Shown: positions 1-60,010, counted from the stretch's first letter. The stretch: DNA of 60,010 nt from Pseudomonadota bacterium (GCA_027623205.1 JAQBYC010000010.1:1-60010); one strand, 5' to 3'. Program-made: numbers and translations. The notes: a model not told the origin generated them from the letters alone.

Positions 1-1
1 C

Positions 2-991
2 GGCCTCGCGGCGGCCGGCCCGGCGGCGCGCGCCGCCAAGGCCCGCGCGGCGCTGGATGACCTGATCCCCGCCTACGCCCAGCCCGGCGATGGCTACGCC
101 AGCTTGCTGGCGGAGGAAAAGGCGCGGGTGGATGCGATGGAGGATGCCTTTCTGCTGCATGACCTGCTGGAAGTGGAAAACCATCCTGTCTACATCGATG
201 ATTTCCTGGCGCGGGCGGGCGACGCCGGTTTGCAATTCATCTCCGAGGCCAATGTCGCGGCCTCCCGGGAAGAAAATTTTTCGCCCGAGGCGCGCCGGCA
301 ATTGGCGGCGATAGACGACACTGTGGCCCGTGAACAGCGGATCGACTTCATACTGAACCGCAGTTTTCGACAAACCGTCTTGTGTGCGGCGGGGGCAATA
401 GTGCAACGGCGGATTGTTCCCGGCTGGCTGCATGATCTGTATCTCGCCTCGCCCGTGCGGCCCATGGGCCAGGACCCCAACGGCGCTCCCGGTGAAGCCT
501 TTTTCGCAACGCCCGACGGCGGCCGGATCGGCATGACCGCGCCCAGCGCCATCGCCGCCCTGAACCATCTGGCTCTGATCTGGCCGGATTTCATGGCATT
601 CGGGGAATTGGCCCGGACGGTTGGCGATGGGGCGATCGTCGCACAACTGGTGATCGATCTTTACCCCCGCAACTGGCTTGATCTGCTGCCCGGCCCGCCC
701 GTCTTCACTACGGTGCCGGGACCGCTGCCAAAGGCCACGGCACTGGCGCGGTGGCAGATACAGCAGGGCGATCTGGTGACCGACCTGCGCCATCGCAACG
801 TCACGATTACCGACATTTCAACCCGCCAGTTGCTGCCCTACATGGACGGGCGAACAGATCGCGGCGCGTTGCTGGCGGCCATTGCAGGCTTCGAGACGCG
901 GGACCCGGCCCTGGCCGCCAATGCCGAGCCCGAAGCCCTGCTGGACGCGGTCCTGCAACAGCTGGCGGAACGCTGTCTGCTTGTTCAATAG
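2..991 (+). CDS. Methyltransferase regulatory-domain protein, C-terminal part (5' end outside window)
   Basis: The reading frame is open from the window edge, so the true start and the SAM-binding N-terminus lie upstream. The visible 329 residues resemble the regulatory half of bacterial class I methyltransferases (MethyTransf_Reg type): the stretch NHPVYIDDFLARAGDAGL near bases 178-231 is characteristic, and the C-terminal region (DGRTDRGALLAAI, bases 846-884) resembles the usual small helical tail. The role inferred from the family is methylation of an unknown, possibly cell-surface or protein, substrate. It is followed 79 bases later by a TPP enzyme pair on the same strand, but no functional link is evident. 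The family call is fairly secure; the substrate is unknown. Confidence 0.75.
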   Translation, partial: GLAAAGPAARAAKARAALDDLIPAYAQPGDGYASLLAEEKARVDAMEDAFLLHDLLEVENHPVYIDDFLARAGDAGLQFISEANVAASREENFSPEARRQLAAIDDTVAREQRIDFILNRSFRQTVLCAAGAIVQRRIVPGWLHDLYLASPVRPMGQDPNGAPGEAFFATPDGGRIGMTAPSAIAALNHLALIWPDFMAFGELARTVGDGAIVAQLVIDLYPRNWLDLLPGPPVFTTVPGPLPKATALARWQIQQGDLVTDLRHRNVTITDISTRQLLPYMDGRTDRGALLAAIAGFETRDPALAANAEPEALLDAVLQQLAERCLLVQ

Positions 992-1070
992 CCGGATTGT
1001 GTTCTAAATTGCGGCGCGGAAGACTGACGCGCATGCAAACAGACAGTGGAAGCGTCGAAGTACCGGCGCA

Positions 1071-1622
1071 ATGGAGTTGATGGAGCCAACAGAGCCAATA
1101 GAGCCAATAGAGATCAACTGGACCGAGGCCATTTTTTCCGTGTTGCGCGAGTGGCGGGTGCGGCAAGTCGCCTACGTGCCTGATGCGGGTCATTCGGAAT
1201 TGATCCGGCGCTGTGACGGCGCGGCTGGTATGCGCCTGGTTCCCCTGACCACCGAGGAAGAGGGCATCGCCCTGCTGGCCGGGGCCTGGTTGGGCGGCCA
1301 GCGCGGCGTTCTGCTGATGCAGTCTTCCGGCGTGGGCAATTGCATCAACATGCTGTCCCTGGCCAGGGTCTGCCGCTTTCCCTTGTTGACGCTGGTCACC
1401 ATGCGGGGCCAGTGGGGCGAATTCAATCCCTGGCAGGTGCCCATGGGACAACTGACGCCCAAGGTTCTGGAGGCCGCCGACAATCTGGTGTTTTCCGTCG
1501 ATGATCCGGGCCGGATGGGGCAGACCATGGCGGCGGCGGCACGCATGGTCTTTGAAGGGCCGGCCCAGGCCGCGGTACTGATTGGCCAATCGGTGATTGG
1601 CGCCAAGAGTTTCGGAAAATAA
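1071..1622 (+). CDS. TPP-dependent decarboxylase alpha subunit (sulfopyruvate/phosphonopyruvate decarboxylase, ComD-like)
   Basis: The 183 residues form only the pyrimidine-binding (N-terminal) half of a TPP enzyme. The TTEEEGIALLAG stretch carries the glutamate expected to activate the cofactor, and the following GQRGVLLMQSSGVGNCIN segment is typical of the fold. Split enzymes of this size are known as the alpha chains of sulfopyruvate decarboxylase and related phosphonopyruvate decarboxylases, which convert a 3-substituted pyruvate to the aldehyde and CO2. The beta half begins 5 bases downstream, so the two chains should form one enzyme. The start is taken at 1071; an in-frame ATG at 1080 is also possible. 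The N-terminus is encoded by a 9-base micro-repeat, giving EPTEPIEPIE. Substrate not proven. Confidence 0.75.
   Translation: MELMEPTEPIEPIEINWTEAIFSVLREWRVRQVAYVPDAGHSELIRRCDGAAGMRLVPLTTEEEGIALLAGAWLGGQRGVLLMQSSGVGNCINMLSLARVCRFPLLTLVTMRGQWGEFNPWQVPMGQLTPKVLEAADNLVFSVDDPGRMGQTMAAAARMVFEGPAQAAVLIGQSVIGAKSFGK
1083..1109 (+). repeat. Three-unit 9-bp microrepeat at the 5' end of the ComD-like gene
   Basis: Units GAGCCAACA, GAGCCAATA and GAGCCAATA lie head to tail and encode EPTEPIEPI directly after the start codon. Because the unit is a multiple of three, changes in copy number would lengthen or shorten the N-terminus without a frameshift. Confidence 0.7.
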
Positions 1623-1627
1623 TGTAA

Positions 1628-2275
1628 ATGGCTGATCCGACAAACGATGCAATGACCGATGCGATGAATGGCACGCTGGATCGTACCCGGGCGGCGGATT
1701 ATCCCCTGCGTCGGCGCGAGGTGGTCGCGGCACTGCTGGCTGATCGCGGCGATATGCTGGTGGTCGCCGGCCTTGGCGCACCGGTTTGGGATTGTACGGC
1801 GGTAGCGGATCACCCCCTGAATTTCCCCCTGTGGGGCGCCATGGGCGGGGCGGCGGTCATGGGCCTTGGCCTGGCCATGGCCCAGCCTGACCGTCGGGTA
1901 TTGGTGATTACCGGGGATGGCGAGATGTTGATGGGTCTGGGCGCCCTGAGCACCATTGGCGCGCAAAGGCCGGATAATCTGGCCATCGTGGTCTGCGACA
2001 ACGAACGTTATGGCGAAACCGGCATGCAATTGACCCATACCGCCGGCAGCCTTGATCTGCCGGCCATGGCGCTGGCAGCCGGCTTTGAAAGTGCGGCCGG
2101 CATCAGCTCCGACAATGAATTCAAGGCCGCTCTGCCGGCGATCCGCAGCGCCCACGGCCCGGCCTTCTGGTGCATCAAGATCCGGGCGGAAAACAGCCCC
2201 ATTGGCGCCATGCCGCCCAAAGACGGCGTGACCCTGAAGGACCGCTTTCGCGCTGCCCTGTTGGGCGCGGCCTAG
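1628..2275 (+). CDS. TPP-dependent decarboxylase beta subunit (sulfopyruvate/phosphonopyruvate decarboxylase, ComE-like)
   Basis: The 215-residue protein is the diphosphate-binding half of a TPP enzyme. It shows the cofactor motif starting GDGEMLMGLGAL and ending VVCDNERYGETG (GDG followed about 28 residues later by N). Together with the alpha chain just upstream it makes a complete active site; the central domain of one-chain TPP decarboxylases is absent, as in ComDE. The pathway would be breakdown or synthesis of a sulfonate or phosphonate through a substituted pyruvate, but no phn or com partner gene is visible nearby. The TAG stop overlaps the first bases of a dispersed palindromic repeat. 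Confidence 0.75.
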   Translation: MADPTNDAMTDAMNGTLDRTRAADYPLRRREVVAALLADRGDMLVVAGLGAPVWDCTAVADHPLNFPLWGAMGGAAVMGLGLAMAQPDRRVLVITGDGEMLMGLGALSTIGAQRPDNLAIVVCDNERYGETGMQLTHTAGSLDLPAMALAAGFESAAGISSDNEFKAALPAIRSAHGPAFWCIKIRAENSPIGAMPPKDGVTLKDRFRAALLGAA

Positions 2276-2373
2276 AGCATGTTTCTTCTAGACATGCCCG
2301 AACTATCAAGAAAAGAGCAATTGAACCAATCACGTGGATCGCTAATGCGAATCCAATTGATTGAAAATTGCGC
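2274..2373 (+). repeat. Dispersed palindromic intergenic repeat, copy A
   Basis: This is a full copy of a roughly 100-bp element. It begins AGAGCATGTTTCTTC with an imperfect hairpin (GAGCATGTTT against AGACATGCCC), continues with GAGCAATTGAACCAATCA, then a second palindrome GGATCGCTAATGCGAATCC, and ends ATTGATTGAAAATTGCGCT. It fills the gap between the convergent ComE-like and MaoC genes. Its first bases supply the AG of the TAG stop of the upstream gene. Confidence 0.85.
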
Positions 2374-2380
2374 TACAAGA

Positions 2381-3520
2381 CTACCCTCGCGACGGCAGCA
2401 CCACGATGGCGGTGCCTTGGATCGATAGCTCATCGTCCTGGTTGGTGGCGGCGTGGGTGATCTCGACGCAATGACGGCCCTGCTCGTCGATCAGCTTGTT
2501 GCTGACCTCGCCGTTGATATACAGCACGTCGCCCTCGGGATTGTGGCGGCGGATGCGGCATTTGTGGTTGGCCAGGAAACCGTCGTCGCCCATCCAGTTG
2601 GTGATGTGGTGGGTCAGCCAGGAATTACGTTCGGGGCCATAGTCATAGGCGCCGGGCGCGCCCACCTCGGTCGCGAAGTCATTTTCCCAATGCACCCGCT
2701 CGGGGCAATCGGGAATATTGAAGCGGTTGGCGATACCCAGGCCGGGATGACGGTGGACTTGCTGCCAGGCCAGCTTGTTGGCGCGGATATACAGACCACC
2801 CCAGCCTTGCGCATAGGCGATAAAGCCGGTCACGGTCATGGGTCCCTTGAGCATGGTCGGCAGTTTCTCACCAACCGCCACATCTTCGTAGTAGCGGGTG
2901 TCCCCGCCGCGCACCTGTTCCCGGGCATAGTGGCGGTAGATCTCGACCAGCTCGTCATCGCTGTAGGTCAATTGGCCCTTGGCCAATGCTTTGTATTTGG
3001 TGCCCTGTTCCCGCGCCTTGTCCCGTTCCGTGCGGAAGCACCAGCTATCCGCGCTGGCCACATTGTCGCCAGCCTGGTTATAGAATTCCACGTGATAGAT
3101 TTGTTGCACGGCGCGGCCGGAAAACCGGGTTTCGTGGGGGATCAAGTCCTTCAACCAGGCTTCGCAGTTGACTTCATCGTTGCGCCGGATCGGCTTGTGC
3201 CAGTGCCAATCGGCGCCGGCCCACATGGCGTGGATGCCCGGCAGGCCGCCCACATAGCCCGAGATGATCCGATTGGTCGCGAACAGAAAGCTGGGCAGGG
3301 CGATCAGGCCGCCGTACTGGCTGTTGGCGGCGTAGGCGGGATCGCACCATAGGGGATTATCGTCGCCGATACCGTTGGCGTAATGGCGGATGTTGTCGCG
3401 GGTCGCCTCGTAACACCAGGGCTCCGGCATGGTCTCGATCCTGACGCCGATGCGTTTTTGCAGATCTTCCAGGCCGCGTTCGGTGATTTTCGGGAATCGG
3501 CCCGTGCTTTCATCATTCAT
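2381..3520 (-). CDS. MaoC-family acyl dehydratase, double hotdog
   Basis: The 379-residue protein has two hotdog halves: an N-terminal FAS1-like dehydratase domain (about residues 20-170, with ANGIGDDNPLW, the hydratase-type motif around the catalytic Asp) and a C-terminal MaoC-like half (about 200-370). Such proteins hydrate 2-enoyl-CoA or dehydrate 3-hydroxyacyl-CoA thioesters. It lies 3 bases after the acyl-CoA ligase gene on the same strand, so the two probably form an operon in which the ligase makes the CoA ester and this enzyme acts later. The start at 3520 has an AGGAG sequence a few bases upstream. Substrate unknown. Confidence 0.82.
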   Translation of the reverse strand: MNDESTGRFPKITERGLEDLQKRIGVRIETMPEPWCYEATRDNIRHYANGIGDDNPLWCDPAYAANSQYGGLIALPSFLFATNRIISGYVGGLPGIHAMWAGADWHWHKPIRRNDEVNCEAWLKDLIPHETRFSGRAVQQIYHVEFYNQAGDNVASADSWCFRTERDKAREQGTKYKALAKGQLTYSDDELVEIYRHYAREQVRGGDTRYYEDVAVGEKLPTMLKGPMTVTGFIAYAQGWGGLYIRANKLAWQQVHRHPGLGIANRFNIPDCPERVHWENDFATEVGAPGAYDYGPERNSWLTHHITNWMGDDGFLANHKCRIRRHNPEGDVLYINGEVSNKLIDEQGRHCVEITHAATNQDDELSIQGTAIVVLPSRG

Positions 3521-3523
3521 CTT

Positions 3524-5071
3524 CTACTCCTGTCTTGCGGCCGCTTCGCGGTCCCGCAGAATTTTACGATTCACCTTGCCTGCGGGCGTCTTCGGCAATT
3601 CTTCAGTGAAGACGACGATGCGGGGATATTCGTGGCGGCTCAAATGTTCCTGGGCGAATTTCTGCAGTTCCGCAATGAAATCATCATCGCCGTTTCGCCC
3701 GCTGACGATGAAGGTCTTGACCACCAGGCCACGAATTTCGTCCGGCACGCCGATTGCGGCCGCCTCAAGCACATCAGGGTGTTTCAACAAGGTGTCTTCA
3801 ATCTCCATGGCGCTCATGGTCCAGCCAGCCGAGATAATGACGTCGTCCGCCCGGCCGCCGTGGAAGAAATAACCCTCGGAATCAATATGACCGCGGTCCT
3901 TGGTGGGGAACCAGCCGTCCGCCCGGCGCACCATGATTTCGCCAATCTCGCCCGGAGGGCAGGGCGCCCCATTGCCATCCAGAACCGCCACGTCCTGGCC
4001 TGGCATGGGCATGCCAAGCGAGCCGAGCTTGGGCGGAAGGTCCGCCGCGCCGGGATAGCTGCCCAACAGGACGCCGACTTCCGTGGTGCCGTAAAAGCTG
4101 CCGGGATACCGGCCAAAAACCGCCTTGGCCCAATGGGCGGTGTCGCTGTCCATGGGCTCGCCGGTAAAACTCAGCTTGTCCAAGGTGAAGCGATGGCGAT
4201 CAGCGCTGCCGGCGTTCTTCATCATGCGGTAGTGGGTCGCCGCCGCCGACAGATTTGTAATCTCGAACGCCTCGAGCGCGGCCATCAGGCGTTCCGGGTC
4301 GAATTTTCCAGCATAGCTGGCCGTGGTTATGCCCATGGCGTGGGGCGACAAGGTGCCATGCCACAGGCCATGACCCCAGGCGGTGGATGAAGGGCACATG
4401 AAGCGGTCACCGGGTCTGATGCCGGTACCGTACAAAGCCGCCAGCATGACTGTGACGATGGATTGATGGCGATGTTTCACCGCCTCGGGCAACTCCCGCG
4501 TGGTGCCGGAGGTGTATTGGTACATGGCCATGTCGCGGCCGGAGGTATTCGCTTCAAACGCGATTTCATGGTTTTCCAACATGGCCAGGAAGGCGCCGTC
4601 CGCGATGGCCACGGCACAGCCCGCATCCGCGGCCAACGCGGCCTTTTCCGGCGCCAGCAGCAGCAATTTCGGTTGGCAATCGTCAAGGCGCAGGCGCAGG
4701 CCGTCCGGACCAAACAGGGTAAACAGCGGCACGGCGACACAGCCCGCTTTCATGGCCCCGTACAGGGCCGCATAGAAGGGTAGTGACGGCTCCACCATAA
4801 GGGCGACCCGGTCGCCGGCGGCGATGCCCTGGGCGCGCAAATAGTTGGCGTAGCGACCCGACCAGTCAGACAGTTCGCCATAGGTGTAACTTTCCGAACC
4901 GCCCAATTCCAGGGCGATGCGCACGGCGATCCGGTCACGGGGATGGCGGTCCAGGCATTCGTGGGCGATGTTCAGCGCGGCGCGATCGCCATCAAACAGT
5001 TCCCAAAGACGTTCTTTGGAGCAATAGCGCTGGGCGTCGGCATGGCTGGTGTAATCGGTCAGCATGAGCAT
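3524..5071 (-). CDS. AMP-dependent acyl-CoA synthetase
   Basis: The 515-residue protein belongs to the ANL adenylate-forming family. The phosphate-binding loop reads YTSGTTRELPEAVKHRH, a variant of the usual SGTTGxPKG known from medium-chain and aryl acyl-CoA synthetases. YGTTEVGVLLG (A5), RGHIDSEGYFFHGGRADDVI (A7/A8) and the C-terminal lysine in TPAGKVNRKI are present. It should activate a carboxylic acid to its CoA thioester with ATP. It is first in a leftward pair with the MaoC dehydratase and divergent from an IclR regulator 93 bases away, which is its likely regulator. An in-frame ATG two codons inside is an alternative start. Substrate not deducible. Confidence 0.88.
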   Translation of the reverse strand: MLMLTDYTSHADAQRYCSKERLWELFDGDRAALNIAHECLDRHPRDRIAVRIALELGGSESYTYGELSDWSGRYANYLRAQGIAAGDRVALMVEPSLPFYAALYGAMKAGCVAVPLFTLFGPDGLRLRLDDCQPKLLLLAPEKAALAADAGCAVAIADGAFLAMLENHEIAFEANTSGRDMAMYQYTSGTTRELPEAVKHRHQSIVTVMLAALYGTGIRPGDRFMCPSSTAWGHGLWHGTLSPHAMGITTASYAGKFDPERLMAALEAFEITNLSAAATHYRMMKNAGSADRHRFTLDKLSFTGEPMDSDTAHWAKAVFGRYPGSFYGTTEVGVLLGSYPGAADLPPKLGSLGMPMPGQDVAVLDGNGAPCPPGEIGEIMVRRADGWFPTKDRGHIDSEGYFFHGGRADDVIISAGWTMSAMEIEDTLLKHPDVLEAAAIGVPDEIRGLVVKTFIVSGRNGDDDFIAELQKFAQEHLSRHEYPRIVVFTEELPKTPAGKVNRKILRDREAAARQE

Positions 5072-5140
5072 GCAGGGAACCTGAAATTGGATGGAGGGGA
5101 AAGATTATGGAACTGGACAAAATTGTCAATACACAATATT

Positions 5141-5156
5141 ATTGTCTATAGACAAT
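5141..5156. promoter_or_regulatory. Perfect 16-bp palindrome, candidate IclR operator
   Basis: ATTGTCTATAGACAAT is a perfect palindrome in the 93-base divergent gap between the acyl-CoA ligase and IclR genes. It ends 8 bases before the IclR start codon. Related TTGTC/GACAA half-sites (GGACAAAATTGTCAA near 5116-5130) lie just upstream. IclR proteins bind palindromes of about this size, so autoregulation and control of the divergent operon is the natural inference. Confidence 0.65.
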
Positions 5157-5164
5157 GAAAGATT

Positions 5165-5941
5165 ATGATGCCTGAAACGACGAACCTTCAGACTGGCCCA
5201 GCGCGGCCCGTTACGGCGGTCAGCCGGGCGATCGGAATCTTACGCTATTTGGGCCGCAGCCAGACGCCGTTGGGGGTCAACCGCATCGCCCGCGACCTGG
5301 ATCTGATACCCAGCACCGCGTTGCATATTCTGCGCACCCTGGCGCACGAGGATCTGGTGGTGTTCGATCCCGGCAGCAAACGCTACAGCCTGGGTACGGG
5401 TATTTTGGGCATCGCGCGTGATCTGTTGAGCCGGGGTGGTTTTGTGCCGGCGGTACAGGGCCATTTGGAGGCCATCGCCGCCGCCTATGACGTGACCGCC
5501 GTGGCGGTTGAACTGGATGGTCACGATCATATGGTGGTGGCCGGCCTGGCCCGGTCGAAGCTGGATTTGAGCATCCACGTCAACATCGGCAGCCATTTTC
5601 CGGCCCTGATTTCCGCCACCGGGCGCTGTGTCGCCGCGCAAAATAATTGGAGCCGGGCCGAATTGGCGCGCCGCTTCAAAAAACTGCGATGGCAAAACGC
5701 ACCTATATTCGAAACCTGGCTGAGCGAGATCGCGGCGGCCCGGCGGGACGGCTTCGCCATCGACGACGGCAATTATATTCGCGGCATCATCATTCTTGCC
5801 GCATCCGTCGCGCAGCCGCCGGGCGCTCCCAGCCGGGCCGTGGTGGCGGTCGGGCTCGGGGCGCAGCTGGATGACGGCCAGCGCCAGAAGTTGGCGCGAA
5901 GGCTGCGGGCTGTGGCCGACCATCTGGCCGAGGTGCCATGA
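5165..5941 (+). CDS. IclR-family transcriptional regulator
   Basis: The 258-residue protein has the family's layout: an N-terminal winged helix (about residues 18-75; SRAIGILRYLGRSQTPLGVN, then RDLDLIPSTALHILRTL as the recognition region) and a C-terminal effector-binding domain (about 90-250; FPALISATGRCVAAQ is typical). IclR proteins usually sense a small aromatic or organic acid and control an adjacent catabolic operon. It is divergent from the acyl-CoA ligase/MaoC operon with a perfect palindrome between them. It is the only recognisable DNA-binding regulator in the whole window. Two consecutive ATGs make the start 5165 or 5168. Confidence 0.92.
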   Translation: MMPETTNLQTGPARPVTAVSRAIGILRYLGRSQTPLGVNRIARDLDLIPSTALHILRTLAHEDLVVFDPGSKRYSLGTGILGIARDLLSRGGFVPAVQGHLEAIAAAYDVTAVAVELDGHDHMVVAGLARSKLDLSIHVNIGSHFPALISATGRCVAAQNNWSRAELARRFKKLRWQNAPIFETWLSEIAAARRDGFAIDDGNYIRGIIILAASVAQPPGAPSRAVVAVGLGAQLDDGQRQKLARRLRAVADHLAEVP

Positions 5942-5967
5942 GAGGCAACCGCGTGCTATGACGAAGC

Positions 5968-6888
5968 ATGAAACAGCGTTCACCAGACCGGCAAAGCCCG
6001 GACCTCCCCCTGGGCTATCAGGCTTTCGCCCACAGCGGCGCCTTCGGCGATTGCATCGGGCCCTTTGGTTTTCGTCCTGAAGCCGCGGGCGGTTTTCGCT
6101 ATGCCTTCCGCAGCCGCCCCCTACATGCCAACCCAAATGGCGTGACCCATGGCGGCGCCCTGTACAGTTTCGCCGATCACATTACCGGCCATGCCGTGGT
6201 GCATGCGACAGCCAGGCTATGCGCCACCATCAAGTTCAAGGTCGAGTATCTGGCGCCGGCGCCGCTGGATTGCCTGATCGAGGGACAGGTGGAACTGGTG
6301 CGCGTCACCCGCACTATGGTTTTCCTGCGGGTGCGCCTGTTCACGGGTCAGCAAACCCTGATGACCGCCGATGGCGCCTACAAACTGTTTGCGCCGTATC
6401 AGCCCGGCCAGTACGGCAGCGCAAAACCTGCCGAAGCCCTGCCCGACAATCAAAGACCGCCGGCCCCTGACGGTTTTCGGCCTTTTCCCGACCAAGGGCC
6501 CTACCCGGAACTGTGCGGTCCGACCCATTACCGCCGCCTGCCGGACGGCAGCTTCATCAACGGCTTTCAGTCCCGGGCGCTACATGACAACACCAACCGC
6601 GTCGTCCATGGGGGCGTGATCTTTACCTTCGCCGACGACCTCATGGGCCGGACGGCCTCGGGCGTGGCGCGGCGCTATGCCACCACGGTGGCCATGAATG
6701 TGGAGTATCTGGCGCCCGGCCCGCTGGATGCCTGGATCGAGGGCACGGCGGAAATCACCCATCTCGACAAAGATATGGCCTTTATTCGCAGCCGCGTTTT
6801 TCATGGCGACCGTACGCTTCTGACCGCCGACGGCGTTTGGCGGTTACTGCGGCCCTATGTAAAAAAAGCACCGGAGACAGCAGCATGA
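5968..6888 (+). CDS. Tandem PaaI-type hotdog thioesterase
   Basis: The 306-residue protein is an internal duplication. Residues about 20-140 and about 165-300 are both hotdog domains, and each carries the HGG-(x)4-FAD signature: THGGALYSFADHITGHA in the first and VHGGVIFTFADDLMGRTA in the second. Each also carries a VEYLAPxPLDxxIEG segment. PaaI-type thioesterases hydrolyse acyl- or aryl-CoA thioesters and usually act as single-domain oligomers, so the fusion is notable. Its stop overlaps the start of the downstream MBL gene (ATGA), so the two are co-translated. The substrate could be the CoA ester made by the nearby ligase, which is inference. Confidence 0.85.
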   Translation: MKQRSPDRQSPDLPLGYQAFAHSGAFGDCIGPFGFRPEAAGGFRYAFRSRPLHANPNGVTHGGALYSFADHITGHAVVHATARLCATIKFKVEYLAPAPLDCLIEGQVELVRVTRTMVFLRVRLFTGQQTLMTADGAYKLFAPYQPGQYGSAKPAEALPDNQRPPAPDGFRPFPDQGPYPELCGPTHYRRLPDGSFINGFQSRALHDNTNRVVHGGVIFTFADDLMGRTASGVARRYATTVAMNVEYLAPGPLDAWIEGTAEITHLDKDMAFIRSRVFHGDRTLLTADGVWRLLRPYVKKAPETAA

Positions 6889-7766
6889 GCGATCCTTTCA
6901 GCCATCAGAATATCGGCGCGGCCAGGGTGACCCGGGTCGAGGAAATGGCGGGGCCGGCGTTTCGGCTCACCACCCTGTTTCCAGATTGGGACGACGCGGT
7001 GTTCGAGGCGCACAAGGACTGGCTGGTACCCGTCCATGTCAATCCGGAGAAGATGACGGCACCCTTGAGCATGCATTCCTGGATCGTTCAGTTGGACGGC
7101 CTGACCGTGCTGATCGATACCTGCGTCGGCAATGACAAGAACCGTATGCCGGCCGCACCCTGGCATCATGCCCAGGGCCCCTATTTGCAGCGTCTGGCGG
7201 ATGCGGGCTTTCGTGCCGAGGATATCGATATCGTTATGTGCACCCATCTGCATCCCGATCATGTGGGGTGGAATACCCGATTGCGGGATGGCCGCTGGGT
7301 GCCCACTTTCCCCAATGCCAAATATCTCTTTTCCCGCATGGAGTTCGAGCACCTGCAGGCCAATGCCCAGGACATGGACCGCCTGTGTTTTGATGATTCC
7401 GTGCTACCCATTGTCGAACATGGGGTGGCGGAAATGACGGATGGCGCGCACGCCTTGTCGGACGGGCTGCTTCTGGAACCGGCGCCGGGCCATACGCCGG
7501 GCCATGTCACCTTGAAATTGGAATCGGGCTCGCAGGCGGCGATCTTCACGGGAGATATGCTGCACCATCCCTTGCAGGTCTATTACCCCGATTGGAACAG
7601 CCGGTTTTGTCTGCTGGCGGATGAGGCGCGGATATCGCGGCGCAGGGTGCTGGATTATTGCGCCGATCGCGGCGCCTTGTTGATGCCGGCCCATTTCGGG
7701 GCGCCCCATTGCTGCCATGTGAACCGGGCCGGCGAAGCCTTTACCCTGCGTTGGCATCATGGTTGA
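6885..7766 (+). CDS. MBL-fold metallo-hydrolase
   Basis: The 293-residue protein shows the metallo-beta-lactamase metal motif HxHxDH in MCTHLHPDHVGWNT, a further histidine in EPAPGHTPGHVTL, the aspartate in AIFTGDMLHH and a late histidine in LLMPAHFGAPHCCH. The layout resembles lactonase and esterase-like members of the family. The start at 6885 overlaps the thioesterase stop and has GGAGA upstream; the longer frame from 6837 would overlap the upstream gene by 52 bases and is less likely. Hydrolysis of a lactone, ester or thioester is expected from the family; the substrate is unknown. Confidence 0.85.
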   Translation: MSDPFSHQNIGAARVTRVEEMAGPAFRLTTLFPDWDDAVFEAHKDWLVPVHVNPEKMTAPLSMHSWIVQLDGLTVLIDTCVGNDKNRMPAAPWHHAQGPYLQRLADAGFRAEDIDIVMCTHLHPDHVGWNTRLRDGRWVPTFPNAKYLFSRMEFEHLQANAQDMDRLCFDDSVLPIVEHGVAEMTDGAHALSDGLLLEPAPGHTPGHVTLKLESGSQAAIFTGDMLHHPLQVYYPDWNSRFCLLADEARISRRRVLDYCADRGALLMPAHFGAPHCCHVNRAGEAFTLRWHHG

Positions 7767-7804
7767 GCATTGCGTGGTAATAGTGGCCGGTCCGGCGGCG
7801 CCCC

Positions 7805-8209
7805 ATGAACGATGCCTTTGAGCTATCCAAACGACCTGGCGCCTATGCCTTGTTGCTTCACCTGTCCCGGCCCTTGCGGCTGCCCATCGCACGGCTGCGG
7901 CGGCCCACTCTTGCCGCCGGCCATTATGTCTATTGCGGCAGCGCCCATGGCCCCGGCGGCTTGGCGGCTCGTGTTGGCCGCCATTTGCGCCACGGTAAAA
8001 CCCGGCGCTGGCATGTGGATCACTTGACCGAACGGGGCGAGGTGGTGGATGTATTGTGCGTGCCGGACGGCTCGGAATGCGAACTGATCCGGCGCTTTGG
8101 TCGCATGGCGGCTGTCGGCGAACCGGTCGCCGGATTTGGCAGCAGCGATTGCCAGCAATGCACCACTCATCTATTGTCGGTGCCTGCCGCATTTGACCTG
8201 ACAGCTTGA
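7805..8209 (+). CDS. DUF123 / GIY-YIG-like nuclease family protein
   Basis: The 134-residue protein matches the small DUF123 group related to GIY-YIG nucleases: GAYALLLHL near the N-terminus, GHYVYCGSAHGPGGLAARVGR in the middle and HWHVDHLT-like KTRRWHVDHLTERGE afterwards, ending in a cysteine-containing FGSSDCQQCTTHL. In some bacteria this domain is joined to endonuclease III; here it stands alone. The biochemical role is not established for the family. It is followed directly by a D-cysteine desulfhydrase-like gene, probably by chance. Confidence 0.75.
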   Translation: MNDAFELSKRPGAYALLLHLSRPLRLPIARLRRPTLAAGHYVYCGSAHGPGGLAARVGRHLRHGKTRRWHVDHLTERGEVVDVLCVPDGSECELIRRFGRMAAVGEPVAGFGSSDCQQCTTHLLSVPAAFDLTA

Positions 8210-8230
8210 ATGATTCAAAGGGTTTGTGCC

Positions 8231-9232
8231 ATGGCGCTTGCCGATGTTCCACGCCTACCGCTGGCGCATTTACCGACGCCGCTTGAACCACTGCCTCGCC
8301 TAAGCGCATATTTGGGCGGGCCGCGCATTCTGGTCAAACGGGACGACTGCACCGGCCTTGCCATGGGCGGCAACAAGACGCGCAAGCTGGAATTCCTTAT
8401 GGCCGAGGCCAGGGCCGGGGGGGCCGACACTATCGTGACCATCGGCGGCGTGCAATCGAACCACGTGCGCCAGACCGCCGCCGCAGCCGCCCGGGCGGGC
8501 CTGTCCTGCCATCTGGTGCTGGCCCGTGCCGTGCCCTGGGACGAGCCTGCGTACGAGGTTTCCGGCAATGTGCAATTGGACCATCTGCTTGGCGCCCAGG
8601 TGCATCTGCTGCCCCGCGGCACTGAACGTGGCGGGGCCTTGCAGCGTATCGCCAAGGCCCTGCGGTCCCAGGGCAAAAAACCATACGTCATACCCAGTGG
8701 TGGTTCCAACCCCACCGGGGCCATGGGTTATGTGGCCTGCGCCATGGAGTTAGCGGAACAAGCCCAGGCCGGCGGCGAAAAAATCGATTATCTGATCCAT
8801 GCGACCGGCAGCGGCGGCACCCAGGCCGGGTTGATCGCCGGCTACCATGCCCTGGGCAGTCAAACCCAGGTCCTCGGCATCGATATTACCGCGGACAGGG
8901 CCGAAATCGCCGCCAAGGTGCGCGCGATCGCGCGGGATACGGTCAGCCAATTGGCGCCGGGCACGGCGCTGCCCAAGGCGGCTGTGCAGATTATCGAAGG
9001 CCATGCGGGCAGCGCCTACGGCATGCCGACGGAACAGATGCGTGACGCGGTGCGCCTGGTGGCGCGGCTGGAAGGCTTGATCCTGGATCCGGTCTATACC
9101 GGCAAGGCCATGGCCGGCCTGATCGGTCTGGTGCGCCAGGGACGCTTCGCGGCGGATCAGACCATCGTTTTTCTGCATACCGGCGGCATGCCGGGCCTGT
9201 TCGCCTATACAAGCTATTTCCAGAACGAATAG
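8231..9232 (+). CDS. dcyD: D-cysteine desulfhydrase / ACC deaminase-family PLP enzyme
   Basis: The 333-residue protein has the fold-type II PLP pattern of DcyD: TPLEPLPRLSAYLGG, the lysine-bearing AMGGNKTRKLEFL, the phosphate-side IGGVQSNHVRQTAAAAA and a C-terminal GLILDPVYTGKAMAGLI. E. coli DcyD shares all of these. The expected reaction is D-cysteine to pyruvate, ammonia and sulfide; related enzymes act on 1-aminocyclopropane-1-carboxylate or other D-amino acids, so the substrate is not certain. The start at 8231 is preferred because AAAGGG lies about 10 bases upstream; 8210 is in frame but abuts the previous stop. Confidence 0.85.
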   Translation: MALADVPRLPLAHLPTPLEPLPRLSAYLGGPRILVKRDDCTGLAMGGNKTRKLEFLMAEARAGGADTIVTIGGVQSNHVRQTAAAAARAGLSCHLVLARAVPWDEPAYEVSGNVQLDHLLGAQVHLLPRGTERGGALQRIAKALRSQGKKPYVIPSGGSNPTGAMGYVACAMELAEQAQAGGEKIDYLIHATGSGGTQAGLIAGYHALGSQTQVLGIDITADRAEIAAKVRAIARDTVSQLAPGTALPKAAVQIIEGHAGSAYGMPTEQMRDAVRLVARLEGLILDPVYTGKAMAGLIGLVRQGRFAADQTIVFLHTGGMPGLFAYTSYFQNE

Positions 9233-9240
9233 TCAGCCGA

Positions 9241-9342
9241 GAGCATGTTTCCTTAAAATATGCTCGGCCTCGTAAGATAAAGAGGAATTGAACCAATCAT
9301 TCGGGTCGCCAAAGCGAATCCAATTGATTGAAAATTGTTCTA
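9241..9342 (+). repeat. Dispersed palindromic intergenic repeat, copy B
   Basis: This full copy starts 9 bases after the dcyD stop. GAGCATGTTTCCTTAAAATATGCTC forms the first hairpin with one mismatch, followed by GAGGAATTGAACCAATCA, the GGGTCGCCAAAGCGAATCC palindrome and ATTGATTGAAAATTG. Confidence 0.85.
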
Positions 9343-9612
9343 AACACTCAATGCTCCGGCCCCAGATAAATCAAAGATCGGCAATTAGGCGGCTGGCACT
9401 ATTACTTTCCATGGAGACCGATGAATTCCTGTCCGCCCGCGAAATTGCATTCCGCTTACTGCGGATCGAATAATGCATTTGTAACCGGTCGAAGAACTGA
9501 CATAATCGACCCGGCTGCAAACATGTGACGGTTGCCTTAACCGCCGCAGTTTATTACGCTGGCACGTTATCATTGCGCTGACACGTTAATTGTAAAAGCC
9601 TGGGAGGCTGGA
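9343..9612 (+). promoter_or_regulatory. Upstream region of the TRAP operon with a tandem direct repeat
   Basis: The gap before dctP holds no convincing gene. At 9557-9575 and 9576-9592 the sequence CGCTGGCACGTTATCATTG is followed at once by CGCTGACACGTTAATTG, a 19-bp-period direct repeat about two helical turns long, ending 20 bases before the dctP start. It could bind a regulator or overlap the promoter. GGGAGG at 9602-9607 is the dctP ribosome binding site. Confidence 0.5.
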
Positions 9613-10695
9613 ATGAAAAGATTCGGGACGGTTAAGTCTGTCGCCGCATTGGCGATCGCGGGGGCAATTGCCTTTGGGTTGGCGGTTGCGCCGGCTTCGG
9701 CTGAAATGAAGCAAAGGGAATTCAAGGTTGTTGGAACCTGGGGATTCCTTGACCATTGGAAAGAGCGTGAAGGTCCTTACTGGAAAGAGCGTCTGCCGAA
9801 GTTATCGGACGGCAAACTGACCGCCAATGCCAAGTCGCAGACGGAACTTGGCCTTTCGGGCTTTGAGATCATGCGTCTGCTGAAACTGGGCGTGTTCGAT
9901 GCCGTGCATGGTCTCACGAGCTACATCGCCCAGGACAGCCCGGCCATTGAAGGCGCTGATCTGGCTGGCGTGATCCAGGATCTGCCTACGTTCCACAAGG
10001 CCAACGAAGCCTATCGTGATATTTTGGCGCGGGAGTTCGAGCAAAAATACGGCGCCAAACTGCTGATGCTCTACGCCTGGCCCAGTCAACAACTTTGGTG
10101 CAACCTTGGCGACAAGAGCATCAAGACTTATGGCCTGGACCAGTTGAAGGGCAAGAAGATCCGCACCTACAGCACCACGCTGGGTGATTTTATTGAAGGC
10201 GTTGGCGCCAGTGCCGTGACAATTGCCTTTGCGGAAGTCGTGCCGGCGCTGCAGAAGGGCGTAGCGGACTGCGGCCTGACGGGTACCCTGCCGGCCTATA
10301 ACGCGAAGTGGTATCAGGTGGTAACCCACAATATCCGCATTCGCCTGGGCTATGCCGCTTCCTTCCTGGCCATGAATCTGAAACTCTGGAACAGCCTGGA
10401 CAGTGAAACCAAGGCGTTATTGGTGAGTTCATTGGCCGACCTGGAAAAAGAGATGTGGGTGGCCACGGCGGCAAACGACCAAAAGGGCATGGATTGCAAT
10501 GCGTCCGGTCCCTGCGATGGCCCGACTGGCGGCATGGTTCCCATTGAGCCGACCGAGGCTGATAAGGCCATGTTGAAGAACATCGTCCAGGACGTTGTTG
10601 TGAAACGTTGGGCGAAACGTTGTGGCACGCAGAAATGCATCGATGAGTGGAATGCGACCGTTGGCAAGATAGCCGGTGTCAAGGCTTCCATGTAG
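9613..10695 (+). CDS. dctP: TRAP transporter periplasmic substrate-binding protein, DctP type
   Basis: The 360-residue protein begins with a clear signal peptide (KSVAALAIAGAIAFGLAVAP, cleavage probably after ASA near residue 30). The mature part resembles DctP/TAXI-like TRAP binding proteins: the GLSGFEIMRLLKLGVFDAVH segment, DQLKGKKIRTYS (family arginine) and FAEVVPALQKGVADCG. It captures an organic acid or similar solute in the periplasm for the DctQM permease encoded next. Two cysteine pairs near the C-terminus (MDCNASGPC and RCGTQKC) could form disulfides. The hydantoinase pair downstream suggests a cyclic amide or carbamoyl solute, which is inference. Confidence 0.9.
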   Translation: MKRFGTVKSVAALAIAGAIAFGLAVAPASAEMKQREFKVVGTWGFLDHWKEREGPYWKERLPKLSDGKLTANAKSQTELGLSGFEIMRLLKLGVFDAVHGLTSYIAQDSPAIEGADLAGVIQDLPTFHKANEAYRDILAREFEQKYGAKLLMLYAWPSQQLWCNLGDKSIKTYGLDQLKGKKIRTYSTTLGDFIEGVGASAVTIAFAEVVPALQKGVADCGLTGTLPAYNAKWYQVVTHNIRIRLGYAASFLAMNLKLWNSLDSETKALLVSSLADLEKEMWVATAANDQKGMDCNASGPCDGPTGGMVPIEPTEADKAMLKNIVQDVVVKRWAKRCGTQKCIDEWNATVGKIAGVKASM

Positions 10696-10780
10696 TTTCA
10701 GGCACTAGACCTATGGATTGGCGCCGCGTTCGCAACAGCGCGGCGCCGATTTCATAATTCCTGGGTCAAGGATTTCGATT

Positions 10781-11389
10781 ATGCTAGCCAATATCCACTA
10801 CCGCCTGGAACGTATCTCTCGTCTGGCTGTATGGGTGGGCGGCGCGGCACTGATGGCTGCCGCTTTCATGGTCACCGTCGATGTTCTGTTTCGCAAATTT
10901 GGCGGTATCACCATGAGTGGCTCGGATGAATATTCGGGCTATGTATTTTCCGCCACAACGACCTGGGCTTATTCCTATTGCTTGTTGCATCGTTCCAACG
11001 TGCGGATTGATGCGCTTTATAGTTTGCTGCCAAAGCCGGTTGCCGCCTGTCTTGATGTCGTGGGCTGCGTCCTGCTGTTCTATTACATGTCAATCATGAC
11101 CTACTACGCGGGCGTATCCTTTATCAATTCCTGGGTCAGCGACTCGAGGTCGATCACCACCCTCGGCACGCCGCAGTGGATCCCGCAATTGTTCTGGCTT
11201 GCCGGGTTGGTTCTGTTTTTCGTTACGCTCGTCTTCGTCACGCTTTATGCCGCCCTGTCCCTGCTGCAGCGCAATTGGGAACTGGTGGCAAAAATTGCCG
11301 GTGTTCCGAGTATCGCCGACGTGATCATAGAAGAAACCCAAGGTCAGGACGTCGTCTTGGCGGGCCGCGACGCTCTGGACAGGACGTAG
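10781..11389 (+). CDS. dctQ: TRAP transporter small permease, DctQ type
   Basis: This protein of about 202 residues has four predicted membrane segments, with VWVGGAALMAAAFMVTVDVL first and FWLAGLVLFFVTLVFVTLYA last. The DVLFRKFGG and SGSDEYSGY features are typical of DctQ subunits. It pairs with DctM, encoded next, in the inner membrane. The start at 10781 (MLANIHYRLERIS) is chosen because the protein then begins just before the first helix, as usual; the frame extends to 10718 but that part is not membrane-protein-like. It lies between the binding-protein and large-permease genes in the standard order. Confidence 0.88.
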   Translation: MLANIHYRLERISRLAVWVGGAALMAAAFMVTVDVLFRKFGGITMSGSDEYSGYVFSATTTWAYSYCLLHRSNVRIDALYSLLPKPVAACLDVVGCVLLFYYMSIMTYYAGVSFINSWVSDSRSITTLGTPQWIPQLFWLAGLVLFFVTLVFVTLYAALSLLQRNWELVAKIAGVPSIADVIIEETQGQDVVLAGRDALDRT

Positions 11390-11395
11390 TAGAAA

Positions 11396-12694
11396 ATGGC
11401 CGCTGGGATCCTTATTGGACTGCTCGTCCTCGTATTGTCGGCCGTACCCGTTGCCGCGGTACTTGGCATACTAAGTTTCATCCTTGATGAAATCGCCATG
11501 GACGGCAGGTTGACGGCCGCCCTGGCTGAAATTTACTGGGATAAGAGCAAGGAATTTATTCTCGTTGCCGTGCCCATGTTCATCCTGCTGGGTGAGATCA
11601 TGCTCCGCGCCGGCATTGCCCGCCGCATGTATGGCGCGGTCATTCAATGGCTGTCCTGGCTGCCCGGCGGCCTGATGCATGCCAACATCGGCTCTTGCAC
11701 CATATTCGCCGCCTCTTCGGGTTCCAGCGTGGCGACGGCCGCCACGGTGGGTACGGTGGCCTACCCGGAAATAGAAAAGAGGAAATATAACGAGCGTTTG
11801 TTTCTTGGTTCCCTGGCGGCGGGCGGCACCCTGGGCATCCTGGTGCCGCCATCCATCAATTTGATCATCTATGGGCTGTTGACGGATACCTCGGTGCCCG
11901 AGCTTTATTTGGCCGGCATTTTTCCCGGCTTGATCCTTTCGGGGCTATTCATGGTGGCGATTATTGGCGCCTGTATCTACCGCCCGTCCTGGGGCGGCTC
12001 CAGGATCGAGACCAACTGGGGCGAACGCATAAGAACCCTGCCACACCTGTTGCCGCCCATCATATTATTCGCCGCCGTTGTCGGCTCCATCTATGGCGGC
12101 ATTGCCACGCCGACCGAGGCGGCGTCCATCGGCGTCATGGTCGCGCTGATCATCGCCGCCTCTTTCAGAACCCTGAACATCAAGATGCTGCGGGACGCAT
12201 TCGAAGGCACCATGCGCACCACGGCCATGATCATGTTGATCGTTTTCGCGGCTATCTTTCTAAATTTTGTCCTCGGCTTCATGGGCATCACCCAGGCGAT
12301 GCTGAATTTCATCGCCGAACTGGGACTATCGCCGATACAGACGATTTACTTGATCGTGGTCTTCTATTTGCTGCTGGGCATGTTCATGGAAACCCTGTCC
12401 ATGATGCTTACGACCGTCCCGATCGTCTTTCCCATCGTGATGAAGCTTGGCGTTCCCGAGTTTTCCGATGTCTGGTTTGGCATTCTCATTACCCTGCTCA
12501 TGGAAGCGGCGCTGATCACGCCGCCCATTGGCGTCAACCTGTATGTGGTTCAGGGCATTCGGACCCGGGGCGGCAAATTCAACGATGTGGCCATTGGCGC
12601 GGTGCCGTTCGTGGGCGCCATGATGGTAATGATCGTGCTTTTGATTTCCGCGCCGTCAGTGGCAACTTGGCTGCCTAACGCGGTCTATCACTAG
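11396..12694 (+). CDS. dctM: TRAP transporter large permease, DctM type
   Basis: The 432-residue protein is of the family's usual length with about twelve hydrophobic segments. Hallmarks are VAVPMFILLGEIMLRAGI, NIGSCTIFAASSGSSVATAATVG, GGTLGILVPPSINLIIYG and AALITPPIGVNLYVVQGI. It forms the sodium-coupled transport channel with DctQ. It starts 6 bases after dctQ, and hyuA follows 47 bases after its stop, which suggests that transport and the hydantoinase-type enzyme are expressed together. Confidence 0.92.
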   Translation: MAAGILIGLLVLVLSAVPVAAVLGILSFILDEIAMDGRLTAALAEIYWDKSKEFILVAVPMFILLGEIMLRAGIARRMYGAVIQWLSWLPGGLMHANIGSCTIFAASSGSSVATAATVGTVAYPEIEKRKYNERLFLGSLAAGGTLGILVPPSINLIIYGLLTDTSVPELYLAGIFPGLILSGLFMVAIIGACIYRPSWGGSRIETNWGERIRTLPHLLPPIILFAAVVGSIYGGIATPTEAASIGVMVALIIAASFRTLNIKMLRDAFEGTMRTTAMIMLIVFAAIFLNFVLGFMGITQAMLNFIAELGLSPIQTIYLIVVFYLLLGMFMETLSMMLTTVPIVFPIVMKLGVPEFSDVWFGILITLLMEAALITPPIGVNLYVVQGIRTRGGKFNDVAIGAVPFVGAMMVMIVLLISAPSVATWLPNAVYH

Positions 12695-12741
12695 ACATTG
12701 GCGGATACCTTTCGTTGCGTCATGGATAGATGGAGCGAACG

Positions 12742-14799
12742 ATGTCTTGGATCATTGGTGTCGATGTCGGCGGGACTTTCACCGACTTTCATGTTTATGA
12801 CGATGAGAGCGGTGTGCTGCGGATCCACAAAACCCCGTCGACCCCGGATAATCCGGCCACGGCGGTCTTGGCTGGACTGCACGAACTGGCGCAGGCGGGC
12901 GATGTGGATTTCGCCGCCGTCAGCCGCCTCTCCCATGGCACCACCGTCGCCACCAACTCGTTGATCCAGCGGCGTGGCGGCAAAGTTGCCCTGTTGGTAA
13001 CCGAAGGTTTTCGCGATCTATTGGAAATCGGCCGTCAGACCCGCCCGCATATGTTCAGTCTTCAGCAGGATTATCCGAGCCCCCTGGTGCCGCGGGAGCG
13101 CCGCTTTGAAGCGGCCGAGCGCATTCTGTATGACGGCTCGGTCCACCGCCCGCTGGGCCAGGATGCGGTCGACAGGGCGGTGGCCGCGGTGGCGCAAAGC
13201 GGCGCCGATTGTCTGGCTATTTGCCTCCTCTTCTCCTTTATCAATCCGGCGCACGAGAGGCAATTGCGCCAGGGCCTGCGTGCGGCCCTGCCGGATTTGC
13301 ACATTTCCATTTCATCCGAGGTACAACCGGAATTCCGCGAGTACGAACGACTGTCCACGACCGTGCTGAATGCGTATCTGCAGCCGGTCATGGGCAGCTA
13401 TCTGAGCGAGTTCGAGGATCAGCTCAGCCAGCTGATGCCCAATGCCACCCTGGGCATCAATCAATCCGCCGGTGGCCTGATGACGCCGGCCCGGGCGCGT
13501 CAGCTGCCGATCCGCACCGCCCTGTCCGGGCCGGCCGCCGGCGTGGTCGGGGCCATCGATGCGGCGCGCGCCGCCGGCATACCGAACGTCATCACCCTGG
13601 ATATGGGCGGCACCTCCGCCGATGTCTGTCTGATCCGCGATCTGGCCGCCGACGTCGCCTATGACCGCTGGATCGAAGGCTATCCTGTGCGCCTGGCCAG
13701 TGTGGATGTCAATGCCGTGGGCGCGGGGGGCGGTTCCATCGCCTGGTTCGAGCGCGATGGCCTGCTGAAGGTAGGGCCGCAAAGCGCCGGCGCCGTGCCG
13801 GGCCCCGCCTGTTATGGCCAGGGCGGCACCGAGCCGACGGTCTCGGATGCCAATCTGGTGTTGGGGCGGCTGTCGCCAAAGGGCCTTCTGGGCGGCGGCA
13901 TGGCCTTGCGCGAGGATGCGGCCCGCGCCTCTCTTGAGGCATCGGCCGCGCGCCTGGGAATGAGCATCGAACGTACGGCGCACGGCATCCTGGGCATTGT
14001 TGTCGCCAATATGGTACGCGCCATTCGCACCATTTCGGTCGAACGCGGGCATGATCCGCGGGATTTCGTTTTGCTGCCTTTCGGCGGCGCTGGCCCGCTG
14101 CACGCGGCGGATGTAGCCCGGGCCTTGGGTATCTCCCGCCTGCTGGTGCCGCCCGCACCGGGCATCCTTTGCGCTCGTGGCCTGGTGGTATCCGACCTGC
14201 GGGAAAGCTTCGTGATCAGCCGCCTGACGCCGTTGTCCGAGGGGGCCATGGCGGAAATTGAAAGCAATCTGGCGGATTTGGCGAAACAGGCTGCGGCCTG
14301 GTTCGCGCAGGCGGAGGTCGGCCCAGGGCTCCGGGATGCCGCCTACAGCCTTGATATGCGCTACATCGGGCAGAATTACGAGCTGCAGGTGGAACTGGAC
14401 CGCGCCCTGGCGGAGCGGCCCGCGCTCGCCACGCTGCGGGAAAAGTTCTTTGCCGCCCATGAACGCAACTATGGTTATCATAACCCGGACGATCCGGTTG
14501 AAGTGGTGAACCTGCGGGTCACGGCCATCGGCCGCTTGCAGGGCGCCGGGCCGGGCACGGGTCCGGCCAGCGCGGGCGGCGGCACGGACGCCGCGCCGGA
14601 ACAGCGCCGTCCGGTCTGGTTCGACGCCGAGAGGCCCGTGGATACCCCGGTTTACGGCCGGGACAAACTGCTGCCGGGCCGGGAACTGGCGGGACCGGCG
14701 GTGATCGAGCAGTTGGACGCGACCACCCTGCTGGGTCCCGGCGACCATTGCCGCGTGGATGCCGCGGGAAACCTGATCGTGGAGCTGGCCCATGACTGA
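12742..14799 (+). CDS. hyuA: Hydantoinase/oxoprolinase family protein, subunit A
   Basis: The 685-residue protein carries both ATP-binding signatures of the HyuA group: IIGVDVGGTFTDFHVYDD at the N-terminus and ITLDMGGTSADVCLI near residue 285, with GHDPRDFVLLPFGGAGPLH further on. Family members with HyuB hydrolyse or carboxylate using ATP (5-oxoprolinase, N-methylhydantoinase, caprolactamase, acetone and acetophenone carboxylases). The start at 12742 has GGAG with 6-base spacing; an ATG at 12730 lies inside that site. It overlaps hyuB by 8 bases and follows a TRAP transporter, suggesting that the imported solute is its substrate. The exact substrate cannot be read from sequence. Confidence 0.9.
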   Translation: MSWIIGVDVGGTFTDFHVYDDESGVLRIHKTPSTPDNPATAVLAGLHELAQAGDVDFAAVSRLSHGTTVATNSLIQRRGGKVALLVTEGFRDLLEIGRQTRPHMFSLQQDYPSPLVPRERRFEAAERILYDGSVHRPLGQDAVDRAVAAVAQSGADCLAICLLFSFINPAHERQLRQGLRAALPDLHISISSEVQPEFREYERLSTTVLNAYLQPVMGSYLSEFEDQLSQLMPNATLGINQSAGGLMTPARARQLPIRTALSGPAAGVVGAIDAARAAGIPNVITLDMGGTSADVCLIRDLAADVAYDRWIEGYPVRLASVDVNAVGAGGGSIAWFERDGLLKVGPQSAGAVPGPACYGQGGTEPTVSDANLVLGRLSPKGLLGGGMALREDAARASLEASAARLGMSIERTAHGILGIVVANMVRAIRTISVERGHDPRDFVLLPFGGAGPLHAADVARALGISRLLVPPAPGILCARGLVVSDLRESFVISRLTPLSEGAMAEIESNLADLAKQAAAWFAQAEVGPGLRDAAYSLDMRYIGQNYELQVELDRALAERPALATLREKFFAAHERNYGYHNPDDPVEVVNLRVTAIGRLQGAGPGTGPASAGGGTDAAPEQRRPVWFDAERPVDTPVYGRDKLLPGRELAGPAVIEQLDATTLLGPGDHCRVDAAGNLIVELAHD

Positions 14800-16492
14800 A
14801 ACCTTCAACCCTTCCGCAGCGCCCGATCCCATCACCCTGGAAATCCTGCGCAACAGCCTGCGTTCGATCACCGATGAAACCTACATTGCCCTGACCAAGG
14901 CGGCCTATTCCACCAACATCAAGGAACGCCGCGACCATTCAACGGCCCTCACGGACGCCCAGGGCCGCCTGGTGGTGCAGGCGGAAAACTCGCTGCCGAT
15001 CCATCTCGCCTCCATGCTGGGGATGATGGAGCGTCTGTTGGAGAAGTATCGGGTCGAGGACCTGACGGAAGGCGATATTTTTGTCGCCAATGACCCCTAT
15101 GTGGCCGGCGGCACCCATCTGCCGGACGTCAATCTGGCCATGCCCGTATTTGTCGATGGTGAACTGCTGGGCTTTGTCTGCAACATCGCCCATCATGCGG
15201 ATATCGGCGGCATGACGCCCGGCAGCATGGCCGGCGGCATGTCGGAAATCTATCAGGAGGGGCTGCGCATCCCGCTGGTGCGGCTGTTTGCCGGCGGCGA
15301 GCTGGTGCAGGATATCTTCGATCTGTTGCTGTTGAACGTGCGTGTGCCCCACGAACGCCGGGGCGACTACTTTGCCCAGGTCGCCGCCTGCCGCCTTGGC
15401 GCGCGCCGCCTGCAGGAATTATCCCGGCGTTACGATCCGGCCCTGCTGGCGCGCGCCTTCGCGGCCATCATGGACCGGACCGAGGCCCGTCTGCGCGATC
15501 GCATCGCCTCCATTCCCGACGGCCGCTACGAATTTACCGATCTGCTGGACAATGATGGCATGGGCACGGTCGATATCCCGATTTCGGTGCGGATCGATGT
15601 CGACGGCGAACGGATAGCCTTCGATTTCTCCGGCACCGGCCCGCAGATGAAGGGCAATTTCAACCTGACCTTCAACGCCACGCAGTCGGCGGTTTATTAC
15701 GTGCTGAAGGCCATGCTGGATCCGGACCTGCCCAATAACCACGGGCTGATCCGCGCGGTGGAAATCAGCGCCCCCCTGGGCAGCCTGGCCAATGCGCTGC
15801 ATCCGGCGGCGGTCGCGGGCCGGGCCAACACCTCGCAACGGATCGTCGATGTTCTGATCGGCGCCCTGGCCCAGGCGCTGCCCGAACAGGCCGTGGGTGC
15901 GGCCAACGGCGCCAACGTTACCGCCGTTTTCTTCGGCCACGATCCCAGATACGACCGGCCCTACGTCTATCTGGAAACCCTGGGCGGCGGCTTCGGCGGG
16001 CGCTTTACCAAGGACGGCAAGGACGGCGTGCAGGTGCATATCACCAATACCTCGAACCTGCCGGTGGAGGCGATCGAGGCGGAATATCCTCTGCTGGTGG
16101 AAAGTTACGGCCTGATCGAGGATTCCGGCGGCGCCGGCAAATACCGCGGCGGCCTCGGGCTCCGCCGGGTGGTGCGTCCGGTGGGGCACGAGACGGTGTT
16201 TTCCGGCATGGGCGAGCGCTTTGCCCATCAGCCCTGGGGTATTTTTGGCGGTCAACCGGGCGGCACGGGGCGCTTTTCCATTCAGGGGCCGGGGCACGAC
16301 AACGAAACCCTGCCGGACAAGCCGAACCAAGTTGCGGTCGGCCCGCAGGACGCCCTGGTGATCGAAACGCCGGGGGCAGGGGGCTATGGCCCGCCCAACG
16401 AACGTGACGCCGAAGCCCTGGCCGCCGACCACCGCAGCGGCAAGTTCAGCGCGGCCTATCTGGCGCGGCATTATGGTTTTGTGCCGGAATAA
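14792..16492 (+). CDS. hyuB: Hydantoinase/oxoprolinase family protein, subunit B
   Basis: The 566-residue protein is the HyuB partner: DPITLEILRNSLRSITDE at the start, the signature VANDPYVAGGTHLPDVNL near residue 100, and the glycine-rich LGGGFGGRFTKDGKDG and SGGAGKYRGGLGLRR near the C-terminus. It forms the catalytic complex with HyuA, and its gene overlaps hyuA by 8 bases. It is one of two HyuAB pairs in the window; the other (19705-23426) sits with a molybdenum hydroxylase, so the two pairs probably handle different compounds. Confidence 0.9.
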   Translation: MTETFNPSAAPDPITLEILRNSLRSITDETYIALTKAAYSTNIKERRDHSTALTDAQGRLVVQAENSLPIHLASMLGMMERLLEKYRVEDLTEGDIFVANDPYVAGGTHLPDVNLAMPVFVDGELLGFVCNIAHHADIGGMTPGSMAGGMSEIYQEGLRIPLVRLFAGGELVQDIFDLLLLNVRVPHERRGDYFAQVAACRLGARRLQELSRRYDPALLARAFAAIMDRTEARLRDRIASIPDGRYEFTDLLDNDGMGTVDIPISVRIDVDGERIAFDFSGTGPQMKGNFNLTFNATQSAVYYVLKAMLDPDLPNNHGLIRAVEISAPLGSLANALHPAAVAGRANTSQRIVDVLIGALAQALPEQAVGAANGANVTAVFFGHDPRYDRPYVYLETLGGGFGGRFTKDGKDGVQVHITNTSNLPVEAIEAEYPLLVESYGLIEDSGGAGKYRGGLGLRRVVRPVGHETVFSGMGERFAHQPWGIFGGQPGGTGRFSIQGPGHDNETLPDKPNQVAVGPQDALVIETPGAGGYGPPNERDAEALAADHRSGKFSAAYLARHYGFVPE

Positions 16493-16722
16493 TACCAACG
16501 CGGGTTGGCATAAGACGCCGCAGTCTTTTTCGGCTTCGATTGCCGCCATGACAACGCCATGGTCGCGCGCCGCGCCGGACCAGCCCGAGGTATTGCCGCG
16601 CAATGCGGACAGCTGAAATAGAACGTTGCACAGCCGTGATTACCGACACAGGTTTTCAGTGCTATAAACTGATTTCGCCGTTGCCAACATGAATCCTTTT
16701 GGAACATTTCTGGAGCATGCCG

Positions 16723-17127
16723 ATGAACGAACGCCCGCCCGCTTTTCGTGGTATTCGCCACATTGCCTTTCGAGTGACGAACCTGGAAGAGTGCGAGAGG
16801 TTTTATACCGATGTGATGGGTATGACGCTTCTCTATCGCGCCAACGACAACCTGGTTTATCTGACTTGCGGGAACGACAATTTGTCGCTTGCGCGCGCCA
16901 ACGCGAAACCGCAGGACGGCGGAGTCTTTGATCACTACGGATTCATCGTAGAGAGCAAGGCGTCCCTCGATGCCTGGTACGATTATTTCAAGTCAATAGA
17001 TGTGCCCCTGATGGACCAGCCGCACGATCAGGCGGACGGCGCGCGTAGTTTTCACATCAAGGACCCGGCCGGCAACATCATCCAGCCGATCTACCATCCG
17101 GCGATTTCCGCGCAACAGTTTGAGTAA
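16723..17127 (+). CDS. VOC-family (glyoxalase/dioxygenase-like) protein
   Basis: The 134-residue single-module vicinal-oxygen-chelate protein has IRHIAFRVTNLEECERFYTD as the first beta-alpha unit and FHIKDPAGNIIQPIYHP as the last strand. Histidine in the first strand and glutamate/histidine in later strands are likely metal ligands. The family includes glyoxalases, epimerases and ring-cleavage dioxygenases, so the reaction is open. The ATG at 16723 has GGAG about 7 bases upstream; a TTG at 16699 is less likely. It lies 230 bases after hyuB on the same strand and may belong to the TRAP-hyu operon. The gap holds only a weak CCAAC/GTTGG hairpin at 16495-16508. Confidence 0.8.
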   Translation: MNERPPAFRGIRHIAFRVTNLEECERFYTDVMGMTLLYRANDNLVYLTCGNDNLSLARANAKPQDGGVFDHYGFIVESKASLDAWYDYFKSIDVPLMDQPHDQADGARSFHIKDPAGNIIQPIYHPAISAQQFE

Positions 17128-17143
17128 TAGCGTCGGGTGAACA

Positions 17144-17178
17144 AGGTGAAGGAAAAAAGGGTGGCCTCTCCTTCATCC
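17144..17178. terminator. Possible hairpin terminator between convergent genes
   Basis: GGTGAAGGA (17145-17153) can pair with TCCTTCATCC (17169-17178) with one bulge and a long loop, in the 68-base gap between the convergent VOC and aminotransferase genes. A T-run (TTTTTTC) follows about 12 bases further on. It is weak evidence for a transcription stop. Confidence 0.35.
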
Positions 17179-17195
17179 CTTTATCCATGTTTTTT

Positions 17196-18398
17196 CTAGG
17201 TTAGCGCGGCGCAGGCCTGCCGGATCAGGTCGCCGCCGCGGATCAGGTCCGCCTCGGGCGCGACGAAGCTGGCGCGGAAATACGGCGACAGGCCATAGGC
17301 CTCGCCCTGCACCACGGCGACGCCGACGGCATCCAAAAGGTACATGGTGAAATCCGTGTCGGTCTCGATGACCCGGCCATCGGGCGCCCGTTTGCCGATC
17401 GTTCCGGCGCAGGAACAAAATATATACATGGCCCCATCGGGCAGATCGCAGCTCAGCCCCGCGGCGGCATTCAGCTTTTCGAACAGCATATCGCGCCGGC
17501 GCTGCAGGTTCGCCGCCCGCGCGGCCAACAGGTCCTGGGGGCCGTTCAAGGCGGCCACCGCGGCGGCCTGACCCACCGCACTGACGCCGGCGGTGCTTTG
17601 CGACTGCATATTTGACATCTTGGCGATGATCTCCTTCGGCCCGCCCGCATAGCCGCAGCGGAAGCCGGTCATGGAATAGGCCTTGGAAACGCTGTTGACG
17701 GTCACCGTGCGGTCAAACAGCTTCGGCTCCACCTGGGCCAGGGTGGCGAACGCGCGGCCATCGAATAGCAGGTGCTCATAAACATCGTCGGTCAGGACAT
17801 GGACCCTTGCGTGGCGCAACAGGACATCCGCCAGCGCCCGCAGTTCCGCGTGGGAATAGGCCGCCCCGGTCGGGTTGGAGGGCGAACAGAACATCAGCCA
17901 CTTGGTTTGCGGCGTAATGGCTGCTTCCAGTTCTTCTGGCCGCATCTTGAATTTTTCATTCTGTCCGGCCAGCACGAAGACCGGCGTGCCGCCCGCCAGC
18001 TTCACCATATCCGGGTACGAGGCCCAATAAGGTCCGGGAATGATAACCTCGTCTCCGCCGGAAACGGTGGCCATGAGGGCGTTGAACAGCACCTGCTTCG
18101 AGCCGGCGCCGACGGCGATCTGGTCCAGTTCGTAATCCAGCCCGTTGTCGCGTCGGAATTTCGCCTGCACCGCCTGGCGCATGGCCAGGGTGCCGTTGAC
18201 GGGGGTGTACTGGATCTCGTTGCGCTCCATTAACCCGATCACCGCCTGCTTGGCATGCTCCGGAGCGGGGAAATCCGGCTCTCCCGCCGTCAGCTTAATG
18301 ATATCCCGGCCTTCGGCCTGGAGATCCCGGACCCGGGCCGAGGCGATCTGGCTGGGCGATGCTTTGAACCTGCTCATGCGGGGTGCGAAATCCACCAT
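17196..18398 (-). CDS. Class I/II aminotransferase (aspartate aminotransferase-like)
   Basis: The 400-residue protein has the fold-type I PLP layout of the AspC/AatA Ib subgroup: KLTAGEPDFPAPEHAKQAV, YTPVNGTLAMRQAV, CSPSNPTGAAYSHAEL, VLTDDVYEHLLFDG and the PLP-lysine motif NSVSKAYSMTGFRCGYAGG. It transfers an amino group between aspartate or another amino acid and a 2-oxo acid. The start at 18398 has GGGAGA just upstream; the frame extends to 18470 but that part has no homology-like content. It stands alone on the minus strand. Aspartate specificity is a family guess. Confidence 0.88.
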   Translation of the reverse strand: MVDFAPRMSRFKASPSQIASARVRDLQAEGRDIIKLTAGEPDFPAPEHAKQAVIGLMERNEIQYTPVNGTLAMRQAVQAKFRRDNGLDYELDQIAVGAGSKQVLFNALMATVSGGDEVIIPGPYWASYPDMVKLAGGTPVFVLAGQNEKFKMRPEELEAAITPQTKWLMFCSPSNPTGAAYSHAELRALADVLLRHARVHVLTDDVYEHLLFDGRAFATLAQVEPKLFDRTVTVNSVSKAYSMTGFRCGYAGGPKEIIAKMSNMQSQSTAGVSAVGQAAAVAALNGPQDLLAARAANLQRRRDMLFEKLNAAAGLSCDLPDGAMYIFCSCAGTIGKRAPDGRVIETDTDFTMYLLDAVGVAVVQGEAYGLSPYFRASFVAPEADLIRGGDLIRQACAALT

Positions 18399-18651
18399 AG
18401 TCTCCCTGTTGTTGCCTATCCACGCTGACGCTTTGCGCACCGGTTGTCCAAAACATATACCGTGCGGCATGACGAGTATGTTGGCAGGAAAAAGCGGACG
18501 CTACCCTTATTATTTCCGTCTGCCGGTCCAGTAATCTTGCCCCCACGCCCCGCCGCGCCCGAACTGTTTATGCCGGGGCGCCCCATCATACCTCCCGGCG
18601 GGACAATCGCCTGTCGTTGACAGTCGGGACGATTTCCGGGTTCCATGGCCT
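18399..18651. other. Divergent intergenic region without a gene
   Basis: This gap separates the leftward aminotransferase from the rightward PhyH gene. No supported gene is visible. It should hold the aminotransferase promoter; its right flank is occupied by repeat copy C. Confidence 0.5.
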
Positions 18652-18750
18652 AGGGCAATTTTCAATCAATTGGATTCGCTTTAGCGATCCAAGTGATTGG
18701 TTCAATTTCTCTTTTTTAAGAGTCCGAGCATGTTTAGAAGAAACATGCTC
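18652..18750 (-). repeat. Dispersed palindromic intergenic repeat, copy C
   Basis: This is the reverse-oriented full copy. It contains the best hairpin of the family: GAGCATGTTT and AAACATGCTC form a perfect 10-bp stem around AGAAG (18726-18750). The second palindrome is GGATTCGCTTTAGCGATCC (18672-18690). The element ends 27 bases before the PhyH start, so its hairpin would lie in the leader of that gene. Confidence 0.88.
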
Positions 18751-18777
18751 AAGGGTTTCATTTCAAGGGAGGCGGAA

Positions 18778-19626
18778 ATGCCGAAGGTGCTGTCCGCGCA
18801 ACAAATTGAGCATTTTCATGGTCAAGGTTTCCTGAAGGGCATTCCCGTTCTTTCGCAGGCGGAGGTCGCGCATTACCGCGGCTGCCTGGAATCGTTCGAG
18901 CGCAGGTATCCGAACGATGTCAAAAAACTAAAGAGCAAGTCGCATATTTTGTGCCCCTGGGTCGCGGACATGGCGCGGAATCCGAACATTCTCGATATCT
19001 ATGAAGATCTGATCGGTCCCAATATTTTGTGTTACAGCATGGCGTTCAGGGTCAAGGACCCCGATGGAAAGACCTTCGCGGGTTGGCATCAGGACGGCGC
19101 GGCCAACCCGATTAAGCCCATTCTGGTCATTGGCGCTCTCGCGCTGGCGGATTGCAGCCTCGCCCATGGCTGTTTGAAGGTTATTCCCGGATCCCACAAG
19201 AGCGGCGTCCTGCCGCATATTGATACCGGGAATCCGGACAGCATCCTGTCGCGCGGGCAATTCATTTCCAGCCATATTGATGAGTCGAAAGCCGTCAATC
19301 TGGAGTTGAAGGCCGGCGAGATCGGGTTGTTCAATGCAGGCATTATTCACAGCTCTCCCGTAAACACTTCGGACGCACGCCGGATCGTCGTGTTGGTGGA
19401 GATGATCCCGGCGCACACCGAAGTCCGGGCGTATCGAGATTCCGCCATGCTTGTCCGCGGGGTCGATGCGTTCAACAACGTGGATGTCGACCCTGCGCCC
19501 AGCGCGGAATTCGGCCCGGAAGAACGCGCCGCATGGCGCCTGGCCACCATGAAAGTCGGCAAGAATATATTCGAGGGCAGTCCGTTGCCGCCCACGGCGG
19601 TGTATGCGGGACAGCCCACCAACTAG
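18778..19626 (+). CDS. Phytanoyl-CoA dioxygenase (PhyH) family Fe(II)/2-oxoglutarate oxygenase
   Basis: The 282-residue protein has the iron triad HxD...H: GWHQDGA gives H104 and D106, and GIIHSSPVNTSDARR gives H191, with R201 the likely 2-oxoglutarate anchor. The HGCLKVIPGSHKSG block is typical of PhyH proteins. Expected reaction: hydroxylation of a small molecule with 2-oxoglutarate and O2. The ATG at 18778 has AAGGGAGG a few bases upstream; the longer open frame runs back into the repeat and is rejected. The gene is bracketed by repeat copies C and E in the same orientation. Substrate unknown. Confidence 0.88.
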   Translation: MPKVLSAQQIEHFHGQGFLKGIPVLSQAEVAHYRGCLESFERRYPNDVKKLKSKSHILCPWVADMARNPNILDIYEDLIGPNILCYSMAFRVKDPDGKTFAGWHQDGAANPIKPILVIGALALADCSLAHGCLKVIPGSHKSGVLPHIDTGNPDSILSRGQFISSHIDESKAVNLELKAGEIGLFNAGIIHSSPVNTSDARRIVVLVEMIPAHTEVRAYRDSAMLVRGVDAFNNVDVDPAPSAEFGPEERAAWRLATMKVGKNIFEGSPLPPTAVYAGQPTN

Positions 19627-19690
19627 CGCAATTTTCGATTAATTGGAGTGCTGATGCAACTTAGGTAGTTGGTTCATTTGCGCTTCCCTA
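19625..19690 (-). repeat. Dispersed palindromic intergenic repeat, degenerate copy E
   Basis: AGCGCAATTTTCGATTAATTGG, then AGTTGGTTCATTTG, matches the first two-thirds of the reverse-oriented element (copy C reads GGCAATTTTCAATCAATTGG, then ATTGGTTCAATT). The GCGA palindrome and the terminal GAGCATG hairpin have decayed or were lost. The AG of the PhyH stop codon TAG is its first base pair. Confidence 0.6.
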
Positions 19691-19704
19691 AAACCAAAAT
19701 CACC

Positions 19705-21354
19705 TCAGTAGTCGGTATCGAAGCCATAGTCGCGGGCGGCGGCTTCGGGGGTAATGAAGCCCTCGGCCAGATCGGCCAGGACCGCCTCCCGTGGGCGCCC
19801 GGCCGGATCGCCGTAGCCGCCGCCGCCGGCTTCGATCAACGCGATGCGGTCGCCGGGCCGCAGCTCGTAATGCCCTTTCGGGTCCACGGTCAGATCGTTC
19901 AGGCGATGTTCCCGCAGCCTGCCGGGACCGCCGCCCAGCAGACCCAGGGGAGGAAATTCGGTCCGGTTGGCCATGCAAAAGACCGTCAGCAGATGCTTGG
20001 AGTCATTGCGGATCACCACCTCCTGGCCCAGGCCGCCACGGGCGGCGCCGATGCCGCCCGAATCCGGCAGCAGCAACTTGCGTTCGACGGTGGTCGAGGT
20101 CAGGGTCTCCCAAACCTCAACCGGCACCACGGCCATGTTCGATGGCCCCGGCGTCGTCTCCGCGCCGTCCAGGCCCGCCAGGGCGCCAAAGCCTCCCGAG
20201 GCGAAATAGATCGTGGAGACATCATAACCATCCCGGTGCCGGCCTTGAAATGTCATCAGATCCATCATGCCGCAATCGGCCTGGATACGCTCCGGCACCG
20301 CCCTTGCCAGAGCGCCGAACACCAGGGGCGAGACGAAATGGCCGATCATGTGCCGCGCCCCGGTGGCCGCGGGTGGCTGGGCGTCCAGCAGACATCCCGT
20401 GGGCGCGGTAACGGTTATGGGCACGACGCTGCCGCCGTTGTTGGGCAGTTCCGGCACCGTCAGGCACTTGATGGAATACAGCACCATGGCGCGGGTATAA
20501 CAAAACGGCACGTTGATGCCGCGGCGCACACAAGCATCGGTGCCGGCAAAATCGACGGTCATGGCATCGCCCGCAATATCGATGCGGCAGGCGAGGGTCA
20601 GGGGTCCATCCACCCCCTCGATCTGGATTTCGTTGCGATAGGCGCCATCGGGCATCTGGCCAATGCGCTGCCGGGTCGCGGCCTCGGAACGGGCGCGTAT
20701 TTCATGGGAAAGAGCGGCGAAATCGGACAGGCCGTAGTCCGCCAGAAAGGCGAGCAACATGGCCTCGCCGGCCTTGGTCGCGGTGACATTGGCCAGCAGA
20801 TCGCCGATCACCTGATCCGCGGCCCGGACATTGTTCCGCACCAGTTCGATGATGAAGTCGTTGCGCCGGCCGCCCTCGAACAGCTTGCAGACCGGCAGGC
20901 GCAGGCCCTCGTGATAAATCTCCCGCGCCGCCGCGCCAAAGCCCAAGCCGCCTATGTCCGGCAGATGGGTGATCGAGATGACATAGGCGACGATGCGATC
21001 GTCCCGGAAAATCGGCCGCATGACGTTGATGTCGAAGGTGTGTCCGGTGCCAAGCCAGGGGTCGTTGGTGATCACCACATCGCCGGGCGTCAGGCTGCCG
21101 GGCGGGAAACGCGCCAGCATATGTTGCAGGGTCGCGGGCGCCGTGCCCATGAAAACCGGTACGCTGTAGGTGCCTTGGGCCATCAATTGTCCGTCGGCAT
21201 CCATCAAAGCCACGGTCAGATCATAACTTTCGCTGACGATGGTGGAGAATGAGGTTCTGACCAGGGTCGACACGATCTCGTCGGAAATGGCGACCAGGCG
21301 ATCCCACATGATGCCGATGCCGACCGCGTCCAATGTTTGCCGGGTCTCCGTCAT
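19705..21354 (-). CDS. hyuB: Hydantoinase/oxoprolinase family protein, subunit B (second pair)
   Basis: The 549-residue HyuB homologue has ETSFSTI-like LVRTSFSTIVSESYDLTVAL near the N-terminus, then VVITNDPWLGTGHTFDIN (the family's NDP motif with GT in place of GGT), and a glycine-rich SGGIGAARGGLGQE and EAGGGGYGDPAGRP near the end. Its start overlaps the hyuA stop by ATGA. It is last in a leftward operon that includes a molybdenum hydroxylase, so it probably completes an ATP-dependent opening or carboxylation step on the hydroxylated product. Substrate not established. Confidence 0.9.
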   Translation of the reverse strand: MTETRQTLDAVGIGIMWDRLVAISDEIVSTLVRTSFSTIVSESYDLTVALMDADGQLMAQGTYSVPVFMGTAPATLQHMLARFPPGSLTPGDVVITNDPWLGTGHTFDINVMRPIFRDDRIVAYVISITHLPDIGGLGFGAAAREIYHEGLRLPVCKLFEGGRRNDFIIELVRNNVRAADQVIGDLLANVTATKAGEAMLLAFLADYGLSDFAALSHEIRARSEAATRQRIGQMPDGAYRNEIQIEGVDGPLTLACRIDIAGDAMTVDFAGTDACVRRGINVPFCYTRAMVLYSIKCLTVPELPNNGGSVVPITVTAPTGCLLDAQPPAATGARHMIGHFVSPLVFGALARAVPERIQADCGMMDLMTFQGRHRDGYDVSTIYFASGGFGALAGLDGAETTPGPSNMAVVPVEVWETLTSTTVERKLLLPDSGGIGAARGGLGQEVVIRNDSKHLLTVFCMANRTEFPPLGLLGGGPGRLREHRLNDLTVDPKGHYELRPGDRIALIEAGGGGYGDPAGRPREAVLADLAEGFITPEAAARDYGFDTDY

Positions 21355-23426
21355 GATGCACCTGCCACGCTGGTCAATTCGGCCACAAGGTTGCCAAATT
21401 CGTCTACCTGAACCCGATCGCGAATGCCGATCACCACCGTCGATTCCCGTTCCTCGATCAATGCCGGTCCGTCGATGGCCGCACCGATGCCCAGGTCATG
21501 GCGGTCATAGACCGGCGTTGGAACATAGTCCCCGCCGAAATAGGCCTGCCGGGTCGCCTTGGGCATGGCCGCGCCGGTTGCCGGCGGCCGGGCGGTCGCC
21601 AAATCCGGGGGTGCGGCGGACGCCTCCACTTTCCACGTGGTTATGACCGGCGGCGCGTCCAACAGGGCGGCGCCGTGGATCGCCGAATAATGCGCCTGAA
21701 AGATCCTGGGCAATGCTTCCACGCCGGCATCCGGCGGCAGGCTCACCTCGATCTCATGGCCCTGGCCGTGATAGCGCATGTCCAGGCGCCGGACGATGGT
21801 CATGGCCCCTGGCGCGACATCCGCCGCGGCCAGGGGCGCCATGGCTTCCGCCTCCAGCGCGGCGAAGGTCGCGGCAAAATCGGCGGGCGTCAGATCGGCC
21901 ACGAAGGTCTGCCGGGTTCGCGCCACTTCAAAGTTCAGCGGGCTGGCCAATAGCCCCAGGGCCGACATGACGCCGGCGGCGACGGGAAAGATCACCCGTG
22001 GAATACCCAGTTTGCGCGCCACGCCCATGGCATGCACCGGGCCGGAGCCGCCAAAGGCAACCATGGAACTGGCCCGGTAATCGAAGCCCCGTTCCGAGGC
22101 GTGAATGCGAAACGCCCTGGCCACGTCTTCATCGATGATTTCGTGGATGCCCCAGGCCGCCCGCGCCAGGGATATCTCCAGCGGCGCGGCGATTTGCCCC
22201 ATGATGACCCGTTCGGCGGCGGCCCTATCTAGGGTCATGGCGCCGCCCAGAAAAAAGCCGGGGTCAAGATAACCCAGGACCAGATTGGCGTCGGTCAATG
22301 TGGCGGCATCCCCGCCCTGGCCATAGCAGGCGGGACCCGGCGCGGCGCCGGCGCTGCGCGGCCCGACTTGAATGGTGCCGCGCACATCAACCTCGGCGAT
22401 CGAGCCGCCGCCCGCACCGATCTCGATCATATCGATCACCGGGCTCTGCACGGGCAGGCCGCTGCCCGCCTTGAAGCCATGGGCGCGGGCGATTTCCTGG
22501 TGATAGACCTTGACCGCCGCGCCGCCGCGGATCAGCGCGCCCTTGGCCGTGGTGCCGCCCATGTCAAAGGACAGCAGTTCGGGCAGGTTCAGCGCGCGGC
22601 CGTGAAAGGCTGACATCTGGGCGCCCGCGGCCGGGCCGGATTCGATCACCCGCACGGGGAACCGCCGGGCCGTTTCGGGCGTCAGGGTGCCGCCGCTGGA
22701 AGACATGACGAAAAGCCGCCCGGTGAAACCAAGCTCTGCCAAGCCCGTTTCCAGGCGTCCTAGATATTGATCGAACATGGGTTGGGTAAAGGCATTGATG
22801 CAGGTCGTCGTGAAACGCTCGAACTCCCGCCATTCCGGCGAGACCTCGGATGACAGGGACACCATGAGATCGGGATAGGCCGCCGCCGCCATCTCGCGCA
22901 GGGCCTGTTCGTGGCTGGGATTGGCGTAACCATGCAGCAGGCAGATCGCCAGGGACTCGATGTCCTGTTCCTCGACCAGGCCGGTCAGGGCGGCCCGGGC
23001 GCCAGCCAGATCCAGCGGTATATCAACGCGGCCGTCGTAATGACATCGCTCGTCCACCTCGGCGCGCCGGCGCCGCGGCACCAGGGGGGCGGGAAATACC
23101 AGACGCAGGTCAAACACGTCATAGCGTTTTTCCCGGGCCATATCGAGGATATCGCGGAAACCGCGGGTGGTCAGCATGCCGGTGCGGGCGCCCTTGCGCT
23201 CGATCACCGCATTGGTGACCAGGGTGGTGCCATGCACGATCTCCACCACGGCGGCCAGATCAAGGGCGTGGCGCGCCAGCAGCGTGGCGGTGCCTTCAAG
23301 TACGGCCCGCGACGGATCATCCGGCGTGGTCAGCTGCTTGTGAATGGCAAAGCTGCCGTCGCCGCCATTGAACAAGGCAAAATCGGTGAAGGTCCCGCCG
23401 ATATCAATGCCGAGGCGATACGCCAT
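21351..23426 (-). CDS. hyuA: Hydantoinase/oxoprolinase family protein, subunit A (second pair)
   Basis: This protein of about 691 residues starts YRLGIDIGGTFTDFALFNG and has a second nucleotide motif LSFDMGGTTAKGALI near residue 280, followed by SSMVAFGGSGPVHAMGVARK. It is an ATP-dependent partner of the HyuB encoded next (4-base overlap). The ATG at 23426 has GGGAGA at good spacing; the GTG/ATG at 23444 would place the ribosome site inside the coding region. It lies 53 bases after the molybdenum hydroxylase large subunit. It differs clearly from the first HyuA at 12742. Confidence 0.9.
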   Translation of the reverse strand: MAYRLGIDIGGTFTDFALFNGGDGSFAIHKQLTTPDDPSRAVLEGTATLLARHALDLAAVVEIVHGTTLVTNAVIERKGARTGMLTTRGFRDILDMAREKRYDVFDLRLVFPAPLVPRRRRAEVDERCHYDGRVDIPLDLAGARAALTGLVEEQDIESLAICLLHGYANPSHEQALREMAAAAYPDLMVSLSSEVSPEWREFERFTTTCINAFTQPMFDQYLGRLETGLAELGFTGRLFVMSSSGGTLTPETARRFPVRVIESGPAAGAQMSAFHGRALNLPELLSFDMGGTTAKGALIRGGAAVKVYHQEIARAHGFKAGSGLPVQSPVIDMIEIGAGGGSIAEVDVRGTIQVGPRSAGAAPGPACYGQGGDAATLTDANLVLGYLDPGFFLGGAMTLDRAAAERVIMGQIAAPLEISLARAAWGIHEIIDEDVARAFRIHASERGFDYRASSMVAFGGSGPVHAMGVARKLGIPRVIFPVAAGVMSALGLLASPLNFEVARTRQTFVADLTPADFAATFAALEAEAMAPLAAADVAPGAMTIVRRLDMRYHGQGHEIEVSLPPDAGVEALPRIFQAHYSAIHGAALLDAPPVITTWKVEASAAPPDLATARPPATGAAMPKATRQAYFGGDYVPTPVYDRHDLGIGAAIDGPALIEERESTVVIGIRDRVQVDEFGNLVAELTSVAGAS

Positions 23427-23479
23427 GGTATTCGTCTCCCTCATTCTCTGCTCTCTCCACCCCTCAACTGGAAATGATC

Positions 23480-25819
23480 CTAAAACCGGCCCAGGGCCCG
23501 TAACAGTCGTGCCGGCGTGATGGGCACCTCCGCGATGCTTGCAGCAAACGGCGAAATAGCGTCGTTGACGGCGTTTAGAATGGCCCCCACGGCCCCGGCG
23601 GTGCCGGCCTCGCCGGCGCCTTTCGCGCCCAGGACCGAGGTCTCGGTCGGGGTTTCGATGTGGGCAACCTCGATATCGGGCATTTCCCCGGCCATGGGCA
23701 CCAGATAGTCCGCGAAGCTGCCGGTCAACAGCTGCCCGGCCGGGTCGTAGCGTAATTCCTCATACAGCGCGGCGCCGATGCCCTGTACCGCGCCGCCGCG
23801 GATTTGTTCGCGGACCAAAAGCGGGTTCAGGATGCGGCCGCAGTCGTGCACCACCAGATGGCGCAGGGGCCTGACGATGCCGGTGTCCACGTCCACCTCG
23901 ACAATGGCGATCTGCACGCCGTTGCCGGCCAGGAACAGGCGGCCCCGGGTCGCGTACCGTTCGACCACCGTCAGATCCGCCGTGACGTCCCCGGGGATGC
24001 TGTAGGGCTGAAAATGGCCAATCCGGCTGATCTCGGAGACCGCCATATGGGCGTAGGTGGTTGCAATATCCACCACCATGCCTTGCTCGATGGTCAGTTC
24101 GGTGGCGTTTTTCTGCAACAGGCTCGCCGCGATGGCCAGGATATTCTGCCGCAGGGTGGCGGCGGCGCGCAGGGCCGCCTCGCCCGCCAGGGCCGCCCCG
24201 CGCGAACCCCAGGATCCGCCGCCCATGGGGCACAGCGCGCTGTCGCCGCTGATCACCTCGACCTCCGATAAAGGCACGCCCAACACGCCGGCGACGACTT
24301 GCTGGATGCCCGTATCGATGCCCTGACCCTGGTCGGTGGCGCCGGTATAGCAGCGTACGGCGCCGGATGCTTCCAGGCGCAGCAGGCAGGTCTCCTGGGC
24401 GCTGATATGCTGGCCGCCCTCGCCATAATATTCCGGGCCGATGGCCGTCAATTCCACGAAAGTGGCGACCCCGATGCCGCGATGTACATTGCGGGTCCGC
24501 AGTTCCGCCTGCTCCTGGCGGAATTGCGCCACATCGATGATCTCCAGCGCCTTGTCGAGGCAGGCGGTGAAGGACAGGTTTTCGAACTCAACCCCGCCGA
24601 CGGAAGTGGTGGGAAAATCAGCTTCATTCAGATAGTTCCGCCGCCGGACCGCGATCGGGTCCAGGCCCAGGCGGGAAGCGCCAAGATCGATCAGGCGCTC
24701 GGCCACGGCGCAGGCAATGGGATGCCCGACCGAGCGGATATGACCCAGGATGCTCTTGTTCAGGAAGGCCATGCGCAGGTTGGCCTGATAGTTGGCATGG
24801 CGATAGGGCGCGCCCGTCAGGCGTATGATCTGATTGCCCTCGGCGATGGAGCTGCGCGGGTACTGGCCATAGGCGCCGGCATTGAAAAGATCGTCGACCT
24901 GCAAGGCCAGAATTTCGCCGGTCGGGGAAAAGGCCATGCGGGCGTGGACCTCGTGATCCCGGCAATGCACATCGGAGAGGAAGGATTCCAGGCGGTCGGC
25001 GATATATTTGACCGGCCGGCACAGCAGACGGGCGGCGGCGCAGGCGACCAGTTCGTCCGCCATCAGGTGATGTTTCAAACCGAACGCGCCGCCGACGTCG
25101 GGGCAGATGACCCTGACCTTGTGCTCGGGCAGGCCCAGCAAACGGGCATACAGGTCCTGTTGCTGGTGCGGCGTCTGATGCGACTGATGCACGGTCAGGC
25201 GGCTTTCCCCGGGTTCGAATTCGGCGATAATGCCGCGTGGTTCCAGGCTGACGCCACTGTGGCGGTGAAAGCGGAAATGCTCTTCGGCCACATGCGCGGC
25301 CGCCCGGAAGGCCGCCTCCGCATCGCCCGCCGTGATCTCCGCTGCAAAGGCCAGATTATTCGCCATATCGCCGTGCAGAACCGCCGCCTCCGGCGCCAGA
25401 GCCTGGTTCGCATCCATGACCGCGGGCAGTTCCCGCCAGTCGACGGAAACCCGTTCCGCGCCATCTTCGGCCACGGCGCGGCTTTCACCGAGAACGGCAG
25501 CGACCGCTTCGCCCTGCCAGCGGACCACGTCGCGGGCCAGGGCGGACTGTTCCGGCGCGGCCATGCCTGGAAACAGCTTATGGGCCGCCCGCCAGGACGA
25601 CACGGCGGTCTCCAGATCCGCGGCGGTCAAGACCGCGACAATCCCCGGTAGGGCCAGGGCATCGGCGCGATCGATCGCGCCGATGCGGGCATGGGCGTGG
25701 GGACTGCGCACAAGGGCCAGATGCAGCATGCGGGGCAGATTGATGTCGTCGACATACCTGCCCCGGCCGGACAACAGGCGTTTGGCGCGGTCCCGGGGTA
25801 CTTCGGCGCCGATCGTCAT
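23480..25819 (-). CDS. Molybdenum hydroxylase large subunit (xanthine dehydrogenase/CoxL family)
   Basis: The 779-residue molybdopterin-binding protein has RDRAKRLLSGRGRYVDDI at the N-terminus, the cofactor-binding VCPDVGGAFGLKHHLMADE near residue 240, GATDQGQGIDTGIQQV near residue 500 and the C-terminal LGAKGAGEAGTAGAVGAIL with the catalytic Glu of the family. Where CO dehydrogenase has AYRCSFR and type II homologues AYRGAGR, this protein reads GHIRSVGHP, so it is neither a CO dehydrogenase nor a common type II member. It should hydroxylate a carbon using water in a complex with the two small subunits encoded just upstream. The substrate pocket looks unusual. Confidence 0.9.
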   Translation of the reverse strand: MTIGAEVPRDRAKRLLSGRGRYVDDINLPRMLHLALVRSPHAHARIGAIDRADALALPGIVAVLTAADLETAVSSWRAAHKLFPGMAAPEQSALARDVVRWQGEAVAAVLGESRAVAEDGAERVSVDWRELPAVMDANQALAPEAAVLHGDMANNLAFAAEITAGDAEAAFRAAAHVAEEHFRFHRHSGVSLEPRGIIAEFEPGESRLTVHQSHQTPHQQQDLYARLLGLPEHKVRVICPDVGGAFGLKHHLMADELVACAAARLLCRPVKYIADRLESFLSDVHCRDHEVHARMAFSPTGEILALQVDDLFNAGAYGQYPRSSIAEGNQIIRLTGAPYRHANYQANLRMAFLNKSILGHIRSVGHPIACAVAERLIDLGASRLGLDPIAVRRRNYLNEADFPTTSVGGVEFENLSFTACLDKALEIIDVAQFRQEQAELRTRNVHRGIGVATFVELTAIGPEYYGEGGQHISAQETCLLRLEASGAVRCYTGATDQGQGIDTGIQQVVAGVLGVPLSEVEVISGDSALCPMGGGSWGSRGAALAGEAALRAAATLRQNILAIAASLLQKNATELTIEQGMVVDIATTYAHMAVSEISRIGHFQPYSIPGDVTADLTVVERYATRGRLFLAGNGVQIAIVEVDVDTGIVRPLRHLVVHDCGRILNPLLVREQIRGGAVQGIGAALYEELRYDPAGQLLTGSFADYLVPMAGEMPDIEVAHIETPTETSVLGAKGAGEAGTAGAVGAILNAVNDAISPFAASIAEVPITPARLLRALGRF

Positions 25820-26313
25820 GCGGCGGGCGCTTCCCGCCGGGCCCGGGACACCGCCGCGACGGCATCGACGATGGCCTGATAGCCGGTGCAGCGGCAGAAA
25901 TTGCCCGAGAGGTAGTCGCGGATCTCCTCCCGGCTGGGCAGCGGGTTGGCCTGCAATAATTCATGGGCGCTCAACAGCATGCCGGGGGTGCAGAAGCCGC
26001 ATTGCAGGGCATTCAGGAGATGAAACATCGCCTGCAATTCGGCCATCAGGCCATTGTCGCCGTTGCCGGCGCCTTCGATGGTCTGCACCACGCAGCCATC
26101 GGCCTGCACGGCAAGCACCAGGCAGCCGCGCACGGTCTGATCATCCAACACTACGGTGCAGGCCCCGCAGGCGCCCTGTTCGCAACCCACATGGCTGCCC
26201 GTGAAGCCCAGATCATGGCGCAGGAAATCAACCAGGTTCAGGCGCACCGGGACGTCGCGCGCCACGGCTTCGCCGTTTACCGTCAGGGTTATGCGACGCG
26301 ACTTTGAACTCAT
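25816..26313 (-). CDS. Molybdenum hydroxylase [2Fe-2S] subunit (CoxS-like)
   Basis: The 165-residue protein has both iron-sulfur sites of the family: the plant-type [21 protein letters not shown] (about residues 44-64) and the helical-domain [12 protein letters not shown] plus [16 protein letters not shown]. It passes electrons from the molybdenum centre to the FAD subunit. Its gene overlaps both neighbours by 4 bases (ATGA), giving the order FAD, FeS, Mo in the transcript. All eight expected cysteines are present, so the protein looks functional. Confidence 0.95.
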
Positions 26314-27176
26314 GCCGAAAACGCCATCAACACGCGCTGCAATGTTCGCCGCAGCAGCACGCCCACCAGATGCCGCCGATAGGCCGGAGGATAGGCCGGG
26401 TCCTCGGGCGGATCGACTTCGCCCACGATCCGTGCCGCCGCCTGCTCGACGCGGGCCTGGTTCAGCGGTCCGCTTTCCAGCAGCGCCATTGTATCCCGGG
26501 CCAGGATTGGCCGGTCGGCGACGCCCAGCAGGGCCAGGCGCACGCCCTTCAGGCCGCCGGCCTGGGGCGTCGCGGCAAAGGCAAGACCGGCCAGGGCGAA
26601 ATCGCCACGGCGGCGGGCAACCTCGTCGAAAATACTGATGCCGCCGGGTTCGCCCTTGGGCAGACGGACGGCCGTCAATATTTCATCCGGCGCCAGCGCT
26701 GTTGCATAGATACCCTGGAAAAAATCCCCGGCCGCCACCCAGCGTTGCCCCCGGGTGGATAGCAGCGAGAACTGGCCATCCAGGGCCAGACAGCAGGCCG
26801 CCAGCTCCGCCGCCGGGTCGGCCATGGCCAGGCTGCCGCCAATGGTGCCGCGATGGCGCACCGCCGGATGGGCAATATGGCCGATGGCCTGATGCAGCAG
26901 CGGCAGGGCCCGCGCGATCAACGGGCTGGCTGCCAGATCGCAGTGGCGCAGCAGGCCGCCAATTTCGATATGACGGTCCGTTTCGACCAGCTGTTTCAAT
27001 GCCGCCAGACGGCCAATATCGATCAGCAATTCCGGCGCCGCCAGGCGGAAATTGAGCAGCGTCAGCAGACTTTGGCCGCCGGCGATAAGGGACGCCTCGG
27101 CGCCATGCCGGGCCAGCAAATCCAGGGCCCCGGGCAAATCCGCCGGCCGTTCATAGTCAAAGTCAGGCGCCTTCAT
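26310..27176 (-). CDS. Molybdenum hydroxylase FAD subunit (CoxM-like)
   Basis: The 288-residue protein has the FAD-binding ASLIAGGQSLLTLLNFRLA near residue 35 and HPAVRHRGTIGGSLAMADPAAE near residue 105, as in CoxM/XdhB. It oxidises the FeS subunit and passes electrons to an acceptor. The start at 27176 (MKAPDFDYERP) is normal for the family; the frame extends to 27320 but that overlaps the MetE-like gene upstream and is not family-like. It heads the three-subunit enzyme genes. Confidence 0.92.
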   Translation of the reverse strand: MKAPDFDYERPADLPGALDLLARHGAEASLIAGGQSLLTLLNFRLAAPELLIDIGRLAALKQLVETDRHIEIGGLLRHCDLAASPLIARALPLLHQAIGHIAHPAVRHRGTIGGSLAMADPAAELAACCLALDGQFSLLSTRGQRWVAAGDFFQGIYATALAPDEILTAVRLPKGEPGGISIFDEVARRRGDFALAGLAFAATPQAGGLKGVRLALLGVADRPILARDTMALLESGPLNQARVEQAAARIVGEVDPPEDPAYPPAYRRHLVGVLLRRTLQRVLMAFSA

Positions 27177-27202
27177 GTGTTCTGCCCCTCGCCCGGAAAC
27201 GC

Positions 27203-28306
27203 CTAGCCCCAGACTTCTTCGGCGACCTCGACCACCAGGCGCAATTTGGCCATCTCGTCCGCGACGGTGATCTTGTTGCCATGGTGGGTGGAAGAGAAAC
27301 CGCACTGCGGGCTGAGGCACAGGCGTTCCAGATCGACATATTGCGCCGCCTCGTCGATGCGGCGCTTCAGGGTGTCCTTGGCCTCCAATTCCGGGGTTTT
27401 GGTGGTGACCAGACCCAGTACCACGATCTTGTCGTCGGGTACGAAGCGCAACGGCTCGAACCCACCGGCCCGGTCGCTGTCATATTCCATGAACAGGGCG
27501 TTGACCTTGACGGTGTTGAAGACGCGCTCCGCCACCGGTTCATAGCCGCCCTTGGCGGCCCAGGCGCTTTGAAAATTGCCCCGGCACATATGCATGGCCG
27601 TTGTCACGCCGTCGGGCAAATCGCGGATGGCATCGTTCAGGGCGTTGGCATAGGTCAGGGCCAATGCGTCGGCGTCCTCGCCCTTGCCCTTCAGATAGTC
27701 CCGAATATCAAGGTCGCACAGATAGGCATAGGAGATGTCGTCGAGCTGCAGATAACGGCAGCCCTGGGCGGCCAGATCGCCCAGTTCGGCCCGGTAGGCC
27801 GCTGTCAGGTCATCCCAAAAAGCAGCCAGGTCGGGGTAGACCGCTTCCGAAATACCTTCCCGCCCGGCGCGGAAATGCGCCATGCTGGGGCCGGGCACGG
27901 TGAACTTGGCGGTGCGTTCGGTAAGGCCATTCAGATAGGCGAAATGGTCAACCATGACGGGTTGGGAGCGGCCCAGTTTGCCGGTGATCATGGCCCGGGG
28001 CGGTTGTTCGTCACTGCCCTGAAAGGTGCCCATGTCCAGCGGCTCGCCCAGTTCGAAGCCGTCGAAGCCGCTCAGGAAATCGAAATGCCACCAGGTGCGG
28101 CGAAATTCGCCGTCCGTAACAACCTGCAAGCCGATCGCCTCCTGCAACACCACAACCTCGCGAATGGCCTTGTCTTCGACGGTGCGCAAGGCCTCGGCGC
28201 TGATTTCGCCCCGCGCCGCCTGGCCGCGGGCCTCGTGCAGGGCGGCGGGGCGCAACAGGCTGCCCACGTGATCGGCGCGGAACGGCGGGTTTAGTCGTGC
28301 TGGCAT
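27203..28306 (-). CDS. MetE-like (cobalamin-independent methionine synthase II family) protein
   Basis: The 367-residue protein corresponds only to the catalytic C-terminal barrel of MetE. Likely zinc ligands are His and Cys in TTAMHMCRGNF and Cys in LSPQCGFSSTHHG, with a glutamate in NALFMEYDSDRAG. It starts FRADHVGSLLRPAAL, typical of this subfamily. Full MetE is about twice this length and binds folate with its N-terminal domain, so classic methionine synthesis is unlikely. The family is inferred to move methyl groups or cleave C-S/C-C bonds in catabolism. It sits inside the leftward operon before the molybdenum hydroxylase genes. A second, divergent paralogue is at 46277-47314. Confidence 0.82.
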   Translation of the reverse strand: MPARLNPPFRADHVGSLLRPAALHEARGQAARGEISAEALRTVEDKAIREVVVLQEAIGLQVVTDGEFRRTWWHFDFLSGFDGFELGEPLDMGTFQGSDEQPPRAMITGKLGRSQPVMVDHFAYLNGLTERTAKFTVPGPSMAHFRAGREGISEAVYPDLAAFWDDLTAAYRAELGDLAAQGCRYLQLDDISYAYLCDLDIRDYLKGKGEDADALALTYANALNDAIRDLPDGVTTAMHMCRGNFQSAWAAKGGYEPVAERVFNTVKVNALFMEYDSDRAGGFEPLRFVPDDKIVVLGLVTTKTPELEAKDTLKRRIDEAAQYVDLERLCLSPQCGFSSTHHGNKITVADEMAKLRLVVEVAEEVWG

Positions 28307-28329
28307 GAGGCTATCTCTCTCTGTTAGGT

Positions 28330-29262
28330 CTAGTCGGCATCCAGGACCGCTTTGACATCCTTGGGATCGACGGCGAAATCGACGCCGGCGCGCTCCTGTT
28401 GCAGCAGCATGGAAACACGGGAATCCCGGTCGCCCCAGCCCCGGCCCAGGGCCTCGGTCATTTCCGCCAGGGTCAGGTTGATCAGACGCATGGGCACGCC
28501 ATAATCGCGCCCCAGCTCCGCCGCCAGGGACACGTCCTTGTGGGCCAGACGCAGGGCGAAATCCGCCGGATCGTATTGATTGATCAGATAATGGTCCTGC
28601 AGGCTATCGAAGGTCCGCTGCCGGCCTCTGGCCCCCTGGCGGACCGCCTCGAACAATGCCAGCGGATCGACGCCCGCCTTGACGCCGGCGGAGAAAACTT
28701 CCGCCAGGGCCGTCTGGATGGCGTAGCCGGCGGCGTTATGCACCAGCTTGGCCACGGCGCCGGCGCCAATGGGGCCGATGTAGCGGACCTGATCACCCAG
28801 GGCATCCAGGGCCGCGCGGTTGGCCGTGAACACCTCCCTGTCGCCGCCCACCCAGATCGCCAGTTTGCCCGATGCCGCGCCCTTGGGCCCGCCGCTGACC
28901 GGTGCGTCCAGGCAGTGCAGACCCTTCGCGGCGAAAACCTCGTGTATACGCCGGATCAAGGTGGGCGAATTGGTCGACAGATCAAACAGCACCGCGCCGG
29001 GCCGCATGCCGGCAATCAGGCCATCGCTCTCATCCAGCGCCACCGCTTCCACCTCGGGCGGGCCCGGCAGCGAGGTCATGATCACATCCGATGCCGCCGC
29101 CAGTTCCCGCGGCGTCGCGGCCCAGCTGGCGCCGGCCGCCAGATGCGGTTCGGCGACCTGGCGATGAATATCATGCACGGTCACCGCAAAGCCGGCCTTT
29201 ATAAGATTGCTGGCGAAGCTGGCGCCCATGGTGCCAAGGCCAATAAATCCGATCTTCGTCAT
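28330..29262 (-). CDS. NAD(P)-dependent dehydrogenase, 3-hydroxyisobutyrate dehydrogenase family
   Basis: The 310-residue beta-hydroxyacid dehydrogenase has KIGFIGLGTMGASFASNLI for NAD(P) binding, DAPVSGGPKGAASGKLAIWVG as the substrate-site signature and GAGAVAKLVHNAAGY with the catalytic lysine. It oxidises or reduces a 3-hydroxy acid or tartronate-semialdehyde-type compound. The start at 29262 is preceded by GGGGGAG; the frame to 29328 overlaps the upstream gene's stop region and is not favoured. It is second in the leftward operon and probably acts on an acid produced late in the pathway. Confidence 0.88.
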   Translation of the reverse strand: MTKIGFIGLGTMGASFASNLIKAGFAVTVHDIHRQVAEPHLAAGASWAATPRELAAASDVIMTSLPGPPEVEAVALDESDGLIAGMRPGAVLFDLSTNSPTLIRRIHEVFAAKGLHCLDAPVSGGPKGAASGKLAIWVGGDREVFTANRAALDALGDQVRYIGPIGAGAVAKLVHNAAGYAIQTALAEVFSAGVKAGVDPLALFEAVRQGARGRQRTFDSLQDHYLINQYDPADFALRLAHKDVSLAAELGRDYGVPMRLINLTLAEMTEALGRGWGDRDSRVSMLLQQERAGVDFAVDPKDVKAVLDAD

Positions 29263-29290
29263 CCGTTCGAACTCCCCCGGTGGTTTTTGA

Positions 29291-29605
29291 TTATTCCGCG
29301 CCCTGGTCTTCGAAGATTTCCAGGGCAACCCGCCCGGCGTTCACGGCGCAGGGCCAGCCGGAATAGAAGGCAAGATGGGTAATCAAGCCAAACAGTTCCT
29401 CCTTGGTGACGCCGTTCTCCACCGCGCGGGCCATGTGGCCGCGAAGCTCCTCGGTGCGGTACAGCGCGATCAGCACGGCCACGGTGGCCAGGCTGCGGTC
29501 GCGCTTTGACAGCTCGGGCTGTTCCCAAACATCGCCGAACAGCACCTCGTCGCGCAGCTTGCCCAATTGCGGGATCAATTCATATACGGTTTTCTTGTTC
29601 GCCAT
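29291..29605 (-). CDS. Carboxymuconolactone decarboxylase-family protein
   Basis: The 104-residue protein has the AhpD-like fold of the family: DRSLATVAVLIALYRTEELRG and the helix EELFGLITHLAFYSGWPCAVN with the Glu/His pair of PcaC-type proteins. It lacks the CxxC redox motif of AhpD peroxidases, so a decarboxylase- or isomerase-like role is more likely. It opens the leftward operon and has a good ribosome site (GGGAGAG). It could be PcaC, but the protocatechuate genes are about 12 kb away, so that link is doubtful. Confidence 0.82.
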   Translation of the reverse strand: MANKKTVYELIPQLGKLRDEVLFGDVWEQPELSKRDRSLATVAVLIALYRTEELRGHMARAVENGVTKEELFGLITHLAFYSGWPCAVNAGRVALEIFEDQGAE

Positions 29606-29689
29606 CGCTCGCTCTCCCGGGTTTGACTATGCTATTTTCAACTCAAATCATCGCATTCAACAGCGGCAATAAAAAGGGCTCGTTCAAAC

Positions 29690-30625
29690 ATGGCACATAT
29701 TCTGGTGACCGGCGCCTCCGGCTTCGTGGGCGCGGCCGTCGTTGCGGCCCTGGCGGCGCGGGGCGACCGGGTGACGGCGTTCGACATCGCCGTGTCGCCC
29801 GCCTTGCGGGAAATTGCCGGGCAATATGAAAATGTGCGCCTGGTCGTGGGCGAAATTACCGAATGCCCAACGGTCATGGCCCTGTTTCACGCGGATGCCC
29901 CGGATTGTGTCTTTCACGCGGCGGCAATCGTCGGGGTCATCGCGTCCGTACGGGCGCCGATCCGGACCTTCGAGGTCAACGTCCAGGGCACCATCAATTT
30001 GTTGGAGGCCATGCGTCTGTTCGGGACCCGGCGCATGGTGCATATGAGTTCGGAAGAGACCTATGGTCCGTTCCAAACGCCACTGATCGACGAGGATCAT
30101 CCGCAAAGCCCGCTGCATCCCTATGGCGTTTCCAAGCTGGCCGTCGAGCATCTTGGCCGTGGCTATAGGGAGCGCCATGGCCTGGAGGTCATCCATCTGC
30201 GCGCCATCTGGGTCTATGGCCCAAATCTGCCCCGGGTCCGCGTGCCCAATTCATTCATCGACGCCGCGTTGGCGGGGCGTCCCTTTCATCAACCCTTCGG
30301 CGCCGACTTCATCTGCGACCATACCTATATTGACGACGTGGTGGACATCGCCGTGCTGGCCATCGACAAGGCCGCGCATCCCCATGACGCCTACAACGTC
30401 GGCTCCGGCCAGGGCGTCAGCCTAAGGGATATCGCCGATATTGTGGCCGGGATGGTGCCCGGCGCGCAACTCAGCGTCGGCAATGCGCCCTATCGCCACG
30501 GCGACGAAAGCTTCAGCGTGGATTGCGTGCAAAAAGGCGCCCTGGATATCCGCCGGGCCCGCGACGTTCTGGGCTACGAGCCGAAATTCGACATCCGGCG
30601 GGGGCTGGCGGCATTTCTGAACTAG
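29690..30625 (+). CDS. NAD-dependent epimerase/dehydratase (extended SDR)
   Basis: The 311-residue protein has the extended-SDR pattern: ILVTGASGFVGAAVVAAL for NAD binding, HMSSEETYGPF with the catalytic Ser/Thr region and HPYGVSKLAVEHLG with Tyr and Lys. It is similar to UDP-glucose 4-epimerase-type and lactaldehyde/GDP-sugar enzymes, but no nucleotide-sugar neighbours are seen. It is divergent from the leftward catabolic operon, with an 84-base gap, so the two may share a control region. Substrate unknown. Confidence 0.88.
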   Translation: MAHILVTGASGFVGAAVVAALAARGDRVTAFDIAVSPALREIAGQYENVRLVVGEITECPTVMALFHADAPDCVFHAAAIVGVIASVRAPIRTFEVNVQGTINLLEAMRLFGTRRMVHMSSEETYGPFQTPLIDEDHPQSPLHPYGVSKLAVEHLGRGYRERHGLEVIHLRAIWVYGPNLPRVRVPNSFIDAALAGRPFHQPFGADFICDHTYIDDVVDIAVLAIDKAAHPHDAYNVGSGQGVSLRDIADIVAGMVPGAQLSVGNAPYRHGDESFSVDCVQKGALDIRRARDVLGYEPKFDIRRGLAAFLN

Positions 30626-30671
30626 AGCGTATCGCGGCCGGCCGAATGATCCGCCATATCCCGCAGAGGCT

Positions 30672-31481
30672 TTAACTGTTTGGCGGCACATCCAGTCTGG
30701 CCACGATGCCGGCCAAATCCGGGCTGGGCGCGGGATAACGCTGCAGCACGGCCGGGTCGTGCCCCGGCACGATATGATCATCGTCGGGCGCCAGGGTGCG
30801 CAGTTTCTGGTTGCTCTCCAACATCTCGAACAGATTTTCGTGGGTCAGGAACGGGGTCCCCAGCTCGAAACATTCGTAATAATGCGCCACGTCCGAGGCT
30901 AGAACCACCGGCCCGCGCTGGCTTTCGACCCGCACAGCCTGCAGGCCGCGGGTATGGCCCGGCAGGTGATGCACCGTGACGCCGGGGGCGATCTGCTCGT
31001 CGCCGGCATGGAAGACCACCCGGTCACCGTAGGTCAGGCGCACCATTTCCAGCACGTCATCCAGCTTGAACGAATGACGCATCGCCGGATGGGTCATGGC
31101 CCGCCCGGTAACGAACGACATCTCCTCGTCCTGAATATGAAAGCGGGCCTTGGGGAACAGATCCAGATTGCCGGCATGGTCATAGTGCATGTGGGTAATG
31201 ATCACGTCCTCGATGCCGGCCGCGTCAATATCCAACAGCGCCAGGCCTTCGACCGGCGAGCGCAGAAAGCTGCGGCCCCGGCCTTCGCCTTCCGCCCTGT
31301 CGTAGCCCACATCGATGACGATGGTGCGCCGGTCATTGCGGATGACCCAGATGAAATAGTCCATGGCGATGGGCGCGTCATGGGGGTCGCCATGGACGAA
31401 CATGGTGCCGCGCTCTCCCATGCGGTCGCCGTATTTGATGGCATAGATTTCATAGGGTGCGACGGGGGCGGTGTCGGGCAT
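30672..31481 (-). CDS. MBL-fold hydrolase, N-acyl-homoserine-lactonase-like
   Basis: The 269-residue metallo-beta-lactamase-fold protein has HxHxDH in IITHMHYDHAGNLD, VHHLPGHTRGLQ, the metal aspartate in VVLASDVAHYYE and a late histidine in IVPGHDPAVL. This spacing is typical of AHL-lactonase-like enzymes, which open lactone rings, although many members have other substrates. The ATG at 31481 follows GAGGAGAGG. It is convergent with the epimerase gene and divergent from the ketopantoate-reductase-like gene. No quorum-sensing genes are seen nearby, so a catabolic lactonase is as likely. Confidence 0.85.
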   Translation of the reverse strand: MPDTAPVAPYEIYAIKYGDRMGERGTMFVHGDPHDAPIAMDYFIWVIRNDRRTIVIDVGYDRAEGEGRGRSFLRSPVEGLALLDIDAAGIEDVIITHMHYDHAGNLDLFPKARFHIQDEEMSFVTGRAMTHPAMRHSFKLDDVLEMVRLTYGDRVVFHAGDEQIAPGVTVHHLPGHTRGLQAVRVESQRGPVVLASDVAHYYECFELGTPFLTHENLFEMLESNQKLRTLAPDDDHIVPGHDPAVLQRYPAPSPDLAGIVARLDVPPNS

Positions 31482-31544
31482 GGCTATTCCTCTCCTCACT
31501 GATTGCGCTTTAGTGTAGCATTGTCGGGAGGCGGGGGGACGCTA

Positions 31545-32534
31545 ATGCGATACATTATTTATGGCGCCGGTGGCATCGGCGGGGTTATTGGGGCGCAGCT
31601 TTTTCAAGGCGGCGTGGAGGTGTTGCTGGTGGCGCGGGGGGGCCATCTGCAGGCCATCCAGGATCGGGGCCTGCGCTATCAGACGCCCCATCAGACCGTT
31701 ACCCTGCCGATCGCGGCGGCCGGTCATCCGCGGGAAATCGGCTTTCGCGCCGGCGACGTGGTTATTCTGACCGTGAAATCCCAGCATACCCAAGGCGCGC
31801 TGGACGATCTGCGGGTCGCCGCGGGCGACGAAATCCCCATATTCTGCTGTCAGAACGGCGTTGCCAACGAGCGCATGGCCCTGCGCCGGTTCCAGAATGT
31901 GCATGCCATGATGGTCTATCTGCCGGCCATGGCGCTGGAACCGGGTACGGTCCAGACCCACGCCGCCCGTATGACCGGCGTGCTGGATGCCGGCATTTAT
32001 CCCACCGGCAGCAATGATCTGGTGGCCGAGGTGACGGGCACCCTGAACGGTGTTAATTTCTCGGCCCGGCCCAACCCGACGGTGATGCGTTTCAAATACG
32101 GCAAGTTGATCATGAATTTGCGCAATGCCCTGGCCGCGGTGTCGCCGCCGGGGGAAGGGGCGCAGGCAATCAATGCCTTGATGCGGGCCGAGGCGGAGGC
32201 CTGTTTCAGGGCCGCGGGCATCGATTGCGCCAGTCAGGCGGAGGAAACGGCGCGGCGGGGCGATCTGATGAAATCGGCGCCGGTGGAAGGCCAGGACCGT
32301 GGCGGCGGTTCCTCCTGGCAGAGCCTGGTGCGCGGCACCGGGAATATAGAGGCTGATTTCCTGAACGGGGAAATCGTCCTGCTGGGCCGCCTGCATGGCA
32401 TCCCCACGCCCGCCAACTGGGTTCTGCAACGCCAGGCCAACGCCCTGGCCGCCAGCAAGGGCGCCGCACAAAGCATTTCACTGGCGGCATTGCGGGACAG
32501 GATCGACCAGGCCAGCAACATCCGCACGGGTTGA
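31545..32534 (+). CDS. Ketopantoate reductase (PanE/ApbA) family protein
   Basis: The 329-residue protein has YIIYGAGGIGGVIGAQLF for NADPH binding, LTVKSQHTQGALDDL and a conserved-lysine region KYGKLIMNLRNALA. Family members reduce 2-dehydropantoate; many paralogues act on other 2-oxo acids. The ATG at 31545 has GGGGGGA upstream. It precedes pyruvate carboxylase by 81 bases and may be co-transcribed with it, though the two reactions are not obviously linked. Confidence 0.82.
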   Translation: MRYIIYGAGGIGGVIGAQLFQGGVEVLLVARGGHLQAIQDRGLRYQTPHQTVTLPIAAAGHPREIGFRAGDVVILTVKSQHTQGALDDLRVAAGDEIPIFCCQNGVANERMALRRFQNVHAMMVYLPAMALEPGTVQTHAARMTGVLDAGIYPTGSNDLVAEVTGTLNGVNFSARPNPTVMRFKYGKLIMNLRNALAAVSPPGEGAQAINALMRAEAEACFRAAGIDCASQAEETARRGDLMKSAPVEGQDRGGGSSWQSLVRGTGNIEADFLNGEIVLLGRLHGIPTPANWVLQRQANALAASKGAAQSISLAALRDRIDQASNIRTG

Positions 32535-32615
32535 GCGTTTTGATGGTACGTTGAAATTGCGAATTCAGGCGGTGCGCCATGGGGCTGCCGCCATCGGGCT
32601 ATTGGGGGTGGAGAT

Positions 32616-35600
32616 ATGAGCCGGCAAGACAAATTTCCACGCAGGATCTCCAAGATCATGGTCGCGAACCGGGGCGAAATTGCCATCCGGGTGCTGCGGG
32701 CCGCGAACGAACTGGGTCTGCGCACCGTTGCGGTGTTCGCCGAAGAGGACAAACTGGCGCTGCATCGTTTCAAGGCGGACGAGACCTATGCCCTAGCCCC
32801 TGGTCTTGGCGCCATCAAGGCCTATCTGTCCATTGACGAGATGATCCGCATCGCCCGTATGGCGCAGGTCGATGCCATTCATCCGGGCTATGGCTTCCTG
32901 TCGGAAAACCCGGATTTCGCCGAAGCCTGCGCCGAGGCCGGCATCATCTTCATCGGACCGACCCCCGATATCATGCGCCGCCTGGGTAACAAGATCTCGG
33001 CCCGCGAGGTTGCCGTGCGCGCGGGCACGCCGGTGATGCCCGCGACCGGGCCGCTGCCCGAGGATCCGCATGAAGTGCGGCGGGCGGCGACGGCGGTCGG
33101 CTATCCATTGATGCTGAAGGCTTCTTGGGGCGGCGGCGGCAGGGGTATGCGCGTGATTGAAAACGAAGCGCAGCTCGACACCGAGGTGGACGCCGGACGG
33201 CGCGAGGCCGTGGCGGCGTTCGGCAACGGCGAGATCTATCTGGAAAAACTGGTGCGCCGGGCCCGCCATGTGGAGGTGCAATTGCTCGGCGATCATCATG
33301 GCAACGTGGTGCATCTGTTCGAGCGTGATTGCTCGGTCCAGCGGCGCAACCAAAAGGTCGTGGAACGCGCGCCGGCGCCCTTTTTGTCGGACCATCAGCG
33401 GGCCGAACTTTGCGCGGCGGCGCTGCGTCTGGCCCGGGAATCGGGCTATGTAAATGCCGGCACGGCCGAATTCCTGATGGATGACGACAGTGGCGAATTT
33501 TACTTTATCGAGGTCAATCCCCGCATTCAGGTCGAACATACGGTCACCGAGGAAGTCACCGGCATCGACATTGTCAAGGCCCAGATCCGCATCGCCGGCG
33601 GCGCCCGGATCGGCGATGTGGCCGCCTCCGGCGTGCCGGCGCAGGCGGATATTCATTTGCGCGGGCACGCCCTGCAATGCCGCATCACCACGGAAGACCC
33701 GGAAGAGAATTTTATTCCCGATTATGGCCGCATCACCGCCTATCGCGGGGCCAATGGTTTCGGCATCCGCCTGGACGGGGGCACCGCCTATTCCGGCGCG
33801 GTGATCACCCGCCACTATGACAGCCTGTTGGAAAAGGTCACGGCCTGGGCGCCCACCCCGGAAGAGGCCATCGCCCGCATGGACCGGGCCCTGCGCGAAT
33901 TTCGCATTCGTGGCGTTACCACCAACCTGACCTTCGTCGAAGGCCTGATCAACCACCCGACCTTCAAGGCCGCTGAATGCACCACCCGGTTTATCGATGA
34001 CACGCCGGAATTATTCAAGCTGGGCCACCGGCGTGACCGGGCGACGCGGCTGTTGCGCTATATTGCCGATGTCTCCATCAACGGCAATCCGGGGGTCGCG
34101 GGACGGCCCCGCCCGACCACCGCGCGAACGCCCCTGGTGCCGGCCAATCTGGCGGACGCGCCGCCCCCCGGCACCAGGCAACTGCTGGACCGCCTGGGCC
34201 CGAAACAATTCAGCGCCTGGATGCTGGCGCAAAAGCGGCTTTTGCTGACCGACACCACCATGCGGGACGCGCACCAGTCCTTGCTGGCCACCCGCATGCG
34301 AAGTTATGACATCGTGCGTATCGCGGATGCCTATGCCCATAATCTGCCGCAATTGTTCAGCCTGGAATGTTGGGGCGGCGCGACATTCGATGTGGCCATG
34401 CGCTTCCTGAATGAATGCCCCTGGGAACGCCTGCGGCAGATCCGCGCCCGGGTGCCGAATATCCTGCTGCAGATGCTGTTGCGCGGCGCCAACGGCGTCG
34501 GCTACACCACCTATCCGGATAACGTGGTCCAGGCCTTCGTAAAACAGGCCGCCCTCAGCGGCATCGATCTGTTCCGGGTGTTCGACAGCCTGAACTGGGT
34601 GGAAAACATGCGTGTGGCCATGGATGCGGTGCTGGACAGCGGCAAGCTGCTGGAAGGCGCGATCTGCTACACCGGCGATCTGCACGATCCCGGCCGGGCC
34701 AAGTACGATCTGAAATACTACGTTGCCATGGCGCGGGAGCTGGCCGCCGCCGGCAGCCATATCATCGGCATCAAGGATATGGCCGGGCTGGCCAAGCCGG
34801 ATGCCATCACCACCCTGGTGCGGGTCTTGAAAGCGGAAACCGGCCTGCCGGTGCATTTCCATACCCACGATACCTCCGGCATCGCCGGGGCCAGCGTGCT
34901 GGCGGCGTCCGCGGCGGGCGCGGATGCGGTGGATTTGGCGATGGATTCCCTGTCCGGCCTGACCTCGCAGCCCAATCTTGGTTCGGTGGTGGAAGCCCTG
35001 CGGGGCAGAGACCGCGATACCGGCCTTGATGCTGGTCAGATCCGCGCCTTTTCCGACTACTGGGAAGGGGTTCGGGCGCAATACGCGGCCTTTGAAAGCG
35101 ATCTGCGGTTTGGCGCCTCGGAAGTTTATCTGCACGAAATGCCGGGCGGGCAGTTTACCAATCTGAAGGAGCAGGCGCGTTCACTGGGCCTGGAGGAACG
35201 CTGGCACGACGTGGCCTCGGCCTATGCGGACGTCAACCAGATGCTGGGCGATATCGTCAAGGTTACGCCGTCGTCCAAGATGGTGGGCGATATGGCCCTG
35301 CTCATGGTCAGCGCCGGCCTCAGCCGCCGGGATGTGGAGGATCCGGGCAAGGAGATCGCCTTTCCCGAATCCGTGCGCGCCTATTTCCGTGGCGAGCTGG
35401 GCCAGCCGCCGGGGGGCTTTCCACAAGCCCTGCAGCAAAAGGTTCTGGCCGGAGAGGCCCCATTGACCGGCCGCCCCGGGGCCAATCTGCCGCCGGCGGA
35501 TCTTGCCGCCCTGCGCGCGGCGGCGGAAAAGAAGGCGGCGCGGCGCATCACGGACGAGGAGTTCAATTCCTATCTGATGTACCCGGATGTTTTCACCGCC

Positions 35601-36086
35601 TATGCGGCGCAGCGCCGCGAGTTCGGCCCGGTCGGCGTTTTGCCCACCGCCACATATTTCTACGGCATGCAGCCGGACGAGGAAATTTCAATCGAACTGG
35701 AGGCCGGCAAAAACCTGGTTGTCCGCAGCCAGGCGGTCGGCGAGACGGATGAAGAGGGCTTCGCCAGATATTTCTTCGAGTTGAATGGCCAGCCCCGGAC
35801 CATCAAGGTGCCCGACCGTAAAATCGCGGCATCCGTGCTGCGCCATCCCCAGGCCGAGGCCGGCAACCCCGATCATGTCGCCGCGCCGATGCCCGGCGTC
35901 ATCGGCACCATCGCCGTGGACGCGGGGCAGACCGTGAAAAGCGGCGATATGCTGATGAGTATCGAAGCCATGAAGATGGAAACCGCAATCCGCGCGGCCC
36001 GCGATGGCGAGATCAAATCGATCACCGTCAAGGCCGGCATGTCCGTGGACGCCAAGGACCTGTTGCTGGAATACGTCGCAGCCTAG
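32616..36086 (+). CDS. pyc: Pyruvate carboxylase
   Basis: The 1156-residue protein has the complete single-chain order. Biotin carboxylase comes first (about 1-455; VANRGEIAIRVLRAANELG, the ATP loop WGGGGRGMRVI, EFYFIEVNPRIQVEHTVTEE). The carboxyltransferase follows (about 545-800; LLTDTTMRDAHQSLLATRM, metal site HFHTHDTSG), then the PC-specific domain. The biotinyl domain comes last, with the target lysine K1120 in SIEAMKMETAI. It makes oxaloacetate from pyruvate, bicarbonate and ATP. Length and all motifs match the family. The start follows GGAGAT. It is an anaplerotic gene, useful for growth on acids or on the products of the neighbouring catabolic operons. Confidence 0.97.
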   Translation: MSRQDKFPRRISKIMVANRGEIAIRVLRAANELGLRTVAVFAEEDKLALHRFKADETYALAPGLGAIKAYLSIDEMIRIARMAQVDAIHPGYGFLSENPDFAEACAEAGIIFIGPTPDIMRRLGNKISAREVAVRAGTPVMPATGPLPEDPHEVRRAATAVGYPLMLKASWGGGGRGMRVIENEAQLDTEVDAGRREAVAAFGNGEIYLEKLVRRARHVEVQLLGDHHGNVVHLFERDCSVQRRNQKVVERAPAPFLSDHQRAELCAAALRLARESGYVNAGTAEFLMDDDSGEFYFIEVNPRIQVEHTVTEEVTGIDIVKAQIRIAGGARIGDVAASGVPAQADIHLRGHALQCRITTEDPEENFIPDYGRITAYRGANGFGIRLDGGTAYSGAVITRHYDSLLEKVTAWAPTPEEAIARMDRALREFRIRGVTTNLTFVEGLINHPTFKAAECTTRFIDDTPELFKLGHRRDRATRLLRYIADVSINGNPGVAGRPRPTTARTPLVPANLADAPPPGTRQLLDRLGPKQFSAWMLAQKRLLLTDTTMRDAHQSLLATRMRSYDIVRIADAYAHNLPQLFSLECWGGATFDVAMRFLNECPWERLRQIRARVPNILLQMLLRGANGVGYTTYPDNVVQAFVKQAALSGIDLFRVFDSLNWVENMRVAMDAVLDSGKLLEGAICYTGDLHDPGRAKYDLKYYVAMARELAAAGSHIIGIKDMAGLAKPDAITTLVRVLKAETGLPVHFHTHDTSGIAGASVLAASAAGADAVDLAMDSLSGLTSQPNLGSVVEALRGRDRDTGLDAGQIRAFSDYWEGVRAQYAAFESDLRFGASEVYLHEMPGGQFTNLKEQARSLGLEERWHDVASAYADVNQMLGDIVKVTPSSKMVGDMALLMVSAGLSRRDVEDPGKEIAFPESVRAYFRGELGQPPGGFPQALQQKVLAGEAPLTGRPGANLPPADLAALRAAAEKKAARRITDEEFNSYLMYPDVFTAYAAQRREFGPVGVLPTATYFYGMQPDEEISIELEAGKNLVVRSQAVGETDEEGFARYFFELNGQPRTIKVPDRKIAASVLRHPQAEAGNPDHVAAPMPGVIGTIAVDAGQTVKSGDMLMSIEAMKMETAIRAARDGEIKSITVKAGMSVDAKDLLLEYVAA

Positions 36087-36288
36087 CTGGCGCAACCAAA
36101 ATCCGGCGGGCGCTTCTCCGGCGCAATACTGATTTCCTGTACGGCCAGGGTCCACCATCTGAGGAATAATGGTAATGTTGGGCGGTGGGAATGAGGGGAA
36201 CTCGCGTCACTGAGTTATCCACATATCCTCGGCGGTCGGTGCCGATATTTCAAACATTTCAGATGGCGGGCGAGGATGGTCGGGCGCG

Positions 36289-36531
36289 GAAGTTCCAAAA
36301 CGCCAAAGCCATCTGGCCCGGCCCAGCCTCGCCACCCTGCGCCAGGAGGGACCGCCCGAAGCGCGAGCCTGGATGCGGCGCGCACAACGGGAGCACGGCG
36401 ATACTCTGGCCGACATGGCCGCCGAGACGGGCCGGCATTGTTCGACCATCGCCAAGATCATCAAGACCCTGGAAACGAATTCAGGAAGAAAGACCTGGCC
36501 CCGGTCTTTTTCGTTTATTTTTGTGCGGTGA
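36289..36531 (+). pseudogene. C-terminal relic of a REP-associated tyrosine transposase (RAYT/IS200-like)
   Basis: A start-less frame of 80 codons reads EVPKRQSHLARPSLATLRQE, then AWMRRAQREHGDTLADMAAE and TGRHCSTIAKIIKTLETNSG before a stop at 36529-36531. The EVPxxQ linker, the RPSLA stretch and the helix-turn-helix with HxSTIxKIIK are like the C-terminal tail of RAYT transposases. The catalytic HUH part is missing upstream, so only a fragment remains. It overlaps the end of the convergent methyltransferase by 17 bases. The remaining bases 36087-36288, between pyc and this relic, hold no gene that can be supported. Confidence 0.55.
36489..36509. terminator. Hairpin with flanking T- and A-runs, likely bidirectional terminator
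   Basis: AAAGACC (36489-36495) and GGTCTTT (36503-36509) form a 7-bp stem around TGGCCCC, followed on the plus strand by TTCGTTTATTTTT. It lies just beyond the stop of the leftward methyltransferase gene and at the end of the transposase relic. Confidence 0.5.
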
Positions 36532-37573
36532 GCACGGTGAAGCCTTCGCCAACAATGTAGCGTCCAATCTCCCCCGTGAACGCCGCGCCTCGGAGAAGCG
36601 CTTCCTGTTCCTCGCGGGTTGGCAGGACGTTTCCCCAGGTCAATTCCTCAAACCCTGTCTGCACGGGAAATAGGAACTCGGGCTGGCGTGATTCAGCAAG
36701 CGTGGTTGGGTAGGTCTCGTCGATGATTAGAAGCCAGCCGTCTGAGCGAAGTGCGCGATAGCAACCATCAATCACATTCCGCCGAATCTCGGGCGCAATC
36801 TCGTGCAGAACCTCGATCATAACCACAGCATCCACGGTCGCTTCGGGTACGGCGTCTCTCAGTTCGCCCTCAATCAGTTCTACACGTCCCGCGACGCCCG
36901 CTTTTTCAAGCGCCTCCTTGGCAGCCTTCATTCCAGTGGGGTCGATGTCCACCCCTACACACCGGGCCTGAGGAAAAGCCTTCGTCAATTGGAGCAGATG
37001 CCGACCCGTACCGCAGCCCACCTCAAGTAAGGTGCCGCCGGCATCGAGCCGTTCCTTGAGACCGGGTAACTCCGGCAGGATTTTTCTAGCGCTGAGGACT
37101 TGTAGGCCGTTAGTACCCGACGCCACGGCTTCGGCAAAGGCCGCGCTACGGCCCTGAAAGGGGACGGTGCTCCCAGTGCGAAAGGCATCGAGGCAGTAGC
37201 GATGATCTTCCGTCGCAAATTCGGTTCCCAGGCGCACATAACCGCCGAGATAGCGCGGGTGTCCATCGTTTGCCAATATTTGGTCGATAAACGGAGCCAG
37301 CCGGAAGGTACGATCTTCATTACCTTCCAGCAACCCAAACGAATAAGCGGATGTGCACCAGGTTTCGACATAAGGTGGGTGGAGACTCAACGCGACAGCG
37401 ATTTGTTCCGGTGTTGCCTCCGAGGCATTAGAGATTGTCCTGAAGAGTCCGAGTTGAACGCCGATGTCAATCAAGTGCATCGCGTTGAAGCCGCGACGCC
37501 ACTCAAAGATCTTTGCGACTTGCGATTCTGCTGTGAGTTCGTTGCCTAGGTTATCGATACTATTCGACGTCAT
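36515..37573 (-). CDS. Class I SAM-dependent methyltransferase
   Basis: The 352-residue protein has an N-terminal helical/winged region (about 1-140; FNAMHLIDIGVQLGLFRTI) and a SAM-binding domain with TLLEVGCGTGRHLLQL (motif I), CVGVDIDPTG and VDAVVMIEVLHEIAPEIR. The layout resembles O-methyltransferases and related small-molecule methylases. Base composition is clearly lower in GC than its neighbours, and an AT-rich gap lies upstream and a transposase relic downstream, so recent acquisition is likely. Substrate unknown. Confidence 0.85.
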   Translation of the reverse strand: MTSNSIDNLGNELTAESQVAKIFEWRRGFNAMHLIDIGVQLGLFRTISNASEATPEQIAVALSLHPPYVETWCTSAYSFGLLEGNEDRTFRLAPFIDQILANDGHPRYLGGYVRLGTEFATEDHRYCLDAFRTGSTVPFQGRSAAFAEAVASGTNGLQVLSARKILPELPGLKERLDAGGTLLEVGCGTGRHLLQLTKAFPQARCVGVDIDPTGMKAAKEALEKAGVAGRVELIEGELRDAVPEATVDAVVMIEVLHEIAPEIRRNVIDGCYRALRSDGWLLIIDETYPTTLAESRQPEFLFPVQTGFEELTWGNVLPTREEQEALLRGAAFTGEIGRYIVGEGFTVLTAQK

Positions 37574-37917
37574 TCAGATTTCTCCAAAGACACGTCCAAT
37601 TTCTGCGGAATACAAAAGCACTTTGATCTCACTCCGTCATCTCAAATATGTGACAAATTGACGCAGTATAGATATAGATCTGAAGATATAGGTATTGCTG
37701 CCGGTCAATGAGGCTCGACGGCTTTACAACGAGGTTAATCCAAATGTCGCTCGTGGGTCATTTTCGACAGTCATCAGTATTCCGGACTTAGCTCGCTATC
37801 AATATTGGCAATATTGGGGTCACAATATTGGGGTCTTTGGAGTGAACCCCTGAACTGAGACAGCTAAACTAGGGACGGGTGCAGTTTAGCGCGCTGCCAA
37901 ATTCGTTGAAATTTGGC
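37574..37917. other. AT-rich intergenic region with triple CAATATTG and a hairpin
   Basis: No gene is visible. At 37800-37807, 37809-37816 and 37823-37830 the palindromic octamer CAATATTG occurs three times, and the last two copies extend to CAATATTGGGGTC with a 14-base period. At 37897-37916 CCAAATT and AATTTGG form a 7-bp stem just past the stop of the leftward enoyl-CoA hydratase and may end its transcript. The low GC content matches the methyltransferase gene, so the region is probably part of the same insertion. Confidence 0.55.
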
Positions 37918-38724
37918 TTACTCACCGGCCCCGGCGGCGGAACCAAAAATGGGCGGGCGCTTTTCCAGGAAGGCGCGCATGCCTTCCCGGGAGTCGGCCG
38001 AAAGGATCAATGCCGCCTGGTTCTGGCGCTCGAATTCCAGGACCTCGTCCAGCGCGGCCTGGGCGGCGAAATGGACGCCCTTTTTTATCGCCGCCAGGGC
38101 GCGCGGCGGACCGCTGGCCAGCCGCTGGGCGAAGGCCTGAACCTCGCCGCGGTAGCTGTTCATGGGAAATATCTGGTTCAACAGGCCCAGGCGCAGGGCC
38201 TCTTCGGCGCCAACGCGGTCGCCGGTCATCATCAACTCCATGGCCTTGGCGGCGCCGACCAGCCGGGTCAGGGATTGAAAGCCGCCCCAATCGGGGATCA
38301 GGCCGATTTTCACGAAGCTTTCCGAGAACAAGGTGTTCTCGCAGCCCAGGCGAATATCACAGCCCAGCGCCATGTTCATGCCGCCGCCCGCGGCGGGGCC
38401 GTTGACCGCCGCGATCACCGGTTTCGCCATGGCGCGCAGCAGGCGGACCACTTTCTCCACCACAACCAAATGGCTCACCAGCACGCTGTCGTCGTTGTTC
38501 TGCTGCCATTGCGCCATGGCGGCAATATCGCCGCCGGCGCAAAACGCATTGCCCGTGCCGGTGATCACCACGCAGCGCACATTGGGGTCGCCGGCGCAGT
38601 CTTCCAAGCGCTGCAAGATGGTCTCGCGCATATCGCCGGCCAGGGCATTCATCGCCTCGGGGCGGTTCAGGGTGACCGTGGCCACGCGGTCGGTTACGTC
38701 AAACAGAATATGCTGCGCGCTCAT
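37918..38724 (-). CDS. Enoyl-CoA hydratase/isomerase family protein
   Basis: The 268-residue crotonase-fold protein has ATVTLNRPEAMNALAGDMRE, the oxyanion-hole segment ITGTGNAFCAGGDIAAMAQW and the second loop AVNGPAAGGGMNMALGCDIRL followed by FSESFVKIGLIPDWGG. Crotonases hydrate or isomerise enoyl-CoA esters or cleave rings. The glutamate position in SESFVKIGL is a serine/glutamate pair and does not settle hydratase against isomerase. GGAGG precedes the start. It is alone, divergent from the amidohydrolase operon across repeat copy D. Confidence 0.88.
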   Translation of the reverse strand: MSAQHILFDVTDRVATVTLNRPEAMNALAGDMRETILQRLEDCAGDPNVRCVVITGTGNAFCAGGDIAAMAQWQQNNDDSVLVSHLVVVEKVVRLLRAMAKPVIAAVNGPAAGGGMNMALGCDIRLGCENTLFSESFVKIGLIPDWGGFQSLTRLVGAAKAMELMMTGDRVGAEEALRLGLLNQIFPMNSYRGEVQAFAQRLASGPPRALAAIKKGVHFAAQAALDEVLEFERQNQAALILSADSREGMRAFLEKRPPIFGSAAGAGE

Positions 38725-38783
38725 ATGTGCCTCCGGCTTGGTGTCGCTGGCCCCACCCTAACAGGTGATGCTGCGCGGCCGCC

Positions 38784-38885
38784 AGAGCATGTTTCTTCCA
38801 AACATGCCCGGACTCTTAAGAAAAGAGCAATTGGACCAATCACTTGGATCGCTAAAGCGAATCCAATTGATCGAAAGTCGCGCTC
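38784..38885 (+). repeat. Dispersed palindromic intergenic repeat, copy D
   Basis: This full copy reads AGAGCATGTTTCTTCCAAAC, then GCAATTGGACCAATCACTTGG, ATCGCTAAAGCGAATCC and ATTGATCGAAAGTCGCGCTC. It lies in the divergent gap between enoyl-CoA hydratase and the amidohydrolase. The stretch around it, 38725-38977, holds no other feature except the AAGGAG ribosome site of the downstream gene. Confidence 0.85.
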
Positions 38886-38977
38886 TCCATTCGGGCCGGC
38901 AAATCCACCTTTCGGTTGCGGCGCCGGTGGCCACGGGCCATCATGGGGGAGGTGATGAATGGGCAAGGAGAGAGCTG

Positions 38978-40693
38978 ATGTATGATCTGATCATTCGCAA
39001 TGCGCGGATTGCCGATGGCCTTGGCAATGCGCTGGTCACCGGTGATCTGGCGGTAAAGGACGGCCGGGTGGCCGCCGTGGGCCGGGTCACGGGCGCGGCG
39101 AAGGAGACGCTGGACGCCGAGGGCCAGGTGCTGGCGCCGGGCGTGATCGATCTGCATACCCATTACGACGCGCAACTGACCTGGGATCAGACCGCCTCGC
39201 CCGCCGGCGCCCTTGGCGTGACCACGGTGGTGGTGGGGAATTGCGGCTTTGGCATCGCGCCGGCGCCCGCCGCCCATCGCGACGCCATTCTGGCCAACCT
39301 GGCCGAGGTCGAAGGCATGTCCCTGACCTCCCTCATGGCGGGCGTCGATACCAATTACGAAAGCTTCGCTGAATATATGGCTCTGCTGAAGCGCAAGGGC
39401 GTCTATCCCAACGTGGCGGTGCTGGCCTCGCACACGGTGTTCCGCACGGCGGTGATGGGCGACGAGGGCTCCACCCGGCCATCCACGCCGGACGAACTGG
39501 CCCGGATGGTGGCCCTGTTCCGCGAGGCCATGGATGCGGGCGCCGTGGGCCTTGGCTCTTCCTCCAACGAGAACCACCGCGGCGCGGGCGGCGTGCCGAT
39601 TGCCTCGCGGCTGGCCGATGATGATGAATTCCGCGCCCTGGCCGCCGTCATGGCCGACTATGATCATGGCGTCTTCATGGCCACCTTTGGTGAGAAGCAC
39701 GGCATCCCGTTCCTGGAAGATTTGACCAAAATCAGCGGCCGGCCCGGTTGCTATGCGCCGCTGTTTCATTTCGCCCATCAGCCGGACCGGGCCCGGAATA
39801 TCATGCGGGCGGCGGCGGCGGCGCGGGCGCGTGGCCTGCCGGTCTACACCCAAGGCTCCTGCCAGCCGCTCAGCCTTAGCTTCACCCTGGACCGCGCCTA
39901 TATCCTGAAGGCCATGGCGCCCTGGCCGGCAACCGAGGATCACGCCGAATTGCGGCGGATCTTCGCCGACCCGGCATTCCGCGATGCTTTCCGCGAGACC
40001 CTGGCGTCAAGCGATACCCAGCATGTCTTCAAGGGCCGTTGGGACTGGGTGCCGATCACCATCACGGCATTGGCAAAGAACGCCGGTCTGGAAGGGCGGA
40101 CCGTGGCCGAGGTGGCGGCCGAGCGCGGCGAGGACCCCCTGGATTTCTTCCTGGATCTTAGTCTGGAAGAGGATTTCCGCACCAAGTTCACGTTCTTCAT
40201 ATTGAATATGGATGAAGACGGCGTCGCGGAACTGCTGGTCAATGACGGCACCCTGATCAGCCTGTCCGACGCCGGGGCGCACAACTCCCTGCTCTGCGAT
40301 GCCGGCTATGCCATGTACCTGTTCGGCCACTGGGTGCGCGAACGCGGCCTGTTTGATCTGCCGCTTGCGATCCGCAAGGTCACTTCGGACCCGGCGGATG
40401 TCTACGGCATTATCGATCGCGGCCGGCTCACGCCCGGCGCCTGGGCCGATATGATCCTGTTCGATCCCGAAACCATCTCCATCACCAAGATGGAGCGCCA
40501 CTTCGACCTGCCCGCGAAGGGCGAGCGTTTGCTGCGCCGCGCCCCTGGTCTGAAGGGTACCTGGGTCAATGGGGTGCGGGTATTCGACGGCGAGGATTAT
40601 TTAAAGGTACCCGCACCGGGCCAGGTGTTGACCAAATTTGCCGGCAGCCAACCCACATTGGGCATGGGCAGAGACCGCGCCGCCGCCGAATAG
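38978..40693 (+). CDS. N-acyl-D-amino-acid deacylase family amidohydrolase
   Basis: The 571-residue amidohydrolase-superfamily protein starts MYDLIIRNARIADGLGN, has the metal motif GVIDLHTHYDAQLTWDQTAS and the VVVGNCGFGIAPA segment typical of D-aminoacylases, with SDAGAHNSLLCDAGY near residue 430. It hydrolyses an amide, possibly an N-acyl amino acid or an aromatic amide. The ATG at 38978 follows AAGGAG with 7-base spacing; the longer frame runs through repeat copy D and is rejected. It is first in an eight-gene rightward operon that also encodes monooxygenases and ring-cleavage enzymes. Confidence 0.88.
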   Translation: MYDLIIRNARIADGLGNALVTGDLAVKDGRVAAVGRVTGAAKETLDAEGQVLAPGVIDLHTHYDAQLTWDQTASPAGALGVTTVVVGNCGFGIAPAPAAHRDAILANLAEVEGMSLTSLMAGVDTNYESFAEYMALLKRKGVYPNVAVLASHTVFRTAVMGDEGSTRPSTPDELARMVALFREAMDAGAVGLGSSSNENHRGAGGVPIASRLADDDEFRALAAVMADYDHGVFMATFGEKHGIPFLEDLTKISGRPGCYAPLFHFAHQPDRARNIMRAAAAARARGLPVYTQGSCQPLSLSFTLDRAYILKAMAPWPATEDHAELRRIFADPAFRDAFRETLASSDTQHVFKGRWDWVPITITALAKNAGLEGRTVAEVAAERGEDPLDFFLDLSLEEDFRTKFTFFILNMDEDGVAELLVNDGTLISLSDAGAHNSLLCDAGYAMYLFGHWVRERGLFDLPLAIRKVTSDPADVYGIIDRGRLTPGAWADMILFDPETISITKMERHFDLPAKGERLLRRAPGLKGTWVNGVRVFDGEDYLKVPAPGQVLTKFAGSQPTLGMGRDRAAAE

Positions 40694-40717
40694 AGATTTG
40701 CAAAGGATAGCCGGTTC

Positions 40718-41587
40718 ATGACGATTGGACGCTGGGGCGTGTGGTTCTCGCCCAATGCAATACCACTGGAAGACCTCGCCCGCCTGGCGGACGAGGTGGA
40801 GGGGCATGGCTACGACATCCTCTGGTACCCGGAGGCGATGGCCTACGAAGCCATGTCATTGGGCGGCTATCTTTTGGGCCGGACCCGTAAATTGACGCTG
40901 GCCAGCGGTATCGCAAATATCTACGCCCGCGATGCGGCTGCCGCCATGCAGGGACATAACACCCTGAATGTCCTTTATGACGGGCGTTTCATATTGGGCC
41001 TTGGGGTCTCGCACATACCCATTGTCGAAGGGGCGCGGGGCCACAATTACGGCAAACCGCTGCGCGCCATGCGCGGCTATCTGGAGGCCATGTACACAGC
41101 GCCGGTACAGGTCAAGGCGCCGAACCGGCAGGTGGTTCTGGCCGCCCTGGGGCCGAAAATGCTGGCCCTGTCGGCGGAGCTGGCGGACGGCGCCCTGCCC
41201 TACAACGTCACGCCCGAGCATACCGCGCGGGCCCGGGCGATCGTGGGGCCCGGCAAGGCGATTTATGTGGAGCAAAAGATTTGCCTGACGCAGGATGCGG
41301 ATATGGCCCGCCGTGTTGCGGGGGAACAACTGGCCCGTTATATGGTGCTGCCAAACTACCGCAACTGCTGGCTTAGTCTCGGCTTCACCGAGGCTGAACT
41401 TTCAGGCCGGGGCAGTGATCGTTTTCTTGACGCCATGGTCGCCTGGGGTACGGAAGATGCCATACGCGACCGCCTGCAGGCGCATTTTGATGCCGGTGCC
41501 GACCATGTCGCGATCCAACCCTTCGATCCCGCCGGCGGGCCATCGCCGGACTGGAATGCCCTGGCCGTCTTCGCGCCCGGCGCGTAA
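40718..41587 (+). CDS. LLM-class flavin-dependent oxidoreductase (luciferase-like)
   Basis: The 289-residue bacterial-luciferase-type TIM barrel reads VWFSPNAIPLEDLARLADEV, LASGIANIYARDAAAAMQGH, GRFILGLGVSHIPIVEG and PVVL-like QVVLAALGPKMLALSAELAD. These enzymes use reduced FMN or F420 to oxygenate or reduce small molecules. A flavin reductase and a second luciferase-like protein lie downstream in the same operon, which favours an FMN-dependent oxygenase. AAAGGA is upstream of the start. Exact substrate unknown. Confidence 0.88.
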   Translation: MTIGRWGVWFSPNAIPLEDLARLADEVEGHGYDILWYPEAMAYEAMSLGGYLLGRTRKLTLASGIANIYARDAAAAMQGHNTLNVLYDGRFILGLGVSHIPIVEGARGHNYGKPLRAMRGYLEAMYTAPVQVKAPNRQVVLAALGPKMLALSAELADGALPYNVTPEHTARARAIVGPGKAIYVEQKICLTQDADMARRVAGEQLARYMVLPNYRNCWLSLGFTEAELSGRGSDRFLDAMVAWGTEDAIRDRLQAHFDAGADHVAIQPFDPAGGPSPDWNALAVFAPGA

Positions 41588-41629
41588 GCTGTTGCAAATT
41601 CATAACCCGGCCTTTTGAGGAGATAAACC

Positions 41630-41944
41630 ATGTCAATTGTACAAGTCGTAGCCGTCATCACCGCCAAACCGGGCCAGCGCGATGCGCTGCTGGAACTCGC
41701 CCGCGGCAATCTCGCCGCCGTCCATGCCGAGGCAGGCTGCATTGAATATGCGCCATCCATTGATGCGGAAGGCTGGGGAAGCTTCCAGACTCCGTACGGC
41801 CCGGACACCTTTGTCTTCCTCGAAAAGTGGGAAAGCGCCGAGCATCTGAAAGCCCATGCCGCCGCACCGCATATGAAGGCTTATGGCGAGAAGGCCAAGG
41901 ACATGATCGCCAGCCGGGTTATTCATATCCTCTCGGCCGCTTGA
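41630..41944 (+). CDS. Antibiotic biosynthesis monooxygenase (ABM)-type quinol monooxygenase
   Basis: The 104-residue ferredoxin-like protein matches the YgiN/ABM family: VVAVITAKPGQRDALLELARG, AEAGCIEYAPSIDAE and FVFLEKWESAEHLKAHAAAPH. Members oxidise quinols or aromatic substrates without a tightly bound cofactor, or act as heme or small-molecule binders. GAGGAGATAAACC lies before the start. It sits between a luciferase-like gene and the protocatechuate dioxygenase genes, consistent with handling an aromatic or quinol intermediate. Confidence 0.82.
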   Translation: MSIVQVVAVITAKPGQRDALLELARGNLAAVHAEAGCIEYAPSIDAEGWGSFQTPYGPDTFVFLEKWESAEHLKAHAAAPHMKAYGEKAKDMIASRVIHILSAA

Positions 41945-41960
41945 TCGAGGGACAATCACC

Positions 41961-42668
41961 GTGTCCAAGGGGTTCGTATTTTCGCCGCGGGATTGGGACA
42001 GCCATCCACCGCAAATACATCCCGGGTATAAATCAACGCCATTGCGGGGCCCGACCAAGCCCCTGGTCGTGCTGCCCCAGACGTTGTCGGAACTGACGGG
42101 TCCGGTCTATGGTCAGGACGCCGTCGGGCCCTTGGATCATGATTTGACCAAGCTGGCCGCCAAGGGCGGCGAACCGAATGGCGAGCGGATTATTGTTGCC
42201 GGACTGGTCAGTGACGAGAATGGCCGTCCGGCGCCCAATATCCTGCTCGAAGTCTGGCAACCCAATGCGGCGGGGCGCTATATACATACGGACGATCAGC
42301 ATGACGCGCCGATCGACCCGAATTTCATGGGTGCGGGGCGGTGTGTGACCGATGCGGATGGGCGCTATCGCTTCATCACGATCAAACCGGGCGCCTATCC
42401 CTGGGGCAATCATTACAATGCCTGGCGCCCCAACCACATCCATTTTTCCCTGTTCGGTCCGTCTATTCTGACCCGTCTGGTGACGCAGATGTATTTCCCC
42501 GGTGATCCCCTGTTGGAACTGGATCCGATCTTTCAGGGAGTCCCGGCCGCCTCGCGCCATTTGCTGGTTTCGAAACTATCCATCGAACTATCGGAGGCGG
42601 AATGGGCCTTGGGTTATGAATTCAACATTGTTTTGCGCGGGCGCGCGGCCACGCCAATGGAGAGCTAG
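41961..42668 (+). CDS. pcaH: Protocatechuate 3,4-dioxygenase beta subunit homologue
   Basis: The 235-residue protein keeps all four Fe(III) ligands of the intradiol family: Y107 in AAGRYIHTDD, Y146 in KPGAYPWGN, and H159 and H161 in RPNHIHFSLFG. The Pseudomonas PcaH features DPNFxGxGRC and VLRG near the end are also present. It cleaves a catechol ring between its two hydroxyls, classically protocatechuate to 3-carboxy-cis,cis-muconate. The start is GTG at 41961 with GAGGG upstream. It lies 3 bases before the alpha subunit gene. Substrate could be a modified protocatechuate, given the neighbours. Confidence 0.9.
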   Translation: MSKGFVFSPRDWDSHPPQIHPGYKSTPLRGPTKPLVVLPQTLSELTGPVYGQDAVGPLDHDLTKLAAKGGEPNGERIIVAGLVSDENGRPAPNILLEVWQPNAAGRYIHTDDQHDAPIDPNFMGAGRCVTDADGRYRFITIKPGAYPWGNHYNAWRPNHIHFSLFGPSILTRLVTQMYFPGDPLLELDPIFQGVPAASRHLLVSKLSIELSEAEWALGYEFNIVLRGRAATPMES

Positions 42669-42671
42669 AAT

Positions 42672-43262
42672 ATGGCCCTGAAGCAGACCCCATCACAAAC
42701 CGTCGGGCCGTATTTTTCCTATGGCCTGACGCCGGAACAGTATGGCTATGACTACAAGCAACTGGCCGACAATAATTTGGGTGAAGCGGATGGCAACGGC
42801 CAGCGGATTACCATTCGGGGACAGGTGTTCGACGGCAACGGCGCGACAGTGCGCGATGCCGTGTTGGAACTGTGGCAGGCCGACAGCCAGGGCCGCTATG
42901 CCCATCCCGAAGATCCGCGCGGCTCCAACACCGGTTTCAAGGGCTTTGGCCGGACGGGTACGGGAACCTTGCCGGAAAACTATTATGAATTCCACACCAT
43001 CAAGCCGGGCGCGATTGGCGATGGTCAGGCCCCCCACATCACCGTGGTTCTGTTCATGCGCGGCCTGCTGAACCACGCCTATACCCGGATCTATTTCTCC
43101 GACGAGGCGGCGGCCAACGATGCTGATCCCGGTCTGGCCCTGGTCGATGCCGCGCGCCGGAATACCTTGATCGCCCAGCGCCAGGAAAATCCGGCCGGGA
43201 TCATCTATCAGTTCGACATCCACATGCAGGGCGAGCAGGAAACCGTGTTTTTTGACGCCTGA
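42672..43262 (+). CDS. pcaG: Protocatechuate 3,4-dioxygenase alpha subunit homologue
   Basis: The 196-residue alpha chain reads TPSQTVGPYFSYGLTPEQY, then LELWQADSQGRYAHPED, FHTIKPGAIGDGQAPHITV and a C-terminal YQFDIHMQGEQETVFFDA. In the known enzyme alpha shares the beta fold but lacks iron ligands and shapes the substrate site; here the positions matching the ligand Tyr and one His are likewise changed (PGAIG, APHIT). It forms the oligomer with PcaH, and the genes are 3 bases apart. Confidence 0.9.
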   Translation: MALKQTPSQTVGPYFSYGLTPEQYGYDYKQLADNNLGEADGNGQRITIRGQVFDGNGATVRDAVLELWQADSQGRYAHPEDPRGSNTGFKGFGRTGTGTLPENYYEFHTIKPGAIGDGQAPHITVVLFMRGLLNHAYTRIYFSDEAAANDADPGLALVDAARRNTLIAQRQENPAGIIYQFDIHMQGEQETVFFDA

Positions 43263-43283
43263 CGACAACAACCGGCCGGTGCC

Positions 43284-44597
43284 ATGATACTGGACGCCTA
43301 TCTTCAGGACCTGGAAACCGAAGCCTTGATCTCTGACGCCGCGTTGGCCACGGCGATGTTGGAGGTGGAGGCCGCCTTGGCGCGGGTACAGGCGCGGGCC
43401 GGTATTATTCCGGCCCAGGCGGGATCCCGCATCGCAGAGGCCGCGGCCGGCTTGGCGGTGGATCTGCCGGCCCTGACCCAGGGGACGATCCATGATGGCG
43501 TGCCCGTCATCGCCCTGTTGGCGCAGTTGCGGGCGGCGGCGGGCAGCGCCTACGGCGGCTATGTGCACTGGGGTGCAACGTCCCAGGATATCGTCGACAC
43601 CGCGATGGTATTGATGCTGCGCCGGGTCATGGCGCTGTTTGCGGGCCGCCTGGACGATTTGATCCGTTCCTGGGCGGCCCTGGCGGCGCGGCACCGCGGC
43701 ACGGTGATGGCGGCGCGCACCCGTTCGCAACAGGCCGTGCCAACCACTTTCGGCCTAAAGGCCGCCGGTTGGCTGGCGCCGCTTTTGCGCCATCGCCTTC
43801 GCTTGCAGGCATTGCCGGCGACCAGTTTTGCCTTGCAGTTCGGCGGCGCGGGCGGAACCCTGGCGGCATTGGATGGGCAGGGGCATGCCGTGGCCCGGGA
43901 TCTGGCGGCGGAACTGGATTTGGCCTTGCCGCCCATGCCGTGGCACAACCAGCGGGACGGCATCATCGAATTCGCCAATTGGCTGGCGATGCTGAGCGGC
44001 AGCCTGGGCAAGACGGCGGGGGATGTCCTGTTGCTGGCGCAATCGGAGATCGGCGAGCTGCAGATCAGCGGCGCGGGCGGCTCTTCCGCCATGCCGCAAA
44101 AGGCCAACCCGGTTCTGGCCGAGGCGCTGATCGCGCTGGCCCGCCATAACGCCGGTTTGATCGGCGTCCTGCATCAGGCTGCGCCACACCTGGCGGAACG
44201 TGACGGCGCGGCCTGGACCCTGGAATGGCTGACCCTGCCCCAAATGGTGCGGACAACCGGGGCCGCCCTGCAACACAGCCTGTGGCTGGCGGCTCACCTG
44301 CAGGTCAATGACCGGCGCATGGGCGACAACGTCGCCGCCGCCAATGGCATGCTGCTGGCCGAGGCGGCGGTCTATGCCCTGGCCGGACATATGCCGAAAG
44401 CCGCCGCCCAGGGCCTGGTTAAAGATGCCTGTCTGGATGCCATCACCGCCGCCGGGGATTTAATCGGCGTCCTGCAACAGCGGACGGAAGCGCCAATTGA
44501 TTGGCTGGCGCTGCGGGATCCAGCCAACTATCTTGGCGCAACAGAGCAATTTATCGATGCGGTCTTGGGCGCGGTTCCGCCGGAACTTGCTGGATAA
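43284..44597 (+). CDS. pcaB: 3-carboxy-cis,cis-muconate cycloisomerase
   Basis: The 437-residue member of the fumarase/aspartase superfamily has HWGATSQDIVDTAMVLMLRR, RTRSQQAVPTTFGLKAAGW and the superfamily signature GGSSAMPQKANPVLAEAL. PcaB converts 3-carboxymuconate to the 4-carboxymuconolactone after PcaGH. It lies 21 bases after pcaG. The next two steps (pcaC, pcaD) are not encoded here, so the product must be handled by genes elsewhere or the pathway diverges. Confidence 0.88.
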   Translation: MILDAYLQDLETEALISDAALATAMLEVEAALARVQARAGIIPAQAGSRIAEAAAGLAVDLPALTQGTIHDGVPVIALLAQLRAAAGSAYGGYVHWGATSQDIVDTAMVLMLRRVMALFAGRLDDLIRSWAALAARHRGTVMAARTRSQQAVPTTFGLKAAGWLAPLLRHRLRLQALPATSFALQFGGAGGTLAALDGQGHAVARDLAAELDLALPPMPWHNQRDGIIEFANWLAMLSGSLGKTAGDVLLLAQSEIGELQISGAGGSSAMPQKANPVLAEALIALARHNAGLIGVLHQAAPHLAERDGAAWTLEWLTLPQMVRTTGAALQHSLWLAAHLQVNDRRMGDNVAAANGMLLAEAAVYALAGHMPKAAAQGLVKDACLDAITAAGDLIGVLQQRTEAPIDWLALRDPANYLGATEQFIDAVLGAVPPELAG

Positions 44598-44627
44598 GTT
44601 CGTTGCACTCATAGAGGAACTGCGAAC

Positions 44628-45296
44628 ATGCACTACGATGCCGTCGAGAATAACCATGGCCTTAAGCACGACCCCTTCAAGGCGCTGATCGCGCCGCGTC
44701 CCATTGGCTGGATCGCCACGGTCAGCCGGGACGGAATATGCAATCTGGCGCCCTACAGCTATTTCAACGCGGTCAGCGACCGGCCCCATTATGTGATGTT
44801 TTCGTCGAAGAACATCAAAGACAGCGTGCGCAATATTCAGGAAACGGGCGAGTTCACCTGTTCCATGTCCACCTGGGATACCCGCGACGCGATGAATGTA
44901 ACTTCCGCCCCCGTGCCCCCGGAGGTGGATGAGTTTCCGTTGTCGAGCTTGACGGCCATTGCTTCCAAGTTCGTCAAACCGCCGCGGGTCAAGGAAAGCC
45001 CGGCCGCGTTCGAATGCCGCTATTGGAAAACCATCGAACTGCCCGACGTCGCGCCAGGCTCCGATCAGGGGCATTTCATGGTGATTGGCCAGGTTGTCGG
45101 CATTTACATCGATGATGCCTATGTCTCGAATGGCTTGGTCGATACCGGATCCATGCGGCCCTTGGCGCGGCTGGGTTATATGGATTATGCGGTGGTGACG
45201 CCGGAAACCATGCTGACCATCAACCGCCCCGAAATGACCGAGGCCGGCGATATCGCCGATGGCCGGCCGGAAGTTTGGGATGGCGCCTTTAGATAA
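44628..45296 (+). CDS. Flavin reductase-family protein
   Basis: The 222-residue FMN-binding split-barrel protein reads PFKALIAPRPIGWIATVSRDG, YSYFNAVSDRPHYVMFSS and KDSVRNIQETGEFTCSM, typical of the flavin reductase-like group. It probably supplies reduced flavin to the luciferase-like monooxygenases encoded on either side, though some members are themselves oxidoreductases. GAGGAA lies before the start. The stop overlaps no neighbour; the next gene begins 28 bases later. Confidence 0.85.
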   Translation: MHYDAVENNHGLKHDPFKALIAPRPIGWIATVSRDGICNLAPYSYFNAVSDRPHYVMFSSKNIKDSVRNIQETGEFTCSMSTWDTRDAMNVTSAPVPPEVDEFPLSSLTAIASKFVKPPRVKESPAAFECRYWKTIELPDVAPGSDQGHFMVIGQVVGIYIDDAYVSNGLVDTGSMRPLARLGYMDYAVVTPETMLTINRPEMTEAGDIADGRPEVWDGAFR

Positions 45297-45324
45297 ACCG
45301 TCGATCGGAACAAGGGAGGCCGCC

Positions 45325-46263
45325 ATGGCCATGCGAATTGGATATCTTTTGCCAACCCGGGAACGGGTCATGCGGGGCCAGCCGGAAGCCGGCCCGTTGC
45401 TGGAGCTGGCGGACCGCGCCGAAGCTCTGGGTTTTGAGTCCGTTTGGGTTGGCGACTCCCTGCTGGCCAGGCCCCGGCACGAGCCATTGACCCTGCTGGC
45501 CGCCATTGCCGGCCGGACGCGGCGGGTGGAACTGGGCACGGCGGTCCTGCTGCCCGCCTTGCGCAATCCGGTTATTCTGGCCCATCAGGTCGCGACCCTG
45601 GATCAGATCAGCCAGGGCCGCGTCATTCTGGGCGTTGGCATCGCCGGCGACGTGCCAAATATCCGGGCCGAGTTCGCCGCGGCCGGCGTGCCATTCGAAA
45701 AACGGGTCGGCCGGATGATGGAAGGACTGCGTCTGTGCCGGGCCTTGTGGCGCGGCGAGCCGGTGGATTGGGATGGCCGCTGGCCGGTGCAACAGGGCGT
45801 CCTGGGACCGACCCCTCATCGTCCGGGCGGCCCACCGATCTGGGGCGGCGGTTCGGCTTCGGCCAGCCTGGCCCGCGCCGGGCGGCACTTTGACGGCTGG
45901 TTCCCCACCGGTCCCGACGCGGCGGGTTGGGGCCAGCAATGGCGGGAGGTGCGGGAGTCCGCCCGCGAGGCCGGCCGAAACCCCGATGAACTGGTGGGCG
46001 CGCTGTATCTGACTCTTGTGATTGACGACAACGCCGAACGGGCGCAACAGCAGATCGATGCCTATTTGGAGGAATATTATGGCGTTGCGGCTAAAGTTCT
46101 GGCAAAGCAGCAGGCCTGTTACGCGGGTCCGGCGGCAGGCGCGGCGGCATGGTTGAAGGGTTACCAGGACGCGGGCGCCACGCATTTGGTATTACGCTTT
46201 GCCGGCGCGCACGAGCGGCATATGGATGCCATCGCCGAAATTCGCACCTCCCTCGGCTGGTAA
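45325..46263 (+). CDS. LLM-class flavin-dependent oxidoreductase (second)
   Basis: The 312-residue luciferase-like TIM barrel reads RIGYLLPTRERVMRG, ESVWVGDSLLARPRHEPLTLL, RVELGTAVLLPALRNPVILAHQ and GRVILGVGIAGDVPN. It differs from the paralogue at 40718 and is probably a separate oxygenase or the partner of a two-protein system. AAGGGAGG precedes the ATG at 45325 by 5 bases; an ATG two codons later (45331) is also possible. It is last in the rightward operon and ends 13 bases from the convergent MetE-like gene. Confidence 0.87.
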   Translation: MAMRIGYLLPTRERVMRGQPEAGPLLELADRAEALGFESVWVGDSLLARPRHEPLTLLAAIAGRTRRVELGTAVLLPALRNPVILAHQVATLDQISQGRVILGVGIAGDVPNIRAEFAAAGVPFEKRVGRMMEGLRLCRALWRGEPVDWDGRWPVQQGVLGPTPHRPGGPPIWGGGSASASLARAGRHFDGWFPTGPDAAGWGQQWREVRESAREAGRNPDELVGALYLTLVIDDNAERAQQQIDAYLEEYYGVAAKVLAKQQACYAGPAAGAAAWLKGYQDAGATHLVLRFAGAHERHMDAIAEIRTSLGW

Positions 46264-46276
46264 CGACGGCGGCCTG

Positions 46277-47314
46277 TTACGACTGTAATTCCCGCCGTAT
46301 GATGTCCGCGCCCTTGACCATGGCTTGAATTTTGCCAAAAGCGGTGGCGCGGGGCAGATATTTCATGCCGCAGTCGGGCGCCACGATTAATCGCTCCGGT
46401 GCGATATGGGCCAGGGCGCCGCGCAGGCGGGCGGCAACCTGTTCGGGGGTTTCGACCGCCTGGCTGCCCAGATCGAGAACCCCGAACATCACTTGCTTGG
46501 ACGGCAGGGCCGCCAAAATGCCCGGATCAAGCTTCGGTTGCGCCGCCTCGATCGAGATGGCAGTGGCGCAACAGGCCTCAAGTTCCGGCAGGAAGGAGTA
46601 GCCCGACGGCTTGTCCTTCACCACATAGGCATAGCCAAAACAAAGGTGCACGACAGTGGTCCCATCAACACCGTGCAAGGCCCGGTCGATGGCCGCGATG
46701 CCGTAACGGCGGGCTTCCTCGGCATTCGCCTGCATATAGGGCTCATCGATCTGAATGATATCGGCCCCGGCCGCTTTCAACCCATGTACCTCTTCATTCA
46801 GGGCATCGGCATAGGCCATGATCAGGGCTTCCATATCGCCGTAATACTCGTCCAGGGCCAGTTTGGCCATGGTGAAGGCGCCCGGGATGGTGATCTTGAT
46901 GGGCCGCGTGGTATGCGCGCGCAGGAATTCCACATCGCGGACCTGCACGGCCCGGGCCCGCCGGATCGGCCCAACCACCCTGGGTACCTGTGTCGGCTTG
47001 CCGGTACGGTTCGGCACCGTGGCGGGGTTATCAAGATCGATCCCTTCGAGGGCGTTGGCGAAGCGGTTAAAATAACTCTCCCGCCGGATTTCCCCGTCGC
47101 CGACAATATCGATGCCGGCCCGTTCCTGGTCGTGCAACGCCACCAGCGTGGCATCGTCCTGGGCTTCTTCCAAACGCTCTTCCGGTATGCGCCAGACCTG
47201 GGACATCCGCACCCGCGGCGGTCCCTTGGATAACAGCATCTCCTTGTCCACCAGCCAGTCAGGCTGTGGGTAGCTGCCGACGAAGGTCGTGGGCAGTAGT
47301 TTTTCCTGCGCCAT
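46277..47314 (-). CDS. MetE-like (cobalamin-independent methionine synthase II family) protein, second copy
   Basis: The 345-residue single barrel has His and Cys in VVHLCFGYAYV, Glu in AISIEAAQPKLD and Cys in IVAPDCGMKYLPR, matching the zinc site of the MetE catalytic domain. It lacks the N-terminal folate half. It begins PTTFVGSYPQPDWLVD, the typical opening of this subfamily. It is the last gene of a leftward catabolic operon with an acyl-CoA ligase and a TPP decarboxylase. A catabolic methyl transfer or related zinc-thiol chemistry is more likely than methionine synthesis; this is inference. Confidence 0.82.
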   Translation of the reverse strand: MAQEKLLPTTFVGSYPQPDWLVDKEMLLSKGPPRVRMSQVWRIPEERLEEAQDDATLVALHDQERAGIDIVGDGEIRRESYFNRFANALEGIDLDNPATVPNRTGKPTQVPRVVGPIRRARAVQVRDVEFLRAHTTRPIKITIPGAFTMAKLALDEYYGDMEALIMAYADALNEEVHGLKAAGADIIQIDEPYMQANAEEARRYGIAAIDRALHGVDGTTVVHLCFGYAYVVKDKPSGYSFLPELEACCATAISIEAAQPKLDPGILAALPSKQVMFGVLDLGSQAVETPEQVAARLRGALAHIAPERLIVAPDCGMKYLPRATAFGKIQAMVKGADIIRRELQS

Positions 47315-47328
47315 GGTCTCTCCTGAGC

Positions 47329-47823
47329 CTATTCCGCCGCGGTGGCCGTTTTCCGGTCCTGCCAGGTATCCAGCTTGGCGCGGGCGCCGTTGGTCGCTGG
47401 ATCCATGGCGTCATCGTGGCCGGGACGTTTGGCGGTCAGTTCTATCACGTAGCCGTTGGGATCGCGAAAGTAGATGGAATCTATGAACTGGTGGTCCGAG
47501 ATGCCTCTGACGTCCATGCCGGCCTGCTTGCCTTTGTCGAGCATCGACAGCAGCTCGTCCGGCGCGACCTCCAAGGCAATATGCAAATCAAAATCATGCT
47601 GATCCTTGAAGTCAAAGGGCATGTCCGGGGCTTCGAAAAAAGCCAGGAACGAGCCGTCGTCAAGGCGATAGAAAGTATGCAGTACTTCGGTTGTCCGTCC
47701 GGTCTGGGTTTGGCCGATTTCCAAAGTACCGGCCAGCGGCATGCCGAGGAAGTCTTCATAGAAACGCCTGGTTTCTTCAGAATCCCGGCAGCGATAAGCG
47801 TCGTGGTGCAGTCCCTTGATCAT
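47329..47823 (-). CDS. VOC-family protein (glyoxalase/extradiol dioxygenase-like)
   Basis: The 164-residue single VOC module has IKGLHHDAYRCRDSEETRRFYEDFLGM as the first unit (split here for length: a histidine-rich strand then RRFYEDFLGM), FDLHIALEVAPDEL and a last strand YFRDPNGYVIELTAKRPG with the C-terminal metal-binding Glu. The HH pair in the first strand and the Glu are probable metal ligands. It could be an extradiol dioxygenase, lactoylglutathione-lyase-like or other VOC enzyme. GGGAGG precedes the start. It lies in the leftward operon between the TPP decarboxylase and MetE-like genes. Confidence 0.82.
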   Translation of the reverse strand: MIKGLHHDAYRCRDSEETRRFYEDFLGMPLAGTLEIGQTQTGRTTEVLHTFYRLDDGSFLAFFEAPDMPFDFKDQHDFDLHIALEVAPDELLSMLDKGKQAGMDVRGISDHQFIDSIYFRDPNGYVIELTAKRPGHDDAMDPATNGARAKLDTWQDRKTATAAE

Positions 47824-47863
47824 GCTGTAACCTCCCCTTGGTCTTGAATATTTCAGGTACGCA

Positions 47864-49525
47864 TTACCGTTTACCCTCGATCTCGACGGCGATCAGGCTG
47901 GGGCCGGCGGCGGCGAAGGCCGAAGCGATAGCGCCCGCCAGTTCGTCCGGTTGGCTGATCGTGCAGCCCGGAACACCCATGCCCCTGGCGATCGTGACAA
48001 AATCCAGAGCCGGCGCACCCAGATCCATTTGCGGGTAGTCCTGGTTCGAATTGGCGTCAAAGCGCTGCCGGTAGGTATCCAGGTTATGTTTCAGGATACG
48101 GTACTCCCGGTTGACCAGAATGACAAAGACGATGTCCAGTTTGTGATGCGCCGCCGACCACAAGGCCTGGATCGAGTACATGGCGGAGCCATCGCCCGAG
48201 ATGGCCAGCAGCGGCCGGTCCGGATGGGCCACCTTGGCCCCGATGGCGCCGGCCAGACCCTGGCCGATGCCCCCGCCCCGGCCTGAATAATAATCCCCCG
48301 GTGCGGCGAAATTGAAGGCGCGGGCCAAGTCCAGGCCGGCGGTGATGGCTTCCTCGACGACGACCGCATTGTCCGGCGTGCCGGCGCTGATTTCGGCCAT
48401 GGCCCGGGGCACGGACATGGGCGCGCGGTCCCAGGCGCGTTGGCTGCGCGCCTGATAGGCGGCCGCCGCCTCGGCACTAAGGTTGGCCAAGGCGCCATTG
48501 CGGGCCTTGGCGGCTGACTGATAGACGGCCGGGCCTGCGGTCACGCCGTCGCGCAATGCGCCCAGGGTGCTGGGCAAATGCCCCACAAGTCCGGCGCTCA
48601 GCGGATAGTTGTAGGCCAGGCGGGCCGGGGAGCCCTCAATCTGGACCACCGCCGCGCCATTTGGGAAGGGGGCGCCGGGAGAAAACCAGACCTCTTCGAA
48701 AAACGGCCCGCCGATCAGCATGACCAGATCGGCGCCGTCCAAGGATCTGGCGGTTGCGGCGGCGTCCACGGGCAGGATGGCGCGGGCGTTGGGATGGCGG
48801 TTGGGAAAGGCGGCGTGATGGCGCAGGGCTTCGAACCAGACGCCCGCGCCCATCGCCTCGGCCAGGGCGATCAGTTCGCCATGGGCGCCGCTCCGGGCCA
48901 CATCGTCACTGACGACGATGGCGGGATTTTGCGCGGCCAGCAACAGTTCCACCACCGTGTCCACGCCCGCCGGGTCGGGCCGGGAACTGGTAAATATTCG
49001 GGTCGAAGCCGCGGCGGGCAAATCGGTTTCCTGTTCCATCACGTTGATGGGCAAGGCTACGAAGACCGGCCCGGCGGGGGCTTCATTGGCGATCTTGAAG
49101 GCCCGCTGCATGATCGCCGCCATCTCGTCGGCGCGCTCGACCTGCACACTCCATTTTGTCACCGGCGCCGCCATGGCGACGAGATCGTGACCCAGTACCG
49201 GTTCGCGCAGGCGCAGCCGGGTATCCTGCTGCCCGGCGGTGATCACCAGCGGTGAATTGGCCTTCAAGGCGCCATAAATCATGCCGATACCGTTGCCCAG
49301 ACCCGGCGCCACGTGCAGATTGACCACCGCCGTCTTGCCGCTGGCCTGGGCATAGAAGCTGGCTGCGCCCACCGCGATGCCTTCGTGCAAGGCGACCACA
49401 TACTCGATCGCCGGATAGCTTTGCAGGCTGTCCAGCAACGGGCTTTCCGTGGTGCCGGGATTACCAAAAATCCGGTCGACCCCGTGGGCGACGAGACTGT
49501 CCATGAAAACCTGACGTCCGCGCAT
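47864..49525 (-). CDS. TPP-dependent decarboxylase, benzoylformate-decarboxylase-like
   Basis: The 553-residue protein has all three TPP-enzyme domains: FGNPGTTESPLLDSL and the Glu in VVALHEGIAVGAA at the N-terminus, and the cofactor motif AISGDGSAMYSIQALW near residue 440. It resembles MdlC (benzoylformate decarboxylase). However, the residue matching the MdlC active-site histidine (VFRYHQ) reads FFEEVW here, and the FGNPGS serine is a threonine, so the substrate probably differs. It would make an aldehyde from a 2-oxo acid. It is followed by a VOC protein and preceded by an acyl-CoA ligase in the same operon. Confidence 0.85.
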   Translation of the reverse strand: MRGRQVFMDSLVAHGVDRIFGNPGTTESPLLDSLQSYPAIEYVVALHEGIAVGAASFYAQASGKTAVVNLHVAPGLGNGIGMIYGALKANSPLVITAGQQDTRLRLREPVLGHDLVAMAAPVTKWSVQVERADEMAAIMQRAFKIANEAPAGPVFVALPINVMEQETDLPAAASTRIFTSSRPDPAGVDTVVELLLAAQNPAIVVSDDVARSGAHGELIALAEAMGAGVWFEALRHHAAFPNRHPNARAILPVDAAATARSLDGADLVMLIGGPFFEEVWFSPGAPFPNGAAVVQIEGSPARLAYNYPLSAGLVGHLPSTLGALRDGVTAGPAVYQSAAKARNGALANLSAEAAAAYQARSQRAWDRAPMSVPRAMAEISAGTPDNAVVVEEAITAGLDLARAFNFAAPGDYYSGRGGGIGQGLAGAIGAKVAHPDRPLLAISGDGSAMYSIQALWSAAHHKLDIVFVILVNREYRILKHNLDTYRQRFDANSNQDYPQMDLGAPALDFVTIARGMGVPGCTISQPDELAGAIASAFAAAGPSLIAVEIEGKR

Positions 49526-49574
49526 GTCTTCCTCCAGTTAAATGTTGTCCTGACGCAATTTTCCGCCGGCTACG

Positions 49575-51116
49575 CTATACGATGCGGGTGTCGTGGCGGC
49601 CCCAATAGCGGTCCTTGATCAGTCGCTTGTATAGCTTGCCGTTTTCGTGGCGGGGCAATTGCGCCTCGAAATCCACGCTGCGGGGGCATTTGATGGCCGA
49701 CAGATGTTCGCGGCAATAGGCAATAATTTCAGCTTCCAGATCCGGCCCGGCCTGGCCCTGATGCATGGGTTGCACAACCGCCTTTACCGCTTCGCCGAAT
49801 TCGGGATCCGGCACGCCGATTACGGCAACGTCCACTATCTTGGGATGGCCGACCAGCAGGTTTTCAATTTCCTGGGGGTAGATGTTGACGCCACCCGAAA
49901 TGATCATGAAGGACTTGCGGTCGGTCAGATAAAGAAAGCCCTCCCCGTCCAGATAGCCCACGTCGCCCAGGGTGGACCAGCCATGCTCATTACGGGCCGC
50001 CGCCGTGCGCTCCGGGTCGTTGTGATAGGTGAACTGGGGTCCATCGGCGAAATAGATGGTGCCGGGCGTGCCAACTGCTTGCTCAACCCCGTCGTCGTCA
50101 ACAATATGCAACGTCCCGATCAGCGCCCGGCCGACAGAGCCGCGGTGGCGCAGCCATTCCTCGGAATTGATGGCGCAGAAGCCGTTGCCTTCGGTGCCGG
50201 CGTAATATTCGTACAGGACGGGGCCCCACCAATCGATCATCTGTTGTTTGACCTCCATGGGACAGGGCGCGGCGGCGTGGATGGCCACGCGCAGGCTGGA
50301 CAGATCGTATTTCGCGCGCACTTGCGGCGGTTGCTTCAGCATCCGCACGAACATGGTCGGCACCCACTGGCTGTGGCTGACCTTGTAACGTTCGATCATG
50401 GCCAGGGCGGCTTCAGGATCAAAACGTTCCATTACGATGGAGGTCGCGCCCTTCTTCAATATTCCCATGTTGAAGCGCAGCGGCGCCGAATGATAAAGCG
50501 GCGCCGGGGACAGATAGATCGCGGCCTCCGTGACCCCATAGAGGCGACCCAGCAGATCCACCGGGCTTCTGGGCGTGCCCAGAGGCTCGCCGGTAATAGG
50601 TATCTGGATGCCTTTCGGCCGGCCCGTGGTGCCCGACGAATACAACATATCCGCGCCTTCATACTCGTCGGCAATGGGACCGTCCGGCTGGCTCGCGATA
50701 GCCTCCTCATAGGACCGATAGCCCGCAGTCGCCCCGCCCACCATCAGGCGGGCCTCGACACCCGGCATCAGACCCTCCAGTTCCGCCGCCACGTCGGCCT
50801 TGGCCGCCGAGGTGATGAACACCCTGGCGCCGCAATCAGCCACGATATAGGCCACTTCCTCAGCCGTCAGATAGGACGAGATGCAGGTATAATACAGCCC
50901 GGCCCGGTGCGCGGCCCAGCAGATCTGCAGATAAGCAGCGTTGTTTTCCATATAGATGGCGATGTTGCCGCCCAGACCCAGAGCCAAACTTCGAAACAGT
51001 TGCGCGCCGCGATTGGAGCCTTCGTTCAACGCACGATAGCTGATCACCTGGCCGCTGTTGGCCATGATATAGGCCGGTTTGTCCGGTGTCGCGGCGGCGT
51101 GAATTCCTGGATGCAT
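49575..51116 (-). CDS. AMP-dependent acyl-CoA synthetase (second)
   Basis: The 513-residue ANL-family ligase has MLYSSGTTGRPKGIQIP, EYYAGTEGNGFCAIN, STLGDVGYLDGEGFLYLTDR and the C-terminal lysine in LPRHENGKLYKRLI. It is closer to FadD-like fatty- or aryl-acyl ligases than the enzyme at 3524 and probably makes a CoA ester in the same pathway as the downstream TPP decarboxylase. It is first in the leftward operon and divergent from a MaoC gene. No recognisable regulator is next to it. Confidence 0.88.
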   Translation of the reverse strand: MHPGIHAAATPDKPAYIMANSGQVISYRALNEGSNRGAQLFRSLALGLGGNIAIYMENNAAYLQICWAAHRAGLYYTCISSYLTAEEVAYIVADCGARVFITSAAKADVAAELEGLMPGVEARLMVGGATAGYRSYEEAIASQPDGPIADEYEGADMLYSSGTTGRPKGIQIPITGEPLGTPRSPVDLLGRLYGVTEAAIYLSPAPLYHSAPLRFNMGILKKGATSIVMERFDPEAALAMIERYKVSHSQWVPTMFVRMLKQPPQVRAKYDLSSLRVAIHAAAPCPMEVKQQMIDWWGPVLYEYYAGTEGNGFCAINSEEWLRHRGSVGRALIGTLHIVDDDGVEQAVGTPGTIYFADGPQFTYHNDPERTAAARNEHGWSTLGDVGYLDGEGFLYLTDRKSFMIISGGVNIYPQEIENLLVGHPKIVDVAVIGVPDPEFGEAVKAVVQPMHQGQAGPDLEAEIIAYCREHLSAIKCPRSVDFEAQLPRHENGKLYKRLIKDRYWGRHDTRIV

Positions 51117-51256
51117 GCATTAATCCTCGGCCTAGGCTGGCGTTGTCGCCGGTCAATTTAACACACCGATGTCAATTTGCAGACCAGGATCGGATAGCGG
51201 CAGCGGCGATATTCGGCTATTGCAGGGCAGCTTCGTTCGCAATGGGGAGACCGCTA

Positions 51257-51715
51257 ATGGATGGTCGTTGGTTTGAGGACTTCAAGGTTGGTGATCGGAT
51301 TGTCTCGCCTGGCAAAACCTTGACCGAGGCGGAGATGATCGACTGGGCCTTTCACTTTGACCCGCAGCCCTTTCATATGGATAAGGTCGCGGCGAAAGCC
51401 CACATGTATGGCGGCCTGATCGCCTCGGGCTGGATGTTGGGAACCTATACTTTTCGACTGTTCATGATGACCAACCCGTGGGCGGCGGACGCCTCTCTGG
51501 GATCGCCTGGGCTGGAGGAACTACGTTGGGTTCAACCCGTTCGCCCTGGCGATACCGTTCACGTGGTCGTCACCATCGCCGATGCCCGACCCTCGCGTAG
51601 CAAGCCCGACCGCGGCGTGGTCGGTCTTGACTGGCAGGTGCGCGATCAGAATGACGAAACGGTAATGACCATGCGGTCAATTCAGCTGCTCAGGCGCCGC
51701 GCCAGGCTCGATTAA
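51257..51715 (+). CDS. MaoC-like dehydratase
   Basis: The 152-residue single hotdog protein has the hydratase motif DxxxxH in AFHFDPQPFHMD (D35, H40) and the following GGLIASGWMLGTYTFRL, with LEELRWVQPVRPGDTVHVVV. Such proteins hydrate enoyl-CoA esters. It is divergent from the acyl-CoA ligase across a 140-base gap, which probably holds both promoters. The ATG at 51257 has GGGGAGA upstream; the longer frame from 51086 starts inside the ligase gene and is rejected. Confidence 0.85.
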   Translation: MDGRWFEDFKVGDRIVSPGKTLTEAEMIDWAFHFDPQPFHMDKVAAKAHMYGGLIASGWMLGTYTFRLFMMTNPWAADASLGSPGLEELRWVQPVRPGDTVHVVVTIADARPSRSKPDRGVVGLDWQVRDQNDETVMTMRSIQLLRRRARLD

Positions 51716-51723
51716 GGCGCGGC

Positions 51724-52353
51724 TCATCTGGTCTTCATCGCCGGCAAAATCTTGTTCACCCGTAAATCCTGCATGACGGCGGCCCAGGCGCGGGCGACGC
51801 CGAGGAAACTGCCGACGACGCGGTCGGCGGACGTGGGTTCGGAAGCGGTGACAAGGATGGACATGGCGGTATAGACCCTGTTGTCGGCGATGAAGATGCG
51901 GATGGGGATCATGCGGGCGTTCCAGACATTGGCCCATTGCAGCAGTTTTGGCATCTGTTCCTGGGTGAAATCGTGGTCCGCCGTGGCGGCGATGGTGATG
52001 GTTTGGGAAATGGCGTTGCCATCCTTGTTCCGGGCCACCACCGCCGTGTCGATCACGCAGAGCACACGCGGGATACCCTGTTTTTCATCCGCGCCGATGG
52101 GGATGTGCAGGCGCAGATTATCAGGATCGTCGTTGACCGGTATCAGGGAGGATTCGAGTCTGAATTTCTGCTGCAGCAATCCGGCTAACATGATTTCAAT
52201 GTCTTTGGCCGAATTGGTGACGGGGATCAGCACGGGTGCCTGGGCCATCGCGCCCTCTGCTTTCGAATTTTGCGCCGTCGCGGATGCCGTCCAAAGGCTT
52301 ACCAGCAACATTGCAACCCAGCCGACGAAACCACGCACTATAATCGATCCCAA
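51724..52353 (-). CDS. Secreted protein of unknown function
   Basis: The 209-residue protein opens with a signal peptide (VGWVAMLLVSLWTASATAQN, cleavage likely after ATA). The mature part has IPRVLCVIDTAVVARNKDG and IRIFIADNRVYTAMSILV, alternating strands and polar loops, and no cysteine pairs. No family was recognised. It is convergent with the MaoC gene (8-base gap) and 40 bases after gdhA on the same strand, so it may be transcribed with gdhA. Function not assignable. Confidence 0.6.
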   Translation of the reverse strand: MGSIIVRGFVGWVAMLLVSLWTASATAQNSKAEGAMAQAPVLIPVTNSAKDIEIMLAGLLQQKFRLESSLIPVNDDPDNLRLHIPIGADEKQGIPRVLCVIDTAVVARNKDGNAISQTITIAATADHDFTQEQMPKLLQWANVWNARMIPIRIFIADNRVYTAMSILVTASEPTSADRVVGSFLGVARAWAAVMQDLRVNKILPAMKTR

Positions 52354-52393
52354 AAAATACTTGCCGTTTCACGCGTGCTGTAGAGGAAGCGCA

Positions 52394-53746
52394 CTATTGC
52401 ACCCCATAGGCAAGCATGGCATCTGCAATCTTGACGAAACCGCCGATGTTGGCGCCCAGCAGATAATCGCAACGGCCATCCTTACCTTTACCTTCGCCAT
52501 AACGGAAGCAACGGTCGTGGATGCGTTGCATGGTCTCCAGCAACAGCTTCTGCAATTCTTCCTCGCTCCATGAGACGCGGACGGAATTCTGGCTCATTTC
52601 CATGCCCGAGACGGCAACACCACCGGCATTCGCGGCCTTGGACGGTCCGTAAAGGATGCCGGCGTCTTGAAAGACGTTGATGCCGGCCACCTCCGTTGGC
52701 ATGTTGGCGCCCTCGGAGATGCCTTTGCAGCCATTCCTGACCAACAGTTTGGCCTCGCCCTCGTCGATCTCGTTTTGCGTGGCGCAGGGGATAGCATAGT
52801 CACATGCCACGGCCCAGGGCCGTCCCGCATGAAAGGTGGCGCCGGGGAATTGTTCCGCATACTCGGAAATTCGTCCCCGGCGCACGTTCTTCAGCTCTTT
52901 GATCCATTCCAGCTTCCCGGCGTCGATGCCGGCCGGATCATGAATATAGCCCGAGGAATCCGACATGGTGAGCACTTTTGCGCCCAATTGGGCGCACTTT
53001 TCCACCGCAAAAGTGGCGACATTGCCGGAACCGGAAATGGCTACCGTGGCGCCATCGAGAGAGCCGTTGATCCGGTCCAGCATGCATTGCAGAAAATAGA
53101 CCGCGCCATAGCCGGTGGCTTCGGCGCGGATCAACGAACCGCCGAACTCCAACCCCTTGCCGGTCAAAACGCCTTCGAATTTATTGGTCAGGCGTTTGTA
53201 TTGCCCGAACATATAGCCGATCTCGCGGGCGCCGACACCGATATCGCCTGCCGGAACGTCAATATTGGGGCCGATGTGGCGGCAGAGTTCGGTCATGAAG
53301 GATTGGCAAAAGCGCATCACTTCGTTGTTGCTTTTGCCCTTGGGATTGAAATTCGCCCCGCCCTTGCCCCCGCCCATGGGCAGACCGGTAAGGGAATTTT
53401 TGAACTGTTGCTCAAAGCCCAGGAATTTCAGGACGCTTTGATTGACCGAGGGGTGAAAGCGGCAGCCGCCCTTGTACGGTCCGATGGAATTGTTGAATTG
53501 CACCCGCCAGCCTCGATTGACCCGAACGTTGCCGTCGTCATCCTCCCAACAGACGCGGAAGCTGACAATCCGGTCCGGTTCCGTCATGCGTTCCAGTATC
53601 TGCATATCGTGATAGATCGGTTTGTCCGCGATATACGGCAATATTGTGGCGGCGACCTCATGAACCGCCTGATGGAATTCAGGCTCTCCTGGATTGCGCT
53701 TTTCTATGCCCGCCATGAATTGCTCCAGGCTAACAACTTCCATCAT
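52394..53746 (-). CDS. gdhA: NADP-specific glutamate dehydrogenase
   Basis: The 450-residue hexameric-type enzyme has GPYKGGCRFHPSVNQSVLKF, the catalytic-lysine motif GLPMGGGKGGANFNPKGKS and the NADP domain around TVAISGSGNVATFAVEKCAQ. It aminates 2-oxoglutarate to glutamate with NADPH and ammonia. Length and motifs are standard for GdhA. GGGAGG precedes the start (53746 or the next ATG 53743). It is an anabolic ammonia-assimilation gene and fits growth on nitrogen-containing compounds that release ammonia. Confidence 0.95.
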   Translation of the reverse strand: MMEVVSLEQFMAGIEKRNPGEPEFHQAVHEVAATILPYIADKPIYHDMQILERMTEPDRIVSFRVCWEDDDGNVRVNRGWRVQFNNSIGPYKGGCRFHPSVNQSVLKFLGFEQQFKNSLTGLPMGGGKGGANFNPKGKSNNEVMRFCQSFMTELCRHIGPNIDVPAGDIGVGAREIGYMFGQYKRLTNKFEGVLTGKGLEFGGSLIRAEATGYGAVYFLQCMLDRINGSLDGATVAISGSGNVATFAVEKCAQLGAKVLTMSDSSGYIHDPAGIDAGKLEWIKELKNVRRGRISEYAEQFPGATFHAGRPWAVACDYAIPCATQNEIDEGEAKLLVRNGCKGISEGANMPTEVAGINVFQDAGILYGPSKAANAGGVAVSGMEMSQNSVRVSWSEEELQKLLLETMQRIHDRCFRYGEGKGKDGRCDYLLGANIGGFVKIADAMLAYGVQ

Positions 53747-54105
53747 CTGATACCTCCCCCCAAAAACAAATGTTATCGATCGCGCGACGAATCGTTGCTC
53801 GAACCGGCATGCGCCCCCACTTTCAATTGTTCAGTGTGGCACAAAACCGTCGAAGCCAGTAAGCCGTTCTCTCGAATGTCACCGCCTGTCGCGGCGCTGT
53901 AGCACAAACGATTTGAACCGCGGCGTCCGGCGTCGCCTTGAACCAACTGGATATGCCCTGTGGCCCGGATGGGTATAATGTTATGTGGGGCCGCTTTGGC
54001 CGCATTATAACGTGGGTATTGGGGCTGTTCCATCATGACAATGGCTGGCGGTCCCCGTGCGCCAGGCCGAAGCCGCTAGCCGGTTTTTTGGGGATTTTCC
54101 GATAG
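53747..54105. promoter_or_regulatory. Divergent control region between gdhA and the MFS gene, with nested palindrome
   Basis: No gene is supported here. TATAATG (53974-53980) and CATTATA (54003-54009) form a 7-bp inverted repeat that encloses GGCC/GGCC (53989-53992, 53998-54001). The left arm also looks like a -10 box. It lies about 97 bases before the MFS start and may be an operator or hairpin. The rest shows no clear structure. Confidence 0.45.
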
Positions 54106-55338
54106 ATGCCGATGCGGCGATTGATCATCCTGATGTGTACTTTCCTGGGCCTGACGCTGTTGGGCATGCACGCGGTGCCCGCCCTCTTGCCGTTGTTTGT
54201 CGAGATGTGGTCGCTCAGCAATACCGAAGCCGGATGGATCGCGGGTATTCCGTATCTGACCTATTTGCTGGGCGTTTCATTTATTGGCATCACCGACCGC
54301 ATCGACGCCCGCCGCATGCTGATCCTGGGCGCCATCATCAACGTTGCCGGGTATGGCGGCATGGGATTTGCCGACGGGTTCTGGAGTGCGCTGTTCTTCC
54401 GCACCCTACAAGGTCTGGGCTTTGCCTGGACCCACTTGCCGGGGGTCAAGGCGATCTCGGACCGGGTGCCGGGCGAAAATAAGGGCCGCGCGACGTCGAT
54501 CTATATCTCGTCGTTTGCCGTCTGTTCGTCGTTTTCCCTGCTGCTGGCAGCGGAAACCAAGGACGCCTTTGGCTGGGAGTGGGCCTTTGTCCTGCCGGCG
54601 TGCACGAACCTGATCGCCGCCGGCCTGATATTGTTTCTGCTGCCGCCGGCGGTGCCCGAGGGAAAGGCCGGCGGACATGGTGCCCCGACGGCGCAATGGC
54701 GGATTATACCAAAATTTAGCCCCGTGCTACGCAACAAACCGGCCCTTGGCTATATTTTGGGCGCGTTCGCGCATCATTTCGAACTGCTGGGTGTACGGGC
54801 CTGGACCGTGGCTTTCCTGACCTGGGTCGCCGCGGCGCGGCCGGATGTGCCTGATGCTTTCAATGTGCCGCTGGTCGCCACCTTGCTGATCCTGATCGGC
54901 GTGCCGACCAGCATGGCGGGGGGCGAATTCGGCCATCGCGCCGGCTATGCCCGGGCCGCCTTCTTGATCATGGCCCTCTCGGCGCTGGCGGCGGTCTTCG
55001 TCGGGTTTTCGGCAACCTGGTCCCTTTGGGCACTGATTGGCCTGGTGCTCATGCATAACTGCTTCGTGCTGGCGGATTCAGGCGTGCTGAACGGTGGCGC
55101 GGTCAATGCCTCGGACCCCGCGCAGCGGGGCAACACGGTCGCTGTCTATGGCATCGCCGCCGCCGCCGGCGGCCTGATCGGGCCGGTGCTGTTCGGCGTC
55201 ATTCTGGATCAAACGGGCGGCGGCCATAGCGCCGGCAGCTGGGGCTGGGCCTTCGCCGCCCTGGGCATCGTCGTCCTGGCCGGCGCCGTCATGGTTGGCC
55301 TGCTGTCGCGGCGCCCGGCGGATCTCGGCGGCCAATAG
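54106..55338 (+). CDS. MFS transporter
   Basis: The 410-residue membrane protein has about twelve hydrophobic segments, an MFS-type loop after helix 2 (GITDRIDARRMLILGAIINV) and TLQGLGFAWTHLPGVKAISD. It is of the drug/nitrate- or organic-anion-type MFS size. The solute cannot be told from sequence. GGGGA lies about 12 bases before the ATG. It precedes a DJ-1/PfpI gene by 86 bases on the same strand; a shared operon is possible. Confidence 0.88.
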   Translation: MPMRRLIILMCTFLGLTLLGMHAVPALLPLFVEMWSLSNTEAGWIAGIPYLTYLLGVSFIGITDRIDARRMLILGAIINVAGYGGMGFADGFWSALFFRTLQGLGFAWTHLPGVKAISDRVPGENKGRATSIYISSFAVCSSFSLLLAAETKDAFGWEWAFVLPACTNLIAAGLILFLLPPAVPEGKAGGHGAPTAQWRIIPKFSPVLRNKPALGYILGAFAHHFELLGVRAWTVAFLTWVAAARPDVPDAFNVPLVATLLILIGVPTSMAGGEFGHRAGYARAAFLIMALSALAAVFVGFSATWSLWALIGLVLMHNCFVLADSGVLNGGAVNASDPAQRGNTVAVYGIAAAAGGLIGPVLFGVILDQTGGGHSAGSWGWAFAALGIVVLAGAVMVGLLSRRPADLGGQ

Positions 55339-55424
55339 CAAGCGGGGCAGGCTCGTCTCGCCGCGTGGCGGGTGCTATGCTGGCGCTATTCGGTTCGATA
55401 ACGGCAAGCGGTAGGAGTTGCCCA

Positions 55425-56018
55425 ATGACAACCTTCGGCATTCTGTTTTTTGACGGCACCGAGGAGCTCGACGCGGTCGGTCCGTGGGAAGTCTTTACCA
55501 TGGCTTCAAAACAGCGCGATGACATTGCCGTGATGGCGATTTCCGAGCATGGCGGCATGGTTACCTGCAACAAGGGCCTGCGCATTCTGATGGATCATAG
55601 TTTTGCCGATGCGCCCAAACTGGATGTGCTGCTGGTTCCAGGCGGCCAGGGCACCCGCACAGAGGTCGATAATCCAGCCCTGCTGCAGTGGATCGCGAGC
55701 GTGGCGAAGGATTGCCGGTGGGTCACTTCGGTCTGTACCGGCTCGTTGCTGTTGGCCGAGGCTGGGCCGGCGGCGGGCAAACGGATCACGACGCACTGGG
55801 GCGCCATGGATCTGGTGCGCAAACGGGGCAAGGCCGGCGAGGTTCTGGAAGGGGTCCGCTACGTGCGCGATGGCAATGTGGTGACATCCGCCGGTGTCTC
55901 CGCGGGTATTGATATGGCCTTGTGGCTGATCGGTGAAATGTATACGCCCGGCTTTGCTCGTGGCGTCCAACGCAACATGGAGTACGATCCGGCACCCCCC
56001 TATGCGGCGGAAGTTTAA
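55425..56018 (+). CDS. DJ-1/PfpI family protein
   Basis: The 197-residue glutamine-amidotransferase-fold protein has FGILFFDGTEELDAVGPWEV, the nucleophile elbow VTSVCTGSLLLAEAG with its cysteine, and TTHWGAMDLVRKRG with a likely histidine partner. Members are glyoxalase III/deglycase-like, isocyanide hydratases or regulatory domains; the ELDAVGPWE and CTGS context resembles the isonitrile-hydratase/ThiJ subgroup. AGGAG precedes the ATG at 55425; the frame runs back to 55365 without support. Role not resolved. Confidence 0.82.
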   Translation: MTTFGILFFDGTEELDAVGPWEVFTMASKQRDDIAVMAISEHGGMVTCNKGLRILMDHSFADAPKLDVLLVPGGQGTRTEVDNPALLQWIASVAKDCRWVTSVCTGSLLLAEAGPAAGKRITTHWGAMDLVRKRGKAGEVLEGVRYVRDGNVVTSAGVSAGIDMALWLIGEMYTPGFARGVQRNMEYDPAPPYAAEV

Positions 56019-56063
56019 CCGGCCGGATCATCAAGTGTCGGCGTCGTCAGTTTCAGAAACGGC

Positions 56064-58304
56064 TTAGGATACATTCAGCTGACCGTCCGTTGCGGTCTCC
56101 ACCCGCTCGGGCGGGAAACGGCAGGTTACTGTCGTGCCTTCGCCTTCAACACTCTCGATAATCAGTTCGCCATCGTGCAATTCCATCAACGAATTCGACA
56201 AGGCGAGACCAAGCCCGGTGCCTTCGAATTTTCGGGCCAGAGAGCTGTCGACCTGGTAAAACGGTTGCGTCAGTTTTTCGATTTCGTCTTGCGCGATGCC
56301 CATGCCGGTATCCGACACCGCGAATTGCAACGAACCGTCCGCGATTGTGGCAATCGTTACCGTTATCGTGCCCTCGTCGGTGAATTTCACGGCGTTGGAC
56401 AACAGGTTGAGCAGCACCTGTTTTACCGCCCTGGCGTCTGCCTTAAGGCCCGGTAGGTTGGCCTCGCTCTCGATGGTGATCGTCAGGCCTTCGGCCTCGG
56501 GGCGGGCCGATACCAAACGGATTGTTGAGGCAACCAGGTATTCGGTATCGATCATATCCTCGTGCAATATGGTGTTGCCGGCCTCGATCTTCGCAATATC
56601 CAGAATATCGTTGATGATGCCGAGAAGTTGGTTGCCGCTGGAATTGATATCCTCTGAATAGGCTTTGTATTTCTCGTTCTCGATGGGGCCAAGCAATTCA
56701 TCCTTGATCATTTCGGAAAAGCCGATAATGGCGTTCAGGGGCGTGCGCAACTCGTGGCTCACAGCCGCCATGAATTCCGACTTGGCGCGGCTTGCGGCGA
56801 TTGCCTCTTCCGTTGCTTGCCGTTGGGTGTTTTCCAGCAGGCGGCGTTGGGTCACATCGCGGATCGTAAGAAAATGATGGGTCCGGGGCACCACGCGCCG
56901 TTCCAGGGGATTTCGGCTGATCTGCAGAACAGCCCGTTGAATGGTGATTTCCATTACGAACGTCGTACCGTCCTTGCGCAGGCCCAGGCCTTCGCGAACT
57001 GGCGGTACGGGCGTGTCCAGGTTCTGCAGATCGCTAATCCTGAATGGTTCGTTGCCGTTGCCGCTGAAATCGAACAGCGGATCGGGCGGCTTGTCGATCA
57101 GTTCATCGCCCCGATAACCCAGCATGGTCTCGGCCGCGTGATTGAACAGCGAGATCTGACCCATGGGATTAATTACGATGATGCCGTCAAAACTGCTTTC
57201 GACAAAGCGGCGCATCATGGCGCCACGATGCAGCACGGCCATGCGTTGGTGGAATAGGCGCAACGTCTGGCGGTCAATCAAGGCGATCATACTCTGTCCG
57301 TAACATAGCCATGGGGCCAACAACCATGGCGCAATATCCAGGCTGATTGGGGTTGCCTTCTGCAGTCCCACGGTGGCTGCGACAAGGCCCAGCGAGCCGC
57401 CGCCGAGCATCAACAGGCCCCGATGCCAGGACCATTGCGCCAAATGGGGCGCCAATAAAAGAGTCAACAAGGCCATGACGGCCAGGGTCGGCAAGGCACC
57501 CGTGCGCCGCAAGGCCCGGCCCTGGCGAAGGGTCTCCGCCGACAGCGCGATCAGGGCCGAACCAGGGATCGTCAGATGCAACGGCACCGACAAATAGTCA
57601 CCCAGTTCGATGGCGGATGCGCCGACGATAACGTCGCGGCCTTGGAATAGCCGTGGCGGAAATTCGCCGCGCAGTACATCGACATAAGAAATGCGCGGTA
57701 TGGTGCCTGGGCGAATGCCGTAGTCGATATAGAGTTCAGCAGATGTCGGACCCATGGTATCGGCCAGCAGAAAGGGAAAACCGGGGAGATCCGTTCCACC
57801 CCAGGATAGCGATAGCATGATGCGGCGGATCAGGCTGTCGGTTTCGGGCCGCATCACCACGGATCCCAGGCGCGACTTCGTGGCGAAGCGTGGCAAGGGT
57901 CCGGTTTCCGCCATGGCCGAAAGGTCGCGCTCCCACCCTACATATTGTTTGAAGGCCGGTAAAATGACCCGCCTCTCCGCCTGTTCCAGTGCCTGTTCCA
58001 GCAAGGCATCGTGGGCCGGCGTCGAACGGGAACTGAAATCGATATCAACGGCGATATTCCGTGCGCCGGCACTGTTCAGCCGTTCGATCAGTTCCGCGTG
58101 ATGGGACCGGGGCCAAGGCCAGACTTCAAGGAGGCGCAGGCTGCGCTCATCAATCTCCACGAAAATTAGCTGTTTGCTGGCATCGCGTTGCACCAAGGAA
58201 AAGCGCAGGTCCATCAACCAATGTTCGGCGCTCTCCAGACCGCCCATAAAATAGATCATGGAAACCAGACCCATGACGAGCAAGCGTGGAACAAACCGCC
58301 TCAT
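56064..58304 (-). CDS. CHASE2-PAS sensor histidine kinase
   Basis: This kinase of about 746 residues has an N-terminal membrane anchor (LLVMGLVSMIYFMGG), a periplasmic CHASE2 domain (about 20-270; QLIFVEIDERSLRLL, RNIAVDIDFSS), three membrane segments (about 275-350), a PAS domain (about 370-480), HisKA with the phosphorylated His in AAVSHELRTPLNAIIGFSEM, and HATPase with LLNLLSNAVKF, DTGMGI and GTGLGLALS. It senses an external signal. No response regulator is next to it. It follows the FecR-domain gene, and CHASE2 and FecR proteins often occur together. The ATG at 58304 is 10 bases after AGGAGG; the GTG at 58313 is too close to it. Confidence 0.92.
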   Translation of the reverse strand: MRRFVPRLLVMGLVSMIYFMGGLESAEHWLMDLRFSLVQRDASKQLIFVEIDERSLRLLEVWPWPRSHHAELIERLNSAGARNIAVDIDFSSRSTPAHDALLEQALEQAERRVILPAFKQYVGWERDLSAMAETGPLPRFATKSRLGSVVMRPETDSLIRRIMLSLSWGGTDLPGFPFLLADTMGPTSAELYIDYGIRPGTIPRISYVDVLRGEFPPRLFQGRDVIVGASAIELGDYLSVPLHLTIPGSALIALSAETLRQGRALRRTGALPTLAVMALLTLLLAPHLAQWSWHRGLLMLGGGSLGLVAATVGLQKATPISLDIAPWLLAPWLCYGQSMIALIDRQTLRLFHQRMAVLHRGAMMRRFVESSFDGIIVINPMGQISLFNHAAETMLGYRGDELIDKPPDPLFDFSGNGNEPFRISDLQNLDTPVPPVREGLGLRKDGTTFVMEITIQRAVLQISRNPLERRVVPRTHHFLTIRDVTQRRLLENTQRQATEEAIAASRAKSEFMAAVSHELRTPLNAIIGFSEMIKDELLGPIENEKYKAYSEDINSSGNQLLGIINDILDIAKIEAGNTILHEDMIDTEYLVASTIRLVSARPEAEGLTITIESEANLPGLKADARAVKQVLLNLLSNAVKFTDEGTITVTIATIADGSLQFAVSDTGMGIAQDEIEKLTQPFYQVDSSLARKFEGTGLGLALSNSLMELHDGELIIESVEGEGTTVTCRFPPERVETATDGQLNVS

Positions 58305-58334
58305 TCTGATCACGCCTCCTGGGTACCATGCGCT

Positions 58335-58363
58335 AAAGGCCCGGCCGCCGCGGCCGGGCCTTT
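58335..58363 (-). terminator. Strong GC-rich hairpin, terminator of the FecR-domain gene
   Basis: AAAGGCCCGGCCG and CGGCCGGGCCTTT form a perfect 13-bp stem around CCG, between the FecR-domain gene stop and the kinase start on the minus strand. The A/T ends of the stem give it the shape of an intrinsic terminator, although the T-run is short. It would reduce read-through into the kinase gene. Confidence 0.7.
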
Positions 58364-58422
58364 ATCACGACTCCATATCCTGTATCACGTAACAGTATCC
58401 GCCCGTTCGGGTTCACCGATTA

Positions 58423-59790
58423 CTACTTTTTACCTTTGCCACCGGCATTGCCGTTACCACCGGCATTGCTGTTGCCACCGGCATTGCTGTTGCCGCCGGC
58501 ATTGCTGTTGCCACCGGCATTGCTGTTGCCGCCGGCATTGCTGTTGCCGCCGGCATTGCTGTTGCCGCCGGCATTGCTGTTGCCGCCGGCATTGCTGTTG
58601 CCGCCGGCATTGCTGTTGCCGCCGGCATTGCTGTTGCCACCGGCATTGCTGTTGCCGCCGGCATTGCTGTTGCGGCCGGCATTGCTGGCCTGGCTTGAGT
58701 TGCGGCGGTTGTTAATGGTTGTCACCGCGGCAGTTCCGTGTCGCGCGGATGCGACGTGGCTGACGGCCGAACCCGAGGCTTTTTCACGGCCACCGCCACC
58801 GCCGTTGTTGCCACCGGCGTTTGAATTTCCGTTGCCACTGTTACCGCCGGCATTTGAATTCCCTTTACCACTGGCGTTGCTGTTGGCGTTGCCGTTCGCA
58901 TTGGCATTGCTGGCGAAACCCTTTGTCAACTCGGCGAAGTTGGATGGTCCGGTGCCCAGTGCGCTGGCCAATCCCTTGGCTGACCCATTGTTGCCTTCGC
59001 CGCCACCGGTGCCAGACTGATTCTCGGCCTGCGCGCTGATATCAGACTCGATGCCATCACCCGTAGTTGGGGTGCTGCCGCCTTCGCGCTTGCGAATCTC
59101 GACTTCGGCGCCCGGCGTGGAGGAGACTGACCCGGTCTGACCGGGACGCACGATAACTGACTTCTGGCTACCCAGGGCCGCCACCTGGACGGCGCCGTCC
59201 GTCACATGAACGGCCGCACCCTCCGGACGCACACTAACGGTGAAGGTCGTGCCTTTTACGGTGGCGGCCAGGAAAGGGGTTCCAACCCGAAAACGTTGCC
59301 GTGGATTCTTCTCCACCTTGAACAACAGGGTGCCGAGGGTTTGAACGATGTTGGTGAACAGGCTATCGCCTTTGCTGTCGCCGATTTTCAGATCGCTGTT
59401 AGGCGACATCGAAATGTTGTCCTTGCGCCGGGTCAGCACGGCCTTGCCACCAGGCCCGGTGATCAGCCGATCATTTGTCGTAAGGCGGTCGCCAACCAGC
59501 ACCGCCCGCTCGGTACCTTCCCGACGCACGGGCGCTGTTACTTGACGAACGACCCATGAATCCCCCGCCGATTGCGCGACACGCAGAACCTTGCCGGATG
59601 GAGACTGTTGCTGATCGACCGGTTTGCCGTCCTGGGACAGCAATCTTGATGCGGCAAAATTAGCGCCTTCATCAGCTAAAACCGGGTATGAAATTGAGAA
59701 AACGGAACAAAGTACTGCCATCGCAACGCCGATGACGCTTGTACGCTTTAGAGATAACAACACAGTGCGGCTCCCGACATTTCTTGTCAT
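58423..59790 (-). CDS. Secreted FecR-domain protein with Asn/Gly-rich repeat tail
   Basis: The 455-residue protein has a signal peptide (SVIGVAMAVLCSVFSISYPV, cleavage after VLA), a FecR domain (about 80-220; VLVGDRLTTNDRLITGPGG, VRVGTPFLAATVKGTTF-like with VGTPFLAATVKGTTFTVSVR) and a long low-complexity C-terminus. The last third contains 12 near-perfect NSNAGG units then NGNAGG and KGKK. FecR domains act as surface or periplasmic sensing or polymer-binding modules; the repeat tail may be an adhesive or extended linker. It stands beside a CHASE2 kinase. The tail's codons are almost identical from unit to unit. Confidence 0.85.
   Translation of the reverse strand: MTRNVGSRTVLLSLKRTSVIGVAMAVLCSVFSISYPVLADEGANFAASRLLSQDGKPVDQQQSPSGKVLRVAQSAGDSWVVRQVTAPVRREGTERAVLVGDRLTTNDRLITGPGGKAVLTRRKDNISMSPNSDLKIGDSKGDSLFTNIVQTLGTLLFKVEKNPRQRFRVGTPFLAATVKGTTFTVSVRPEGAAVHVTDGAVQVAALGSQKSVIVRPGQTGSVSSTPGAEVEIRKREGGSTPTTGDGIESDISAQAENQSGTGGGEGNNGSAKGLASALGTGPSNFAELTKGFASNANANGNANSNASGKGNSNAGGNSGNGNSNAGGNNGGGGGREKASGSAVSHVASARHGTAAVTTINNRRNSSQASNAGRNSNAGGNSNAGGNSNAGGNSNAGGNSNAGGNSNAGGNSNAGGNSNAGGNSNAGGNSNAGGNSNAGGNSNAGGNGNAGGKGKK
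58443..58686 (-). repeat. 18-bp tandem repeat array encoding NSNAGG
   Basis: About 13 head-to-tail 18-bp units lie inside the FecR-domain gene (plus-strand unit GGCATTGCTGTTGCCGCC, with a few GCCACC variants). Most units differ by at most one or two bases, so the array is probably prone to copy-number change and remains in frame. The repeats are contiguous with no unique spacers, so this is not a CRISPR array. Confidence 0.9.
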
Positions 59791-60010
59791 TTGCTCGATA
59801 CCGCCCTCGTCCCAATTCTGCTCTTCGGATTTTTATGGAGCCCGGAACTTATCTGTATATACTGATTCTGAAAAGTTAACATTTAGTTAACACACTATAC
59901 TCATTGTATTGTACGCATTTCCTGTTACCCCTTATGTTATATTGCTTGCCTATCCGGTTGACTCCCATGCCCACTAGATCTAGCGTTGGGCATGGATGTC
60001 CTTGCCCGTG
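59791..60010 (-). promoter_or_regulatory. Upstream region of the FecR-domain gene, with paired GTTAAC and terminal hairpin
   Basis: This AT-rich stretch has no gene. GTTAAC occurs at 59875-59880 and 59886-59891, two palindromic hexamers 11 bases apart, about one helical turn, and could be a regulator site or the promoter region. At 59965-59973 and 59987-59995 CCATGCCCA and TGGGCATGG form a perfect 9-bp stem enclosing the palindrome CTAGATCTAG; it may end a transcript entering from the right. Confidence 0.5.

Follow-up and report, generated by a model that had tools for sequence, protein, structure and literature searches.

In a genome of an uncultured alphaproteobacterium the genes for the ring-cleavage enzymes PcaH, PcaG and PcaB stand in one row with genes for an amidohydrolase (AMH), two luciferase-like oxidoreductases (LLM1 and LLM2), an ABM-domain protein and a flavin-reductase-domain protein (FlRed), and this raises the question whether one operon also means one pathway. 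We analyzed the locus in its window, the whole stretch of 60,010 nucleotides, which is the complete contig C18 of a genome (G000) in 228 contigs with a completeness of 96.9%, and compared it with 385 genomes of the class and 116 relatives. Among the papers searched there was no publication uniting protocatechuate, a luciferase-like monooxygenase and an amidohydrolase; one genome paper matched protocatechuate, luciferase-like and pcaG.

Results and Discussion

The eight genes lie on the + strand between 38978 and 46263 (Table 1) and are separated, in operon order, by 24, 42, 16, 3, 21, 30 and 28 bp; the tight rightward set and the families named in the original prediction were all confirmed, with gaps of 3–42 bp throughout. 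For LLM2 a start at 45325 rather than at 45259 is most likely, because the corresponding 312-aa form is located directly 3' of PcaB in the related genome G003. Scans for promoters and terminators returned no promoter-like or terminator-like site for or against the unity of the operon, so that we infer a common transcript of the eight genes from their spacing and conservation.

Table 1: Genes of the operon and its upstream boundary, with positions counted in the window.
Gene	Position	Strand	Remarks
ECH, enoyl-CoA hydratase family	37918..38724	-	divergent; upstream operon boundary, kept in the genus
AMH, D-aminoacylase-fold amidohydrolase, 571 aa	38978..40693	+	
LLM1, luciferase-like oxidoreductase, 289 aa	40718..41587	+	TIGR03620 (F420-type)
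ABM-domain protein, YgiN-like, 104 aa	41630..41944	+	
PcaH	41961..42668	+	assigned by NCBIfam cut-off, alignment and tree
PcaG	42672..43262	+	assigned by NCBIfam cut-off
PcaB, 3-carboxy-cis,cis-muconate cycloisomerase	43284..44597	+	assigned by NCBIfam cut-off
FlRed, flavin-reductase-domain protein	44628..45296	+	nearest solved relative: NTA monooxygenase component B
LLM2, luciferase-like oxidoreductase	45325..46263	+	TIGR03619 (F420-type)

Downstream of LLM2 follow genes on the - strand for MetE-like, VOC, TPP enzyme and acyl-CoA ligase proteins. The first two (46277–47823 in the window) are missing between LLM2 and the TPP enzyme in OFTM58 (locus L024), a MAG of the same genus, and present in G010. 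At another place of the window (19705–25819) genes for hydantoinase/oxoprolinase A and B adjoin the large subunit of a molybdopterin dehydrogenase, their top NCBIfam matches being caprolactamase alpha and beta, below the cut-off.

The operon of OFTM58 shows the same gene order with proteins 76–94% identical, and a conserved order of this kind is more than chance. The search for it showed that the order recurs in genomes of the genus and nowhere else searched: among the 80 nearest PcaH loci only that of OFTM58 has the operon, and LLM1 matches occur in 29 of the 385 class genomes, with none of the loci examined outside the genus carrying PcaH (two secondary matches in G041 excluded). The arrangement belongs to one genus of uncultured Alphaproteobacteria.

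All three ring-cleavage proteins score above their curated NCBIfam cut-offs, PcaH with 330.4 bits (TIGR02422, cut-off 296.4), PcaG with 241.8 bits (TIGR02423, cut-off 126.25) and PcaB with 376 bits (cut-off 356), and are of the same families as those of the β-ketoadipate pca operons, for example of Azospirillum sp. B510 (pAB510d). In contrast to these operons pcaC, pcaD, pcaIJF and a regulator are missing from the operon here, and AMH, LLM1, ABM, FlRed and LLM2 are part of it. PcaH keeps its four iron ligands, as had been noted before, with Y107, Y146, H159 and H161 aligning to Y108, Y147, H160 and H162 of P. putida; all pocket residues Y24, Y108, Y147, W149, R157, H160, H162, Q177 and I191 (P. 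putida numbering, with the P. putida row taken from its alignment with the PcaH studied here) are kept as well, and position 150 is glycine as in most PcaH and arginine in P. putida. A tree built from 95 PcaH rows unites the eight sequences of the genus in one clade (support 100/100) that branches internally in the order of the genus tree, whereas its placement among the other alphaproteobacterial PcaH is not fixed by the tree. Two columns among 42 sequences are genus-specific in PcaB and, by the same criterion, none in PcaG. Pocket and phylogeny place PcaGH within the canonical protocatechuate enzymes, which is one half of what had been named beforehand as speaking against the predicted route. 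Judging from sequence, we infer that PcaHG would be an ordinary protocatechuate 3,4-dioxygenase, with protocatechuate as the probable substrate, and PcaB an ordinary 3-carboxymuconate cycloisomerase. In line with the original prediction the genome contains no second PcaGH, the only other intradiol gene being a catechol-dioxygenase-like one on contig C14.

Could PcaHG and PcaB instead be type II enzymes, with 4-sulfocatechol or some other substituted catechol as substrate? The operon is without pcaC and pcaD and combines flavin-type redox genes with an amidohydrolase, a make-up that a pathway for sulfonated aromatics might have. In Novosphingobium resinovorum SA1 the sca genes on plasmid pSA3 belong to the 4-sulfocatechol pathway, and a 4-sulfomuconolactone hydrolase of the amidohydrolase superfamily is encoded next to PcaH2G2 (PMC5632844), so that in both systems PcaHG and PcaB are accompanied by a member of the amidohydrolase superfamily while pcaC and pcaD are lacking. 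However, PcaH2 of SA1 has V149 and V150 where the PcaH studied here has W149 and G150, the pocket of an ordinary PcaH and not of a type II enzyme, and the genus clade is separate from the type II row in the tree. The SA1 hydrolase is an Amidohydro_2 protein with undetectable sequence similarity to AMH, and the maleylacetate reductase belongs to SA1, the annotated operon neighbourhoods of the genus containing neither this reductase nor a homologue of the sulfomuconolactone hydrolase. The 4-sulfocatechol pathway itself was rejected because of the pocket residues and the lack of similarity between the two hydrolases, and a type II substrate in general is hardly credible. PcaH from a Hyphomicrobiales MAG (L101) groups with PcaH2 of SA1 (100/92), a position made unsure by long branches.

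Neither pcaC nor pcaD was found in the operon of any genus member seen, and their absence from it, as claimed before, is confirmed. A gene of the carboxymuconolactone decarboxylase family in the window (29324–29572, - strand) was considered as a local PcaC and rejected, since NCBIfam returned nothing for it at E 1e-20 and genomes lacking PcaHGB have kept it too. In the rest of the genome the absence does not hold as clearly: the top PcaC-like gene (C167, unlinked) reaches 148.2 bits, just below the cut-off of 155.7, and the top PcaD-like gene (C98, unlinked, adjoining what reads as ATP synthase genes) 261.5 bits, just above the cut-off of 255.85. Genomes lacking PcaHGB carry genes of both kinds as well, and neither kind follows the distribution of PcaHGB, so that they are not dedicated to the PcaHGB pathway. 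The majority of the PcaHGB-bearing genomes have a PcaC-like gene, and G001 has PcaHGB and no homologue of the C167 gene at the threshold used. With a PcaI-like gene on C74, a complete β-ketoadipate route in the genome is possible on the basis of these matches. On the supply side no PobA was found in 15 genomes of the family, a search in which the control genomes matched; this counts against the reading favored below and for a linear pathway with another hydroxylase.

The AlphaFold model of AMH (mean pLDDT 88) superimposes on the D-aminoacylases 1rjq and 1m7j with a Z of about 46 over about 460 residues, which identifies the D-aminoacylase fold; compared with D-aminoacylase and N-acyl-D-glutamate deacylase (1m7j, 3gip) the fold is shared over the whole length at 26–28% identity. 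AMH also resembles this family in the positions of its HxH motif (60, 62), C89 and D431, all invariant in 16 homologues. It differs in its central region 197–369, for which no profile alignment to D-aminoacylase was obtained, and apparently where strands 5 and 6 end, as the strand register of the predicted model gives no conserved histidine at 235–238 or 264 in the 16 homologues. The β-site zinc ligands of D-aminoacylase we take to be a cysteine and two histidines from these strands. The aromatic amide proposed earlier as substrate found no direct support, and the AMH model appears to be without the β-site histidines of a D-aminoacylase. Relatives of AMH on plasmids reach only 34–35%.

The history of the operon within the genus gives a further view of its parts. 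PcaH is present as a single copy in 8 of 11 genus genomes (G000 counted). The complete order including FlRed was found in G002, G009 and G010, and G006 has the operon on two contigs consistent with the same order. In G003 the order lacks FlRed, and the split contigs found in G001 and G008 are consistent with this shorter order, as far as the operon locus itself is concerned; in G003 LLM2 overlaps PcaB by 4 bp; ABM of G003 and G010 was confirmed via translation. G004 and G005 have kept ECH, LLM1, ABM, FlRed and LLM2 and miss AMH and PcaHGB, and no significant tblastn match to remnants of AMH or PcaHGB was found in the corresponding gaps. All genus members are draft genomes (G007 is 84% complete), in which absences may also be assembly gaps. 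In the genus tree G004, G005 and G007 are nested inside the genus with a clade support of 0.98–0.99; support for their nearest neighbour is 0.604 and for the larger group 0.993. Because of this nested position the simplest account of the absence in G004 and G005 is one joint loss of AMH and PcaHGB. Since these genes are not adjacent and appear to have been lost together, a shared role is suggested, which supports the predicted tie between amidohydrolase and ring cleavage; the evidence is modest, as it comes from a single event seen in one sister pair (G004/G005) plus the incomplete G007. AMH orthologues (68–69%) are also present in G013 and G014, genomes without PcaH, so that AMH can work without PcaHGB. 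Downstream of the operon the neighbours vary within the genus between MetE plus VOC and purine catabolism genes. The latter (urate oxidase, OHCU decarboxylase) follow the operon in G001 (L195, 1064–4985), and G003 has similar-looking ones, with a urate-oxidase-like gene near the operon (L141, 8458–11452).

The luciferase-like module is independent of the ring-cleavage genes, as LLM1, ABM, FlRed and LLM2 persist in G004 and G005, where AMH and PcaHGB are missing. The idea that the luciferase-like enzymes and the reductase feed ring cleavage loses ground by this persistence and by the operons of G001, G003 and G008 lacking FlRed. Flavin monooxygenase is only a putative label for the two luciferase-like enzymes: LLM1 matches TIGR03620 with 281.5 bits (cut-off 219.8) and LLM2 TIGR03619 with 173.1 bits (cut-off 166.9), both F420-type families and thus like the F420-dependent luciferase-like hydride transferases, and contig C29 carries the F420 genes CofGH, CofD and CofE, all above cut-off. 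F420 is known in some Alphaproteobacteria (PMC8498797). For these reasons the cofactor of the two enzymes may, by sequence, be F420 or FMN. FlRed would fit the use of FMN instead of F420 given its nearness to component B of NTA monooxygenase, and with an LLM-family partner the set resembles two-component flavin monooxygenases of this type, but differs from them in that FlRed is not part of every genus operon. The CofGH fusion, CofD and CofE on C29 (L203, about 5217–13032) adjoin two further LLM oxidoreductases, and a second LLM2 copy, 82% identical, is located outside the operon on C122 (L252, 184–1122).

Taken together we favor, with a probability of about 0.5, a canonical module from protocatechuate to 4-carboxymuconolactone with a co-inherited hydrolase, in an operon shared with an independent redox module. 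PcaHG and PcaB would convert protocatechuate to 4-carboxymuconolactone, and AMH would serve this branch too, most likely at an upstream step in which it may free protocatechuate or a precursor from a conjugate. The lactone would probably be processed by the unlinked PcaC-like and PcaD-like enzymes, candidates with an uncertain assignment, and LLM1, ABM, FlRed and LLM2 would form a separate F420- or FMN-dependent redox module that shares the operon and not necessarily the pathway.

A purely historical association, with AMH, the LLM module and PcaHGB in unrelated pathways, would account for modules that are separable and for downstream neighbours that differ within the genus, but we regard it as unlikely, as the non-adjacent AMH and PcaHGB are both gone from G004 and G005 and apart from this the genus keeps its gene order. 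The opposite idea, one linear pathway in which an acyl or amide group is taken off by AMH before the LLMs and FlRed hydroxylate the ring and PcaHGB cleaves it, draws on the tight operon, on the joint loss tying AMH to PcaHGB and on the need for a hydroxylase in a family without PobA; with the redox genes kept in G004 and G005 in the absence of their supposed partners, with three operons lacking FlRed and with F420-type matches for both LLMs it seems distinctly unlikely.

AMH could also be a lactone hydrolase replacing PcaC and PcaD, in analogy to the 4-sulfomuconolactone hydrolase of the 4-sulfocatechol pathway. Such a role would explain why pcaC and pcaD are not local, why AMH is missing along with PcaHGB in G004 and G005 and how G001 can have the operon without a PcaC-like gene, and it has a precedent in the superfamily beside PcaH2G2 of SA1 (PMC5632844). 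It is nevertheless improbable, given the D-aminoacylase fold of AMH with no detectable similarity to the Amidohydro_2 hydrolase, the orthologues in genomes without PcaH and the PcaC-like gene in most PcaHGB-bearing genomes. Its most specific form, a new kind of lactone hydrolase with D-aminoacylase fold and an altered metal site, which would open 4-carboxymuconolactone and so stand in for PcaC and PcaD in the genus, is a slightly longer shot still; if true, it would make a variant protocatechuate pathway.

Conclusion

In summary the locus contains known enzymes in a lineage-specific arrangement and not a demonstrated new pathway, its unusual part being the grouping alone. The natural absence of AMH and PcaHGB from G004 and G005 is a built-in comparison that separates two modules within the operon and opens the question to direct testing. 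If AMH truly belongs to the ring-cleavage branch, this would point either to a natural protocatechuate conjugate consumed by uncultured Alphaproteobacteria or to a different means of processing carboxymuconolactone.
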